Shown here: positions 1-52,060 of the stretch, piece by piece | Numbering within the stretch: position 1 is the first letter of the stretch | How the letters are laid out: every line of letters starts with the position of its first letter | Notes under the pieces: generated by a model | What the model saw: only the letters and a program-made list of their open reading frames with translations | Database searches by the model: none | What the model was told of the DNA's origin: nothing | Assembly (NCBI GenBank): GCA_016900015.1 | Contig: JACJJM010000025.1 | Location: 1 to 52,060, forward strand | Direction: 5' to 3' | DNA: 52,060 bases | Source of the DNA: Phocaeicola coprophilus | GTDB taxonomy: Bacteria > Bacteroidota > Bacteroidia > Bacteroidales > Bacteroidaceae | Program-made: the position numbers and the translations under genes

Positions 1-55
1 CCCCCTTCGGAATAACTCCAAGGGGACGATGGATGGCATCAAGGACACAGCATGG

Positions 56-290
56 TTTGTAGCACCTCTATATAAGAATTGTCATTCACAGCGGTGAATA
101 CAAAGTACTATGACGGCGCAAATATAGGGAAAAAGAGGATATTAGTTATAATAAAAGAGCGACAAAAAAATAATCTTTTTTCACTTGTTCCAGTTAAAAG
201 GATTTCATTTTTATGCCTTATATCAGATTAGTATATTGATTATCAATGTAATAATAAAAAGTGACACCTCTTATATAGAGGTGCTACAAA
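56..290. repeat. 235-bp element with perfect 22-bp terminal inverted repeats
   Basis: The arms at 56-77 and 269-290 are exact reverse complements (core GTAGCACCTCTATATAAGA). The interior is A+T rich and has no coding capacity. This is the architecture of a miniature inverted-repeat element, an IS remnant or an invertible segment. No clear target-site duplication is visible at the edges. A -7-like TATATTTG lies inside on the minus strand, without a well-placed -33 box. Confidence 0.7.
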
Positions 291-429
291 ACGGTTACAC
301 CAAGTGAGAATTCTTTTAGACACCGATTACATATTCTTATTTTTTAAGATTAGGACTCACTCAATAGTCCTACATTCCGGGACTGACACTTCGATGTGGA
401 TTAACATAAAATGAACTATCCACAATCTG

Positions 430-571
430 CCTACATGCACTCAAACACATTCATTATCCCCACCCACTTGTCGGGGACGTTCGGTCGGAGCGTCCGGGAG
501 ATGGTATTATTCGCAAACGTTAGCCGTTTTGTACGGTATGCGGACGCTCCGACCGAGCGTCCCGACAAATT
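430..571. repeat. dispersed palindromic repeat, copy A
   Basis: The segment starts with TACATGCACTCAAA and carries a long imperfect inverted repeat. The left arm (about 478-511) reads GTCGGGGACGTTCGGTCGG; the right arm (about 541-570) is its near reverse complement. Related sequence occurs at 14822-14890 (inverted), 15828-15893 and 16630-16690, so this is a family and not a chance hairpin. Confidence 0.6.
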
Positions 572-601
572 GGGTTTAAAATGTTTGTGAATATTCAATT
601 A

Positions 602-800
602 AACCCAAATCGGTCATTAGACCGCTCAAATGTTCTTTTTTCTAACTAAAGTAAAGCTCTTCGGTTATCTTGCCCACTTCTGCCAGCGTCTTGCTCCCCG
701 TCTTGCCTCGACGTAGCCCGCTACGCCTTCTGCAAGTCGAAAAGCAATACGCAAGACGTGAGTGGACAATCTACCCAAAGTCTAATGACCGATTTGGGTT
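602..800. repeat. 199-bp MITE-like element with 21-bp perfect terminal inverted repeats
   Basis: The arms at 602-622 and 780-800 are exact reverse complements (core CCCAAATCGGTCATTAGAC). Near the middle is a short palindrome, GTAGCCCGCTAC. The element at 25899-26093 has the same plan: nearly the same length, about 18-21-bp ends of different sequence, and the same central TAGCCCGCTA. The two therefore appear to belong to one family of non-coding elements. Confidence 0.65.
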
Positions 801-865
801 AAAGGGACACACGACCCATTTCGACACACTTTCCATAAAAGCCGTTGACAAACCATACATACCAA

Positions 866-903
866 ACAAAAAGAGCCAGCTCCTTGTAAAAAAGAGCTGG
901 CTC
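866..903 (-). terminator. intrinsic terminator of uxaB
   Basis: A perfect 10-bp stem (873-882 with 894-903, GAGCCAGCTC/GAGCTGGCTC) is followed on the minus strand by TTTTTGTTTG. It lies about 40 bp past the uxaB stop codon, as expected for a rho-independent terminator of the uxaB transcript. Confidence 0.85.
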
Positions 904-940
904 TCATCAGATAATGTCTAAGAATATCTTATACGATCTC

Positions 941-2380
941 TTAAAGAATTGTCTTTACTGTATCCAACATACCCTTTTCCTGGATAGAATTCAAGAAGGA
1001 TACGACCATGTCAGTCAAGCCGGGGATTTGGTTCAGGTCCTCGTTCCAGATGGATGTTGCACCCAAAACGCCTTCAGCCACCTTACGAGTGTCACCCGTA
1101 GCCCAAAGGTCTTTCAACAGTTGCATGATTTCCGGAGCATCGTTCGGAACGATTTCAGAACCATCAGCACGTGTTCCACCTTTATAATAAGTAATGATTG
1201 CTGCCAAACCAAGAACCAATCCTTTCGGCAATTCACCTTTACGCTGCAAGTAAGTCTTCAATCCCGGGAGATCGCGTGTCTCGTATTTCGGGAATGAGTT
1301 CAGCATGATGGATGTCACCTGGTGATCTACAAACGGATTGTTGAAACGCTCCAATACATCCTTGGCAAACTGCTGCAACTCCTCTTTCGGCAGATTCAAC
1401 GTTTCCATCAATTCGTCAAACATGACCTTATGGATAAACTTGCCGACAACTTCATGCTGACAAGCATCACGAACGATATTGATGCCGGACAGATAAGCCA
1501 CCGGAGAGAGTACTGTGTGAGGACCATTCAACAAAGTAACCTTTCTCTCGTGATAAGGAGCTTCAGAAGGCACGAACAATACGTTCAGGCCAGCCTTGTC
1601 TGCGGGGAATTCCTTTGCAATCTCTTTCGGAGCTTCGATAACCCACAAGTGGAAAATCTCTGCCTGAACCACCATGTTGTCATCATACTGAAGTTTTTCT
1701 TTGATGGCATCAATATCTTTACGAGGGAATCCCGGAACGATGCGGTCTACCAATGTCGCATAGACACCGCAAGCTTCTTCAAACCAAGTCTTGAATTCTG
1801 CTCCCAAGTTCCACAAGTCAATGTACTGATAGATGCATTCTTTCAACTTATGGCCATTCAAGAAAATCAATTCACAGGGGAAGATGATCAGACCCTTGCT
1901 CTTGTCACCATTGAAGGTCTTGAAACGATGATAAAGCAATTGAGTCAGTTTGCCCGGATAAGAGGATGCCGGCGCATCGTCAAGCTTGCAAGAAGGATCA
2001 AAAGCAATACCGGCTTCAGTCGTATTTGAAATAACAAAACGCATTTCAGGTTGCTCAGCCAGTTTCATATACTCTTCAAACTGAGTATAAGGATTCAGGG
2101 CACGGCTAATGACATCAATCATAGTCAAGCTGTTTACCACATTGCCCTTGTCCAAACCTTGCAGATTGACGTGATATAAGCAGTCTTGCTTATTCAACAT
2201 GTCAACCATTCCTTTGGCAATCGGCTGAACGACAACAACACTGCTGTTGAAGTCTGTTTTCTCATCCATGTTGTAAATGATCCAATCAACAAAAGCACGA
2301 AGGAAGTTTCCTTCACCAAACTGAATAATCCTTTCAGGACGTTGAGCCTTAACGGCTGTTTCTTTGTTTAACGGTTTCAT
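941..2380 (-). CDS. uxaB: tagaturonate reductase (altronate oxidoreductase)
   Basis: This 479-residue protein belongs to the mannitol dehydrogenase / long-chain polyol dehydrogenase family. It should catalyse NADH-dependent reduction of D-tagaturonate to D-altronate in the cytoplasm, the second step of galacturonate catabolism. The N-terminal Rossmann segment carries FGEGNFLRAFVDW (residues 21-33), and the family active-site pattern K-x4-N-x2-H appears as K280, N285, H288. Length fits UxaB. It follows the LacI-type regulator by 25 bp on the same strand, and uxaC (the preceding enzyme) lies just beyond, divergently transcribed. Altronate dehydratase (UxaA) is not in the window. The pathway context separates it from mannitol or fructuronate dehydrogenases, although UxaB and UxaC homologues can also serve glucuronate-derived substrates. 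Confidence 0.92.
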   Translation of the reverse strand: MKPLNKETAVKAQRPERIIQFGEGNFLRAFVDWIIYNMDEKTDFNSSVVVVQPIAKGMVDMLNKQDCLYHVNLQGLDKGNVVNSLTMIDVISRALNPYTQFEEYMKLAEQPEMRFVISNTTEAGIAFDPSCKLDDAPASSYPGKLTQLLYHRFKTFNGDKSKGLIIFPCELIFLNGHKLKECIYQYIDLWNLGAEFKTWFEEACGVYATLVDRIVPGFPRKDIDAIKEKLQYDDNMVVQAEIFHLWVIEAPKEIAKEFPADKAGLNVLFVPSEAPYHERKVTLLNGPHTVLSPVAYLSGINIVRDACQHEVVGKFIHKVMFDELMETLNLPKEELQQFAKDVLERFNNPFVDHQVTSIMLNSFPKYETRDLPGLKTYLQRKGELPKGLVLGLAAIITYYKGGTRADGSEIVPNDAPEIMQLLKDLWATGDTRKVAEGVLGATSIWNEDLNQIPGLTDMVVSFLNSIQEKGMLDTVKTIL

Positions 2381-2405
2381 AATATGTTAATATTAAAAAT
2401 GTGAT

Positions 2406-3470
2406 TTACAAATTATACGATTCAACATAGTAATCGATATTCTCCTTTATCAGAATATCCACAGGCATATAACAGAAAGGCGGAACATCCCGCTTGAACA
2501 CCAACTTGTCCACCAGCATCTTAATGCTGCTATATCCTTGCATGGCCGGACGTTGGCCTATCAGGTAATTGATCACGCCATCCTTCAGCAGCTTCACATT
2601 CTGAGGCAGCAAATCATATCCAATCAGACTCCGAAGAGGATGATTGCGCTTCTTCAAATACTCTCCGACTCTGTACACACGGGAATTGAACACGACTCCT
2701 CCGCTCACAGACGGATGTTGCTCAAAGAATGTATCCAGAATCTGGTCATTCTCATCGCCATCCCGCTTCAAGATGACGTCATATATCTTCACATTCAGAT
2801 GTTGTTCTTGAATATATGCATTAAATCCCTCCAGACGACGCTGCATCTGGAGTTCTTGTGAATCCGGGTTCTTTTCCGTGCTCAACAGGACAATCTCCTG
2901 ACCATCAAATCTTGTGTCACAAAAGATACGCGCTGCAATATACCCGCTACGAAAGGAATCCTGCCCGACATACGTCAACGCTCCGGCTCCTTCCACATTC
3001 ACGTCTATAAAAGCAAACAACGTGCCTTGCTCTTTCAGACGCCGCACCAGGTTAAAAGTTTCAGCATTGTAATTGGGAGCAATCAGAACCGCATCAAACG
3101 TTTTCTTTAGCAGATTCTCGCCTTCAGCCACATAAGAGGCTTTATCGGAATGGTCATAATAGATGAAATCCAAACTGATATTGAACGGCATAACTTCTTC
3201 CAAGGCTTTCTTTACGCCGTTGGCAACCGAACACCAATAATCATTCGTCACATATTTAGGGATGAAACACCCTAAGTGATACTTCTTTTTACGCGCCAAT
3301 CCGATGGCATACATATTCGGCTGATAGTCGATGTCTTTTAATATTTCCTCGACCTTCTTCTTACTGCTTTCAGAAACTTCGCCTCGCTGGTGTAATACCC
3401 GATCGACTGTACCTGTCGATACGCCAGCCATTTGCGCTATATCTTTTATTGTGTATTGTTTTTTATCCAT
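2406..3470 (-). CDS. LacI-family transcriptional regulator of hexuronate genes
   Basis: This 354-residue protein has a LacI helix-turn-helix at residues 5-30 (TIKDIAQMAGVSTGTVDRVL) followed by a periplasmic-binding-protein-like sensor domain (about 60-340), with the usual hinge region between them. It is transcribed with uxaB, 25 bp upstream of it, and divergently from uxaC. The simplest inference is that it senses a hexuronate or pathway intermediate and controls both transcripts from the shared gap. A good Bacteroides-type promoter lies upstream at 3535-3565, and a palindrome TAACGGTTA at 3590-3598 is a candidate binding site. The effector cannot be read from the sequence. Confidence 0.9.
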   Translation of the reverse strand: MDKKQYTIKDIAQMAGVSTGTVDRVLHQRGEVSESSKKKVEEILKDIDYQPNMYAIGLARKKKYHLGCFIPKYVTNDYWCSVANGVKKALEEVMPFNISLDFIYYDHSDKASYVAEGENLLKKTFDAVLIAPNYNAETFNLVRRLKEQGTLFAFIDVNVEGAGALTYVGQDSFRSGYIAARIFCDTRFDGQEIVLLSTEKNPDSQELQMQRRLEGFNAYIQEQHLNVKIYDVILKRDGDENDQILDTFFEQHPSVSGGVVFNSRVYRVGEYLKKRNHPLRSLIGYDLLPQNVKLLKDGVINYLIGQRPAMQGYSSIKMLVDKLVFKRDVPPFCYMPVDILIKENIDYYVESYNL

Positions 3471-3534
3471 AGTCTTTTGCTTGTTCTAAAGCATCTGTGT
3501 TTTCTAAAGGCAGTAAAATCATTAAATTTTGCTA

Positions 3535-3565
3535 CAAATATACGAACTTATTTTGCTATGACAAA
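3535..3565 (-). promoter_or_regulatory. Bacteroides-type promoter for the lacI-uxaB transcript
   Basis: On the minus strand, -33 TTTG (3562-3565) and -7 TATATTTG (3535-3542) are separated by exactly 19 bp. This matches the Bacteroides sigma-ABfr consensus TTTG-N19-TAnnTTTG. The start codon at 3470 leaves a leader of roughly 55-60 nt. Confidence 0.7.
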
Positions 3566-3589
3566 TAAAATATCTATTTTCGTGTTCGA

Positions 3590-3598
3590 TAACGGTTA
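3590..3598. promoter_or_regulatory. candidate LacI-type operator between lacI and uxaC
   Basis: TAACGGTTA is a 9-nt palindrome placed between the divergent promoters, where one repressor could act on both. A second inverted repeat, TTGGC-N7-GCCAA at 3631-3647, lies just upstream of the uxaC promoter. Both are candidates from symmetry and position only. Confidence 0.35.
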
Positions 3599-3648
3599 AT
3601 AAAGTTAAATCTATGTTTTAGAGCATAAGTTTGGCAATATTAGCCAAG

Positions 3649-3679
3649 TTTTGTCCAAATTATGTACAACTTATATTTA
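3649..3679 (+). promoter_or_regulatory. candidate uxaC promoter
   Basis: A TTTG (3650-3653) and TATATTTA (3672-3679) with 18-bp spacing resemble the Bacteroides -33/-7 pair with one mismatch in the -7 box. Transcription would begin about 20 nt before the chosen uxaC start at 3706. This also argues against the longer open frame beginning at 3631. Confidence 0.4.
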
Positions 3680-3705
3680 CTATACACGATTTAATTCTAA
3701 GTATT

Positions 3706-5112
3706 ATGAAAAAATTTATGGATGAGAACTTTCTGTTGCAAACGGAGACTGCACAGAAGTTATACCACGAACATGCGGCCAAGATGCCAATCATCGACTA
3801 TCACTGTCATCTAATCCCCAAAATGGTAGCAGAGGACTATCAATTCAAGTCTATCACCGAAATCTGGCTGGGTGGTGATCACTATAAATGGCGTGCAATG
3901 CGTTCCAACGGCGTCGACGAACGTTACTGCACAGGAAAAGATACTACGGATTGGGAAAAATTCGAGAAATGGGCAGAAACAGTCCCCTATACATTGCGCA
4001 ACCCGCTCTATCACTGGACTCATCTGGAACTGAAAACGGCTTTTGGCATCAACAAGATTTTGAATCCTAAAACAGCACGCGAAATCTTTGACGAATGTAA
4101 CGAGAAGCTCCAAAAGCCGGAAATGTCTGCACGCAACTTGATGCGCCGTTATCATGTAGAAACCGTCTGCACGACTGACGACCCCGTTGATTCGCTGGAA
4201 TATCACATCCAGACCCGTGAAAGCGGATTTGAAATCAAGATGCTTCCGACATGGCGTCCGGACAAAGCCATGGCTGTGGAAGTGCCGTCCGAATTCCGCG
4301 CATATATCGAAAAGCTGGCAGAAGTCAGCGGCGTGGCTATCTCCAAATTCCAGGATGTCATCGACGCTTTGCGCAAACGTCACGACTTCTTTGCGGAACA
4401 AGGTTGTCGCTTGTCCGACCACGGTATTGAAGAATTCTATGCAGAAGACTATACACCGGCTGAAATTGAAGCTATATTTAATAAGGTATATGGAGGCCAA
4501 GAGCTGACAAAAGAAGAAATCCTGAAATACAAATCAGCCATGTTGATCGAATTTGCCATCATGGACTATGAAAAGGGATGGACACAACAGTTCCACTACG
4601 GAGCTATCCGCAACAACAACACGAAGATGTTTAAGTTGCTGGGACCTGACACAGGCTTCGATTCCATCGGAGAATTCAACACCGCAAAATCAATGGCGAA
4701 GTTCCTTGATAAACTGAACACACAAGGAAAACTGACCAAAACAATCCTCTACAACCTGAATCCTTGCGCCAATGAAGTCATTGCAACAATGTTGGGCAAC
4801 TTCCAGGATGGATCTGTGCCGGGCAAAATCCAGTTCGGTTCGGGATGGTGGTTCCTCGATCAAAAAGACGGTATGGAAAAACAAATGAACGCATTGTCAC
4901 TATTGGGTCTGCTGAGCCGCTTCGTCGGAATGTTGACAGACTCTCGTTCATTCCTCTCATATCCACGTCACGAATACTTCCGTCGCACATTGTGCAACTT
5001 GCTGGGTAATGACGTCGAAAACGGAGAAATCCCCGTTGAAGAAATGGAACGCGTGAATCAAATGGTAGAAGACATCTGCTATTACAACGCCAAGAACTTC
5101 TTCAACTTCTAA
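3706..5112 (+). CDS. uxaC: glucuronate/galacturonate (uronate) isomerase
   Basis: This is a 468-residue amidohydrolase-fold uronate isomerase. It converts D-galacturonate to D-tagaturonate and D-glucuronate to D-fructuronate in the cytoplasm. The metal-binding HxH motif is at H33/H35 (MPIIDYHCHL), and the family's conserved blocks run through the protein (for example FGSGWWFLDQKDGM and DSRSFLSYPRHEYFRR near the C-terminus). The frame is open from 3631, but the ATG at 3706 is chosen: it gives the family-typical length, starts directly with the conserved MKKFMDENFLL, and sits downstream of the candidate promoter. Its product feeds UxaB, encoded divergently. A strong terminator hairpin follows at 5136-5171. 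Confidence 0.95.
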   Translation: MKKFMDENFLLQTETAQKLYHEHAAKMPIIDYHCHLIPKMVAEDYQFKSITEIWLGGDHYKWRAMRSNGVDERYCTGKDTTDWEKFEKWAETVPYTLRNPLYHWTHLELKTAFGINKILNPKTAREIFDECNEKLQKPEMSARNLMRRYHVETVCTTDDPVDSLEYHIQTRESGFEIKMLPTWRPDKAMAVEVPSEFRAYIEKLAEVSGVAISKFQDVIDALRKRHDFFAEQGCRLSDHGIEEFYAEDYTPAEIEAIFNKVYGGQELTKEEILKYKSAMLIEFAIMDYEKGWTQQFHYGAIRNNNTKMFKLLGPDTGFDSIGEFNTAKSMAKFLDKLNTQGKLTKTILYNLNPCANEVIATMLGNFQDGSVPGKIQFGSGWWFLDQKDGMEKQMNALSLLGLLSRFVGMLTDSRSFLSYPRHEYFRRTLCNLLGNDVENGEIPVEEMERVNQMVEDICYYNAKNFFNF

Positions 5113-5135
5113 CAAATTTTCCTCATCCTGATTAT

Positions 5136-5171
5136 AAGAGGGCATCTTTTCCTATGAGAAGATGCCCTCTT
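5136..5171 (+). terminator. terminator hairpin after uxaC
   Basis: A 13-bp perfect stem (5136-5148 AAGAGGGCATCTT with 5159-5171) with a 10-nt loop lies 24 bp after the uxaC stop codon and insulates it from the cob operon. Only a short pyrimidine stretch follows the stem, so termination efficiency is uncertain. Confidence 0.7.
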
Positions 5172-5187
5172 CCTGTGATTAATCCGT

Positions 5188-5195
5188 TAACTTTG
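5188..5195 (+). promoter_or_regulatory. possible -7 element of the cobUTSC operon
   Basis: TAACTTTG matches the Bacteroides -7 consensus TAnnTTTG and lies 33 bp before the cobU start, but no TTTG is seen at the expected -33 distance. Only about 56 bp separate the upstream terminator from cobU, which is too short for a cobalamin riboswitch. Confidence 0.35.
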
Positions 5196-5227
5196 CACGG
5201 GAATTTTTCTAGTTTATCCATACGCAC

Positions 5228-5737
5228 ATGAAACGAATCATACTCATCACCGGAGGACAACGGTCCGGCAAAAGTGCTTTTGCTGAAAAAATGGCACTCA
5301 GCCTTTCCCCCACCCCGGTCTACCTGGCCACAGCCCGTGTATGGGATGATGAATTCCGGCAACGCGTCATCCGGCATCAACAGAATCGGGGACCCCAGTG
5401 GACCAATATCGAAGAAGAAAAAGAATTGAGCAAACACCAACTTGACAAAAGGACTATCGTCATTGATTGTGTCACATTGTGGTGCACCAATTTCTTTTTT
5501 GACCTGCATTCTGACGTAAGCTCTGCACTCGAAGCCGTCAAGGCAGAATTCGACCGATTTACTGCGCAAGATGCGACTTTCATCTTCGTGACCAACGAAA
5601 TCGGACTAGGAGGCGTTTCTGAAAACAAACTGCAACGCCAATTCACAGACCTCCAGGGATGGGCCAACCAATACATCGCATCGCATGCTGACGAAATGTA
5701 TCTTCTTGTCAGTGGAATACCTTTAAAAATCAAATAA
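5228..5737 (+). CDS. cobU: adenosylcobinamide kinase / adenosylcobinamide-phosphate guanylyltransferase
   Basis: This 169-residue bifunctional enzyme phosphorylates adenosylcobinamide and then transfers GMP from GTP to give adenosylcobinamide-GDP, the activated substrate of CobS. The Walker A loop is at the N-terminus ([12 protein letters not shown], residues 6-17). Other family blocks are visible: [10 protein letters not shown] around residue 50, DCVTLW near 80, [12 protein letters not shown] near 120. It is slightly shorter than the usual 175-185 residues but appears complete. It is the first gene of a cobU-cobT-cobS-cobC run; cobT starts 4 bp after its stop. Genes of corrin-ring synthesis are not in the window, so salvage of imported cobinamide or corrinoids is as plausible as de novo synthesis. 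Confidence 0.95.
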
Positions 5738-5741
5738 CACA

Positions 5742-6782
5742 ATGAAAACTTTTCGCATAAACACACCCGACGAAAACATACGTCCTGCACTTATCGATAA
5801 AATCAACGACTTGACCAAACCTAAAGGAGCATTGGGAAGGCTGGAAGAACTTGCCCTTCAAGTGGGATTAATCCAGCAGACCTTGTCTCCTGCCCTGCAC
5901 CATCCCTGCAATGTCCTCTTCGGAGCTGACCACGGCATCGTGGAAGAAGGCGTGAGCTTCTCACCGAAAGAAGTGACCTGGCAGCAAATGATGAACTTCG
6001 CTTACGGCCAGCGGGGCGGAGTAAACTTCTTGTGCCGCCAACATGGATTCAGCCTGAAGCTTGTCGATGCAGGCGTGGACTATGACTTCCCTCCCCAAAG
6101 CGGCATCATCGACATGAAAGTACGCAAGAGCACACGCAACTACCTGCATGAAGCGGCCATGACATCCGAGGAGATGAACCTCTGCCTGGAACGGGGGGCC
6201 GAGGTCGTCAGACGTTGCCACGAAGAAGGATGCAACATCATCAGTTTCGGCGAAATGGGTATCGGCAACACTTCCTCATCCTCTCTCTGGATGCATGCCT
6301 TCACGGGCATACCTTTGGAACAATGCACAGGTGCCGGCAGCGGACTCAGTTCGGATGGAATACGCCACAAATATAACGTACTAAAGGCCGCATGGGACAA
6401 TTATCAAGGAGATCATACAGCCGAAGAAATTATCCGTTACTTCGGTGGATATGAAATGGTGATGGCTATCGGCGGAATGCTGCAAGCGGCAGAACTGCAC
6501 ATGACGATTCTCATCGACGGGTTTATCATGACCAACTGCTTGCTGGCGGCAATCCAGCTCTATCCGGCAGTTCAAGCCTACGCTATCTTTGGCCACCAAG
6601 GTGACGAAGCCGGACATAAACTCGTGCTCGACTATATGCAAGCACGCCCATTATTGAACTTAGGCCTGCGTCTGGGAGAAGGCACCGGAGCCATCTGTGC
6701 ATACCCCATTGTAGACTCGGCAATCCGTATGCTCAATGAAATGGATACGTTCAGCCATGCATCTGTAACTAAATATTTTTAA
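5742..6782 (+). CDS. cobT: nicotinate-nucleotide--dimethylbenzimidazole phosphoribosyltransferase
   Basis: This 346-residue enzyme makes alpha-ribazole 5'-phosphate (or an analogue with another lower-ligand base) from nicotinate mononucleotide and a benzimidazole-type base. The length is typical. Family hallmarks are [15 protein letters not shown] at residues 27-41, a [12 protein letters not shown] block at about 66-77, IGNTSSSS at about 175-182, [11 protein letters not shown] near 285, and the C-terminal LGEGTGA segment whose glutamate is the catalytic base in Salmonella CobT. It sits between cobU and cobS (17 bp upstream of cobS). Base specificity cannot be deduced from the sequence. Confidence 0.95.
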
Positions 6783-6799
6783 TTCAAACCTGGCCTCTT

Positions 6800-7558
6800 A
6801 TGAACCGGATATTGGCAGCTTTCATGTTTTTTACCCGCCTTCCATTCTGGCGTATCAAGCAAGTGCCGGCAGAATGCTTCAAGCATGTGGTCAACTATTG
6901 GTCATTTGCCGGATGGCTGACAGGAGGAATCATGGCCGGCGTCTACGGCCTGGCCTCCTACGTCTTCCCGGCTGAAGCAGCTGCCATCCTGGCTCTGGCC
7001 GCACGGCTGCTCGTGACAGGCGCCTTGCATGAAGATGGGCTGGCAGATTTCTTCGACGGCTTCGGTGGCGGCACTGACCGCTCACGCATCCTCGCCATCA
7101 TGAAGGACTCGCACATCGGCAGCTACGGAGTCATCGGTCTCATCTGCTACTTTCTACTGCTGACTTGTCTCATCGCAGCGTTGCCTCCCCATCTCGCTGT
7201 ATGCGCGCTGCTGTCATTTGACGCTTGGAACAAATTCGTGGCGGCCAACCTGGTCAACCTCCTGCCATATGCCCGCAAAGAGGAAGAAAGCAAGGCTCAC
7301 ACCGTCTACGACCGCATGAAGCCGAAGGAGTTCCTGCTCGCAGCTCTGGCCGGAATATGCTGGATGCTCATCCTCATGCCACCATTGCTTTGGCCGGCAG
7401 CATTGTGTCCTCTCGTACTGTTTTTCCTGCTCGTCGCTCTCATGAAAAGAAAGCTTGGCGGATACAGCGGCGACTGTTGCGGAGCCACGTTCCTGCTCTG
7501 CGAACTCTCTTCTTATGCAGGTATCTATCTGATTTACGCTCTAACCGAACAACTATGA
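6800..7558 (+). CDS. cobS: adenosylcobinamide-GDP ribazoletransferase (cobalamin synthase)
   Basis: This 252-residue polytopic inner-membrane protein joins adenosylcobinamide-GDP to alpha-ribazole or its phosphate, completing the nucleotide loop of cobalamin. The acidic substrate- and metal-binding motif is clear (ALHEDGLADFFDGFGGG, about residues 75-91), followed by the SHIGSYG block. Several hydrophobic stretches fit membrane segments, notably between 95 and 135 and in the last third. Its stop overlaps the start of cobC (ATGA), indicating translational coupling. Confidence 0.95.
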   Translation: MNRILAAFMFFTRLPFWRIKQVPAECFKHVVNYWSFAGWLTGGIMAGVYGLASYVFPAEAAAILALAARLLVTGALHEDGLADFFDGFGGGTDRSRILAIMKDSHIGSYGVIGLICYFLLLTCLIAALPPHLAVCALLSFDAWNKFVAANLVNLLPYARKEEESKAHTVYDRMKPKEFLLAALAGICWMLILMPPLLWPAALCPLVLFFLLVALMKRKLGGYSGDCCGATFLLCELSSYAGIYLIYALTEQL

Positions 7559-8088
7559 AACTGACATTCATCAGACACACCTCAGTCGATGTCCCTAAAG
7601 GAACATGCTACGGCCAGACGGATGTGCCCCTGCGCGACACATTCCTTCAGGAAGCAGCCGAAGTGTCAATCCGACTGGAAGGGTTGACATTCGACAAAGT
7701 CTATACAAGTCCTTTGAGCCGCTGTACCCGACTGGCCGACCGGTGCGGCTTCAAAGAAGCCGAGCGGGACAACCGATTGCTGGAACTCAATTTCGGTGAT
7801 TGGGAAATGCAGCACTTCGACGACATCAAAGACCCTCATCTGCAAGCATGGTATGACGACTTCCTGCATGTGCGCGCCAGCGGAGGAGAATCGTTCGAAG
7901 ACCAGCGCAACCGGGTCGCGTCCTTCCTGGACGAACTGCGACGGAAACCCTATCAGCACGTCGCACTATTCACCCACGGAGGAGTCATCCTCTGCGCCCA
8001 ACTTTATGCCGGACTGCTCCGCGAGGAAGATGCCTTCCAGTCGCTGACACCTTATGGAGGCTGTGTGACGATTGAAATCGGACGGTAA
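7555..8088 (+). CDS. cobC: alpha-ribazole-5'-phosphate phosphatase, histidine phosphatase family
   Basis: This 177-residue phosphoglycerate-mutase-like phosphatase removes the 5'-phosphate from alpha-ribazole phosphate or adenosylcobalamin phosphate. The catalytic RHT motif is at residues 7-9 (TFIRHTSVDVP), with the general acid region LELNFGDWE near 80 and the second histidine in LFTHGGVI near 140. The open frame begins far upstream at 7225, inside cobS. The ATG at 7555 is chosen because it starts directly with the family N-terminus and overlaps the cobS stop by 4 bp. The operon context supports CobC over other histidine phosphatases. Confidence 0.9.
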   Translation: MKLTFIRHTSVDVPKGTCYGQTDVPLRDTFLQEAAEVSIRLEGLTFDKVYTSPLSRCTRLADRCGFKEAERDNRLLELNFGDWEMQHFDDIKDPHLQAWYDDFLHVRASGGESFEDQRNRVASFLDELRRKPYQHVALFTHGGVILCAQLYAGLLREEDAFQSLTPYGGCVTIEIGR

Positions 8089-8180
8089 GGACACCCCTTC
8101 CCATCAAGACCCAAGTGACGATAAGACATAGCGAAGGTCGGGACGAGGGACAGGCGAAGAAAACGTATGGAGAATCAATA

Positions 8181-8226
8181 AAAAAGCGGATATACCACAG
8201 TGCCGGTCTGTGACATATCCGCTTTT
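8181..8226. terminator. bidirectional terminator between cobC and the META-domain gene
   Basis: A long stem pairs AAAAGCGGATAT (8182-8193) with ATATCCGCTTTT (8215-8226), extended inward by CCACAG/CTGTG. A-tracts and T-tracts flank both arms, so it can serve the two convergent transcripts. Confidence 0.85.
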
Positions 8227-8254
8227 GGTTTTCAAATGGTCTTTTACAATGGGA

Positions 8255-9037
8255 TTATCGCTTCCTCAGCTCCATCGCCTGCTTGCCATCGACGTAAAGG
8301 ACCAGATTGCCATTGCCCAACTGTCCGTAGCGATCTGCTTTACCCAACACTTGCAGGATGTTGTTTTCCAATGTCATATCCGGACACATCATGCGTGTCG
8401 AGGCTACATTCTGAAATGTGATGGACTGCTTCTGTGCATCATTGATGATGAAGCCGCCACGAATCGTGTTGCAACCGGCACAACCACTAATGCTCTTTTT
8501 CGCAACATCAAAAGCCAGGAAAGGCTGTTTTTCCACTTCGGCCGGCACATCTTCACCGTTCACCTTCACGATGTTCCATTCACCATTCAAGTCCTTTAAT
8601 GCCATCTCTTGCGAACGTTTTTTCAATATTACCACAGGACGTTTCTTTTCATTGCACAACGCCACTTCGTCCTTGCCAAGTGACTTGTATCCCTTCACTT
8701 GTCCCAACGCATTGAGCACATTGCGCTCCACATCCATATTGGGACCGGCCATCATCGTGCTTGCCATCTGGCCCAGGTCCAAAGTCCCGGCTTCAGCATT
8801 CTGCTTGAACGCTCCCATTATATTATTGCAGCCCGTATATCCATAGACACGGCCATCTTCCACATTAAAACCGATATAAGGCATCTCCTTGATGGTGATG
8901 GCACTTCCATTGACTTCCGTGATGCTCCATTCGCCATCAAGATTGACGGGAGAAGTCACAGCTTGATTCTTGGAGGACTGGCATGACGCCAATGCGATAA
9001 ATGCCATTGCAACTACGGGTATAATCTTTTTCTTCAT
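8255..9037 (-). CDS. META-domain lipoprotein (two HslJ-like repeats)
   Basis: This 260-residue protein begins with a lipoprotein signal (lipobox LASC, Cys19) and contains two META/HslJ-type domains. Each starts with a 'LxGEW-I--VNG' segment: VNLDGEWSITEVNG at about 32-45 and LNGEWNIVKVNGED at about 150. Each continues into a paired-cysteine region (YTGCNNIMGAF; SGCAGCNTIRGGF). Such proteins are associated with envelope stress or heat and antibiotic tolerance in other bacteria; the exact role here is unknown. It probably sits in the outer membrane or periplasm. It lies 100 bp downstream of another lipoprotein gene, on the same strand as rfbC. Confidence 0.85.
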   Translation of the reverse strand: MKKKIIPVVAMAFIALASCQSSKNQAVTSPVNLDGEWSITEVNGSAITIKEMPYIGFNVEDGRVYGYTGCNNIMGAFKQNAEAGTLDLGQMASTMMAGPNMDVERNVLNALGQVKGYKSLGKDEVALCNEKKRPVVILKKRSQEMALKDLNGEWNIVKVNGEDVPAEVEKQPFLAFDVAKKSISGCAGCNTIRGGFIINDAQKQSITFQNVASTRMMCPDMTLENNILQVLGKADRYGQLGNGNLVLYVDGKQAMELRKR

Positions 9038-9137
9038 ACTATTCTCGTTTTAAAATTTAACATAAATGATTCTTTATGCAGTAAATCATCCAAAGCACGA
9101 AATACTGCTCCATCGTTTCTTAATAAATAATAAACGG

Positions 9138-9953
9138 CTACGACTTGTCCTTGTGCAATGACCATTGCCCTTCTGAGGACACCAATATATAAACCTGGTA
9201 GCAACTGGCTTCATCCGGAATGCACAACGAAGCTTCATACCAATAGCCGTCATTGTCCACATCGATGAAATCCATATCACTCAAGACTGCACTTTTCAAG
9301 AAATTAGCGTCCACCATGGACTCAAAATCCTTTTTCGTAAAGTCGCGTGCAAACAATGACTGTTTGCCTTCATACACACAGAGATGAATCACATTGTCAT
9401 AAAACACTTGTTCGATTTTCATTCCGTTCTCATTGTAAGAAGACTTATAGACTTTCATGGTTGACGGATTGATATAGACATATCCATGATAACGATGCCC
9501 GTCAAACATGATGACAGAGTCCTTTTTCACCACTCCGTCATACAGGGCAATCGGTTCCTGCATGGCCTTTACAAATTCAATGGAATCCAATTCATATTCA
9601 GAGCGGTGGAGCTTAATCAATTCTCCGGTGATGGAATGATACCAGAACTTGCCATTTTCCAAATGCACAATCTCGTATGACACCGTGTCCGCACCGCAGA
9701 TAAGCAGTTGTCCATCCACTATCTTAAAATACAACGGACGTGATTCGTCCCCCGGGTAATACAGCGAATCTCCTTCTGCACTAAACTGCACAGCATCACT
9801 TCCGTCATCGGCCCAAATACCTTGCAAGGCTTGTTTCATCTGTACATTTTCGTGCGACATCGTATCCGTGGCCTTATCCACCGACTGTGAACAAGCTGAC
9901 AGAGCGGCCACCACTACACCCACTCCCAAAAGCAAATTAAAAATCTTATTCAT
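9138..9953 (-). CDS. hypothetical lipoprotein (DUF4738-like)
   Basis: This 271-residue protein starts with a clear lipoprotein signal: a short positive start, a hydrophobic stretch and lipobox LSAC. I do not recognise a catalytic motif. The body looks like beta-rich repeats of a 'YDG...KKDSV..FDGHRYHGY' kind and resembles Bacteroides lipoproteins grouped as DUF4738, but only weakly. The frame is open to 9983, yet the ATG at 9953 is chosen because the signal peptide begins there; it overlaps the rfbC stop by 8 bp, so the two genes are likely co-transcribed. It may have an envelope role, but no function is assigned. Confidence 0.7.
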   Translation of the reverse strand: MNKIFNLLLGVGVVVAALSACSQSVDKATDTMSHENVQMKQALQGIWADDGSDAVQFSAEGDSLYYPGDESRPLYFKIVDGQLLICGADTVSYEIVHLENGKFWYHSITGELIKLHRSEYELDSIEFVKAMQEPIALYDGVVKKDSVIMFDGHRYHGYVYINPSTMKVYKSSYNENGMKIEQVFYDNVIHLCVYEGKQSLFARDFTKKDFESMVDANFLKSAVLSDMDFIDVDNDGYWYEASLCIPDEASCYQVYILVSSEGQWSLHKDKS

Positions 9954-10494
9954 AAGTTTCCGCATTACGCAGCCAGACTGCATCCAGGTCCTTCTCCGAA
10001 AGTAACATTTGTCCCTTATCCATATTCCAGTCTATTGCGATGTCAGGATCATCAAAACGTATAGACGCTTCCTCCTGAGGCGCATAGACATTGTCCACTT
10101 TGTAAGTGAATACAGCCTGGTCGCTCAACACCAAAAAGCCATGGGCAAAACCACGAGGTATGAACAGTTGGCGTTTGTTCTCTTCACTTAACTCCACAGA
10201 CACATATTGTCCAAAAGTCGCAGAATGACGACGGATGTCGACAGCAACATCAAGCACTTTCCCTTTAATGACTCGCACCAGTTTGGCCTGACTAAATTTT
10301 CCTTTCTGATAGTGCAATCCTCTCAGCACGCCAAAGCTCGACATGGATTCGTTGTCTTGTATGAAATCGATCTTTCCTATTTGTTTCTCAAATTCTTCCT
10401 TCTTAAATGCTTCAAAGAAATAGCCACGGGCATCTGAAAACACTTTCGGCTCGATAATCCATACACCTTCGATTGCAGTAGAAATATAATTCAT
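9946..10494 (-). CDS. rfbC: dTDP-4-dehydrorhamnose 3,5-epimerase
   Basis: This 182-residue cupin-fold enzyme converts dTDP-4-keto-6-deoxyglucose to dTDP-4-keto-L-rhamnose. Family hallmarks are EPKVFSDARGYFFEAF at about 14-29, the active-site block GVLRGLHYQ near 58, VDIRRHSATFGQY near 88, and FIPRGFAHGFLVLSD near 115. The frame is open to 10524, but the ATG at 10494 gives the family-typical N-terminus (MNYISTAIEGVWIIEPKVF). A -7-like TATTTTTG (minus strand, 10522-10529) lies upstream. No rfbA, rfbB or rfbD is present in the window, so the rest of the rhamnose pathway must be encoded elsewhere. It may supply the capsule locus or lipopolysaccharide. Confidence 0.93.
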   Translation of the reverse strand: MNYISTAIEGVWIIEPKVFSDARGYFFEAFKKEEFEKQIGKIDFIQDNESMSSFGVLRGLHYQKGKFSQAKLVRVIKGKVLDVAVDIRRHSATFGQYVSVELSEENKRQLFIPRGFAHGFLVLSDQAVFTYKVDNVYAPQEEASIRFDDPDIAIDWNMDKGQMLLSEKDLDAVWLRNAETYE

Positions 10495-10521
10495 ATTTAA
10501 GTAGCCGTTAATTTGGTCGTA

Positions 10522-10529
10522 CAAAAATA
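10522..10529 (-). promoter_or_regulatory. possible -7 element of rfbC
   Basis: On the minus strand the sequence reads TATTTTTG, matching TAnnTTTG, 28 bp before the chosen rfbC start. No TTTG is seen at the -33 position, so support is partial. Confidence 0.35.
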
Positions 10530-10610
10530 GGAAAATATCACTGATGATGCATCGTTTTCATTAAAGAAATTTAATGGAGTCGAAATGTGACATCTTTCAA
10601 ATGAAAAGGC

Positions 10611-10618
10611 TACATTTG
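10611..10618 (+). promoter_or_regulatory. possible -7 element of the HU/SPOR gene
   Basis: TACATTTG matches TAnnTTTG, but it ends only 4 bp before the ATG at 10623. If it is used, the transcript would start at or next to the start codon and be essentially leaderless. No -33 TTTG is visible. Confidence 0.3.
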
Positions 10619-10622
10619 CAAC

Positions 10623-11744
10623 ATGAATGAATTGTTACAACATATAAAAATACTCTTAATCGAGAATGAATGTGTCATCATCCCCGACTTTGGCGGATTC
10701 ATAACTTACTATTCTCCAGCACAACATTGCGATGAAAAGCACCTGTTTCTTCCTCCTTATCGCACGGTGGGATTTAACCCCCTGCTCCAGATGAATGACG
10801 GTCTGCTGATCCAGTCGTACATGCAAGAATACGAAGTAAGTTACCCGGTCGCTCAAAAAATGGTGGAAACTGCCGTAAATGAATTGTGCGACGTGCTGAA
10901 CAAAGAAGGACACATACACATCAACGGCTTGGGCGAACTGTCGCTCAATGTGGAAAACACATTGGACTTCCGTCCTGAAAAGCATGACATAACAGCCCCT
11001 GCACTCTATGGTTGGCAAGCATTCGAAATGAAAGAAGTCAAAGAACTCCGCCCGGCAAACAGGATACAGCCGGCAAGCCTGACTCCTACAGAGGCACAGC
11101 GCCATAAAAAGCCCAACACACTGGTCATCAATGTAAACCGGACGTGGCTCAACAACATTATTGCCGTAGCTGCTGCTGTCATCCTCTTCTTCCTGCTCTC
11201 TACTCCCGTAAGCAACACGTATGTGGAACCCGAAAGCTATGCATCCCTAGGATATGCAGGATGGTTTGAGCAAATACGCAAACAGTCACTGGCCACCACG
11301 CTTATGGAGTCTACACAGACCCCCGTACAGAAAAAACAACAAACCAAAAACATACAAGAAGAGAAAATCCAGCTGGTGTCCACACCCAAAGTGACTCCAC
11401 GCCAAGCGACCAAACCAACAACAACACCCAAGAAACAACAGGCAGTCCAACCGACCAAGACTGTACAAAAAGCGACAACGACTCCGACGGTTGCCCCTAC
11501 AAAAACCAGCCAAAAACAATATCACATCATAGTGGCCAGTGTCGGCAATCGTAAAGACGCCGAAAACGCGATCAAGGAACTTGCAAGCAAAGGCTATCCC
11601 GGTGCCACTATCATCGATCGTGACGGACGTGTACGTGTCGCATTAAAATCCAGCTCGGACAAGGAAGCACTCAATACGCAAATGCTGCAGTTAAGAAAGA
11701 AAGAAGAGTTTAAAAATGCGTGGATGCTCACGACACGAAACTGA
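10623..11744 (+). CDS. HU-CCDC81 and SPOR domain membrane protein
   Basis: This 373-residue protein has three parts. Residues 1-140 resemble the HU-like CCDC81-type bacterial domain (LIENECVIIPDFGGFITYYSPA). A single membrane helix follows at about 180-197 (IIAVAAAVILFFLLS). After it comes a low-complexity Thr/Lys/Gln/Pro linker (about 240-295) and a C-terminal SPOR domain (about 295-365, starting QYHIIVASVGNRKDAENAI), which binds denuded peptidoglycan glycan strands. This places the HU-like domain in the cytoplasm and SPOR in the periplasm, suggesting a role in cell division or in linking the envelope to the nucleoid. It is followed 27 bp later by an FHA protein gene on the same strand. Confidence 0.85.
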   Translation: MNELLQHIKILLIENECVIIPDFGGFITYYSPAQHCDEKHLFLPPYRTVGFNPLLQMNDGLLIQSYMQEYEVSYPVAQKMVETAVNELCDVLNKEGHIHINGLGELSLNVENTLDFRPEKHDITAPALYGWQAFEMKEVKELRPANRIQPASLTPTEAQRHKKPNTLVINVNRTWLNNIIAVAAAVILFFLLSTPVSNTYVEPESYASLGYAGWFEQIRKQSLATTLMESTQTPVQKKQQTKNIQEEKIQLVSTPKVTPRQATKPTTTPKKQQAVQPTKTVQKATTTPTVAPTKTSQKQYHIIVASVGNRKDAENAIKELASKGYPGATIIDRDGRVRVALKSSSDKEALNTQMLQLRKKEEFKNAWMLTTRN

Positions 11745-11771
11745 TTTCAACACCTTACCTCAAGAAAAGAA

Positions 11772-12305
11772 ATGAAAAGAGTACGATGCCCCAAATGTGA
11801 CCACTACATCATCTTTGATGAAAAGAAATACACAGAAGGACAGTCACTCATCTTTGTATGTGACGAATGCAAAAAGCAATTCAGTATCCGGATTGGCAAA
11901 TCCAAATTAAATGAATTGCAGAAAAACGAGAACCCTGACGAACAAGAAAATAAAGACAACTTCGGAAGCATCGTTGTCATCGAAAACGCCTTTGCCTACA
12001 AACAAGTCCTGCCACTCAAGGAAGGCGACAACATCATCGGTCGACGCAGCAAAGGCATGGACATCGAAGTGCCCATCGAGACCAATGACCGAAATATGGA
12101 CCGCCGCCACTGTGTGCTTAATGTAAAACGTGACAAACAAGGGAATGTCATCTACACACTTCGCGACAACAACAGCCTATGCGGTACATTCCTGATGAAC
12201 GAGCTGCTAGGAGACCATGACCGGGTACGCATCGAAGACGGTGCAATCCTCACACTTGGCGCGACCACAGTCATCCTGCGAGCTGCAGAAAACAAAGACG
12301 CTTAA
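11772..12305 (+). CDS. zinc-ribbon and FHA domain protein
   Basis: This 177-residue cytoplasmic protein has an N-terminal zinc-ribbon-like motif (C6-x2-C9 and C30-x2-C33, the MJ0042 type). A forkhead-associated domain follows (about 70-170) with the expected phosphothreonine-binding signatures IIGRRSKG, RRHCVLNV and NSLCGTFLM. FHA domains bind phosphothreonine peptides, so it may be a signalling adaptor, but no Ser/Thr kinase is encoded nearby. Gaps to the neighbours are short (27 bp after the HU/SPOR gene, 12 bp before the HAD phosphatase gene), consistent with an operon. Confidence 0.85.
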   Translation: MKRVRCPKCDHYIIFDEKKYTEGQSLIFVCDECKKQFSIRIGKSKLNELQKNENPDEQENKDNFGSIVVIENAFAYKQVLPLKEGDNIIGRRSKGMDIEVPIETNDRNMDRRHCVLNVKRDKQGNVIYTLRDNNSLCGTFLMNELLGDHDRVRIEDGAILTLGATTVILRAAENKDA

Positions 12306-12317
12306 ATCCTTTTACCC

Positions 12318-13136
12318 ATGCCCTATAAACTATTGGTACTCGACCTGGACGGCACACTGACCAACAGCCGCAAGGAAATCACTCCCCACACACTCGAAAC
12401 ACTCATTCAGGCACAAGAGCAAGGAATAAAAATCATTCTGGCCTCAGGACGCCCCACCTATGGAGTCGCCCCGATCGCAGACAAACTACGCCTGGCCGAT
12501 TATGGCGGATACATCCTGTCCTACAACGGCAGTGAAATCATGAACTGGACCAACAAGGAAATCCTGTATGAAAACCGCCTAAAGCCAGAATTGCTACCTT
12601 ATTTATATGCATGCGCAAAAAGCTATCAGTTCCCGATTGTCACTTACCACAACGAGTTTGTCATCACCGAATACCCTGATGACGAATATGTGCAAAAGGA
12701 AGCCATACTCAATGTCATGCGCCTTCAAAAAGTTGACAACTTCCTGGATGCCATCCGTTTTCCGATAGTCAAATGCATGATTGTGGGAGAACCGTCCCGG
12801 CTGGTCCTCCTGGAACAGGAAATGCAAGAACGCCTAAAAGGGCAAATGGGAGTCTATCGCTCCGAGCCTTATTTCCTCGAACTTGTTCCTGACGGCATCG
12901 ACAAGGCCAAATCGTTGGCCGTCCTGCTGGAAAAACTTTCAATCAGCCGCGAAGAAGTGATAGCCTGTGGCGATGGTTTCAATGATGCTTCCATGATACG
13001 GTTTGCCGGTTTGGGTGTAGCTATGGCGAATGCACAGCCTCTCGTGCGCGAACAGGCAGACTATATCACACTGTCAAATGACTGTGACGGCGTGGCCCAT
13101 GTCGTGGAAAAATTCATCTTTCAGCGACCGTTTTGA
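12318..13136 (+). CDS. Cof-type HAD-IIB phosphatase
   Basis: This 272-residue protein is a haloacid dehalogenase superfamily member with a C2B cap. Motif I DLDGTLTNS is at residues 8-16, motif II is LASGRP near 50, the lysine of motif III is in DGIDKAKSLAVLLEK near 195, and motif IV is ACGDGFNDASMIRFAG near 217. Cof-like enzymes dephosphorylate sugar phosphates, nucleotides or related metabolites; the substrate cannot be told from sequence. It is the last gene of the plus-strand trio and faces the ABC transporter gene 36 bp away, convergently. Confidence 0.9.
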   Translation: MPYKLLVLDLDGTLTNSRKEITPHTLETLIQAQEQGIKIILASGRPTYGVAPIADKLRLADYGGYILSYNGSEIMNWTNKEILYENRLKPELLPYLYACAKSYQFPIVTYHNEFVITEYPDDEYVQKEAILNVMRLQKVDNFLDAIRFPIVKCMIVGEPSRLVLLEQEMQERLKGQMGVYRSEPYFLELVPDGIDKAKSLAVLLEKLSISREEVIACGDGFNDASMIRFAGLGVAMANAQPLVREQADYITLSNDCDGVAHVVEKFIFQRPF

Positions 13137-13172
13137 ATTTATAAATACGCAAACGTTTCTCAATAGTACAAC

Positions 13173-14798
13173 TTACATACGAATGACCGTCGTACACAGC
13201 CGGGCAATGGTCTCCCGATGAGTGACAAGTATGAGCGTCTTCCCTTCCACCTGCCGGGACAGACGTTCCAGAAGAAGCCGTTCCGTCACATTGTCCACCG
13301 ATGATGTCGGTTCATCCAACAATAAAACTCCACCCGGCCGAAGCAAGCCACGGGCGATGGCAATGCGTTGTGCCTGTCCCTCGCTCAAACCGGCTCCGTG
13401 TTCCCCGCAACGGGTGTCAAGTCCGTCGGGCAAAGCATAGACAAAGTCGGCTACAGCCGTATGGAGTGCAGCACGAAGTTCATCCTCCGTTGCTTGCGGA
13501 TTCCCCATCAACAGATTGTCCCGGATGCTTCCGCTTACCAACGTATTGCCTTGGGGCACATAAGAAAGATTGCAACGCGTGAGCGGAGAAGCTTCAACCT
13601 GGCTGACCGCATTGTAAAACATGATTTTTCCTTCATCCGGATGCAGCAATCCCAATATCAAGCGAAGCAATGTGCTCTTCCCCACCCCTGTCTCACCAAG
13701 AATGACAGTCAGACTGCCCGGAGCAAAGTCATGACTGAAATCAGCCAGCACGCGGCGTTCATTTCCAGGATATGCAAACGACACTCCCTCCGCCCGGATA
13801 CCCAGGCAACCATCCAGGCGCACAGACACACCTTGTCGTTCCAAAGGCAATGCCTGCAATTCAGCCAGCCGCTCCGCGGAAGTGAACACCCGGATGAAGG
13901 AAGGAATCTGACGACTAATATCCACCATAGGACGCTGCACCTGTGCCACTAATTGCAGAAAAGCTGTCATCATGCCGAACGTGACACTCCCATCACGCAA
14001 ACCAAAGATACCCCAAAGGAAGGCCACGGCATAACCGACAGCAAACCCAAGCTGCACCATCGAGCGTGAAAAGATGGAAAAATCCGTACGTTCCATGACC
14101 TTCCGCTGCAAAACCGACTGACACGACACCAGTTTGCCGACAGCCCGCGAGGTATATTCCAGCGTACGAATCAGGATACGATGCTGGAGATGCTCTTGCA
14201 GATGACTTTGGACCTGGCTGTCCATGTCCCGAATCTCACGCGACATGCGCCGCATACGCCGCACATAACTTTTGCTGAACAGCAAAGCGACAGGCATAAT
14301 AAATATAATGATACCAGCCAGACGCATATCGAGACGGGACAGAAAATACAATGCACCTGCCAACTGAACGATGGTGACCAACACAGCCGGAACTGTACGG
14401 CACAACGCATCCGTGACCGTCGCCACATCCTCCTCCAGACGGTTCAGCATGTCGCCGGAATGAAGTTTCTCCCGTCCAGTCCACTGGCTCTCCATCATGT
14501 GGACAAACAACTTGCGGCGCATTTCGTTCCGCATTTTGATTTCTGCACGGCTGGCCATGCGGCTTCGCATGATAGACAGTCCAAGTTGCATCACGATGCA
14601 AGCCACCATCCATCCGATAAACAGCCCCAAGTCATCGCCGGACTCCCCCGTAACAATGTCAATCAAATGTTTGCTGATATACACAGAAAACAGCGAGACA
14701 CCCACATGGAGCATTCCCGCCAGCGTGCACCACACGACAAGATGCTGATAGCCCCGAGATGCATTCCCAAGCCATCGTACACAGTCTTTTATTTGCAT
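13173..14798 (-). CDS. ABC transporter, fused permease and ATPase (exporter type)
   Basis: This 541-residue half-transporter has an N-terminal six-helix exporter-type membrane domain (about 15-300) and a C-terminal ATPase with Walker A GETGVGKST, Walker B VLLLDEP and a switch histidine in LVTHRE. The signature motif is LSEGQ instead of the canonical LSGGQ. It has no N-terminal C39 peptidase domain. It should work as a homodimer exporting a lipid, peptide or other hydrophobic compound. Upstream on the same strand are the frameshifted Rpn gene and the S24/S26 peptidase gene, separated from it by repeats. Single-gene exporters of this kind occur in peptide maturation clusters, but substrate assignment is speculative. 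Confidence 0.9.
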   Translation of the reverse strand: MQIKDCVRWLGNASRGYQHLVVWCTLAGMLHVGVSLFSVYISKHLIDIVTGESGDDLGLFIGWMVACIVMQLGLSIMRSRMASRAEIKMRNEMRRKLFVHMMESQWTGREKLHSGDMLNRLEEDVATVTDALCRTVPAVLVTIVQLAGALYFLSRLDMRLAGIIIFIMPVALLFSKSYVRRMRRMSREIRDMDSQVQSHLQEHLQHRILIRTLEYTSRAVGKLVSCQSVLQRKVMERTDFSIFSRSMVQLGFAVGYAVAFLWGIFGLRDGSVTFGMMTAFLQLVAQVQRPMVDISRQIPSFIRVFTSAERLAELQALPLERQGVSVRLDGCLGIRAEGVSFAYPGNERRVLADFSHDFAPGSLTVILGETGVGKSTLLRLILGLLHPDEGKIMFYNAVSQVEASPLTRCNLSYVPQGNTLVSGSIRDNLLMGNPQATEDELRAALHTAVADFVYALPDGLDTRCGEHGAGLSEGQAQRIAIARGLLRPGGVLLLDEPTSSVDNVTERLLLERLSRQVEGKTLILVTHRETIARLCTTVIRM

Positions 14799-14821
14799 AA
14801 TGCCTGATTAAATAAATTGAA

Positions 14822-14890
14822 TGCCGCAAACGTCCCTACAAGTATATTATTGGACAGGATAGATGTGTTTGAGTGCATGCAGGGCGATTG
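14822..14890 (-). repeat. dispersed repeat, copy B (inverted)
   Basis: Read on the minus strand, the segment begins GCATGCACTCAAACACAT and ends CTTGTAGGGACGTTTGCGG, matching the ends of copies A (430-571) and C (15828-15893). It is inverted relative to copy C, so the two enclose the Rpn pseudogene. Confidence 0.55.
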
Positions 14891-14916
14891 AGGATATTGA
14901 GTTTATGTCTGACGAC

Positions 14917-15743
14917 TCACAATCCGGCAACAACTTCAAGCGAAAGACCGGTCAACCGGGCTATCGTCTCCGGTGCATATCCCGCCTGCTTCAAATTCAT
15001 AGCCACTTCCAACTTGCCTTTTTCTACACCTTTCTGCTCCGCATAAGCCAATTCGGATATACGGTCACGCAACACCTTCAGGCTCTCGTCATACTTCTCA
15101 CGTTCGTCTTTCGACAACGAGGCCAACGTCACCACTTCTTCCAGTTTCTGAAAGACTGACTTACGAGCCTGGAACGGCAATCTTTGTAAAGTATCCATAT
15201 TCTTCAATACATATATCCATCGTTCAAAATCATTCACGCATTCATCCTCTTCCTTCACGAAGGATGGCAACTCGATGAAGATGAAACGCAACTTGTCACT
15301 GAAAATCTCCTGTGTGCTACGGTCGGCCAACAATATATCCGTCCGAAGCTTATGATGATTCGCATCCGGCAAATAGAAATTCAGAAAAAACACTCCATAA
15401 ACGGCCTTCAAACCATATTTCCACTGAGCGCCCTTGTAACCTTGACGGGTATCGCCTGAGACAGATAATACACTGTCCTGTCTTTGAAATTAAGGTGGTT
15501 CTGATTCTGCATTTCCACGATAAACTGTTCGCCATTCTCATCCGTGCAATAGACATCATATGTCAACCCACGATCATCTTCATACAACGGTATCTGCTCT
15601 TTGTCCAGCAACGTAATGCTTTTCACTTGGCGTTCGCCTTCCAACAAGGCATTCAGGAAATCAAGCAACAAGTCCTTGTTGATTTCCTGACCGAAGATGC
15701 GCTTGAAGCCCACATCGGTAAAGGGATTGATGAACTTTGACAT
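14917..15743 (-). pseudogene. frameshifted Rpn-family nuclease / putative transposase
   Basis: Two adjacent frames together make one Rpn-type (PD-(D/E)XK nuclease family transposase) protein. The first (15743 down to 15408) has the family N-terminus FINPFTDVGFKRIFGQE and the catalytic-region segment FIVEMQNQNH. The second (open to 14917) carries the rest, including LPSFVKEEDE and DFERWIYVLKNM. The break is at about 15445-15450: after QAI the upstream frame runs into out-of-frame sequence, while a shift of one base restores RQGYKGAQWKYGLKAVYG. A one-base deletion explains this; no classic slippery heptamer is present. Rpn proteins are DNA endonucleases linked to recombination. The gene is bracketed by direct and inverted repeats. 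It is likely inactive unless the shift is a sequencing error. Confidence 0.85.
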
Positions 15744-15771
15744 ACGAGGTTCTTATAATGGTTCACTTTCG

Positions 15772-15779
15772 CAAATATA
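15772..15779 (-). promoter_or_regulatory. possible -7 element of the Rpn gene
   Basis: On the minus strand the sequence TATATTTG matches TAnnTTTG, 29 bp before the Rpn start codon. No TTTG is present 19-20 bp further upstream. Confidence 0.35.
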
Positions 15780-15827
15780 CGCATTTCCTTTGAATAAGTA
15801 GAAACTCATATTGAGTTTATATACAAT

Positions 15828-15893
15828 ATGAATACCGCAAACGGCTTACATGCACTCAAATTATTATGCTCGACCCACTTGTGGGACGTTTAT
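15828..15893 (+). repeat. dispersed repeat, copy C
   Basis: The segment reads ACCGCAAACGGCTTACATG, then CACTCAAA and, at its far end, CCACTTGTGGGACGTTTA. It shares these blocks with copies A, B and D. Its last bases overlap the stop codon of the S24/S26 peptidase gene, so the repeat supplies that gene's end. Confidence 0.55.
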
Positions 15894-16369
15894 AAATCCG
15901 CTTCTAAAAATCCAAGCCGCACAGCAGCCCATAAGAGATAGCGACGCAACGGCAAGAGGTGACGCCACAACCGGGCCTTCCGCCGCTCCGCAGACGAGGC
16001 ACAGTCCACACGCCGATGTCCGTCACGCAGGATGGCAACTGCTTTTCCTACGACATCGCCGACTCGGCATCGCTCCACAGCCCGAAGGTTTCCGTCACCC
16101 ATGAGTGTCAGCCTGTCGCCTGACAGGCGATAAACACGGTGCAACACATAGCCCCGCTCTGGCAAACGGGCCAGCACGATGTCTCCCACACACAGGCTTC
16201 CCGCTGCCACCAGCACCAGACTGTCACGCCCGCCGATGATGAAAGGAAGCATGCTGCGTCCCTTGGCCGGTATCGTCACCGAATGCCCCTCAGCCAACAG
16301 ACGGGCCACTTCGGAGAAGTATTGCACATTATCCAGCAACACCCTGTCTTGTCCTTTTTTCTTCTCCAT
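15890..16369 (-). CDS. S24/S26-family peptidase, Ser/His type
   Basis: This 159-residue protein resembles signal-peptidase-fold S24/S26 proteases. The nucleophile segment is KGRSMLPFI (about residues 36-44). Where bacterial type I signal peptidases carry a catalytic lysine, this protein has GYVLHRV, a histidine as in the SipW/ER-type Ser-His enzymes, and the downstream conserved GDGN follows. There is no clear N-terminal membrane anchor, but a hydrophobic stretch near the C-terminus (LLWAAVRLGFL) may associate with the membrane. Substrate is unknown. Small stand-alone proteins of this kind are found with PqqD and nucleotidyltransferase genes in other genomes, and such genes are present 14 kb away. 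The stop codon falls in a repeat. Confidence 0.75.
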   Translation of the reverse strand: MEKKKGQDRVLLDNVQYFSEVARLLAEGHSVTIPAKGRSMLPFIIGGRDSLVLVAAGSLCVGDIVLARLPERGYVLHRVYRLSGDRLTLMGDGNLRAVERCRVGDVVGKAVAILRDGHRRVDCASSAERRKARLWRHLLPLRRYLLWAAVRLGFLEADL

Positions 16370-16387
16370 CCATACAGCTTTTTTCTA

Positions 16388-16463
16388 CCCTCTATTCCGC
16401 CCGACCTTACCCTCCTTCCGGCTCTCGGACGGAAAGGAAGGCCAGCCCGGACGGAATAGAGGG
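16388..16463. repeat. inverted repeat upstream of the S24/S26 peptidase gene
   Basis: Exact 12-bp arms CCCTCTATTCCG (16388-16399) and CGGAATAGAGGG (16452-16463) enclose a second pair of arms (CCTTCCG with CGGAAAGG), giving a strong potential hairpin in the leader region. It could be a terminator-like structure or one more palindromic repeat. Confidence 0.55.
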
Positions 16464-16479
16464 ACGGTCTCATGATGTC

Positions 16480-16591
16480 CTGACAATCGCGATTCACTCT
16501 CCTTCATATTCGCGATTCACTCTGTGTCACTATCGCGATAGTCAGGTGCTCATAATCGCGATAGTAAGCAGGAGTGAATCGCGATTGTCAG
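16480..16591. repeat. palindrome with five clustered TCGCGAT sites
   Basis: Outer arms CTGACAATCGCGATTCACTC (starting 16480) and its reverse complement (ending 16591) pair almost perfectly over about 22 bp. Between and within them, TCGCGAT occurs five times in roughly 100 bp, in both orientations, with flanks such as ATTCAC or AGT. The regular reuse of one core looks like a multi-site protein-binding region or a complex repeat. No gene is present. Confidence 0.65.
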
Positions 16592-16629
16592 AAAAACTCC
16601 TCCCAAACAAAAATTCCAAATGTCCGCAA

Positions 16630-16690
16630 ACTGCCTAAACTCAATTCGTAGGGAAGCTCGGTCGGAGCATCCCTACAAGCATATTGTATA
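16630..16690. repeat. dispersed repeat, copy D, with hairpin
   Basis: The segment has a hairpin at 16648-16676 (GTAGGGA...TCCCTAC with GCTC/GAGC inside) built on the GGTCGGAGC core also seen in copy A. It continues into TACAAGCATATTG, similar to copy B. Confidence 0.5.
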
Positions 16691-16741
16691 CGATGATAAG
16701 TAAGTCGCAAGAATTAAATGAATATATCCGGCAATTCCTTT

Positions 16742-16823
16742 GACGCGGACGATGCGGATTTATAATTCACAGGCTTCGGCATCATGACAGAAATAATCCG
16801 CGTTTTCCGCGTCATCTGCGTCG
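16742..16823. repeat. GACGCGGAT-type palindromic repeat, copy 1
   Basis: The left part GACGCGGACGATGCGGATT is mirrored by AATCCGCGTTTTCCGCGTC and TCTGCGTC on the right. The same words recur at 18269-18298 and 19081-19152, so three copies of one repeat family surround the OmpA-family gene. Confidence 0.6.
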
Positions 16824-16886
16824 AAAGAATAAATGCCGTATGATATAAACTAAATATGAACATTTACTTACTCATGCCGAGCATAC

Positions 16887-16930
16887 AAAAAAGTCCCCTT
16901 CCCGACTATATGTTAGACGAAAAGGGGACT
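16887..16930 (-). terminator. terminator of the OmpA-family gene
   Basis: A 9-bp stem AGTCCCCTT/AAGGGGACT (16892-16900 with 16922-16930) is followed on the minus strand by a T-tract. It lies 44 bp after the stop codon. Confidence 0.85.
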
Positions 16931-16973
16931 ACGCCTCATCGACTGTCAAGTCATCGACATATCGAGAGGATGA

Positions 16974-18179
16974 TTACTTAGTCTTGGTGATTACGGCACG
17001 GCTCATGCGCGGATCGTCGTAGAACATATTTTCAACGCCGCCCTTGTAGTCCACCTCAAGCTGTGACTTGTTCACACCAAACTCATCCACCAAGCAGTTA
17101 TAGACAGCCTCAGCACGTGCCTTGCTCAAGCGTTCGTTGAGCTTCTTGCTGCCAGTGCCGGCATCAGCATAACCGGTGATGGTGTAGACTGCATTCGGGT
17201 CGCCCTTCTTGATGGCCTCGGCAAGCATGCCCAGGTTGACACGGGCTTCGTTCGACAGGTCGCTCTTGCCGATGCGGAAGGTGACAAGGTTGGCCGATGC
17301 CAACTGACGTACCACCGTCTCAGGTTTCTTCTTGCTGCTTTCAGCCAACGCATTCTTCAGACGCTCGTTCTCTGCATTCATGTCGTTCATCTGTGCACGC
17401 AGGGCGTTGACAGCTTCGTTGTTGTAGCGCACGACAGTCTTGCTGCGGTTCCAGCCGCGCTGTTTGAACTTGTAGGTCAAGCCAATCGTAGCCGTGAACA
17501 TACCTTCGCCACCACGTCCACCCGGCTCTCCGTCAAATTCGTCGCTGACAAGCGTGCCGCGCAGGTCGAGGTTAATGTCCCAGGCCGGACTGAGGCGGAA
17601 GGAGTTGAGCAAACCGAAGTGAGCGGAGATGTCCGTTGCCGACGGTTCGTCAGACACACGCATCACGCCCAAACCACCGTATGCGCTGATGTTGTAGACA
17701 CGTGTCTCATTGTAGCCGCAGAAGAGGTTCGAGAGGTTGAACAATGCGTCGGCATGGATGTTGAAGTAGTTGAACTTCTGCTTCTCAAGCCAATAGCCAT
17801 TGCCTCCCTTGCCGGGCAGGTCGGAACCGGTGCTATGGGCCAGCGCGCCTTTCTGCGTCGCGCCCTTCACCGAAAGTCCGCTGTACATCAAGCGCACGCC
17901 AATGCCCGGCGTGAACCACTTGCCCACGGCAATGTCAAGTGCCGGGGAAATGCGGTCACCGAAGTCGGCTTGTTTGTCATGGTTGCCGAAGTAGACTTGA
18001 CCACCGGCACCGGCACTGATAAACCAGTTGCTCCAGAAGCGGTTGGTCTCCACTTTATATTTGTCGTTGCTGTAAATGACATCTTCGGTGATGTCTTCGC
18101 TCTGCTGTTCGGTCTGTGCATAGGCCGAACCTGCAACCAAAGCCAACGCAATGGCCGCAGCAAATGTTTTCTTGTTCAT
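16974..18179 (-). CDS. OmpA-family outer membrane protein
   Basis: This 401-residue protein has a Sec signal peptide (cleavage likely after AGSAYA), an N-terminal outer-membrane beta-barrel-like region (about 30-260), a short coiled-coil-like stretch around 275-305 (RAQMNDMNAENERLKNAL), and a C-terminal OmpA/MotB peptidoglycan-binding domain. The OmpA core includes GYADAGTGSKKLNERLSKARAEAVYNCL. The frame is open to 18245, but the ATG at 18179 starts the signal peptide. It probably anchors the outer membrane to peptidoglycan and is likely abundant. It stands alone, flanked by repeats, with a clear terminator at 16887-16930. Confidence 0.93.
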   Translation of the reverse strand: MNKKTFAAAIALALVAGSAYAQTEQQSEDITEDVIYSNDKYKVETNRFWSNWFISAGAGGQVYFGNHDKQADFGDRISPALDIAVGKWFTPGIGVRLMYSGLSVKGATQKGALAHSTGSDLPGKGGNGYWLEKQKFNYFNIHADALFNLSNLFCGYNETRVYNISAYGGLGVMRVSDEPSATDISAHFGLLNSFRLSPAWDINLDLRGTLVSDEFDGEPGGRGGEGMFTATIGLTYKFKQRGWNRSKTVVRYNNEAVNALRAQMNDMNAENERLKNALAESSKKKPETVVRQLASANLVTFRIGKSDLSNEARVNLGMLAEAIKKGDPNAVYTITGYADAGTGSKKLNERLSKARAEAVYNCLVDEFGVNKSQLEVDYKGGVENMFYDDPRMSRAVITKTK

Positions 18180-18616
18180 GATAGTCTTTTTATTCGTTAA
18201 ATGAATAATGCAATCTTTGATATATGGATGCCTGCATTTTGCCAACCAGAAATTCGTTTTTATTTTTCAGACGCGGATGACGCGGAAAACGCGGATTTCT
18301 AATTATTTGCCCGCGCCACCTCCACCAATCCATGCCTAAAGGACAAAGCCCAATACTTCGGTTGGCTAAATGCAGTCATTCATTCTTATACAATGTGAAT
18401 CTGAAAAGGATATGCTGCCGGAAATGACTTTCTTCCGATACGGATAAATGATGGAGAATCCGCGTCTAAAAAATCGGATTTTGGCATATCCTCAAACCCA
18501 TCAGCACATTACGCATCCGGGCACATATTGTTTTTCACCAATTCGTAAAAGGAAGCAACAAGTTGATTAAAATGAAAATTCTTTTTATGAAGGAATAAAA
18601 AAAGTAAATAGCCTTA
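18180..18616. other. intergenic, one repeat copy, no gene seen
   Basis: The stretch contains the promoter region of the OmpA-family gene (no consensus box recognised) and, at 18269-18298, a half copy of the GACGCGGAT repeat (GACGCGGATGACGCGGAAAA). The rest shows no coding signal. Confidence 0.6.
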
Positions 18617-18766
18617 TCATAAGGGCTTTGCAAATTTGAGTCCACGGTCTTTTGCCAATTTTTTCAAATCGCCACCCTTACGGATACATTCGCGTATGGC
18701 ACGCTTGTCTTCCAACATTCGCTGGAAGAGGTTCTGTTGCTTTTCTTTTTTTACTATTTGCTCCAT
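18617..18766 (-). CDS. 49-residue basic small protein, conserved type
   Basis: A short frame from ATG at 18766 to TGA at 18617-18619 encodes 49 residues, rich in Lys and Glu. It is likely helical at the N-terminus (VKKEKQQNLFQRMLEDKRAI) and ends GGDLKKLAKDRGLKFAKPL. The charged amphipathic pattern and the compact 'IRKGGDLKKLAKDRG' ending look like a real small protein; similar short proteins are common in Bacteroides genomes, as far as I recall. No function is known. It lies between repeats with no neighbour close enough for an operon. Confidence 0.6.
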   Translation of the reverse strand: MEQIVKKEKQQNLFQRMLEDKRAIRECIRKGGDLKKLAKDRGLKFAKPL

Positions 18767-19205
18767 AAGATTGATTTTCTGCAAAAATACACTTTACGCG
18801 CCGTCTCGCAAAACATTCACTTAAAAACTTGCCCTTCCAAACACTTTAGGAGCAACGTCCGGCTAGCTTCTGTGCCACCCGAACGTAGATTCCCAGCAAC
18901 GTCCGGCTAGCTTCCGTTCTGCGTTTGACGCATGGCGGAAAGCATAGGAGAGTGCTAAAATGAATCATTCGTTAAATTGAAATGTAGGGGCGCACGGCTC
19001 GTGCGCCCGTATCCAATCACGCTCTGTTTCACTGATGCGTACAGACTCCTACTGACAAGGGTGTATCAAAACGTATTCTTTAGACGCAGATAACACAGAT
19101 GACGCGGATAAATTATTAATAATCCGCGCATTCCGCGTCATCCGCGTCTGAGAATAAGCACAAAACGGCTTTTTAATACATTCCCCGTCATTCATGAACC
19201 CGGCA
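18767..19205. other. repeat-filled intergenic region
   Basis: No gene is seen. The region carries an exact 20-bp direct repeat AGCAACGTCCGGCTAGCTTC (18851-18870 and 18895-18914), a 9-bp-stem hairpin at 18988-19008 (GGGCGCACG/CGTGCGCCC), and a full GACGCGGAT-type palindrome at 19081-19152. The hairpin has a sequence relative at 25344-25364. Confidence 0.65.
19081..19152. repeat. GACGCGGAT-type palindromic repeat, copy 3
   Basis: GACGCAGATAACACAGATG and ACGCGGATAAATTATTAAT are mirrored by AATCCGCGCATTCCGCGTC and ATCCGCGTCTGAG. The structure is a long imperfect palindrome centred on ATTATTAAT. It matches the repeats at 16742-16823 and 18269-18298. Confidence 0.65.
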
Positions 19206-19532
19206 TCAACGCGGTTCTCCCCTTTCGGGGGGAGTTAGAGGAGGCCCTTGCAGCGTCTTGTCCCGATAGCTTTGCAAATCGGCAGAAGCAATGCGGGCCA
19301 CCTTAGCCGCGAACGACTTTACGTCGTTTATGCGATGGTTTATCCACTGGAAATCATTCACGCAGGATAGCGTCACATCGCATAGCAGGTCTCCACGGAG
19401 CAGAACAAAATTCACGCCTCCGGCTTCTATCGCGCAATGACCATAGTCATGCGCTGTCGTCACCACTTGGCGATATTCGCTATTGCGTTCCAATGCAGCC
19501 CTGATGGTTGCGTCGCTGTCTGTCAGTTTCAT
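19206..19532 (-). CDS. hypothetical protein with repeat-derived C-terminus
   Basis: I do not recognise this 108-residue protein. The ATG at 19532 is preferred over the GTG at 19538. The body (KLTDSDATIRAALERNSEYR onward) contains two cysteines in the middle and predicted mixed helix and strand; no signal peptide is present. The last dozen residues (QGPPLTPPERGEPR) are encoded by a palindromic sequence with the hairpin CTCCCC-TTTC-GGGGAG at 19217-19234, of a type often seen between genes. A repeat insertion may therefore have replaced the original end. It follows the CotH gene by 30 bp on the same strand and may be its operon partner. Confidence 0.5.
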   Translation of the reverse strand: MKLTDSDATIRAALERNSEYRQVVTTAHDYGHCAIEAGGVNFVLLRGDLLCDVTLSCVNDFQWINHRINDVKSFAAKVARIASADLQSYRDKTLQGPPLTPPERGEPR

Positions 19533-19562
19533 CTTCACATTGTTTTGAAATCACTTATATGT

Positions 19563-22139
19563 TCACTCCGCGTCCGTCACGAAAGAGCCGCTGACGATTT
19601 GGGTATTCATCCACTCCAAGCGGTCGGCGTAAGCTTTCTTCATCGACTGGATCGCTTCGTCGAAGCTCATTTCCTCGTCGCCATTGAAAGCAGCCCCAAC
19701 GGTGTTTTTCAAGTCGCGGGTCGTAGGCCACATGGCCGAGTTGAACCGGTCGGAGACACGATTTTGTTCGGCCAGACGGTCTATTTCGTCCGAAACTTGC
19801 AACAACGCCGGATAGATGGAGTTCCAACGTTCCTGCACTTTGCTCCGGAACGCCGCGTCTTTGAACAGGAGCGGATACCACATGTAGGGCATGTCGTTGG
19901 CATAGTCGTATTCCCCAAAAATAGGGAATGTACGTTCGGCTAGTTTCGACCCACCGTACAACCATTCGTCCACATTGCGGAGTTGGTCGACATAGTTACC
20001 GCCGTAAGCGCGCACTTGGTCAGGAATGATGAATGTCTGCCAGTCAAAGTCCCACACGGGACCTGCAGTCAGCTTGCCATCACCGTCCATGTACATGTAC
20101 ACGCTCTTCGGGTGCTTGTACTCGTTGTTGAACGTCAGTTCCTGCACGAGAAAGTAGTCGATGACAGAGTTGATGTCGAGCAACTCGTAGGCCGCCTCAT
20201 AGTTGCCGACTTCGAGATTGGCTTCGATGGATTCCACCTTGTCCTTCACAGCGTTGAAGATGTCGCCGTCTGCGGGCACTTCGTCCTTGAACATCACGGG
20301 TAGGCCGCGACCGGTGCGGAAGCAGTTCACTTCGTCCATCGCGTCGTCAAATTCCAGCAGGTAGCCACAGTCGGCCACTGTCGGGTTGGCGTTGCCGTCG
20401 TCCACCACGTCTTCATAACAATCGCGGATGTCGATGCGGTCGGCATCTATCTTGACTTTTTCTATCAGGTAATAGTTACCTACATGCCGCCCGTTGATAA
20501 CCAATTCTACGCTTACGCCACGCGGATTCCAGCCCAAACCGTCAGCCAGGGCATTGGCCGTGCGGTGAGCCACATCCTGTGCCACGGCATTACGCAGCAT
20601 GGTGCGGTCCATCCAGTTGGCAAGCAGCTCCCAACGCTTGTCGGTAGGCATGCCTTGCGGACCCACCTTTTCGTCAAACTTGAGCGCAAACGGCTTCTTG
20701 GGGAAGTTCTGCGTCGAGTTTCCACGCAGGCGTGCGCCGCACAAAGCCCTTTCCACGTCCACCGTACCATCGGCATTGTAGAGCGTGAAATGGTCGTTCG
20801 TCGGCCAGTCCTCGTTCTTTGCGCGTATGTTCAGACCGGCTTCAGTCCAAGCCATGCTGCCGCCCTCATGCTCAAGCACCGCCACAGGCAGCCCGGAGTT
20901 GGTGACACTCACAACATACGAACGGCTTTCCGTGCCGCTGCTCACGGTGTAAGTCACGGGCTTGCTGAAGTCCTGCTCACTTTCTCCGCTGGTCTGTTCC
21001 GTTCCGTCCACCGTCACTGTCATGCCGTCAGGCACGGTAAATGTAGGCTTCAGCTTGAAGTCATACAAATACGGGATGCAGCCGGCAATGCTCTCCGCCT
21101 CGATAGCCAACGCTTCTCCAGTGCTTTCCACCGGACGGGTGGCACTTCCGTTCCACGCCAGTTTCGTAGCGAGAATCTTGCCACTGTTATGCGCCACGTC
21201 AAACGAGAACGCTGTGATGACCGGACGTTCCGTCACCGTCATGTCGCCGGCATAATTCGCCAGCGAAAGCGGAAACGTGTAACAAGTGTTGCCGGCAAAG
21301 TCAACCAGCGAAGTTCTGGTGAACTCGGCCTTGAACTTGTGTGTCAGGATGGTGACTTTTATTTCATCGCCCTGCCTGATGTCCGGCGCACAGGTGATAT
21401 AGCCCGAATATGACGTTCCGCCGGTAAGGGCGGGAGCGTCACTCCAGTTCATGGTCAGCGTGTTTGCCCCGTCGGCTGAGCCTGTCCAGGTGACCGCCTT
21501 TGACGCTGCATCAAACGTGAAATCGCCGCCCAACCTGCGGTCTTCCGGCAGGCTGATGACGATGCTTTCCAGATTGTCGCCTTCCAAGGCCGTGCCTGTG
21601 GCGTCGATGTCGAATTTCAGAAGCGAGAAGAGGTGGCTGAACGTAAACTCATAGCTCCTGCCGTCAGAGGACGTGAACGTGGGCGTGCCTACCTTATAGT
21701 CGGATTCCAGCACGCCGCTGCCCAAGTCGAAGTCTTGCACCAACTTCAGGCTTCCCTTGATGGCCGACGGGTCAGCCGAGGCGTTGTCTTCGCTGTACGG
21801 ATAGTAGGCGTATGCCGGAGCTTCGCCCTGCTTCAGGTCGCCCGAGAATATGGCCTCAGGCACATTTCCCGTGTTAGTTGAGGCAAACAGGGCGTTCCGT
21901 GTGCCGTCCGTACCGTACACGCCGACGCAATCGCCCGGCGTCCAAAGTAAGCCGACCATGCCGTCGTCGGTTGAGTTGCCCACACAAGTACGGGTAATTA
22001 TACCGCCGTCCATGCGTGCTACAATGTCAACATTGCCCTTACCCCCTTCACCCACCAGCATTTCATCCTGGCAGGCACTGAGGCAGAAAAGGCACGACAA
22101 GGCTATAATGGCCGCATAAATTCTTGCAAAATAATACAT
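19563..22139 (-). CDS. CotH-kinase lipoprotein with fimbrillin-like N-terminus
   Basis: This 858-residue protein begins with a lipoprotein signal (lipobox LSAC, Cys23). Residues about 35-295 resemble the fimbrillin/Mfa-like beta-sandwich domain (WTPGDCVGVYGTDG; FTFSHLFSLLKFDI). About 300-420 is a small Ig-like segment ending in the usual 'TYTVSSGTESRSYVVSV'. About 465-800 is a CotH kinase-like domain with LRGNSTQNFPKKPFALKF, WELLANWMDRTMLRNAVA, GNYYLIEKV and GPVWDFDW. CotH proteins are atypical secreted kinases; activity here is unproven. The protein is probably surface-exposed. It is 76 bp downstream of the PI-PLC-like lipoprotein gene on the same strand. Confidence 0.85.
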   Translation of the reverse strand: MYYFARIYAAIIALSCLFCLSACQDEMLVGEGGKGNVDIVARMDGGIITRTCVGNSTDDGMVGLLWTPGDCVGVYGTDGTRNALFASTNTGNVPEAIFSGDLKQGEAPAYAYYPYSEDNASADPSAIKGSLKLVQDFDLGSGVLESDYKVGTPTFTSSDGRSYEFTFSHLFSLLKFDIDATGTALEGDNLESIVISLPEDRRLGGDFTFDAASKAVTWTGSADGANTLTMNWSDAPALTGGTSYSGYITCAPDIRQGDEIKVTILTHKFKAEFTRTSLVDFAGNTCYTFPLSLANYAGDMTVTERPVITAFSFDVAHNSGKILATKLAWNGSATRPVESTGEALAIEAESIAGCIPYLYDFKLKPTFTVPDGMTVTVDGTEQTSGESEQDFSKPVTYTVSSGTESRSYVVSVTNSGLPVAVLEHEGGSMAWTEAGLNIRAKNEDWPTNDHFTLYNADGTVDVERALCGARLRGNSTQNFPKKPFALKFDEKVGPQGMPTDKRWELLANWMDRTMLRNAVAQDVAHRTANALADGLGWNPRGVSVELVINGRHVGNYYLIEKVKIDADRIDIRDCYEDVVDDGNANPTVADCGYLLEFDDAMDEVNCFRTGRGLPVMFKDEVPADGDIFNAVKDKVESIEANLEVGNYEAAYELLDINSVIDYFLVQELTFNNEYKHPKSVYMYMDGDGKLTAGPVWDFDWQTFIIPDQVRAYGGNYVDQLRNVDEWLYGGSKLAERTFPIFGEYDYANDMPYMWYPLLFKDAAFRSKVQERWNSIYPALLQVSDEIDRLAEQNRVSDRFNSAMWPTTRDLKNTVGAAFNGDEEMSFDEAIQSMKKAYADRLEWMNTQIVSGSFVTDAE

Positions 22140-22215
22140 TATGAAATTGTTTTGTCCGTAAAAAGAGAGCTTTCACGGTGTATGTGCAGCCGTGAAAGTC
22201 TCTCTGTCTTGGATA

Positions 22216-24480
22216 TTAATCCCAGCCAATGGCATTGCCACCCTTGTTGTAAGAGGCATTATAAACATTCGACTGGCTCGAACCTCTCGTACGCAACTGG
22301 AAGTTGAAGTTGTTGTTGATGATAGTCTGAATCAGGTTGCCGGAATAGTTATTCTCAGGGTTGGCATAGTTGATAAGCACAATACCGAGCGTTGCATCCT
22401 CCGTACGGTTTTGCAACAGGCGGGTTGCATACGGGCCTACTTCCTGTGTCCAGGCACTTACACCGTCTTGCGATTCACCACTACTATAGATTCCGTTTAC
22501 ATAGCAACCGCCGAGGTCGTTCAAGAACCACATGCTATGGTCGCTGTTGCTGTTATAATAGCCAACGCTACGGTTCCACATGTCCTCGATGTTGCCTATC
22601 TTCTGGGCATAAGTTTCTTCACCTCCATCGTTGTTATAACCAACGCTGGTAGCCTCGTGGTAGAACCATTGCAGGGCACCGCTGTTTACATTATAGGAAG
22701 TACCCCAACGCATCGAGTTGATTGCGTATGCATCGGTTTCGGTGAAAGGTGTGCTCACATCATCGAACTTACCCCATTTAGCAAACATGGCAGGAATTCG
22801 GTCATTTTCACTCAAGTGGTTACCCATATTATCTTTATTGTAGTTCACCTTGATGATAATGTGTCCTTTCACATCATTGATGGTAGTGGTAGGTGTTATT
22901 TCACCGGTATAGAGCCTGTAACGATCCTCATCAGCAGCCATCTCTGCCAACTCATTTCGGATGGCATCCATCCACGCCAGATCGCCATCAGTATGAGTTC
23001 CGTCAAGACGAGAACCATAATCATTACATTCACCCAATGCTGCTGTCAGCAAAATGAAGGCATATTCCTGGTTTTTACCCGCGTCTTCGGCAGTTTTCAA
23101 GCCTGTGGCAATTTCTTCAACAATTTCTTTGAAGCGAGTACTTGTCTTATTGCCTGCGACAGTCATATATAATACCTGGTCTGAAGCAGACCCTGACTCA
23201 TACCACGGTACATTATTTGTGCTTGCTGTCTGGATTTGGAATGCACGGATACCATTGGTAACCTGATCGGCAATCGACAAGTCCTGATAATAAACTGCAT
23301 TACGTCCACTTACGTTTTCCGCTGTCTGATACGACATCTTGCTGCCCGGCAGCGAAAGCTCGGTTACATAGATGTTCGGGTCGAGCGACGACATCCAGTA
23401 GTTTGGTCCGGTCTTGCTTACCGACGGCAGGATAACCTTATTCACCTTGTGGGCAAGGATACCGCCCTCTTGTGGCCCTTCATCACTGCCTGCTGCAGCA
23501 TTCAACGTGCGTACCAGCACTGCCGAGTTGTAAGGCGTGACGCGCAGTTGCAGGTCTTGACGTGCGGAGGTGTCATAGTTTACGTCCTTGGGCAACAGGT
23601 AGAAGCGCACCACAATCTTGTCGCCGTGCTTGAGGGTGATAAAGTCACCCTGCCCGTCGTTCAACGACTGATCGTAAAGCTGGATTGTAATCATGCTGCG
23701 AGTAGCATGAGGCTCGCCAGCTTGTTCATAAGTTGGATATTTCGCTCTATCGTTTTCTACAGCGGTGAAGTCCATCGTAAATTGGCCATTCAACGTCTCG
23801 CCTGTTGTAGAAACCAATTGTACCGCCGACATCTTGATTGCCGCGTCAGCAGTTTCCGGGCCATTGATTTCAACGTCAAGGATAGTCACCCAAGGCTTGA
23901 AGTTAAGAGCAACATCGCCTCCATCCGACTTATTATGTGTGTTATAAGCCCACATGAAAGCATAATCAGTATTGGCAACGCCGGTGTAAGTGGTACCGCC
24001 TGCGTCATTGGGTGTTGATTTCCAGCTCAATGGAGTTTGTTCAACAGGGATTTCAGCTGTAATCTTTCCGTTTTGCAAGCCTACAATCCGGTCGGCCGGA
24101 TAAAACGCCGAGAAATGGTGTTCTTCAGCCTGTCCCCATTGTAAGCCGGCTTGGTCGGGATTGACTTTGGTCACGGCAGACGAGTGGCTTGCATCTTTTC
24201 CGTCAGGAGTCACCTTGTAATATACCATGTTGCCATTGGATGCTTCCGGGCAGTAGATGGCTATCTGGTCTCCTTCTTCCCAAGTCACAGGGTAAGCCCC
24301 GTCTACAGGTTCATCCCCGTAAATTGTACGGGTCTGTTCTTCAATATCCGTCAATGACGAGCCGAACGTTATCTCATCGCCGGTCTGAGCCGGAGTAACC
24401 GGATTTTCGACCACTTCGTCCTGACAGCCGCTTAGGCCTACCAAAGCGGCTGCAAATAAAGAATATACGATTCTTTTCAT
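22216..24480 (-). CDS. fimbrillin-like lipoprotein with degenerate PI-PLC-like domain
   Basis: This 754-residue lipoprotein (lipobox LSGC, Cys19) has two parts. Residues about 25-355 look fimbrillin-like (TWEEGDQIAIYCPE; HHFSAFYPADRI). From about 361 the sequence WMSSLDPNIYVTELSLPGSK, followed by QDLSIADQVTNGIRAFQI, follows the start of bacterial phosphatidylinositol-specific phospholipase C. In active enzymes the first motif reads like PGTHDS, with a catalytic histidine; here it is PGSKMS (378-383). The second histidine region reads MTVAG. Both catalytic histidines therefore appear to be missing, suggesting a binding role. The frame is open to 24561, but the signal peptide starts at 24480. 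It lies between a 67-residue protein gene and the CotH gene. Confidence 0.75.
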   Translation of the reverse strand: MKRIVYSLFAAALVGLSGCQDEVVENPVTPAQTGDEITFGSSLTDIEEQTRTIYGDEPVDGAYPVTWEEGDQIAIYCPEASNGNMVYYKVTPDGKDASHSSAVTKVNPDQAGLQWGQAEEHHFSAFYPADRIVGLQNGKITAEIPVEQTPLSWKSTPNDAGGTTYTGVANTDYAFMWAYNTHNKSDGGDVALNFKPWVTILDVEINGPETADAAIKMSAVQLVSTTGETLNGQFTMDFTAVENDRAKYPTYEQAGEPHATRSMITIQLYDQSLNDGQGDFITLKHGDKIVVRFYLLPKDVNYDTSARQDLQLRVTPYNSAVLVRTLNAAAGSDEGPQEGGILAHKVNKVILPSVSKTGPNYWMSSLDPNIYVTELSLPGSKMSYQTAENVSGRNAVYYQDLSIADQVTNGIRAFQIQTASTNNVPWYESGSASDQVLYMTVAGNKTSTRFKEIVEEIATGLKTAEDAGKNQEYAFILLTAALGECNDYGSRLDGTHTDGDLAWMDAIRNELAEMAADEDRYRLYTGEITPTTTINDVKGHIIIKVNYNKDNMGNHLSENDRIPAMFAKWGKFDDVSTPFTETDAYAINSMRWGTSYNVNSGALQWFYHEATSVGYNNDGGEETYAQKIGNIEDMWNRSVGYYNSNSDHSMWFLNDLGGCYVNGIYSSGESQDGVSAWTQEVGPYATRLLQNRTEDATLGIVLINYANPENNYSGNLIQTIINNNFNFQLRTRGSSQSNVYNASYNKGGNAIGWD

Positions 24481-24499
24481 GATTATACTCGTTTTTAAG

Positions 24500-24703
24500 T
24501 TAATTACCCCAAGTGCTTCGTGTACCACCATCGTTATCCCAACCGATATCGGTATAGTCACCTGTATTTCCTACTTCGTGTCCTCCGATGGACACACCAT
24601 CATCTTGCTCGTTTTCCGAATCAAATATAGAGGCACTCATAAATCCTTGTTCCATCTCCACTTCCGTCTTTTCAGTATGTGGAGCAATGTAATCTTTCTT
24701 CAT
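24500..24703 (-). CDS. small Asp/Gly-rich protein upstream of the lipoprotein pair
   Basis: This 67-residue protein starts at the ATG at 24703 (a GTG lies three codons upstream). It opens with a basic segment (MKKDYIAPHTEKTEVEMEQG), continues through FMSASIFDSENEQDDG, and ends in a Gly/Asp/Thr-rich tail (GDYTDIGWDNDGGTRSTWGN). There is no signal peptide. Short proteins with this 'KxYxxP---V--EqGfmSASI' layout commonly precede fimbrillin-like genes in Bacteroides, to my recollection, but no function is established. It sits 19 bp before the lipoprotein start, so co-transcription is likely. Confidence 0.6.
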   Translation of the reverse strand: MKKDYIAPHTEKTEVEMEQGFMSASIFDSENEQDDGVSIGGHEVGNTGDYTDIGWDNDGGTRSTWGN

Positions 24704-24855
24704 ACGTTTCACTTTCTTTTCTTGTTTTATTTGTTAATAATCTCAAGTTCCTTTTTCGCCGGAGGCAATCCCCGATTGCCCTTGCCGACATGTTTTTCAT
24801 TCTCTATTTTTGTTCATTCGCTATTTGGTTTTTAAAGTTAAGTGTCTCAATCTAT

Positions 24856-25209
24856 TCAGTTGCTCCAGCTATCGGCCGGGCACGGTTCGCACACGATCGT
24901 CGCATATTCCTTCACCAACCCGTTGACCTCATCCACAAAGCAGTTGAGCACGTCGGTCGGGTGCACATTGGCGTATGCGTTAATCACCCGCACGATGGCC
25001 AGATAGATGGCATTAGCCTGCGCCAACGCGCCCTCCGCCCCGTCGGCACGCAAGGCAGCCACGGCCTCGGCATAAGCTTCGGCCTGCTCCCCGATGTGCA
25101 ACGCCGACGGCGTCGCATGGACAATGCAACGGTTCACCCGCGTGTGAAATTCGACGCACGAATCCTTCGTCATCTCCGCCAAGCGGAATGACTTAATCTG
25201 ATTTGCCAT
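24856..25209 (-). CDS. hypothetical helical protein (possibly DUF6261-like, short)
   Basis: This 117-residue protein is probably all-helical and acidic, Ala-rich (EAYAEAVAALRADGAEGALA), with no signal peptide or membrane segment. It vaguely recalls the Bacteroides DUF6261 family, whose members are about twice as long, so this may be a shortened relative; this is weak. It is on the same strand as the lipoprotein cluster, 152 bp upstream of the 67-residue gene. Its GC content is higher than that of its neighbours. No function is proposed. Confidence 0.5.
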   Translation of the reverse strand: MANQIKSFRLAEMTKDSCVEFHTRVNRCIVHATPSALHIGEQAEAYAEAVAALRADGAEGALAQANAIYLAIVRVINAYANVHPTDVLNCFVDEVNGLVKEYATIVCEPCPADSWSN

Positions 25210-25343
25210 ATTAGTAACTAGTGATAAAAAAGAAATGACGCACGTCCTAGCAACGTCAAGAACGGCGCATCATGTATGATGTTTTATAAGAAGATATTCG
25301 AAAAAGCAAGGGCTGTGCCATAATAAATACACACCCGATGTAG

Positions 25344-25364
25344 GGACACACGGTTCGTGTGTCC
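25344..25364. repeat. short palindromic repeat, relative of 18988-19008
   Basis: GGACACACG-GTT-CGTGTGTCC is a 9-bp stem with a 3-nt loop, preceded by TGTAG. The copy at 18988-19008 has the same frame (TGTAGG, 9-bp stem, 3-nt loop) with compensating base changes in both arms. Confidence 0.5.
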
Positions 25365-25491
25365 GGATGACAACGCCTTGTGTTTCAGAATTTTTCCAAG
25401 CGGACGCAGGAGCCGTGCTTCCCTACGATGTCAATCGTCGACACAGCACCCTACAAGTTGTTGTACTACAGTTACTGTGATGTCCCGATAC

Positions 25492-25854
25492 TTATAACGC
25501 CTCGATTTTGTCGAGAGGCAAATCCATCATATTCGCTATCTCTTCCGAAGAAAAGCCTTTCCGCTTTAATCGCTGAATAATATCCGCACGGCCTTCCGCA
25601 CGACCTTTTTCTAATGCATACGCTTCTGTCACAAGGTTGTCACGGTAGACCTTGATGCTTTCATCGTAACGGATACGCTCTTCTTTCGTCAGAGATGCGA
25701 TGTCCACGATGTCTTCCAAACGCTGAAAGACGGCTTTCCGGGCTTTGAATGGTAATCTGCTCAATGTTTCCATATTTTTCAAAACATAAATCCAACGTTC
25801 AAAATCTGTCTCACAAGCCTCTTCATCTTTCGTAAAAGATGGCAACTGCAAGTA
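25492..25854 (-). pseudogene. C-terminal remnant of an Rpn-family nuclease gene
   Basis: About 120 codons match the second half of the Rpn-like protein at 14917-15743: LQLPSFTKDEEACETDFERW aligns with ELPSFVKEEDECVNDFERW, and the following helices correspond. The catalytic N-terminal half is absent, and upstream sequence turns non-coding at about 25855. The only available start in frame is TTG, so this is a 5'-truncated remnant. It is not a direct copy of the 15-kb gene (many differences), but a diverged paralogue. Confidence 0.8.
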
Positions 25855-25898
25855 ATGTTCTGCAATTAGTTACATTGCAAAGATAACCATTGAGTCTA

Positions 25899-26093
25899 AG
25901 AAACTGTTTTGAATTTATCGTGTGATGATTTGAGATGAGTTTTTGAGTCATTTTTGCTTCTGTGATGAGGAAGATAGCGGGCTATCTGACGAAGAACAGG
26001 AACGAAAAGGACCAAAAAAATCGCTCAAAGCACACACGAAAACGGATACATCCAGTCGGGAAGAACTTTTTGTAGAAATTCAAAACAGTTTCT
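25899..26093. repeat. 195-bp MITE-like element with 18-bp perfect terminal inverted repeats
   Basis: Arms AGAAACTGTTTTGAATTT (25899-25916) and the exact reverse complement (26076-26093) bound a non-coding interior with the central palindrome GATAGCGGGCTATC. Length and central motif match the element at 602-800. It lies between the Rpn remnant and the end of the tyrosine-kinase gene, and may also end transcription of the capsule operon. Confidence 0.7.
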
Positions 26094-26107
26094 AAACCTG
26101 CCAAACG

Positions 26108-28468
26108 TCACTTCTTCTTTTTGGAATGCCCATAACCGTAATGTCCATAACCATATCCGTAACCGTAGCCATAACCATATCCGTAGCCATAACCACGATG
26201 TTTGGGGTCTACCCCATTAAGCACCAGAGCCATGTTTGTCAATTTCTTGTCTTCGTAGAGGCTTTCGATGTCAGGCAACTGCCGACGGTCCAAACGACCG
26301 GCACGTACTACAAACACCGTAAGATCGGCAATGCGGTTGGCAATGCTGGCATCAGCTATGATACCCACAGGCACGTTGTCGGCAATGACATAGTCATAAC
26401 GGGTGCACAACTCTGCAACCAAGTCATCCAGACGGCTATCCATCAACAGCTCGGCCGGATTGGGAGCGACCGGACCGGAAGCGATGAGGTCAAAATGCTC
26501 GTGATGCTGAATGATGTCATCCACCGTGACCGACGGATCAGACAAATAATTCGTGACGCCTATCTTATGACTACTGTAATGACGGCTCAATGTGCCCTTG
26601 CGGATGTCCAAATCGAGCAAGATGACCCGCTTTTTTGCATACACCAGACTCATGGCCAGGTTTCGCGAGATGAAAGTCTTTCCCGCACCCTCATTAAAGG
26701 ACGTAAACGTGATGACTTTCATCGGCTTGTCTTTCCTTGACATGAATGCCATGTTGGTGCGTAAAATGCGGAAAGCTTCTGACACGATGCTGTCATCCTC
26801 GCTGACCACCTCCTTCGTGCTGCCACGATGCTTGGCAACATCCTTGTCCAAAGGTATCTCTCCCAAGAAAGGCACGCTCACCATCTTTTCCAAATCCTTT
26901 CGACTGTGCACCCGAGTATCCATGAAAAGAATGCCCAAGAACGTCACGCCCGGCAATGCCAGTCCGACAAGTACTCCCAGCAATAAGATACGGTTGCGCT
27001 TGGGCGAAATGGGCGCATCACCGCCATCAGCACCATCGATGACCCGCGCATTGTTGTCGGCCATGGCTTGCGACAAGGCATTTTCTTCGCGCTTGTTGAG
27101 CAAGAATAGATAGAGTGCTTCTTTGATTTTCTGTTGACGTTCGATGGAAAGCATCTGACGTTCTTTCGTGGGAATGGAGGTCACACGGCTCTGCGCCCGC
27201 ATCTCCCGGTTCTGCGCATCGTTGCGTTTCACATTGATGCTGACAATCATATTGTCCACCGCACGGATGATGGTCTGCTTCATGGCACGAAGCGAATTAT
27301 TCAGCTCCTCCACCACCGGGTTTTTCTCACTGCTGTCATCTATCAGCCGGTCTCGTTTCAACTTCGCTGTGTTATACAGGTTTATCTGGTTCTCGATGTT
27401 CATATCACCGATACCCGTGTTGGAAGGAATCAGGTCTGTCTCCTTGGTCGGGTCTGTCAGATAATCTTTGATGAAATTGGCCAGACGGAGTTGTGTCTCC
27501 AGCTCCATCGCGTCTGCATTGTATTTCTGCGACTCAGTCATATACATGCCGGCAGAAGAAGCGATGTCGACAATCTGGTTGCGCTGTTTGAACGTTTCAA
27601 GGTCAGACTCCACGCTTCCCAATTCGTTTTCAATGATAATGAGACGCTCATTGATGAAGTTGGCCGTATTGACCGCCACTTGATTCTTATCCTTGATGGC
27701 TTCTTCATTGTACACCGTAATCAGCATATTCAGCACATCCTCAGCCCGCACCGGCGAACTGTCTTTCAATGACAAGGTAAGAATCGAGGATTCCTCCTCT
27801 TCCTGCTGGATGCCGAGCGCTCCTTTGTAGTAATTCACCACCGACTCCAAAGGACGTTTCTGTACCTCCACCTGCTTTCCCAACCAGGCATCACTGTAAT
27901 AATTGGTCGGAGTCACAACCAAACGCATGCCTTTGCCGACTGTCACGGTATCATTCAAATTGACTGTATAACTGTCATCAGAATCCACTCCTGAAAGTTC
28001 AGACAGAACTACGGTCTTTTTGTCTTTAGGAGTAACAGTCAGACTGATATACTGCTCTGACATCGCATCCGGAAAGGTGACGCGGACAGGCGCCTGCGTA
28101 TAAAGTTCATTATGCCGCAATCCGTCTTGCACCTGGTAGCTGATGTCAGCATGCACACGCTGGACCACTTCACGCATAAGACGCTTCGAGCGAAACTGAA
28201 GTATTTCATTGGCCACATTCACCTTGTTAATGAAATTATCAAAACGGTCGAGTCCCGCAGTAGATGCTTTGTTCGAAGGATCTTTGATAATCACAGTGGC
28301 CGACCTGAAATAGACAAACGGCGACCGCGCATAAGTGTACCAAGCAATCCCGCCACACACCAACACCGAAATCAAAAACCATTTCCATTTAGATGCCAGA
28401 TAAGCAAATAAATCCACCAAATTGATACTTTGGTCATTTTTATTAGCAGTGGAATTAGTAGTCTGCAT
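26108..28468 (-). CDS. capsule co-polymerase with BY-kinase domain (Wzc-like) and GY-repeat tail
   Basis: This 786-residue inner-membrane protein has an N-terminal Wzz-type chain-length domain, with membrane helices near 35-50 and near 500. Its cytoplasmic bacterial tyrosine kinase domain (about 560-750) carries Walker A FNEGAGKT, Walker A' ILLDLDIRKG and Walker B-like YVIADNVPVGIIAD. It controls polymer length and export with the Wza-like protein encoded just upstream. The C-terminal tail, the usual autophosphorylation site, is extreme here: eight Gly-Tyr repeats followed by HYGYGH and four lysines, placing 10 tyrosines in the last 30 residues. It is the last gene of the capsule operon. Confidence 0.92.
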   Translation of the reverse strand: MQTTNSTANKNDQSINLVDLFAYLASKWKWFLISVLVCGGIAWYTYARSPFVYFRSATVIIKDPSNKASTAGLDRFDNFINKVNVANEILQFRSKRLMREVVQRVHADISYQVQDGLRHNELYTQAPVRVTFPDAMSEQYISLTVTPKDKKTVVLSELSGVDSDDSYTVNLNDTVTVGKGMRLVVTPTNYYSDAWLGKQVEVQKRPLESVVNYYKGALGIQQEEEESSILTLSLKDSSPVRAEDVLNMLITVYNEEAIKDKNQVAVNTANFINERLIIIENELGSVESDLETFKQRNQIVDIASSAGMYMTESQKYNADAMELETQLRLANFIKDYLTDPTKETDLIPSNTGIGDMNIENQINLYNTAKLKRDRLIDDSSEKNPVVEELNNSLRAMKQTIIRAVDNMIVSINVKRNDAQNREMRAQSRVTSIPTKERQMLSIERQQKIKEALYLFLLNKREENALSQAMADNNARVIDGADGGDAPISPKRNRILLLGVLVGLALPGVTFLGILFMDTRVHSRKDLEKMVSVPFLGEIPLDKDVAKHRGSTKEVVSEDDSIVSEAFRILRTNMAFMSRKDKPMKVITFTSFNEGAGKTFISRNLAMSLVYAKKRVILLDLDIRKGTLSRHYSSHKIGVTNYLSDPSVTVDDIIQHHEHFDLIASGPVAPNPAELLMDSRLDDLVAELCTRYDYVIADNVPVGIIADASIANRIADLTVFVVRAGRLDRRQLPDIESLYEDKKLTNMALVLNGVDPKHRGYGYGYGYGYGYGYGYGHYGYGHSKKKK

Positions 28469-28511
28469 AAAATCTTTATTTGAATTATTTCCTAATGAAT
28501 AATCATCCTCA

Positions 28512-29303
28512 TTATTTAGTAGCCCATATCACAGAACATCCGGCCGTAATCACAGAAAGAATCGTCGTGCCGATCTGCCATCCGCGATCTTCATTGTCTT
28601 TCTTGCGATATTTCGGCTCGACATACACGATGTCATTTTGCTGGAGATAAAAACAAGGCGAATTAAACAAATCCTTGCTCCGCAGATCATGCATATACAT
28701 CTGACGCTGCCCGTTCACTTCACGAATGACCGCTACACGGTCAATCCGCGCCTTGGCATTCAAATCACCGGCTTTGGCTATGGCTTCCAAAAGGGTGATA
28801 CGGTCACCGTCGACCGAATATGTTCCATTACTGTTCACGGCCCCCAGCACTGTATACTTGAAATTAAGAAACTCAATGGCAACAAGCGGGTCCTTCATAT
28901 AAGCCCCTTCGACAATGCGGCTGCTAATCAAATCCTTCACCTGGCTGACAGTCATTCCCTCCACATATAGTTTGCCAAGAATGGGGAAGTCAATGCAGCC
29001 ATCCACATCCACGCGATACCCTTTCTCATTCACCTGGGTCGAGGCATCCGTCGTCACATTGCCATCGCTACCGACCCGAAATGTCCCGCCATATATATTA
29101 AAAGGTATGGCAAGTTCGGGATTCTTACAACTGACAGTGATGCTCAAACGGTCGTCACGGTGAATGACAGCTTCATGTTTCACATCATAAGGATAACTTT
29201 CGCCCACCTGCATGTCTTGCAGATAGACAAAATTCTTGCGTGACGCACAAGAGGTCAACAGCACTACGGCAAGCAAGCCTGCCCACAAAAATTGTTTCTT
29301 CAT
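28512..29303 (-). CDS. polysaccharide export outer-membrane lipoprotein (Wza-like, SLBB)
   Basis: This 263-residue lipoprotein (lipobox LTSC) has the Poly_export domain (IHRDDRLSITVSCKNPELAI) followed by an SLBB region (YTVLGAVNSNGTYSVDGDRI) and a C-terminal hydrophobic segment (TTILSVITAGCSVIWA). It should form the outer-membrane channel for the polysaccharide made by this locus, working with the Wzc-like kinase encoded 43 bp downstream. The frame is open to 29363, but the signal peptide begins at 29303. It follows the HprK-like gene by 35 bp. Confidence 0.92.
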   Translation of the reverse strand: MKKQFLWAGLLAVVLLTSCASRKNFVYLQDMQVGESYPYDVKHEAVIHRDDRLSITVSCKNPELAIPFNIYGGTFRVGSDGNVTTDASTQVNEKGYRVDVDGCIDFPILGKLYVEGMTVSQVKDLISSRIVEGAYMKDPLVAIEFLNFKYTVLGAVNSNGTYSVDGDRITLLEAIAKAGDLNAKARIDRVAVIREVNGQRQMYMHDLRSKDLFNSPCFYLQQNDIVYVEPKYRKKDNEDRGWQIGTTILSVITAGCSVIWATK

Positions 29304-29338
29304 AATATGGTTTAAAATATTTTGTTTTAGTAACAATG

Positions 29339-30262
29339 TCACAAGTCGGCACTGGAAGTCCAACTCTTATCCTGACCGGCCAACTCACGGTGACAAAGGA
29401 GAACCGCGCCCTTGTCAGGCAAACATTCGAGCGTCCCGACCCTTACCAACCCGGCCAGCCGTGCCAACGTGTCATGCAAATGATCACGCATGTCCTTGTC
29501 CTGATTGATTACAGAACATCCGGGATAGAGCGCAATGAAAGCACCAATCCCGTCTTTCCGATGGAAACGATTCGCCGGAGCCTGACTCAGACGAACCATT
29601 CCACCAATCGGAAAAGAAAGTTGCTTATAGCATGAAGTTTTTCCACTCCAAGGAGTTCCATACGCAATGGCCGTATCCCGGCTGACACGAACCGTGGGAT
29701 TATCATCATTCAGCAATTCGCATCCCGGGATGTATTCCATCCACAAAGCGGCATGCGTACTCTTGCCTGTGCCGCTTTTTCCCATAAACAGAAAGGCCCG
29801 ACCGTCACAACACACAGCCGAAGCATGGATGGCGACAGCCCCTCTGCGAAGTACTGCTAATGAATAAGCGATGCGAATCAAGGATGAAAGCTTGCTCCCG
29901 GCATCGCGGTCTGTCCAGTCAATGAATGCCTTCACGACACCAAAAGGCCTGTCAGCCAGCATGCCATGAGTGAAGCGTCCGGAAACAGAAGAGACCGTGA
30001 CAAAATAACCGCTCCCAGCCGTGTATAAAGCGACCAGTCCCATGTCGCTGAGGTCTTCTTCCAGCAATGTCTTCCCATCAAGCTCTTTCGAAAAAGACTC
30101 GCCGGACTCATCGACCGTAAAATCCAAAAGTAAGTCATCTTCCTTCCAGGCCCTCTCACATCGGAAAGGGCGAAAGGACGGAAGCAATACGTCAGCATCA
30201 CAGCCGTCCGGCAAACGGACTGCTACGATGAAATCTGCTATCAAATATATGTTAGTCGTCAT
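29339..30262 (-). CDS. HprK-related kinase of the PqqD/NTase trio
   Basis: This 307-residue protein has a C-terminal HPr kinase/PEP carboxykinase-like nucleotide-binding domain: IHASAVCCDGRAFLFMGKSG, whose P-loop reads GKSGTGKSTH, then LLNDDNPTVRV, then YGTPWSGKT. The N-terminal 130 residues are unlike HprK. The frame is open to 30487, but the ATG at 30262 is chosen because it follows the nucleotidyltransferase stop by 26 bp and the upstream part is low-quality coding. HprK-related kinases adjacent to PqqD-like and nucleotidyltransferase genes form a recognised but functionally unassigned arrangement; one relative phosphorylates a lasso peptide. Its substrate here is unknown. Confidence 0.8.
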   Translation of the reverse strand: MTTNIYLIADFIVAVRLPDGCDADVLLPSFRPFRCERAWKEDDLLLDFTVDESGESFSKELDGKTLLEEDLSDMGLVALYTAGSGYFVTVSSVSGRFTHGMLADRPFGVVKAFIDWTDRDAGSKLSSLIRIAYSLAVLRRGAVAIHASAVCCDGRAFLFMGKSGTGKSTHAALWMEYIPGCELLNDDNPTVRVSRDTAIAYGTPWSGKTSCYKQLSFPIGGMVRLSQAPANRFHRKDGIGAFIALYPGCSVINQDKDMRDHLHDTLARLAGLVRVGTLECLPDKGAVLLCHRELAGQDKSWTSSADL

Positions 30263-30288
30263 AAATGGATGAATGTTTTTGTAATAGG

Positions 30289-31389
30289 CTAACACCCTGT
30301 GAAACTTAGAAGTTGCCCGCCTGAAAGCCGGGCCATCATCCAAAAAGTTTCTTTCGGTGCATAACGACAGGAAAAGCCCACATTGTGCAAGAAAGACTGA
30401 CACGTCTGCCATTTCCGCATCCAGGTCGAGCGTGCATCGCGTTCTCTCCGTCCGGCCAAGTGCTGGCCAAAATTTCCCCCGCGCCACACGATGTCGAGCA
30501 ACGGGGCAGCCGAAGCTGCGCGTTCCGGATAAGGCAGGCTGCCGGTCGGCAAACCCAGACAGTCAACAAGGAATGCATGAAGCAACGGATTCCAACGTCC
30601 AAGTCCCAAGCGCACACAAGCCGTTTTCATCTCGTCAGCGGACAATTCATCGTGCAAGCAATGACAAGCACGCGCCATGTCGCACAACTGTCGCAAACCG
30701 ATGCCCCGCCCGAGCGCATGTTTCAAAATATGCAAGTCAAGCAAAAGTAAATTCAAAAACGGAGCCGGCACGGAAACCTCCACTCCCGACAACGGACAAC
30801 GAACGTATCCCCAAGTCTCCTCCATCCGACGGGCCATACGCTGCAAAAAAGGGCTGGACAAATCAAGCAAGCAAGAATGATGTTCCACGCAGACTCCTTT
30901 CCATTGATAGCACACACTGTGGTCCGGCATCTGGGTCGTCCGGACACGAGCTTGCTGCACACAGGACAGAGCTTTGTCACGGGCAGTTTGCCCGTTGAAA
31001 TAAAAATCGATGTCACCACACTCACGCAACAATGGATGCTCGTAGAAACGCGCCACCCCCTGGCCTTTCTGCAAGACAGGATTCAATCCTTCTGCCTGAA
31101 ACATCGCGACAAGCCCGGCCAGCACTTGCTCCATCTTGCGGTTGCTCCGCTCTATCATTTCCACAGCCGCGGCCCATCGCATCAACAACGGCTCTGGAGG
31201 CAACAAGCCGGATGGCAAATATTGCAATCCTTGAAAGGCCAAACCTGTAACCGTCTGTTGACGGGCTAAACGAAACACTCCATCCCAGCCTTCATTCCCC
31301 AAGGAGAAACAAGACAGCTCGTCCGGCTGTTTTTCCCACAGGCCAGCCCGCAAAAGGACAAGCAAGGCGTACCGCTCTTTGTTCTGCAT
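30289..31389 (-). CDS. nucleotidyltransferase-family protein (NTP_transf_5-like)
   Basis: This 366-residue protein resembles the uncharacterised nucleotidyltransferase family found with HprK-like and PqqD-like proteins. The visible core is VLQKGQGVARFYEHPLLREC followed by GDIDFYF (about residues 114-140), with the paired acidic residues expected for metal binding. Elsewhere it is rich in Leu and Arg, with likely helices. It could transfer a nucleotide to a protein, peptide or glycan; nothing identifies the acceptor. It starts 3 bp after the PqqD stop, so the three proteins are produced together. Confidence 0.75.
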   Translation of the reverse strand: MQNKERYALLVLLRAGLWEKQPDELSCFSLGNEGWDGVFRLARQQTVTGLAFQGLQYLPSGLLPPEPLLMRWAAAVEMIERSNRKMEQVLAGLVAMFQAEGLNPVLQKGQGVARFYEHPLLRECGDIDFYFNGQTARDKALSCVQQARVRTTQMPDHSVCYQWKGVCVEHHSCLLDLSSPFLQRMARRMEETWGYVRCPLSGVEVSVPAPFLNLLLLDLHILKHALGRGIGLRQLCDMARACHCLHDELSADEMKTACVRLGLGRWNPLLHAFLVDCLGLPTGSLPYPERAASAAPLLDIVWRGGNFGQHLAGRRERDARSTWMRKWQTCQSFLHNVGFSCRYAPKETFWMMARLSGGQLLSFTGC

Positions 31390-31392
31390 TCT

Positions 31393-31674
31393 TTATCCTC
31401 GGATCAGACCAAAGTTTTTCCACTCATCCAACTGCTTCGTCACATCCTGAAGCGCAGTCGCCTTGTCAATTTCATACTGAGCACAAAGCCAATCGGCCAA
31501 TTCTTCCAACGAAGAATGCCCTTGCTCCAAAAGCTTCCACAAGTCAGCAGCTGTCGCATTCAAACTATATACAGTGCTCATATTGACATTTTCTGAACAG
31601 ACGTCCACGACCATGTAACGATGCCCAATCTTGCGCAACTGTAATCCGTCTTTGATTCTAACATTCATCATCAT
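31393..31674 (-). CDS. PqqD-family protein (RiPP-recognition-element fold)
   Basis: This 93-residue protein is a typical PqqD-type winged-helix domain: strand-rich start (GLQLRKIGHRYMVVDV), then STVYSLNATAADLWKLLEQG and the helical SLEELADWLCAQYEIDKATA. PqqD domains bind leader peptides and present them to modifying enzymes. No leader-bearing precursor is seen next to it: only 6 bp separate it from the sugar transferase gene. Three ATG codons in a row (31674, 31671, 31668) are possible starts; the first is listed. Confidence 0.85.
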   Translation of the reverse strand: MMMNVRIKDGLQLRKIGHRYMVVDVCSENVNMSTVYSLNATAADLWKLLEQGHSSLEELADWLCAQYEIDKATALQDVTKQLDEWKNFGLIRG

Positions 31675-31680
31675 CTCTTC

Positions 31681-32355
31681 TTAAAATTTCTTTCCAATCA
31701 AAATAGACATAACAGTCAAATAAATAATCTTCAAATCAAGCCACAGGGAGCGGTTGTTCAGATACTCCAAATCCATCCTTAAACGCTCCAGCATCTTGTC
31801 CATAGTGTCAGTGTAGCCGTTGTATAAAGTCGCGGGAGAAAAAAGCCCGGGACGTAATTGGTATAGCAATTCATAATTGGGATTGATGGCTTTAATCTTG
31901 TCCACAAAAAAACGACGTTCAGGACGCGGTCCGACAAAGCTCATCTCACCTTTAACCACATTCCACAACTGTGGCAACTCGTCTAAATGGTGCTCACGCA
32001 GGAAACGGCCGATTTTAGTCAAACGTTTATCCTCCTTCTGACAAAGCTCTGGAATGCCGTCCTTCTCAGCCAAGACCGTCATGGAACGAAATTTATACAA
32101 GATGAAAGGTTTCCCATGATAACCGATACGCTCTTGCTTGAAAATAGCTGGTCCGCCGTCCTCACGCTTAATAAGCAGGTATATCACCAAAAAAGCGGGA
32201 GAAGACACCAACAAACCCAACAAGCCACCTACTAAATCAAAGAATCTCTTTATGCCACAAGCAAAAGAAGACATCTCTTCATGAGAATAATAATTGTCGT
32301 TCGTAATCTCAATTCTCGCAGTTCTCGTCACTGCTTCCGGTTTTTCATACTTCAT
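31681..32355 (-). CDS. initiating sugar-phosphate transferase (undecaprenyl-phosphate)
   Basis: This 224-residue monotopic membrane enzyme should transfer the first sugar-1-phosphate to undecaprenyl phosphate. It has one hydrophobic re-entrant segment (about 39-62, FFDLVGGLLGLLVSSPAFLV) and family motifs: KQERIGYHGKPFILYKFRSM, LREHHLDELPQLWNVVKGEM, and FVGPRPERRFF near 135-145. It belongs to the small, single-domain form. The donor sugar cannot be read from the sequence. It overlaps the preceding GT4 gene by 11 bp and is followed directly by pqqD. Confidence 0.93.
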   Translation of the reverse strand: MKYEKPEAVTRTARIEITNDNYYSHEEMSSFACGIKRFFDLVGGLLGLLVSSPAFLVIYLLIKREDGGPAIFKQERIGYHGKPFILYKFRSMTVLAEKDGIPELCQKEDKRLTKIGRFLREHHLDELPQLWNVVKGEMSFVGPRPERRFFVDKIKAINPNYELLYQLRPGLFSPATLYNGYTDTMDKMLERLRMDLEYLNNRSLWLDLKIIYLTVMSILIGKKF

Positions 32356-33469
32356 AATTGTATATATTTAAACATTTCTCTATCATGTGTTCTTTCGTAA
32401 ACAATTCGTTGTAGCGTTTCTTGGCACCTTGAGAATATCGCTGATAATCCAACGGGTCCTGTGTGACATTCACGATGGCTTCAGCCAACGCCTTTGCATT
32501 CTCCGGAGCAACATTAAGCCCTGACACGCCATGCGCATTCACCCAAGACACCCCAGAATGGGGAATATTGGTCGCAATCACTGGCTTCCCACAAGACATG
32601 GCTTCTATCTGTACGATGCCAAAAGCCTCAGTCTTCTGAACACTGCTCAGACAAAACACATCACATGCACCATAATAAGCCGGTAAATCCTCTTCGCTGA
32701 CTCGTCCCAGCAACGACACTTTGCCTTGTAGACCCAGCTCTTCAATCTCTCTGTGCAACTCATGCTCCAACGCTCCTGTGCCACCAATCAATATCACATA
32801 ATCGTCAGTAAGGTATTGACCTGCAGCAACCAGGAAATGATACCCTTTATAAGCGACCAAACGCCCCAATGAAAATACGATCTTCTTATTCAGATATTTG
32901 CGCCGGATAAGCTCTACGGAGTCCGGCAGCGGACACATCGCCTCCACACCGATAGGCAAACAGACGGCTTTGTGATGAACCTTTTTTAAAAAGGGTGATT
33001 CCTTCAAATAGACAGGTGTCGTGCACACTACGACATCGGCACGCCTCAACAACCAATCTTGCAACGGCCGATAAAATTTCAACAGCCACTTTTGCTTCTG
33101 GATGTCACTATGCCAGTGCAGAACGACCCGTCCTTTATATCCGGATAAAAACAAAGCCAAACAAGCCATCGGATCCGGATGATGCACATGGACTATGTCA
33201 TACTGCTTGCAACGTCTTCGCAGGGCAACAATCATGGCTGGTGAAATCATCGTAGCCGCCAACTTAAGCCATGCATGACAACAGAAGATTTGTGCATGTT
33301 CATTCACCGAAATCACTCGACTGCCTCCACATGAAGCAGCACACATCATGTCGCAATCAATATTACGCTCCGACAATCCGATTGTCAAATCATACGCCAC
33401 CTTCTCCACCCCACCTGCAACCGGATAAAATTTGCCTAATTGAAGAACTCTTAAACTCTTATTGTGCAT
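32345..33469 (-). CDS. glycosyltransferase family 4 (GT-B)
   Basis: This 374-residue GT-B enzyme has an N-terminal acceptor domain (LGKFYPVAGGVEKVAYDL) and a C-terminal donor domain with the retaining-GT4 pattern E-x7-E (EAFGIVQIEAMSCGKPVIAT). Other typical features are HVHHPDPMA, a VFSLGRLVAYKGYHFLVAA segment and LLGRVSEEDLPAYYGACDVF. It probably adds one sugar to the lipid-linked repeat unit on the cytoplasmic face. Sugar specificity is unknown. Its 3' end overlaps the initiating transferase start, so the two are coupled, and it is a good candidate for the second or a late sugar. Confidence 0.9.
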   Translation of the reverse strand: MHNKSLRVLQLGKFYPVAGGVEKVAYDLTIGLSERNIDCDMMCAASCGGSRVISVNEHAQIFCCHAWLKLAATMISPAMIVALRRRCKQYDIVHVHHPDPMACLALFLSGYKGRVVLHWHSDIQKQKWLLKFYRPLQDWLLRRADVVVCTTPVYLKESPFLKKVHHKAVCLPIGVEAMCPLPDSVELIRRKYLNKKIVFSLGRLVAYKGYHFLVAAGQYLTDDYVILIGGTGALEHELHREIEELGLQGKVSLLGRVSEEDLPAYYGACDVFCLSSVQKTEAFGIVQIEAMSCGKPVIATNIPHSGVSWVNAHGVSGLNVAPENAKALAEAIVNVTQDPLDYQRYSQGAKKRYNELFTKEHMIEKCLNIYNYEV

Positions 33470-33577
33470 AAAACTCTTGATTACCTCTAAACTTTGACTA
33501 TCTTAGTATGACTACAAAATTCTCTCCCTAGCTCAAATAGTTCATTAAAATCTCATCCTTACGAATGCTTGCAAATA

Positions 33578-34657
33578 TTACAACAAAACCTTATAAACTT
33601 CTTTTGCTAATGATTCTGCACTATTACGCCAATTAAAAGCCAAACATCTTTTATAACCTTTTTCTATTAGCTCACAACATAATTTTTTATCATTAACTAA
33701 TATATTTATTTTATTTGCTATATCTTTTTCGTCATATGGATTGACATATAACGCTGCATTTCCGCAAATTTCTTCCAATACAGGAATAGCAGAAACGATA
33801 GTAGGAACACCACAAGACATAGCCTCTAAAGGAGGTATGCCAAATCCTTCATACAAAGATGGATAAACAAAACACAATGCATGAGCATAGTACCATTTGA
33901 GTTCTACATCACTAACTCGTCCCAACCATTTAATCCTCTCCGAACTATTTTTTTCGCATAATTCAACTATAGATGTAGAAAAAATACTGCCTTGCCCTCC
34001 AACGATATACAATTTAATACTTTTATCTTTCACATAAGAAAAAGCTTTCAAAAGCATTGAAAAATTTTTCCTTGGATCAATAGAAGAAACGGCCAATATG
34101 TATTTTTCTGTGGTTAATCTTTCATTTAATCCATCATCATTTCCTTGTATATCAAATAAAGAAGATACAGCATTATAAATAACGCTTATCTTTTCACTAT
34201 TTATTGAAAGTCTTTGTATAATTTCCGATTGAGAAAACTTACTTACTGTTAGTATTCTTAACGATGTTGCTGCACAAAGAGGAGTCATCAATCTGTACCA
34301 TAACCTATAACCAAAGGTATACCAACTAGGATTAGCCATAAATGCCAAATCATGGATTGTCATTATCTTTTTTCGAACCACCAAAGGTCCCAGACCTGTA
34401 AAACAGATTAATATCTTTTTTCCTCTTATTCGTTTAAACCATAAAGGCAAAAATAATTGTTCCCAAACATGAGACTTGCCACACCCACACACCACTATAT
34501 TAAAACGAGATATATCATAACAATCCTTTATTTTACCAGGAGGACAACAAAGAATAAATGGTATCCTCATCTGCAACCATGCTTTGCAAAGTTCGTAAGC
34601 AAAACGGTTTACCCCTGTCATATTCTGCAACAAGAATCTACCATTAACGTAAATCAT
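33578..34657 (-). CDS. glycosyltransferase family 4 (GT-B)
   Basis: This 359-residue GT-B enzyme has the GT4 donor domain with EGFGIPPLEAMSCGVPTIVS and the segment YILAVSSIDPRKNFSMLLKA. The N-terminus (MIYVNGRFLLQNMTGVNRFA) resembles mannosyl- or rhamnosyltransferases that act on polymer repeat units, but specificity is unproven. The gene is markedly A+T richer than the genes on either side at the 3' end of the locus, as are the next three upstream. It lies 108 bp before the following GT4 gene and is separated from GT32 by 4 bp. Confidence 0.9.
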   Translation of the reverse strand: MIYVNGRFLLQNMTGVNRFAYELCKAWLQMRIPFILCCPPGKIKDCYDISRFNIVVCGCGKSHVWEQLFLPLWFKRIRGKKILICFTGLGPLVVRKKIMTIHDLAFMANPSWYTFGYRLWYRLMTPLCAATSLRILTVSKFSQSEIIQRLSINSEKISVIYNAVSSLFDIQGNDDGLNERLTTEKYILAVSSIDPRKNFSMLLKAFSYVKDKSIKLYIVGGQGSIFSTSIVELCEKNSSERIKWLGRVSDVELKWYYAHALCFVYPSLYEGFGIPPLEAMSCGVPTIVSAIPVLEEICGNAALYVNPYDEKDIANKINILVNDKKLCCELIEKGYKRCLAFNWRNSAESLAKEVYKVLL

Positions 34658-34661
34658 AGAT

Positions 34662-35435
34662 CTACCGAATAGTTTTTAATCTAAGAAGATACAAGAAAAA
34701 TTTCCAATAATGGAGAATTTTATCTAGTAAAGGACGCTTATTCCAACTATTTTCACAATAATGAATTGCGTATGATGCAGGTGTTGCTTCACGCCTGTTT
34801 CCGGCAAAAATTTCAGAACGATAAACCATCAATCCATCTGTTAATTCCTGGTCTATATCTTTATATCTGAAACCATAATTTTCAGCAATCCTTGCATATA
34901 TCTGCGGAGCAATCACATCCAGCCCCATACATCCATCCGATTTTATAAAATGTTTATCTTGATACCAATCTAAAATTTCCTTCACAAATGAACATCCTTT
35001 TTCTGCTCCCATTATAGCTGCTTGCAATTCAATACCAGATATATACTTATCCACGAGACGATGTCCGTCTTCGTCTATATCAGCCAAAGAGTTATCTCGT
35101 TCAATCATGAATGGATGATATTCCATACTAGTAAAAAACGAATGATGAAGAAATTCATCAAAACGCTTCAATACTTTTACATCAGAATCCAAATAGATAC
35201 CTCCTTCTGTATAAAGTGCATAAAGTCGAATGTAATCAGCTACAAATGCCCATTTACGATTCGCAAATGCTTCTTTTACATAAGGAATACTCATATCTAT
35301 ATTGAAATTCTGTGTATTCCATAATTTCAATTCATAATCTGGCATGACTTTCTTCCAAGATGCCATACACATTTGTATCTTCTTAGGAAACGGGTCGTTA
35401 CTGAGCCAACAGTAATGTATTTTCTTTGGTATCAT
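34662..35435 (-). CDS. glycosyltransferase family 32-like (DXD sugar-binding)
   Basis: This 257-residue protein has the Gly_transf_sug fold signature: the start MIPKKIHYCWLSNDPFPKKI, the ASWKKVMPDYELKLWN block and the metal-binding GGIYLDSDVKVLK near residue 87. The family includes Och1-like mannosyltransferases and bacterial capsule alpha-glycosyltransferases; the donor here is unknown. Its 5' end overlaps the Wzy gene by 38 bp, which points to tight coupling. The C-terminal end is basic and hydrophobic and may touch the membrane. Confidence 0.88.
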   Translation of the reverse strand: MIPKKIHYCWLSNDPFPKKIQMCMASWKKVMPDYELKLWNTQNFNIDMSIPYVKEAFANRKWAFVADYIRLYALYTEGGIYLDSDVKVLKRFDEFLHHSFFTSMEYHPFMIERDNSLADIDEDGHRLVDKYISGIELQAAIMGAEKGCSFVKEILDWYQDKHFIKSDGCMGLDVIAPQIYARIAENYGFRYKDIDQELTDGLMVYRSEIFAGNRREATPASYAIHYCENSWNKRPLLDKILHYWKFFLYLLRLKTIR

Positions 35436-36687
35436 AAACTCTTTCCTTATTGTTGTCCGCTAACAGCAGCAAAGCATAAAAACAAAAGATATCAGTCGGT
35501 ATTTTAATCCAAACAATAAATTGAATAACCAACAATAACATAAAAAGCATTGTCAGTTTATGCCAACGTTTACAAAGTATATAGGTACAGCAAACAAAGT
35601 AAGTTAAGAATATAAAGAAACCTATTACACCGCAATAAAAGAAGAAACGAACATAACCCATATCTGTACCCATATAAAATTTCTTCGGATCATACGGATC
35701 TGCAAAATAACCATCTCCAATAATCCAAGTCTTTGCATTATCAGGCCATATATCTCCAATATGACTCAAGAGCAAATCTGATGAATGTGTAGAGAATGTT
35801 CCATTTTCAACCAAATTAATAAACCCTTCAAAACCATAATCAAAAGCAGCATGCACTCCTGGCATTGTATTATACATATATATGCCCGCATAATAAAACA
35901 TAACAACTATCACACATACCACCATGCTCCACAATAACCCTTTTGCCGTAACCAAAATAATTACTTTATGCAAAGAAACAGACGACAATAGCAAATAAAT
36001 ACAAGCTACAGCAATACCCACTACCGTCGTCCTAGATATCATATTTCCGACTACTCCTATTATCAAAAACAATAAGATGCAAAAATTTCTTCTTACGCGT
36101 GAAACACTACCCTTTATTATATAGGCAAGACCTAACAAAACGCATGAAAAACGAATGCCTGCACTGTCAAAACTTGCCCCGATACCGTATAACCGCGGAT
36201 TTTTTTTAAAATATTCTGAATCAATTCCCGTAATAGTACTATCTACTACATTTCGCAAAATTGGAATATTATCAATCATTACAGCTATCACACATTGTCC
36301 GGCACACATTATTCCCAAATATAAAAATATCATCGACAAAGATGCCTCGCCATACATTAGTCTTAATATATAAATCACACAATATGCCCCTCCCAACCAC
36401 ACACACATAGAAATAAAATACGTGGCATAAACCATATCATCTGTACTATTATAAACCACAGAGAAATAGGATGACAACGAAAATATTAATCCGATGAACA
36501 AAATTGGAAACAAATCTTTTCGTATTGATAATGATTTACGCTTCATACGCTCCCAACAAAAGAACAACAATCCCATTAAAGCTACAATCATTTTCGAATT
36601 GACAGAAGGTAAGACCTGTAACGAAATTGGAAAATAATATAAACTACAGACAATTATTAATAATATTACCGATATAATACGTATCAT
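35398..36687 (-). CDS. O-antigen/capsule polymerase-like membrane protein (Wzy type)
   Basis: This 429-residue protein is almost entirely hydrophobic with about 10-12 membrane segments. It has a large extracytoplasmic loop between about 260 and 320 (THSSDLLLSHIGDIWPDNAK), as typical for Wzy polymerases or ligase-like proteins. Sequence similarity is too weak to be specific; assignment rests on topology, size and position in a Wzx/Wzy-type locus that otherwise lacks a polymerase. It is A+T rich. It polymerises repeat units in the periplasm if correctly assigned. Confidence 0.75.
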   Translation of the reverse strand: MIRIISVILLIIVCSLYYFPISLQVLPSVNSKMIVALMGLLFFCWERMKRKSLSIRKDLFPILFIGLIFSLSSYFSVVYNSTDDMVYATYFISMCVWLGGAYCVIYILRLMYGEASLSMIFLYLGIMCAGQCVIAVMIDNIPILRNVVDSTITGIDSEYFKKNPRLYGIGASFDSAGIRFSCVLLGLAYIIKGSVSRVRRNFCILLFLIIGVVGNMISRTTVVGIAVACIYLLLSSVSLHKVIILVTAKGLLWSMVVCVIVVMFYYAGIYMYNTMPGVHAAFDYGFEGFINLVENGTFSTHSSDLLLSHIGDIWPDNAKTWIIGDGYFADPYDPKKFYMGTDMGYVRFFFYCGVIGFFIFLTYFVCCTYILCKRWHKLTMLFMLLLVIQFIVWIKIPTDIFCFYALLLLADNNKERVYDTKENTLLLAQ

Positions 36688-36699
36688 TCTACTTTCTTG

Positions 36700-37506
36700 C
36701 TAATTTCTTAGAAACCTCAAATACTTACGATATGCCATTATATAATATGGATTTTTCAAACACATTTTCAATAACCAAACATATTGCCTCAACGTTTTTT
36801 TCATCCAAGGTTTGGCTCGACCTATGAAATGAATCACAAAAATAGGTTTATCTGTTTGATCATTTAATGAATAGCCTAAACGATATATATAATAAGTTAA
36901 ATAATCGGCAAAAACATTATATCCTTGTTCTAAATGCAAATTCTTTTGGTCTTTCCAATTTTTTAAATAGCGTTTTATGACATCTTGGTCACCTATCATA
37001 CGATTTTCTGCTTTCCCAGCTTCAATTTCCAAATTAATATTTGCAAGCAAGCAATCTCTAACTCTCTCGTCTGGAATAATAACCATTATACCAGAATTCA
37101 ATCCTTCCCAATGCTCATTCCCTGGATACAAAGAACCGGCAATAACGGCCGAAAATGGCTCACACTCAAACAAATGGTCAATATTCCGAACTATAAGCAT
37201 ATCACAGTCAAGAAATACCATTTTCTCAAATTGGGTTAATCCCCATACGAGCAGCTTGTCAAATGTATAATTCCAATGTGAGAATCCACACTTTTCCGAG
37301 TTAACTAGGCCATCGACAACTGTACGCGACAGACGAATACAAGGTATCCCCTCACACTCCAGTCTCTTTTGAACTTCATCTTCCACAGATATTGACAGAA
37401 CGCAATAAAGAGGATAGCGTGCTTGCACAGCCTTTAAAGAACGATGCAAAATCAAGACACCTTCAAAATAAGACTTGTTAGATAATAACGTTATATATGC
37501 TCTCAT
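36700..37506 (-). CDS. glycosyltransferase family 8
   Basis: This 268-residue GT-A enzyme has the family 8 layout: N-terminal AYITLLSNKSYFEGVLILHR, the DxD motif in VFLDCDMLIVRNIDHLF near 100-115, LNSGIMVI for the acceptor region and FVIHFIGRAKPWMKK near the C-terminus. GT8 enzymes include galactosyl-, glucosyl- and glycogenin-type retaining transferases. The stop of the upstream GT2 gene and this start share a base (TAATG). A+T-rich coding. Confidence 0.9.
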   Translation of the reverse strand: MRAYITLLSNKSYFEGVLILHRSLKAVQARYPLYCVLSISVEDEVQKRLECEGIPCIRLSRTVVDGLVNSEKCGFSHWNYTFDKLLVWGLTQFEKMVFLDCDMLIVRNIDHLFECEPFSAVIAGSLYPGNEHWEGLNSGIMVIIPDERVRDCLLANINLEIEAGKAENRMIGDQDVIKRYLKNWKDQKNLHLEQGYNVFADYLTYYIYRLGYSLNDQTDKPIFVIHFIGRAKPWMKKTLRQYVWLLKMCLKNPYYIMAYRKYLRFLRN

Positions 37507-38489
37507 TATTTATAAATCAATCCATAAACAACCTTCTGCAACAACAGATAATGAACTCGAATCACAAAAAACAATCCTTTCCAAGCACACCATTGTACAA
37601 TGCGACTGCGTAAAGACAGTTGTTTGTTACCCCATATATATTTATTCGCTTCAGGATACCATTCTTTCCACAAACGATATTTATCCGAACTGTTGCTTAT
37701 CAAGAATGGGTACTTGACAGCCAACTTTAAATAAGCAATCTCTTTGTCTAATGCGTCACCAAATCTATCATGCAAATAATCGGAAATACGCTGTACATTA
37801 TATTTCAATTCCACAAGGTGACTATCAGAGAATGTCTGAGTGAAAGAGCTCGTATTCAATTTCACATAATGATAAAACGCTTTAGGCAAATAGGCAACTT
37901 TGTCAGCACAAGCAAACAACATCATCATCGTCATATCTTCCCCCATCCCATATCCTGTTGGGAAAGTAATACGATTGTTAACATATAATGACCGTCTCAC
38001 TAATTTATTCCATACGGTAAATTTCATTACTCCACCAAGCATTCCTTTCAATGCATCCATAGGAGTCATATATGACGGTTGCGTCATATAACGTTCACTA
38101 TGTTCAAACGACAAAAACCAATCACACCAAACAATGTCAGCGTCATTCTCTTTTGCTTTATTGTAAAGCATCGTCAACATTTCCGGCTCAGCAAAGTCAT
38201 CACTATCACAATGAAACACATATTCACCCGTGGCATTTGCTAAGCCGGTATTGCGTGCCGCCGGAAGACCTAGGTTTTCCTCATGCTGCACAATCTTTAT
38301 TTGATTTTTTCTCCCCAAATACCTGGTGATACATTTACTTAACAGCTCCATGCTTCTATCGGGTGAAGCATCATCCACGAAAATAAACTCCACATCGTTC
38401 AATGTCTGTGCGAATAGTGACGAGGCGCACTTATCGATAAACCTCTCTACTTTGTATATGGGTATTATGACTGATACTTTTGCTTCCAT
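37506..38489 (-). CDS. glycosyltransferase family 2
   Basis: This 327-residue inverting GT-A enzyme shows VSVIIPIYKVERFIDKCASS at the N-terminus, FVDDASPDRS, GLPAARNTGL and the DxD-like HCDSDDF, followed by a longer C-terminal region with the ED pattern GMGEDMTMMMLF. It should add a sugar to the repeat unit on the cytoplasmic face. Specificity is not predictable. It lies 12 bp downstream of another GT2 gene and is coupled to the following GT8. Confidence 0.9.
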   Translation of the reverse strand: MEAKVSVIIPIYKVERFIDKCASSLFAQTLNDVEFIFVDDASPDRSMELLSKCITRYLGRKNQIKIVQHEENLGLPAARNTGLANATGEYVFHCDSDDFAEPEMLTMLYNKAKENDADIVWCDWFLSFEHSERYMTQPSYMTPMDALKGMLGGVMKFTVWNKLVRRSLYVNNRITFPTGYGMGEDMTMMMLFACADKVAYLPKAFYHYVKLNTSSFTQTFSDSHLVELKYNVQRISDYLHDRFGDALDKEIAYLKLAVKYPFLISNSSDKYRLWKEWYPEANKYIWGNKQLSLRSRIVQWCAWKGLFFVIRVHYLLLQKVVYGLIYK

Positions 38490-38501
38490 AACTTATTAAT
38501 T

Positions 38502-39581
38502 TCAGAAAGAAACAGGCACAGCCATGTCATCCGGTTTGCACATGGATTTTTTCATGTCAAGCACAAACATATAGAGCTTGCTTAACATGCAAATCAATGC
38601 CATGTTTGCATCTTTGTGTTTTCTCCAGTAATCTATATATCTGAAAGTCATGAAAGAACTAATATTCTTACTTCCAATCAATTCATACATGTCTAAACAA
38701 CATTCCTTTAGTTTATTGTCATAACTTAGTAATGCTTGTTTTGTATCCAAACTATAGTGCGTTATTGAAGTCACATATGCAGCCTTCAAGAAAGGTATCA
38801 AGCGTGCATGCATGTAACTCAGTATAGGCTTATCTGTTATTTGTCTTTTATGACTTTCATAAGCAGAAGCCATGTCCAAGCCACAACGCATGACGTACAA
38901 AAGATTCTGAAATTTGAATACCGGCTCCATCGTCTGTCCTGCCCGACCCACCAAATATTTGTAAACATACTCATCAAAATAAGCTATGGTTTTGACTGTT
39001 ATCATTGGCAGAAAAATCCACTGCTGGTCTGTATATGAAATGCCTTCCGTCTGCACGTAACCCAACTTCTTCAGGTTTTCAAGGCGATAGGCCACGGCGT
39101 GCATCTGCATATTTTGGAACTTGGCAGAACAGCAAACTTGCTCCATTTCAAACATACGACCAAGCCCTTGGTCATACTTTATTATCTTGCGGATGGTTCT
39201 ATTTGTATCCACCACGGCAAAATCGGAAAGTACTAAATCGGCATCCGTTTCTTGAAGGAAAGAAATATAATGCCCGAAATGCTCCGTGTCGAAACTGTCG
39301 TCTGCATCAAGCACTTTCACATACTTGCCCGTGGCTTCTTTCAAACCGCGATTGACACATGAACCATAGTTGCCGTTTTCCTTGTCTATCACTTTAAATG
39401 TCTGTGGATATTTATGCTCATACTCACGAGCTATTTCCAACGAGCAGTCGCGACTGCCGTCATTCACGACGAGCACCTCCAACGCATCCATGCCCTCCTC
39501 CACCAGAAGCGAATCCAGACAATAACGGAGATACAGCTCCATGTTGTACGTCGGAATGATAAGTGTTAGAATCTTGTCCAT
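38502..39581 (-). CDS. glycosyltransferase family 2
   Basis: This 359-residue GT-A enzyme starts with ILTLIIPTYNMELYLRYCLD, has LVVNDGSRDCSLEIA, GSCVNRGLKEATGKYVKVLD with the DADD motif, and a distinct C-terminal helical extension. The frame is open to 39626, but the ATG at 39581 gives the correct family start. It resembles capsular glycosyltransferases that act on hexose donors; no specific sugar is assigned. It follows the DDD-type glycosyltransferase gene by 10 bp. Confidence 0.9.
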   Translation of the reverse strand: MDKILTLIIPTYNMELYLRYCLDSLLVEEGMDALEVLVVNDGSRDCSLEIAREYEHKYPQTFKVIDKENGNYGSCVNRGLKEATGKYVKVLDADDSFDTEHFGHYISFLQETDADLVLSDFAVVDTNRTIRKIIKYDQGLGRMFEMEQVCCSAKFQNMQMHAVAYRLENLKKLGYVQTEGISYTDQQWIFLPMITVKTIAYFDEYVYKYLVGRAGQTMEPVFKFQNLLYVMRCGLDMASAYESHKRQITDKPILSYMHARLIPFLKAAYVTSITHYSLDTKQALLSYDNKLKECCLDMYELIGSKNISSFMTFRYIDYWRKHKDANMALICMLSKLYMFVLDMKKSMCKPDDMAVPVSF

Positions 39582-39591
39582 GACATACTTG

Positions 39592-40626
39592 TTAACAAAT
39601 AAAACCAGAACGCTCTTTGCGCCCATCGAAAAACATTTTCAAATCGAGCACAATCTTTGGCATGAGTTTTTTCACTCTTTGCCTCATGGTAATGGGCTTT
39701 AACACACGTTTATAAGGCGACTTACGAGTCATCAACTCTGCTTCGTTTGCATTTATCTTCTTCAATATGGCTTGCACAGCATCATACACCGCTGCCGATG
39801 TCTCATTTTCATGCCATTGCTGCGCACACACCGCGCCATATTTTTCCAATATCCCTTTTTTGTCAAGTTCCTCGCGCTGGGTAAAAAAGGCGAAATGCGC
39901 CACAATGGCATCGCCGTTCCATGCGTTCGACACACCTTGACGCGTAGGATAAATGCACGAAAGGAACTCTTCATCGTCTCCGGGAACAATACCTGCAAAT
40001 TTCCGCATCTCATCACCAAACCACAAGACTGAATTTATCGAGAAACGGGACATGGCCATTTCCTTTTTCCCGAGATGCAGCTCTTCCCACCGACCTGTTT
40101 TCAGATACTTGTCCAAAAACCACTCGTGCAACTCTTGCGCAAAAATCCCACTTTGCCACAACACAGGATGACTAGCATACGAATTGTAATAATCGTCCAA
40201 CCGAATTTTCCCCTCCACCTCAAGCAAATAAGTGGCAAGAGAATTGTTTATCACCAAAGGCGACACTAAAAAATAATGAGGATTGTCCACACGAAACTTC
40301 ACCATCTTCTCTATCAGCCCCGGTTCCATCCAAACAATGTCATCATCGAGTTTAAAATAAATGGTATCAGACTCTGTGCAGTCCTTATAAAAAGCGTTGA
40401 TGCTCGCATTACCGTTCACCACTCCATCAGGCTGCCACACCAAATTCACGACTGGAAATCTATCAGCCACTTGCTTGAAAAATTCAATGTCAGCCCCATT
40501 ATGTGTGTTCACCCAAATGTCATATCTGTCCACAATGCTACACGACACAATATAAGGTATCAAATATTGCATGTAGCGGCGACGGCCAGCAGCCGTGTTG
40601 AGCACTATTTTATAGTTATTGTACAT
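39592..40626 (-). CDS. glycosyltransferase-like protein with DDD motif, unassigned family
   Basis: This 344-residue protein has a GT-A-like core: YKIVLNTAAGRRRYMQYLIP at the start, a region suggesting acceptor binding (VSPLVINNSLATYLLE), and an acidic DDD motif in TIYFKLDDDIVWMEP near 95-105. I could not place it in a CAZy family by eye. The last part is basic and may be membrane-associated. It sits between glf and a GT2 gene. As no other candidate resembles a known galactofuranosyltransferase, it is one of several possible acceptors of UDP-galactofuranose, but this is only inference. Confidence 0.75.
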   Translation of the reverse strand: MYNNYKIVLNTAAGRRRYMQYLIPYIVSCSIVDRYDIWVNTHNGADIEFFKQVADRFPVVNLVWQPDGVVNGNASINAFYKDCTESDTIYFKLDDDIVWMEPGLIEKMVKFRVDNPHYFLVSPLVINNSLATYLLEVEGKIRLDDYYNSYASHPVLWQSGIFAQELHEWFLDKYLKTGRWEELHLGKKEMAMSRFSINSVLWFGDEMRKFAGIVPGDDEEFLSCIYPTRQGVSNAWNGDAIVAHFAFFTQREELDKKGILEKYGAVCAQQWHENETSAAVYDAVQAILKKINANEAELMTRKSPYKRVLKPITMRQRVKKLMPKIVLDLKMFFDGRKERSGFIC

Positions 40627-40658
40627 GGCATTATATCAAAAAATCCTTTCTACTCCGT

Positions 40659-41801
40659 TCAAATTTCGACTTGCATTCGAAACAAGTTCATGGCCGACGC
40701 TATTACAGGTGCCATGTCGTAATACTTGTATTCGGCAAGCCTTCCACCAAACAAAACATTTTGTTCATTATCAGCCAACGCTTTGTAACGCTTATAAAGC
40801 TCCCCATTACGCTGATCGTTCACCGGATAATAAGGTTCCAGCCCATCAGTCCACTCCACGGAATATTCGCGGGAAACGATCGTCTTCGGCACATCGTAAA
40901 CCTCCTGTCCAAACATCTCAAAATGCTTATGCTCTATCACACGAGTGTACGGCACATCACGTTCCGTGTAATTAATCACGGCATTGCCTTGATAGTTAGG
41001 CGTATCCAAAATTTCATCCTCAAAACGGACGGTGCGATAGTCCAGCTTGCCAAAACGATAATCATAAAACTCATCTATCTTCCCGGTGAAGACTATCTTC
41101 TCGGCCAATCCCTCCCAATGGACACGATCTGCAAAAAAGTCAGTGCCTGTCTTGGTTTCAATGCCCGCAAGAAGTCCGTCAATCAGTTTATTGTAACCAC
41201 CAATGGGAATGCCTTGATATTTGTCATTGAAATAATTGTTATCAAACACGAGACGGACGGGCAGTCGCTTAATGATGAACGCAGGCAACTCTGTGCATTT
41301 TCGTCCCCATTGCTTCTCCGTATAACCCTTTATCAGTTTTTCATATATATCTTTGCCTACCAGCATCAACGCTTGTTCCTCCAAATTACGAGGTTCAGTC
41401 GCGCCCTCTGCACGCATCGCCGATAGAGCCTCTTGCTTCTGTGCCTCAATTTTCGCGAAAGCCTGCTCCGGAGTGACGACACCCCACATCTGATAAAAGG
41501 TATTCATGTTGAAAGGCAAGTTGTAAAGCATTCCTTTATAGTTGGCAACCGGCGAGTTGGTGTAGCGGTTGAACTCCACGATAGAATTGACGAATTCCCA
41601 AATCTGCTTGTCCGATGTGTGGAAGATGTGCGCACCATATTTATGCACATTGATGCCTTCCACATTTTCACAATAGACATTGCCACCCAGATGTGGACGT
41701 TTGTCTATCACCAAGCACTTCTTCCCCACCCTATTTACGAGATAGGCAAATGTAGCTCCGAACAGACCAGAGCCGACTATGAGATAATCGAATTGTTTCA
41801 T
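40659..41801 (-). CDS. glf: UDP-galactopyranose mutase
   Basis: This 380-residue flavoenzyme interconverts UDP-galactopyranose and UDP-galactofuranose in the cytoplasm. The FAD-binding GSGLFGA motif is at residues 10-16, followed by IDKRPHLGGN, KYGAHIFHTSDKQIWEFV and, near the C-terminus, YPVNDQRNGELYKRYKALAD. Length is typical (about 370-390). It implies that the capsule or another polymer made here contains galactofuranose. It is followed 32 bp later by the DDD-type glycosyltransferase gene. Confidence 0.95.
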   Translation of the reverse strand: MKQFDYLIVGSGLFGATFAYLVNRVGKKCLVIDKRPHLGGNVYCENVEGINVHKYGAHIFHTSDKQIWEFVNSIVEFNRYTNSPVANYKGMLYNLPFNMNTFYQMWGVVTPEQAFAKIEAQKQEALSAMRAEGATEPRNLEEQALMLVGKDIYEKLIKGYTEKQWGRKCTELPAFIIKRLPVRLVFDNNYFNDKYQGIPIGGYNKLIDGLLAGIETKTGTDFFADRVHWEGLAEKIVFTGKIDEFYDYRFGKLDYRTVRFEDEILDTPNYQGNAVINYTERDVPYTRVIEHKHFEMFGQEVYDVPKTIVSREYSVEWTDGLEPYYPVNDQRNGELYKRYKALADNEQNVLFGGRLAEYKYYDMAPVIASAMNLFRMQVEI

Positions 41802-41810
41802 GAGTTTATA

Positions 41811-42827
41811 CTAAATTACTTTTTCTTTCAAAGAATTTATATTCTTCATTACTTCATCATACCTAATGCGGGGATGGTTGTAATACCAACCAAGCATGCA
41901 ATATTTGCTTTCCGGCTTTATGAAGCCAAAGGCTATAAGCAGTCTTTTCAGCCAATAGAAAAAGAAATAAAATACATACATAGCGTAAACCTTCGGAAAT
42001 GCGCGCAAACTTCTGAACGTCTTCCACCACAAGTGCGAATGCATTGACTTGTCCTTAAAATAATACCACGGCTGGTAACCGGAGAAGTGTATGATCTTGG
42101 GACTTAACATCAGTTCTTTCATCTCTGACAAATGTTCGTTAATAAATTCCTTGAAACGAAAGAACTGGACTATCACTCCATATTTTGGCGGAAGTATGAT
42201 TTTATCATCTTTGCATACCACATTTATAGCATCCTGATCAGGGTATTTAATTCGTCCGGCATTGCTTCTCGCGAAATCAAGCAATTTTTCCGCTATCCTC
42301 TTTTCCCTCCACCTGTCAAGATTCATCAGCAAAACGCCAGAACAGACATAGCGATACCGACTCTCGTAACCCAATCTTTCGTAAGTCTCATCCTTGTATG
42401 CCTCTGTGTCAAGACAGGCAGCAATGCTCTTGTCCATATCCATCGCAAAAAGGCTGTCCAAGTCATCGTTCACATAAACATCGCAGTCAAGATAAAGCAC
42501 GCGCCGGACATCCTGCCCCAACAAGTCTGGAAGTAATATCCTGTACCACGCTAGTTTAGTCCAAATCAACGTTTGCGGAGGAAGTTCCAATATTTCATCA
42601 TCGAGTTGCGAATCTATTATATGAAACTCGCAGTTTACCCTCACCTGCTTAATATTATTTAAGCAGTAACATTCCAAACGTTTCTTGTTGCGTTCGGATA
42701 TGTAGTCAGACAATATATGAACACGCACATCATCGCCATCTTTTGCATGTTCTGCTATCGACTTCAATGTCACGCAAGCGTATGGCACATATTTTTCATT
42801 GAAGCAAAGCGCGAAATCTTTTCTCAT
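41811..42827 (-). CDS. glycosyltransferase family 8
   Basis: This 338-residue GT8 enzyme has ALCFNEKYVPYACVTLKSIA at the start, LYLDCDVYVNDDLDSLFAMD with the DxD near 98-100, CSGVLLMNLDRWRE and the closing HFSGYQPWYY block. It also has a C-terminal region with aromatic and basic residues. It likely transfers glucose or galactose to the growing repeat unit. A 9-bp gap separates it from glf and another 9-bp gap from the GT25 gene, fitting one operon. Confidence 0.92.
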   Translation of the reverse strand: MRKDFALCFNEKYVPYACVTLKSIAEHAKDGDDVRVHILSDYISERNKKRLECYCLNNIKQVRVNCEFHIIDSQLDDEILELPPQTLIWTKLAWYRILLPDLLGQDVRRVLYLDCDVYVNDDLDSLFAMDMDKSIAACLDTEAYKDETYERLGYESRYRYVCSGVLLMNLDRWREKRIAEKLLDFARSNAGRIKYPDQDAINVVCKDDKIILPPKYGVIVQFFRFKEFINEHLSEMKELMLSPKIIHFSGYQPWYYFKDKSMHSHLWWKTFRSLRAFPKVYAMYVFYFFFYWLKRLLIAFGFIKPESKYCMLGWYYNHPRIRYDEVMKNINSLKEKVI

Positions 42828-42836
42828 CTCGTAAAA

Positions 42837-43586
42837 CTAAAATTCCCGTTTTTCCCAATGCCCTATCCGTCCGAGGCAACGTCTGACGACAGCACGGTAA
42901 TAGGCACGTATTTTATGCACCGATGACAAATTCTCACGATGCCATCCCTCATAATCGCCCGCTATATCTGATTTAAACATATCAAAGTCGCCAGCAATAT
43001 GTGGATGAACTGCATATACCATTATTCCCTCGCCCCGCCAATTATACCAATCATCGGCAAGGTATTTCTTGTCCACCGCGGTCATTATCTCGGCCGCTGC
43101 ACGGTTTATCATGTATGACATCGCACCCATTGCCTCGAAAACGGAGGCCAATCCGCAATTAGCTACAAGCAGGCTTTTTCTTCTGAAGTACCAATAACTG
43201 CCTGAGAGCAAAACAACCATCGGCTTTTTCGTCCGCAACATCATGTCTACGGAAGTAATAATTCCTCTTACATCCGCATTTTCTTCAAACACCACGTCAT
43301 CTTCCAATACCAACGCCACTTCGTCTCCATTTCCCAGCATCTCTTCGTAACATTTGCGATGCGACAACGCGCAACCTATCTCGCCGCCTTTCATGTAACG
43401 ACCGTATGTCTCATATGTTTCTTTCTGATTCCATAGCTCATTTAATTGTCTTTCAAAAAGACTCCTGCCATCCACAGCTTCCACAATATGTACATCCATA
43501 AAATCCTGATACGGACTTAACAACTGTTCTATATATTGTTTCCTGTCTGTCGATGTTTTAAGATTAATAACGTGTACTTTTACCAT
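42837..43586 (-). CDS. glycosyltransferase family 25-like
   Basis: This 249-residue protein has the GT25 layout: VHVINLKTSTDRKQYIEQLL at the N-terminus, GCALSHRKCYEEML and the acidic VALVLEDDVVF segment near 95-105. Lipopolysaccharide and capsule galactosyltransferases belong to this family. The last 50 residues are less conserved. Start codon and family agree. It is part of a tight run of genes (4 bp from the acyltransferase). Confidence 0.88.
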   Translation of the reverse strand: MVKVHVINLKTSTDRKQYIEQLLSPYQDFMDVHIVEAVDGRSLFERQLNELWNQKETYETYGRYMKGGEIGCALSHRKCYEEMLGNGDEVALVLEDDVVFEENADVRGIITSVDMMLRTKKPMVVLLSGSYWYFRRKSLLVANCGLASVFEAMGAMSYMINRAAAEIMTAVDKKYLADDWYNWRGEGIMVYAVHPHIAGDFDMFKSDIAGDYEGWHRENLSSVHKIRAYYRAVVRRCLGRIGHWEKREF

Positions 43587-43590
43587 ATTG

Positions 43591-44226
43591 CTAATACTCT
43601 TTCCAATAAATCTTATTTTTTATAACCTTAGCGGGTTTTCCAACAGCTATGCAATTATCTGGGATATTCTTTGTCACCATAGTATCCATTCCTATCACAG
43701 AACCGTTTCCTATTGAAACTCCTTTCATTATAATCGCAGAAGCTCCACACCATACATGATTTCCTATATAAATAGCCTTTGAAGTATTTATTCTATGATT
43801 TTGACTGTCATAAATAAAATGTTGGTCACACGTCCTTATCCTAACACCTTTTGCAAAAATACTGTTAGAACCTATCTCACATCGAGTGCCTTCACCCAAC
43901 ACAATAGAAACATCTTGGTCAAAAATAACATGATCACTAATTATCAATTCATTTCCATCATCTTGGATATAAATCATATTCGTATTCTTCAATTCACATC
44001 CTTCACCGATCCTAACAATATTATTATTCCCTTTAAAAGTAATCATTAAATTATCACATCTGGTATTTCTAGGTATCCACACACTATTTCCCTTACCATA
44101 ATCTCTTATTTTTACATTATACCTTATATTCAACACATATCTCAAATAAATATATTCATATAAAAATTTCAATAAAAGACTTCTGTCTTTCCATCTTTTC
44201 AATCTGTTTACTAACATGTCTTTCAT
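43591..44226 (-). CDS. hexapeptide-repeat acyltransferase (LbH)
   Basis: This 211-residue protein has the left-handed beta-helix hexapeptide pattern from about residue 60 to 200, ending in the IGNHVWCGASAIIMKGVSIG and GMDTMVTKNIPDNCIAVGKP blocks typical of NodL/LacA/maa-like O-acetyltransferases. It probably O-acetylates a capsule sugar using acetyl-CoA in the cytoplasm, though succinyl or other acyl donors cannot be excluded. Its start shares a base with the stop of the upstream GT2 gene (TAATG). A+T rich. Confidence 0.9.
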   Translation of the reverse strand: MKDMLVNRLKRWKDRSLLLKFLYEYIYLRYVLNIRYNVKIRDYGKGNSVWIPRNTRCDNLMITFKGNNNIVRIGEGCELKNTNMIYIQDDGNELIISDHVIFDQDVSIVLGEGTRCEIGSNSIFAKGVRIRTCDQHFIYDSQNHRINTSKAIYIGNHVWCGASAIIMKGVSIGNGSVIGMDTMVTKNIPDNCIAVGKPAKVIKNKIYWKEY

Positions 44227-45146
44227 TATTTATTTCTAATCATCCTACATAATGCAGAAAAAAACGGATGAGACATCAGAAAATAATTAAAACGATATTT
44301 AAGTGTCATAGATGACTTTATACGGTTATACATATACAATACCCGCTTATCCTTATACCATTCATTTACATGTGCGTATATATCTTCTTGACAAAGGAAC
44401 TTATAATCTATGAAAATCCTTTTCTCGAAATCAATGGAGATAATATTTAACTGCTTGTATGCTGTATGGATTTTATCCAAATTACTCGTAGCATCTGTCA
44501 CACTCAAACTGTACTTCTTCTGCAAATTTTGTGGCTGATTATATATATATGTAACAGTGTTTACTACCTTACATTCATTTATCACATTCAAAAACATCAA
44601 AGTGAAAAGCGTATCTTCACCAATCTTCATCGCAACATCAAACCTAAGATTACCAATCTTCTCTTTCTTGAAAAATTTACCCCATACTACACTAAAAATA
44701 CCACAATTCAGATTTTCAGAAAGAAATGTTTTAAAATCATGGTTCTCTTCTCTCTCCACAACATTCAACTCATATGTAGTCCCAATTTTCCTATAATAAG
44801 CTGTTAAAATAAGGTCTACATTAGGCAACTGCTCGTAATCCAACCTCAACCCTTCAATATTCAATTCATCATCACTATCTATAAACGTCACCCATTCTCC
44901 AACCGCATTGTCCAGTCCCACATTCCTTGCAGAACTTACTCCTCCATTATCTTTATGAAATACCCTGACACGAGAATCCTTGGCTATATATTCATCACAA
45001 ATTTTACCAGAGCCGTCTGTACTTCCATCATCCACAAGCAGCACCTCGAAATCTTCAAATGATTGTTGCAATATGCTATCAAGGCAACGATGCAGATATT
45101 TTGCTGTATTATAAACTGGAACTATGATTGAAATACGTGGATTCAT
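44226..45146 (-). CDS. glycosyltransferase family 2
   Basis: This 306-residue GT-A enzyme begins PRISIIVPVYNTAKYLHRCL, then LLVDDGSTDGSGKICDE, and has the DxD-like FIDSDDELN near 90. It also carries the ED pair in MKIGEDTLFTLMFL. Many Bacteroides capsule loci carry such enzymes; the sugar is unknown. It shares a base with the acyltransferase gene (TAATG). The A+T-rich coding resembles the neighbouring gene and contrasts with glf. Confidence 0.92.
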   Translation of the reverse strand: MNPRISIIVPVYNTAKYLHRCLDSILQQSFEDFEVLLVDDGSTDGSGKICDEYIAKDSRVRVFHKDNGGVSSARNVGLDNAVGEWVTFIDSDDELNIEGLRLDYEQLPNVDLILTAYYRKIGTTYELNVVEREENHDFKTFLSENLNCGIFSVVWGKFFKKEKIGNLRFDVAMKIGEDTLFTLMFLNVINECKVVNTVTYIYNQPQNLQKKYSLSVTDATSNLDKIHTAYKQLNIISIDFEKRIFIDYKFLCQEDIYAHVNEWYKDKRVLYMYNRIKSSMTLKYRFNYFLMSHPFFSALCRMIRNK

Positions 45147-45147
45147 C

Positions 45148-46311
45148 CTAACAATCCTTTAACGATTTACGAAGAAAAAACATACTGTTTGCTCTTAATG
45201 CTTCCAATTTGTTTTTCACATTACAATAGTTTATCACTGCAAGCAAAGCCTTTTTCTTTTTCAAATACTCATCATACGAAAACACTAATCTATCAGCCAA
45301 CCTCAAACTTTTAAGCAAGGTACAAAAACGATCTATGCCCCTATCTTGGTTTGCTATGGCTATAAAGTTCTTCTGGAATATTACTGAGAACACGCAACCA
45401 TGAAAAGAATCTGTCACCACAAAATCGGCATTAGCTATGGACGACAACCATTTAGAAACAGAAACAAGTTTATTGTTATTCCCGTTATCATCCTTGGGAC
45501 AAAGCGACAACAGCGTTGTTTCCCGTCCCAACGAAAATGCCACATCATTCATTATAGACCACTTCCCGTCATCAGGGTCAAGAACATAACAAACAATGCC
45601 TGATTTGCTTTTCTTATCTTGAGCATCAATCAAAACAGAATAATCTTCCGCCTTCAGCAACAACGTCGGATCCAAGACTAAAGTTGCTTTCATTCCGCTT
45701 ATTGTATTCACGATGTCAACTCCGGTTTCCTCTCGTACAGATATGGCATCAAAGCTCTTTAAACCGTCTGCACATAATAATAACTTATCGTTTGATATAT
45801 CCGTTTTTTTTACACCGAAAGAAGCAGCGTATGATATTTTTTTATATCCCCCACCCTTTGGCAAGAAATGCAAGAAATAATCCGTGATACATGGTGAATA
45901 AGCTTCACGCCACACTTGGTCACTTCCAACAATAAAACAACGTAATCCATTGAATTTTACATATAGTTTTAATAATTTGGAACTTCTCAGTACGCATGTT
46001 CTTGTTATATGATGCTTTATAAAACTCTGCAATTCAATATTATCATAATATTCATTTTTATAAATCATATAATCTGTAGAAAGCGGATTAGAAATCCTAA
46101 TATTTCTTTTTCCTAAAACATATTTACGAAACACACATTTAACGACGCTTGCACACCGCAAAAGAAAAAGCCTGAACGGCGGATAATCAAAGTCCCTATT
46201 AAGCACAATGGGATTATAACCTAAACGAATCAATATTTGCTGCAATGCATAAGCCTGCAATATACCACCATAATTTGAACGTAAAGGTTGTGTCAGAATC
46301 CCAATCTTCAT
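45148..46311 (-). CDS. polysaccharide pyruvyl transferase family protein
   Basis: This 387-residue protein (ATG at 46311; a GTG is one codon upstream) belongs to the PS_pyruv_trans family. It has KIGILTQPLRSNYGGILQAY at the start, a FIVGSDQVWREAY block, an SYAASFGV segment and the C-terminal FVVTDSFHGCVFSVIFQKNF motif with the conserved SFHG histidine. Family members add pyruvate ketal from PEP to sugars, but many are unproven, and some act as other transferases. If pyruvylating, it would add negative charge to the capsule. Confidence 0.85.
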   Translation of the reverse strand: MKIGILTQPLRSNYGGILQAYALQQILIRLGYNPIVLNRDFDYPPFRLFLLRCASVVKCVFRKYVLGKRNIRISNPLSTDYMIYKNEYYDNIELQSFIKHHITRTCVLRSSKLLKLYVKFNGLRCFIVGSDQVWREAYSPCITDYFLHFLPKGGGYKKISYAASFGVKKTDISNDKLLLCADGLKSFDAISVREETGVDIVNTISGMKATLVLDPTLLLKAEDYSVLIDAQDKKSKSGIVCYVLDPDDGKWSIMNDVAFSLGRETTLLSLCPKDDNGNNNKLVSVSKWLSSIANADFVVTDSFHGCVFSVIFQKNFIAIANQDRGIDRFCTLLKSLRLADRLVFSYDEYLKKKKALLAVINYCNVKNKLEALRANSMFFLRKSLKDC

Positions 46312-46323
46312 CACAATTATTCA

Positions 46324-48081
46324 TTAAGATTTTAACTTATGATATATATCACTCACAGTCTTATAGCCCTCACCCAATACTTTCTTTGCCGTCTCCACCA
46401 TCTTCTCATGCTTCACATCTTTATCCGTCTTCAAGCATGTCGATATGACAAGCAATGCATCGCTCTCATCCTTACTATCTGTAAAAACTTCAAAGAGCAT
46501 CGGTTTATTGGTCATATCCGCCGTTACAAATCTTTGATAGACTAAATTAAACTCATCTTTTGAGGAAGCACTCATATATTCAAAACCTAAATCCTCGGCA
46601 TAATGCTTAACCAAGTCTTTCGATTTGTTTCCATAGTGTCCGGCAGCAGCCATATAAGCATCGGCATCGGCACCGAACATGTTAGCCATGTGATTATAAT
46701 TGCGGAACTCCGTACCACGGCCATTGTTGACAAGCATGATGCGCACATTACGCCCCACATGGTGATTTCCCATCACATTCATGTCATAAAAAAAAGCCAA
46801 ATCGCCCAACACTCCGAAATAAAGTTTTTCAGGGTTTGCCAGTGACGCCCCTATCAGTGATGACATGTCGCCATCTATTCCAAAGCCGCCTACATTGCTG
46901 TAAGAAAGCACCGAGGCTGGAATCTCAAAAAAGTTCCACGAACGCAATGTGTTCAAGATACCTAAATGTAAAACCGAGTTTTCCGGTAAACAAGGTGCCA
47001 ATTGCCGCGCCATCCAAATGTTACTGAAAGGCAACTCCGGAATATGGCTATACACATCTTCATACGCTTTCTTACATAAAGCCAAATAACTGTCGTCACC
47101 AACTTCCGAATCTGTATAATGAGCAAAAAACGCGCTTTCCGGCATTTCAAAAACATAACGCAATTTTCTGAAAGTATCCCGCAACTCGCCATCCTCACTC
47201 ACACGCCAAACTTGCTTGGCAGAAATTCCCAACGTGTAATAATCTCCCGAAACATCACCTATATGAATCAGTGTTTCTATCTCCGGAAGTATCGGCTGGT
47301 TATAAGTCTGGGCCTTTACCAAAGCAGACAAGAAACGATATTTCCCTTTATAACCACTGGTATGGTCGCAAAAGACAACCGCATTATGCGATGCACAGAA
47401 CTTGTCCAAAGCCTCTGTTTCATCCTTTGTCCATACTTTATGTGAACCCACAAATACTGCCACATGGCCATCAGGCAATACGGGAAATTCATCATGAAAT
47501 GTAATCCGATCAATGACACGTACTTCTGGCAACTGTTTTACAGAAAAATCACGGCTGTAAAACGTTTCCAGATTGATGTGAACCGGACCGCCACCATGTC
47601 TTTTCAAAGCAAGCAAAGCTTGATTAACTTTCAATTCACATGCCCAAGCATCGTTCTCGTCTTTTACCACTGGCAAACAAACGCTTAACCGTGCCACATC
47701 TTTTGCAACAACTGAACGGTCAATCACCTGTGGTATTATATGTCCTACATTGGCCATTGATTGGACAGATGTTACTGCCAATATGGGAAGTTTTTTATAA
47801 TATGCTTCTGTTAACCCAGGTAAATAATTACGTGAGGCCGTTGCACCGGTACAACTCAATACAACCGGTTCACCTGATTCTGCCGCCAAACCACATGCCA
47901 TGTAAGCAGCCGAACGTTCATCTGCAGCTGAATAAATATCAAAGAACGGATCCTGTTGCAAACTGGCCACAAACGTTATATTTGTCGTTCCTGGGGATGC
48001 TATCACTTTATGTATCCCCTTAGCTTTTAATAACGCAATTAAAAGCAGGACGTGGCGTTCTGATGTATAAAAAGTATTCAT
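46324..48081 (-). CDS. MenD-like thiamine diphosphate-dependent enzyme, capsule-associated
   Basis: This 585-residue ThDP enzyme has three domains. The N-terminal pyrimidine-binding domain contains KVIASPGTTNITFVA, then AADERSAAYMACGLA and VLSCTGATASRNYLPGLTEA. The middle has a Rossmann-like region (about 190-330). The C-terminal diphosphate-binding domain carries FGIDGDMSSLIGASL, with FGVLGDLAFFYDMN and VNNGRGTE. Its N-terminus is closest to MenD among well-known families, but the capsule context and partner SDR suggest carboligation or decarboxylation of a 2-keto acid onto, or for, a sugar or a side-chain precursor. Branched-chain sugar synthesis of the YerE type is one possibility. No substrate can be assigned. 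Confidence 0.8.
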   Translation of the reverse strand: MNTFYTSERHVLLLIALLKAKGIHKVIASPGTTNITFVASLQQDPFFDIYSAADERSAAYMACGLAAESGEPVVLSCTGATASRNYLPGLTEAYYKKLPILAVTSVQSMANVGHIIPQVIDRSVVAKDVARLSVCLPVVKDENDAWACELKVNQALLALKRHGGGPVHINLETFYSRDFSVKQLPEVRVIDRITFHDEFPVLPDGHVAVFVGSHKVWTKDETEALDKFCASHNAVVFCDHTSGYKGKYRFLSALVKAQTYNQPILPEIETLIHIGDVSGDYYTLGISAKQVWRVSEDGELRDTFRKLRYVFEMPESAFFAHYTDSEVGDDSYLALCKKAYEDVYSHIPELPFSNIWMARQLAPCLPENSVLHLGILNTLRSWNFFEIPASVLSYSNVGGFGIDGDMSSLIGASLANPEKLYFGVLGDLAFFYDMNVMGNHHVGRNVRIMLVNNGRGTEFRNYNHMANMFGADADAYMAAAGHYGNKSKDLVKHYAEDLGFEYMSASSKDEFNLVYQRFVTADMTNKPMLFEVFTDSKDESDALLVISTCLKTDKDVKHEKMVETAKKVLGEGYKTVSDIYHKLKS

Positions 48082-48127
48082 ATCTTTTCTATTTTATCTG
48101 TAATCCTCGGATGCAAATCTAAGGTAA

Positions 48128-48964
48128 TTATTTCCAATGGGCATTAATAGATTTACCCTCATTACAAACCAAAATCTGTCCAGACAAACATTTTGAAGCA
48201 TCAGACAATAGGAAACAAGCCACTTCGGCTACCTCTTCAGGTAAATAAACCCTTTCAGTTGCATTATACGGGCAATAAAGATTCCCTTCTGCGCTAAATC
48301 CTGTCATTTCTGAAGCCGTCACTCCCGGTGCTATGGCATTCACCCTGATTTTACTATCAATCACACGACAAGCAAGCCCTTGTGTTAAACTGTTAATTGC
48401 CGCTTTGGTCAAGCCATAAGGAAGATCGTCTACAAAAAAACCTCGCTCCGATGACACAAACAATATATTGCCATTTTCTCTTTTAGTATTCTCTAATAAT
48501 TCTATAAACTTTTGAGCCAAAAAATATCCTCCACGCAAGTTTGTATTCATCTGTTTGTCGAATTGTTCTAATGAAACATTACGTATATTTCCTTCATGCA
48601 AGGAAATCCCTGCATTATTAACCAAACAATTCACTCCACCTAATAACTCATCAGCCTGTTTCACAAACAACGGAAAATCATCAACGCTAAGTATATCCAA
48701 TTTTAAATATAGACATCCATAGTCATCCGACACCTTTTTCAAGGCAACTTCATCCCTGCCTGTAACAAGAACCTTTGCGCCTTCCTCCAAACATTTTCTT
48801 GTAATGGCTAATCCTATACCTTTCGCACCACCCGTTACTATTATATGTTTGCCCTTTAAACGCTGATTGGGTTGTAAATAAGCAATGTTCGCCGTCACAT
48901 TCTTCTGTGGCACACCGCTTATCACATATCTTATTCCCCGTTTCAAATATTCACGCAAAGACAT
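48128..48964 (-). CDS. short-chain dehydrogenase/reductase paired with the ThDP enzyme
   Basis: This 278-residue SDR has a 35-residue N-terminal extension before the Rossmann start IIVTGGAKGIGLAI. The other motifs are NNAGIS and the catalytic S-Y-x3-K set (FVSSERGFFVDDLPYGLTKA). It should reduce or oxidise a keto compound with NAD(P)H. The gene is next to the ThDP-enzyme gene, a pairing that fits a two-step route: C-C bond formation or decarboxylation, then reduction. The frame is open from 48973 with TTG, but the ATG at 48964 is chosen; it lies 5 bp after the flippase stop. Confidence 0.88.
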   Translation of the reverse strand: MSLREYLKRGIRYVISGVPQKNVTANIAYLQPNQRLKGKHIIVTGGAKGIGLAITRKCLEEGAKVLVTGRDEVALKKVSDDYGCLYLKLDILSVDDFPLFVKQADELLGGVNCLVNNAGISLHEGNIRNVSLEQFDKQMNTNLRGGYFLAQKFIELLENTKRENGNILFVSSERGFFVDDLPYGLTKAAINSLTQGLACRVIDSKIRVNAIAPGVTASEMTGFSAEGNLYCPYNATERVYLPEEVAEVACFLLSDASKCLSGQILVCNEGKSINAHWK

Positions 48965-48969
48965 AGCTA

Positions 48970-50508
48970 TCAATGTTTAAACGAATGTATTTTGTTCTGT
49001 ATTTTGCTTATGACAAATATACGTTCCCCTTTCTCTAATCCGAGAAAATACATGAATGCCGCAGAAGAAAGGGCTGAAACCATGCATACAACCAGCAATC
49101 GGATGAACGATGACGGCATGTTGAAGTAGACCAAACAAGGCAAAATGACCGAACATACCGATACTAGCCCCATGCGAAGCAACACTTCTTTCACATACTT
49201 CATCCATGGCATCTTTATCAAATCTTTTACCAAGTATATGCGAACAAAAATTAATCCGAAATATATTGCAAAATATACAATATATGCTATCTCGGGAGGA
49301 AAACCTAACTTAAAGAACAAATAGGATAAAGGAAGTACCCAGATACCAAAAAGAGTAACCGTTATCTGATATTTTTTTATTTTTCCTGTAGCCAGTTGCG
49401 CCGTGAACAAAGTATTAGCAACAACAACCGCTAAAGATGAAAGCAACGTGAGACGAACGAACATAACAGCATGTTCCGGCACTTCTACTAACCAAATAGA
49501 CAAGACCTGCTGAGCTTCTAGAACCAAAGGCACAGCAAAAAAAAACGTCATAAAATAGGAATATTTGGCACCACGGCACACAAGAGTGTGCATATAATTC
49601 AAATCACCTGCCGCATACGATTTTATTATTTGCGGATTCATGGCTGTCGTAAAATTTACCACAAATGATTGAACCGCACTATCAACCTGTCCCGCAATGC
49701 CGCGCGCTGCATTCACTGCCACTCCGAAAAACATATTCATCAAAATATTGACACCTTGCGTGTTCAACAGGTAAGCTCCGTTTCCCAAGAAACTCCATCC
49801 TGCAAAACTCAACATTTTCTTCAATAAACTTTTATCATATATGATTCGAAAAGTGCATTCCACAAAATGAATTCTACAGTAACTATAATCAATCAAGCAC
49901 ATTAAGATAGATACGGATAACGTCAAAACAGAATATGTCATCAACTTATCAAAACATGACACATACAAAACGTAGACAATAACAAACCTTAATGTTATAT
50001 TTAATATGCCCAAATAAGCAAATGCTGACATTCTTTCATGTGCAATCATTGCAGAGGTATAGGGCACACTGTTCAAGTCTACGGCAAAAGCCAATATGGC
50101 ACATTGCAAAACCCAATTCGCCGCATCCAACCTTTGCACTGGTATATTCAAATGAACATTCAAAAACCATACACCAATTATTTCCGCCACAATAAAAATA
50201 GCTATCGATAAAACAAACATCACTGCGACTGACGAAGTAAAGACTTTCTTTAGATTATACTCATCGCCTCTACCTATTTCAAAAGTTATAAATCTGCTTA
50301 TTGATGTTGACAAGGCTGTAGACAACAACGAAAACATTGCTACAACCCCTCCCACTACATTATAAATACCATAATCCTCTACTCCTAGTGTATTCAACAC
50401 CACGCGGGAAGTATAAAGCGACACCAGCATTCCAAACAACATCCTGACATAAAGCATCAAGGTGTTCTTGGCTATACGTTTTGTATTTTCTGTATGTGAT
50501 GAAACCAT
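48970..50508 (-). CDS. polysaccharide flippase (Wzx-type, MOP superfamily)
   Basis: This 512-residue protein has about 12-14 membrane segments. It begins with an N-terminal RIAKNTLMLYVRMLFGMLVS and VLNTLGVEDYGIYNVVGGVV, the usual MATE/PST start of lipopolysaccharide flippases. It should move the undecaprenyl-linked repeat unit across the inner membrane. It is the third gene after upxY and is located between the HAD gene and the SDR gene, 3 bp from the HAD stop. Confidence 0.92.
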   Translation of the reverse strand: MVSSHTENTKRIAKNTLMLYVRMLFGMLVSLYTSRVVLNTLGVEDYGIYNVVGGVVAMFSLLSTALSTSISRFITFEIGRGDEYNLKKVFTSSVAVMFVLSIAIFIVAEIIGVWFLNVHLNIPVQRLDAANWVLQCAILAFAVDLNSVPYTSAMIAHERMSAFAYLGILNITLRFVIVYVLYVSCFDKLMTYSVLTLSVSILMCLIDYSYCRIHFVECTFRIIYDKSLLKKMLSFAGWSFLGNGAYLLNTQGVNILMNMFFGVAVNAARGIAGQVDSAVQSFVVNFTTAMNPQIIKSYAAGDLNYMHTLVCRGAKYSYFMTFFFAVPLVLEAQQVLSIWLVEVPEHAVMFVRLTLLSSLAVVVANTLFTAQLATGKIKKYQITVTLFGIWVLPLSYLFFKLGFPPEIAYIVYFAIYFGLIFVRIYLVKDLIKMPWMKYVKEVLLRMGLVSVCSVILPCLVYFNMPSSFIRLLVVCMVSALSSAAFMYFLGLEKGERIFVISKIQNKIHSFKH

Positions 50509-50511
50509 GAC

Positions 50512-50949
50512 TTACCTTCCCATCAACCTTGCCCAAAACGAGCGATTACTTTTCGTCTTATCGACATTTCCATGCACCTCGTTCAAATACCGTTCATAGC
50601 TCCACCGATTGTGCACCATCTCGTAAATAGCTCCCCAATCGGGCAACTTACCCACATTGCGGTCGTCAATGAACAGGTCAGCTTTCAGCTTACGGCAAGG
50701 GCTGGAGGGATGCTCCGGGATGCGTTCGTCGGGATGATTGGCATTGACGGCATAAAATTCCAATCCGCGCTTACGACAATAGTCGACGGCATCATCCAGA
50801 AGTTTTCCCTCACGCACAGTCCATAGGATCAGGAGGTGGCGTTCGGCCTGCAACTGTTTCAAGGTCGCGATGGCAAACGGGATCTCTTTCCCGATTTCGG
50901 GATAGCGGTGTTCGACAATCGTCCCGTCAAAATCTACTGCGATAATCAT
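50512..50949 (-). CDS. HAD-superfamily phosphatase, BT0820 type
   Basis: This 145-residue protein is a small C0-type HAD phosphatase. Motif I is AVDFDGTIVEH at residues 4-14, followed by a segment resembling a threonine motif II (LLILWTVREG), a lysine in PCRKLKADLFIDDRN and the acidic motif IV. The closest known relative is the B. thetaiotaomicron protein BT0820, which has phosphatase activity in vitro. A HAD phosphatase in capsule loci may act on a sugar phosphate or nucleotide sugar. Its start lies 24 bp after a strong hairpin (50973-51001). Confidence 0.85.
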   Translation of the reverse strand: MIIAVDFDGTIVEHRYPEIGKEIPFAIATLKQLQAERHLLILWTVREGKLLDDAVDYCRKRGLEFYAVNANHPDERIPEHPSSPCRKLKADLFIDDRNVGKLPDWGAIYEMVHNRWSYERYLNEVHGNVDKTKSNRSFWARLMGR

Positions 50950-50972
50950 ACTTGTCTGTGGTAAAATGAAGC

Positions 50973-51001
50973 CGACAACAGGGTAAGAATCCCTGTTGTC
51001 G
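50973..51001. terminator. hairpin between upxY and the HAD gene
   Basis: An 11-bp perfect stem (CGACAACAGGG/CCCTGTTGTCG) with a 7-nt loop lies 24 bp before the HAD start codon. A T-rich tail follows only on the plus strand; on the capsule strand the tail is GCTTCATTTT. It may be an attenuator, an RNA processing site or a plus-strand terminator. Confidence 0.6.
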
Positions 51002-51072
51002 TTCTTCTTTAACTATTAAATAATGTATCACCTCGTCTCACGACGATCGTATATTACTTGAATATACTGCAA

Positions 51073-51149
51073 ATTAAAAAAACAATCTCAGTCGGTACGT
51101 CCCGCCTCTCCCGTCCGATCAGGAACAGGAGGGCGATGACGATGAGATT
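51073..51149 (-). terminator. candidate intrinsic terminator downstream of upxY
   Basis: On the minus strand AATCTCA and TGAGATT (51143-51149 with 51084-51090) bracket an inner GCCCTCC/GGAGAGGC stem with one bulge. A seven-T run follows the last stem base after one G. It lies about 50 bp after the upxY stop. If real, it would stop part of the transcription before the capsule genes and be a target for antitermination. Confidence 0.45.
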
Positions 51150-51195
51150 TATAAACAACTTGAGCTAGTTTAAAACTTAGCGCGTTACGCGAAAG

Positions 51196-51750
51196 CTATA
51201 ATAGCTGTATGTACTCCGGACTTACCTCTACGGATACAGTCAAAAGATTGGGCAACTCCACCAGCAAGCGCCGAGATCGTGAGCCTCGAATCTTTTGTAA
51301 ACGTCCTTCATAATTATTCAATGCTCCCCCGATAATCCGCACATTACGTCCAATCATATCGGGAGTCAGTTCACCCGGAGTATAAAAATAGGGATTTTCA
51401 GTAGCCTCCACGGCTTTGATAAAACGTTCCATATCGGCATTTCTGACAGTCATGGGTGCCCCGTGCGAACCCCGCATATAACGATACTGAAAAGTGCTTA
51501 TCAACTCAACCAACGGGTCCAGCGTATGTCGTGTATCATATACAAATAGCAAGTCTGCCATGAAAGGCACTTTTTCACGTACTCGCTTCCCTTGTTTGAC
51601 AGATAGTTTCCACACCATTGGTGTGAATATTTTCATATTCATTTCACCAAGTATCTTATACGCCGGATGCTTTGCATTGGCACGCTTAAGGTCACGCATG
51701 ACATACCATTTTGGTTGGTCGCCAACCAAAGTCATAGGAGGCTCATCCAT
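51196..51750 (-). CDS. upxY: UpxY-family transcription antiterminator (NusG-like)
   Basis: This 184-residue protein resembles UpxY proteins, NusG paralogues that keep RNA polymerase elongating through the leader of their own capsule operon. The NGN domain starts at KWYVMRDLKRANAKHPAYKI, and the C-terminal part (GRNVRIIGGALNNYEGRLQK) is KOW-like. It is the first gene of the capsule locus in the window. In B. fragilis loci the next gene is usually upxZ, an inhibitor of other UpxY proteins; no upxZ is seen here, and a candidate terminator and hairpin follow instead. The ATG at 51750 is the likely start. Confidence 0.88.
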   Translation of the reverse strand: MDEPPMTLVGDQPKWYVMRDLKRANAKHPAYKILGEMNMKIFTPMVWKLSVKQGKRVREKVPFMADLLFVYDTRHTLDPLVELISTFQYRYMRGSHGAPMTVRNADMERFIKAVEATENPYFYTPGELTPDMIGRNVRIIGGALNNYEGRLQKIRGSRSRRLLVELPNLLTVSVEVSPEYIQLL

Positions 51751-52060
51751 AAACTTTGTTTTGTTTTAATGAATCGGCTACTAAAAATCGCAATAATCAT
51801 GCAAGAAGACAATTTTTCTAATCCTGCAAGTTTACATATATATCTATTAAACAAGCAGTTATTTGTCATACACTCTAAAGTTAATATCTTTTCGAGTCGT
51901 GTTTTTCGTATTTTATTTCTCATAATATAACCATGATTTACTTTATTTATTTCAAAACTCCAGAAACCATCTTTTATTATGAGAACGATTGTCTCCTATT
52001 ATGAGATGGTCGGACGAATTGAATGATTGATAGTCAGTGATTTATATTCCTATTTTTGAA
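51751..52060 (-). promoter_or_regulatory. capsule operon leader region upstream of upxY
   Basis: This A+T-rich stretch has no gene I can support. It contains three copies of the 10-mer TATTATGAGA, two direct (51975-51984 and 51997-52006) and one inverted (51918-51927, as TCTCATAATA), and a 7-bp inverted repeat ACCATCT/AGATGGT around them. The arms could fold in the leader RNA or be protein-binding sites. No minus-strand -7/-33 promoter is recognised, so the promoter may lie outside the window. On the plus strand, TATTTTTG at 52051-52058 points out of the window. Confidence 0.5.

Follow-up and report, generated by a model that had tools for sequence, protein, structure and literature searches.

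Why would three enzymes of the kind that modify peptides be encoded in the middle of a capsule operon? The question is posed by a 52,060-nucleotide stretch of DNA from Phocaeicola coprophilus (here called the window), in which three adjacent minus-strand open reading frames (ORFs) had been assigned to a PqqD-type domain, an NTP_transf_5-like nucleotidyltransferase, and an HprK-related kinase, with no precursor peptide. We confirmed the coordinates of the trio and its gaps of 3 and 26 bp, as well as its flanks: an initiating sugar transferase precedes it, and Poly_export (Wza) and Wzc-type proteins follow (Table 1). The analysis described below leads us to conclude, with a probability of roughly three in four, that the locus encodes a RiPP biosynthetic system resembling that of the linear polyphosphorylated peptides (LPPs), built into a capsule/exopolysaccharide operon.

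Table 1. Features of the locus, in order of position in the window
Feature	Position	Strand	Evidence or remark
MsbA-like ABC exporter	13173..14798	-	ABC_membrane E 1.9e-28, ABC_tran E 7.1e-27
PD-(D/E)XK transposase fragment (PF12784)	14917-15411	-	Between protease and exporter
Peptidase_S24-like protease, candidate leader protease, Ser39 and His77	15890..16369	-	Peptidase_S24 E 1.2e-3, below cutoff
OmpA-family outer-membrane protein	16974..18179	-	OmpA E 7.1e-17
Protein with Mfa_like_1 and CotH kinase domains	19563..22139	-	CotH E 2.1e-27, Mfa_like_1 E 1.5e-11
Fimbrillin-like lipoprotein (Mfa_like_1), 19 bp after precursor	22216..24480	-	Pfam E 3e-7, above cutoff; lipobox-like start
Candidate precursor, 67 aa, YxxP leader YIAPHTEKTEVEMEQGFMSAS	24500..24703	-	YxxP motif and profile matches
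PD-(D/E)XK transposase fragment (PF12784)	25492-25851	-	Between Wzc and precursor
Wzc-type chain-length/tyrosine kinase	26108..28468	-	GNVR, AAA_31, and weak Wzz matches
Wza-type polysaccharide export lipoprotein	28512..29303	-	Poly_export E 1.5e-18, SLBB
HprK-like kinase, 307 aa from ATG	29339..30262	-	Invariant residues and modeled fold
NTP_transf_5 nucleotidyltransferase, 366 aa, LppN/PsmN-like by role	30289..31389	-	PF14907 E 2e-36
PqqD-type RiPP recognition element (RRE; leader-binding), 93 aa	31393..31674	-	PF05402 E 5.5e-17
Initiating bacterial sugar transferase (PF02397)	31681..32355	-	Pfam E 1.7e-60; opens the Bacteroidales capsule-subtype order

Pfam profiles bore out the identities of the PqqD and NTP_transf_5 proteins, and the connection of all three families with peptide modification also stood. 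For the kinase, profile matches were weak, with E = 0.31 for Hpr_kinase_C and E = 1.7e-4 for HprK_rel_A (score, 20.8 bits; cutoff, 200), but conserved residues and the modeled fold support its assignment. Its relatives keep H146, the P-loop S163-G-x-G-K167, and D186-D187 (H146, K167, D186, and D187 being invariant in the alignment), and a His-Lys-Asp-Asp motif is described as essential in lasso-peptide kinases in a review (PMC9266682). Searching solved structures by sequence for relatives of the kinase and the nucleotidyltransferase gave nothing useful or weak PEPCK/HPrK matches, and the folds of both proteins are therefore predicted ones. The AlphaFold model of the kinase (pLDDT 93.5) matched PEPCK (best E = 1.6e-6) and HPrK (E = 3.8e-5); as modeled, this protein has the PEPCK/HPrK fold. 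The model of the NTP_transf_5 protein (pLDDT 93.9) had one PDB match at E ≤ 0.001, the nucleotidyltransferase-like protein 5uvd, followed by MenT1 and ANT(2'') (E = 4e-3 to 3e-2) and FKRP (E = 0.12), and its predicted fold is that of a nucleotidyltransferase. Residues K108, G109, D126xD128, and H171 of this protein were invariant across 27 aligned rows. In one Bacteroidota family (f136; L191 to L194 and L197), the kinase match lies inside open frames of 659 to 687 aa, where the kinase may be fused to a second domain.

When the RRE profile was compared with the PDB, the sole matches at E ≤ 0.2 were TfuB1, TbiB1, PbaB1, and LppB, all of them leader-binding RREs, with LppB matching weakly (E = 0.12) and below the lasso RREs. 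The window RRE residues N39, Y67, and D77 align with LppB N33, Y60, and D70, which are reported to hold the Pro and Tyr of the leader (PMC13381572), and the pocket residues are kept among relatives (N in 24/24, D in 23/24). By this alignment, the window protein is a discrete RRE (PqqD fold) of the putative Tyr-binding type.

The earlier statement that the locus has no precursor peptide proved to be wrong. The first clue came from short ORFs with an N-terminal [YW]xxP motif that lie near the kinase in several loci and also occur in the window, where the candidate is located 1.4 kb downstream of the Wzc gene. A profile of nine such peptides, which were found by motif near kinases in fetched neighborhoods without a Wza/Wzc match and which excluded the window peptide, matched the window at positions 24503-24733 with E = 6.3e-6, the next of the 1,117 window ORFs scoring 1.2. 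A 21-peptide profile that likewise excluded the window peptide detected the precursor at E = 6.2e-7 (next, 2.4; 1,117 ORFs), although 12 of its training peptides had been found via profile A1, which contained the window peptide, so that the nine-peptide repeat is the stricter test; the screen of neighborhoods for capsule genes covered these nine. Profiles A1 and A2 also include a WxxP peptide of locus L071 that is lasso-type in appearance, and the L071 genome stood outside the held-out comparison described below. Within its own genome, the window precursor was the single profile match below E = 1. Comparison with four homologues gave pN/pS values of 0.33 to 0.60, and uncorrected values among five capsule-type homologues were 0.33 to 0.72. 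Given this candidate, the locus reads as a peptide-maturation system of the RiPP type and not as a set of orphan enzymes. One other genome (G055, locus L083) had 16 precursor-profile matches at E ≤ 0.1 spread across contigs, which suggests that one modifying set serves many peptides; one of these peptides and relatives in G326 (L082) and G387 (L084) are each followed within 17 to 26 bp by a lipoprotein-like ORF.

Further components emerged from the 15- to 20-kb neighborhoods of 40 Bacteroidales kinase homologues, whose ORFs were clustered together with those of the window. Besides the trio, two ORF families were recurrent among the 41 sources (window included), one of ~159 aa in 29 and the other of ~576 aa in 30, corresponding to a Peptidase_S24-like protease and an MsbA-like exporter. 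The window has a copy of each on the same strand as the trio, at 13 to 16 kb, part of the set yet outside the earlier finding. The window protease scored 19.0 bits against Peptidase_S24 (cutoff, 23.3), whereas its relatives in L105 and L119 exceeded the cutoff, and residues S39, H77, R78, G91, and D92 were present in 29 of 29 aligned sequences. SipW has a Ser-His motif, to which Ser39 and His77 may correspond. Against the PDB, the protease profile matched LexA repressors best (E = 3e-4) and signal peptidase I at E = 0.3; the description "signal-peptidase-like" is therefore based on the pattern of Ser-His and GD residues. The protease occurs in one copy in its own genome and exactly once in 12 of 13 searched genomes of the capsule subtype, defined here as loci with the kinase gene directly before Wza; it adjoins the exporter and/or OmpA gene in some of these genomes and another kinase copy in others. 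The exporter matched the MsbA model at E = 4.3e-67, which is under the cutoff of that model, and a different model scored best.

This gene set has a close published counterpart. The LPPs are a RiPP system from the lpp cluster of Paenibacillus alginolyticus, published in 2026, whose parts are given in the main text as an SpI protease, a discrete RRE, an HprK-like kinase, an NTP transferase, an MsbA-like exporter, and precursors whose leader carries YxxP (PMC13381572). There, the kinase phosphorylates a core serine, the NTP transferase had no visible effect in a heterologous test, and the genes, often located in polysaccharide loci, are stated to have an unknown role (PMC13381572). For every one of the six LPP core functions, the window contains a candidate. 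The two systems share the YxxP-type discrete RRE, the HprK-like kinase, the NTP transferase, the MsbA-like exporter, a putative S24/S26-type serine protease, a short precursor, the lack of a cyclase, and the polysaccharide-locus setting (often, in the case of LPPs). Unlike the Bacillota LPP genes, however, those of the window belong to Bacteroidota, are interleaved with Wza/Wzc, pair the precursor with a fimbrillin-like lipoprotein, and are accompanied by OmpA and CotH proteins. The window leader YIAPHTEKTEVEMEQGFMSAS shares YxxP with the LPP consensus YxxPxVLxHQxIxFETxxS and differs otherwise. The LPP protease is a SipW-like (archaeal-type) signal peptidase. The window protease is a below-cutoff S24 match that has the conserved Ser39 and His77, and its profile matches LexA better than signal peptidase I in the PDB. 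Because the leader does not follow the consensus beyond YxxP and the protease type is ambiguous, we call the system LPP-like, a likeness based on gene functions and the LppB residue alignment, and do not claim strict LPP membership.

Given this close counterpart (PMC13381572), the suggestion that the trio represents a new system is right only in part. We found no description of Bacteroidota LPPs in the one open-access library searched. PMC13381572 has 0 occurrences of "bacteroid" in its main text, and its discussion restricts LPPs to Bacillota. The same text calls its protease cluster "predominantly" Bacillota, and its supplement may therefore hold Bacteroidota members of that cluster. A related system with precursor candidates in Bacteroidales would extend the distribution given in that discussion (PMC13381572).

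To determine how widely the precursor accompanies the kinase, we searched 382 held-out Bacteroidales genomes (393 minus 11 training genomes; precursor at E ≤ 0.01, kinase at E ≤ 1e-20). Both were present in 31 genomes, the precursor alone in 9, the kinase alone in 19, and neither in 323 (odds ratio = 59, Fisher P = 1.3e-24, treating genomes as independent and ignoring kinship). The cutoffs were picked after the lists had been inspected, the kinase neighborhoods of some held-out genomes had been viewed previously, and loci of this same genome sample had served to build the kinase profile (A3). A kinase was thus found in 31 of 40 precursor-positive genomes, with no strong kinase in the other 9, and 19 of 50 kinase-positive genomes had no precursor match. 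The 31 genomes with both contained 81 precursor matches, 11 of which, in 11 genomes, lay 24 to 195 bp from the kinase, and the remaining 70 were more than 2 kb away or on other contigs. The kinase was detected in 60 of the 393 sampled Bacteroidales genomes and in 10 of 345 genomes of a phylum-wide Bacteroidota sample.

We also examined how far the capsule setting is conserved. In the broader Bacteroidales sample, Wza/Wzc lay within 8 kb of the kinase in 2 of 40 loci (L032 and L035); capsule linkage is therefore a feature of a subtype only. A contig scan with the single window kinase as the query found no relative, and an alignment-based scan supplied the best 80 of 531 relatives. The capsule subtype accounted for 21 of 119 related loci (40 plus 79), a share biased upward because the 79 named loci, from the best 80 of 531 relatives, are the best matches of the window kinase; they include named Bacteroides and Sphingobacterium species. 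The order sugar transferase-PqqD-nucleotidyltransferase-kinase-Wza-Wzc was complete in 13 of the 21 (L032, L104, L106, L107, and L109 to L117, the named loci being from the best 80 of 531). Among the best-scoring named loci (L103 to L117, 41 to 56% kinase identity, best 80 of 531), the kinase preceded Wza in 15/15 and the six-gene order was complete in 13/15, counting L105. That locus is the same record as L032 and the sole kinase pair with at least 97% identity; it was left out of the tallies and the kinase tree. Five further loci among the best 80 of 531 (L119, L128, L155, L168, and L171), of which four are from Sphingobacterium and one is a Bacteroidales record, had the order protease-PqqD-nucleotidyltransferase-exporter-kinase-Wza-Wzc. 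On the kinase tree (118 rows, the short L058 and L071 left out), the capsule label required 3 changes against a shuffled mean of 20.5, with 0 of 500 shuffles as low; the third change was due to L118, which ends soon after the kinase, and 2 remained without it. Since 33 of 121 sources were shorter than 19 kb, gene absences in these carry little weight. The concern that the trio might rarely lie beside capsule genes is accordingly half right, as the location is conserved in close kin and uncommon in the broader sample. One record titled as a Rickettsiales metagenome-assembled genome (L103) carries a Bacteroidales-like capsule-subtype locus, and its label is probably a binning error.

The precursor is regularly followed by a candidate lipoprotein. 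In 13 of 13 cases examined (the window, eleven precursors from ten capsule-subtype loci, and one from the near relative L149), the ORF that began 3 to 43 bp after the precursor had a start that a loose pattern classed as lipobox-like. Five of the 13 downstream proteins matched a fimbrillin-superfamily model (E ≤ 0.01), those of the window and L106 above the Pfam cutoff, and that of L111 matched DUF4906. Pfam gave no fimbrillin-superfamily or DUF4906 match for the downstream proteins of L032, L107, L109, L110, L113, and L149 or the first of L168; when a profile of the window lipoprotein was used instead, those of L032, L109, L110, and L113 did match. The peptides of L037, L043, L047, and L048 also precede ORFs that look lipobox-like by eye, in fetched neighborhoods without a Wza/Wzc match. 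Of the 21 capsule-type sources examined, counting the window, 13 contained an OmpA homologue; among the other 100 sources, the duplicate L105 alone did. Homologues of the CotH/Mfa_like_1 protein lie downstream of the precursor in the capsule-subtype loci L106, L109, L110, and L113 and were also found in L050 and L156. A sigma-70 promoter scan of positions 24300 to 26300 gave zero matches against 3.5 expected. A Bacteroides-type promoter pattern matched the window 4 times, where chance would give 2.2, and none of these matches fell between Wzc and the precursor. The two PD-(D/E)XK transposase remnants (Table 1) interrupt the locus and count against the reading proposed next.

The direct results, namely, the gene set, the precursor candidate, the conserved catalytic and leader-binding residues, the synteny, and the genome-wide co-occurrence, are consistent with the following scheme. 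The PqqD domain would bind the 67-aa peptide at its YxxP leader. By analogy with characterized homologues, which also guide the proposed order of steps, the HprK-like kinase would then phosphorylate a serine of the core, perhaps that of the conserved ...AS segment, and the Ser-His protease would cut off the leader. Between these steps, we infer that the NTP_transf_5 enzyme adds a nucleotidyl or sugar-phosphate group to the phosphate. Export of the core peptide would fall to the MsbA-like ABC transporter. With gene order as the sole guide, the product may work together with the lipoprotein encoded directly behind the precursor, on the surface of the cell, and, in the capsule subtype, may also act with the polysaccharide of the operon. 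The pairing of peptide and lipoprotein, plus that with capsule export in one subtype, offers a concrete place to seek the function of phosphopeptide RiPPs.

The most serious competing explanation accepts the peptide and disconnects it from the capsule: the product would be a modified partner of the following lipoprotein, for instance an adhesin peptide or one that serves pilus assembly, with the polysaccharide genes as unrelated co-residents. The lipobox-like ORF behind every precursor examined, its recurrence in four loci whose fetched neighborhoods had no Wza/Wzc match, and the position of most of the 40 broader kinase loci away from capsule genes all favor this explanation. Against it stand the kinase-Wza adjacency throughout L103 to L117 (best 80 of 531), with the full order in 13, and the kinase-Wza-Wzc arrangement in another five, including four from Sphingobacterium; we consider it possible, at somewhat under one chance in three. 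At the other extreme, the peptide might anchor or prime the capsule, its phosphoserine being joined to a sugar-phosphate or the growing polysaccharide, shown via Wza/Wzc, and held by the lipoprotein and OmpA. This elaboration is unlikely; if true, Gram-negative bacteria would have a novel, peptide-based means of attaching a capsule to the cell, and these RiPPs would gain a function. Much less probable again is that the trio modifies a lipid carrier or capsule sugar directly, with no peptide involved. Its location between the initiating transferase and the export genes would fit such a role, as would the weak fold match (E = 0.12 and worse) of the nucleotidyltransferase model to FKRP, listed with CDP-ribitol, but the window encodes a protease and an exporter as well as a leader-binding domain and a peptide to match it, and precursor and kinase co-occur across genomes.

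The least probable explanation, to which we give very little credence, is a lasso cluster of the paeninodin/pseudomycoidin type with its cyclase elsewhere and the trio as tailoring enzymes. The trio families are indeed the known tailoring set of these peptides (PMC9266682), and lasso B1 proteins were the best matches of the RRE profile. According to that review, an HprK-like kinase phosphorylates a peptide serine and PsmN is needed for a hexose on the phosphoserine; the PqqD-like B1 and HprK-like kinase are shared with both peptides and the nucleotidyltransferase also with pseudomycoidin (PMC9266682). In contrast to those clusters, however, the genome has no Transglut_core3 (B2, PF13471) match at E ≤ 0.001, the locus has no lasso cyclase, the protease is of another kind, and the leader motif is YxxP, the pocket residues being N and D, instead of the WxxP of the paeninodin type. 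Asn_synthase matches in the genome lie outside the window on other contigs (a 558-aa ORF on C52 and, weakly, a 516-aa ORF on C104). Nor does B2 accompany the homologues: B2 matches occurred in 9 of 60 kinase-positive genomes (7 above the cutoff), none near a strong kinase in these draft contigs, being on a contig other than that of the strong kinase or, in G327, ~370 kb away; in three genomes, the B2 match shares a contig with a second, weaker kinase match. A lasso cluster is thus largely refuted, lacking B2 in the genome and a cyclase in the locus. We also considered the NCBIfam HPr-rel-A system (TIGR04352, TIGR04353), which shares the pairing of PqqD with an HprK-related kinase, and rejected membership because scores were below the cutoffs (PqqD protein, 28.6 against 35 bits; kinase, 20.8 against 200 bits). 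Elsewhere in the Bacteroidales, small WxxP peptides with a C-terminal Ser lie near HprK-like kinases (L071:10485-10610, minus strand, and L099), and, judged by eye, these look like lasso precursors of the paeninodin type.
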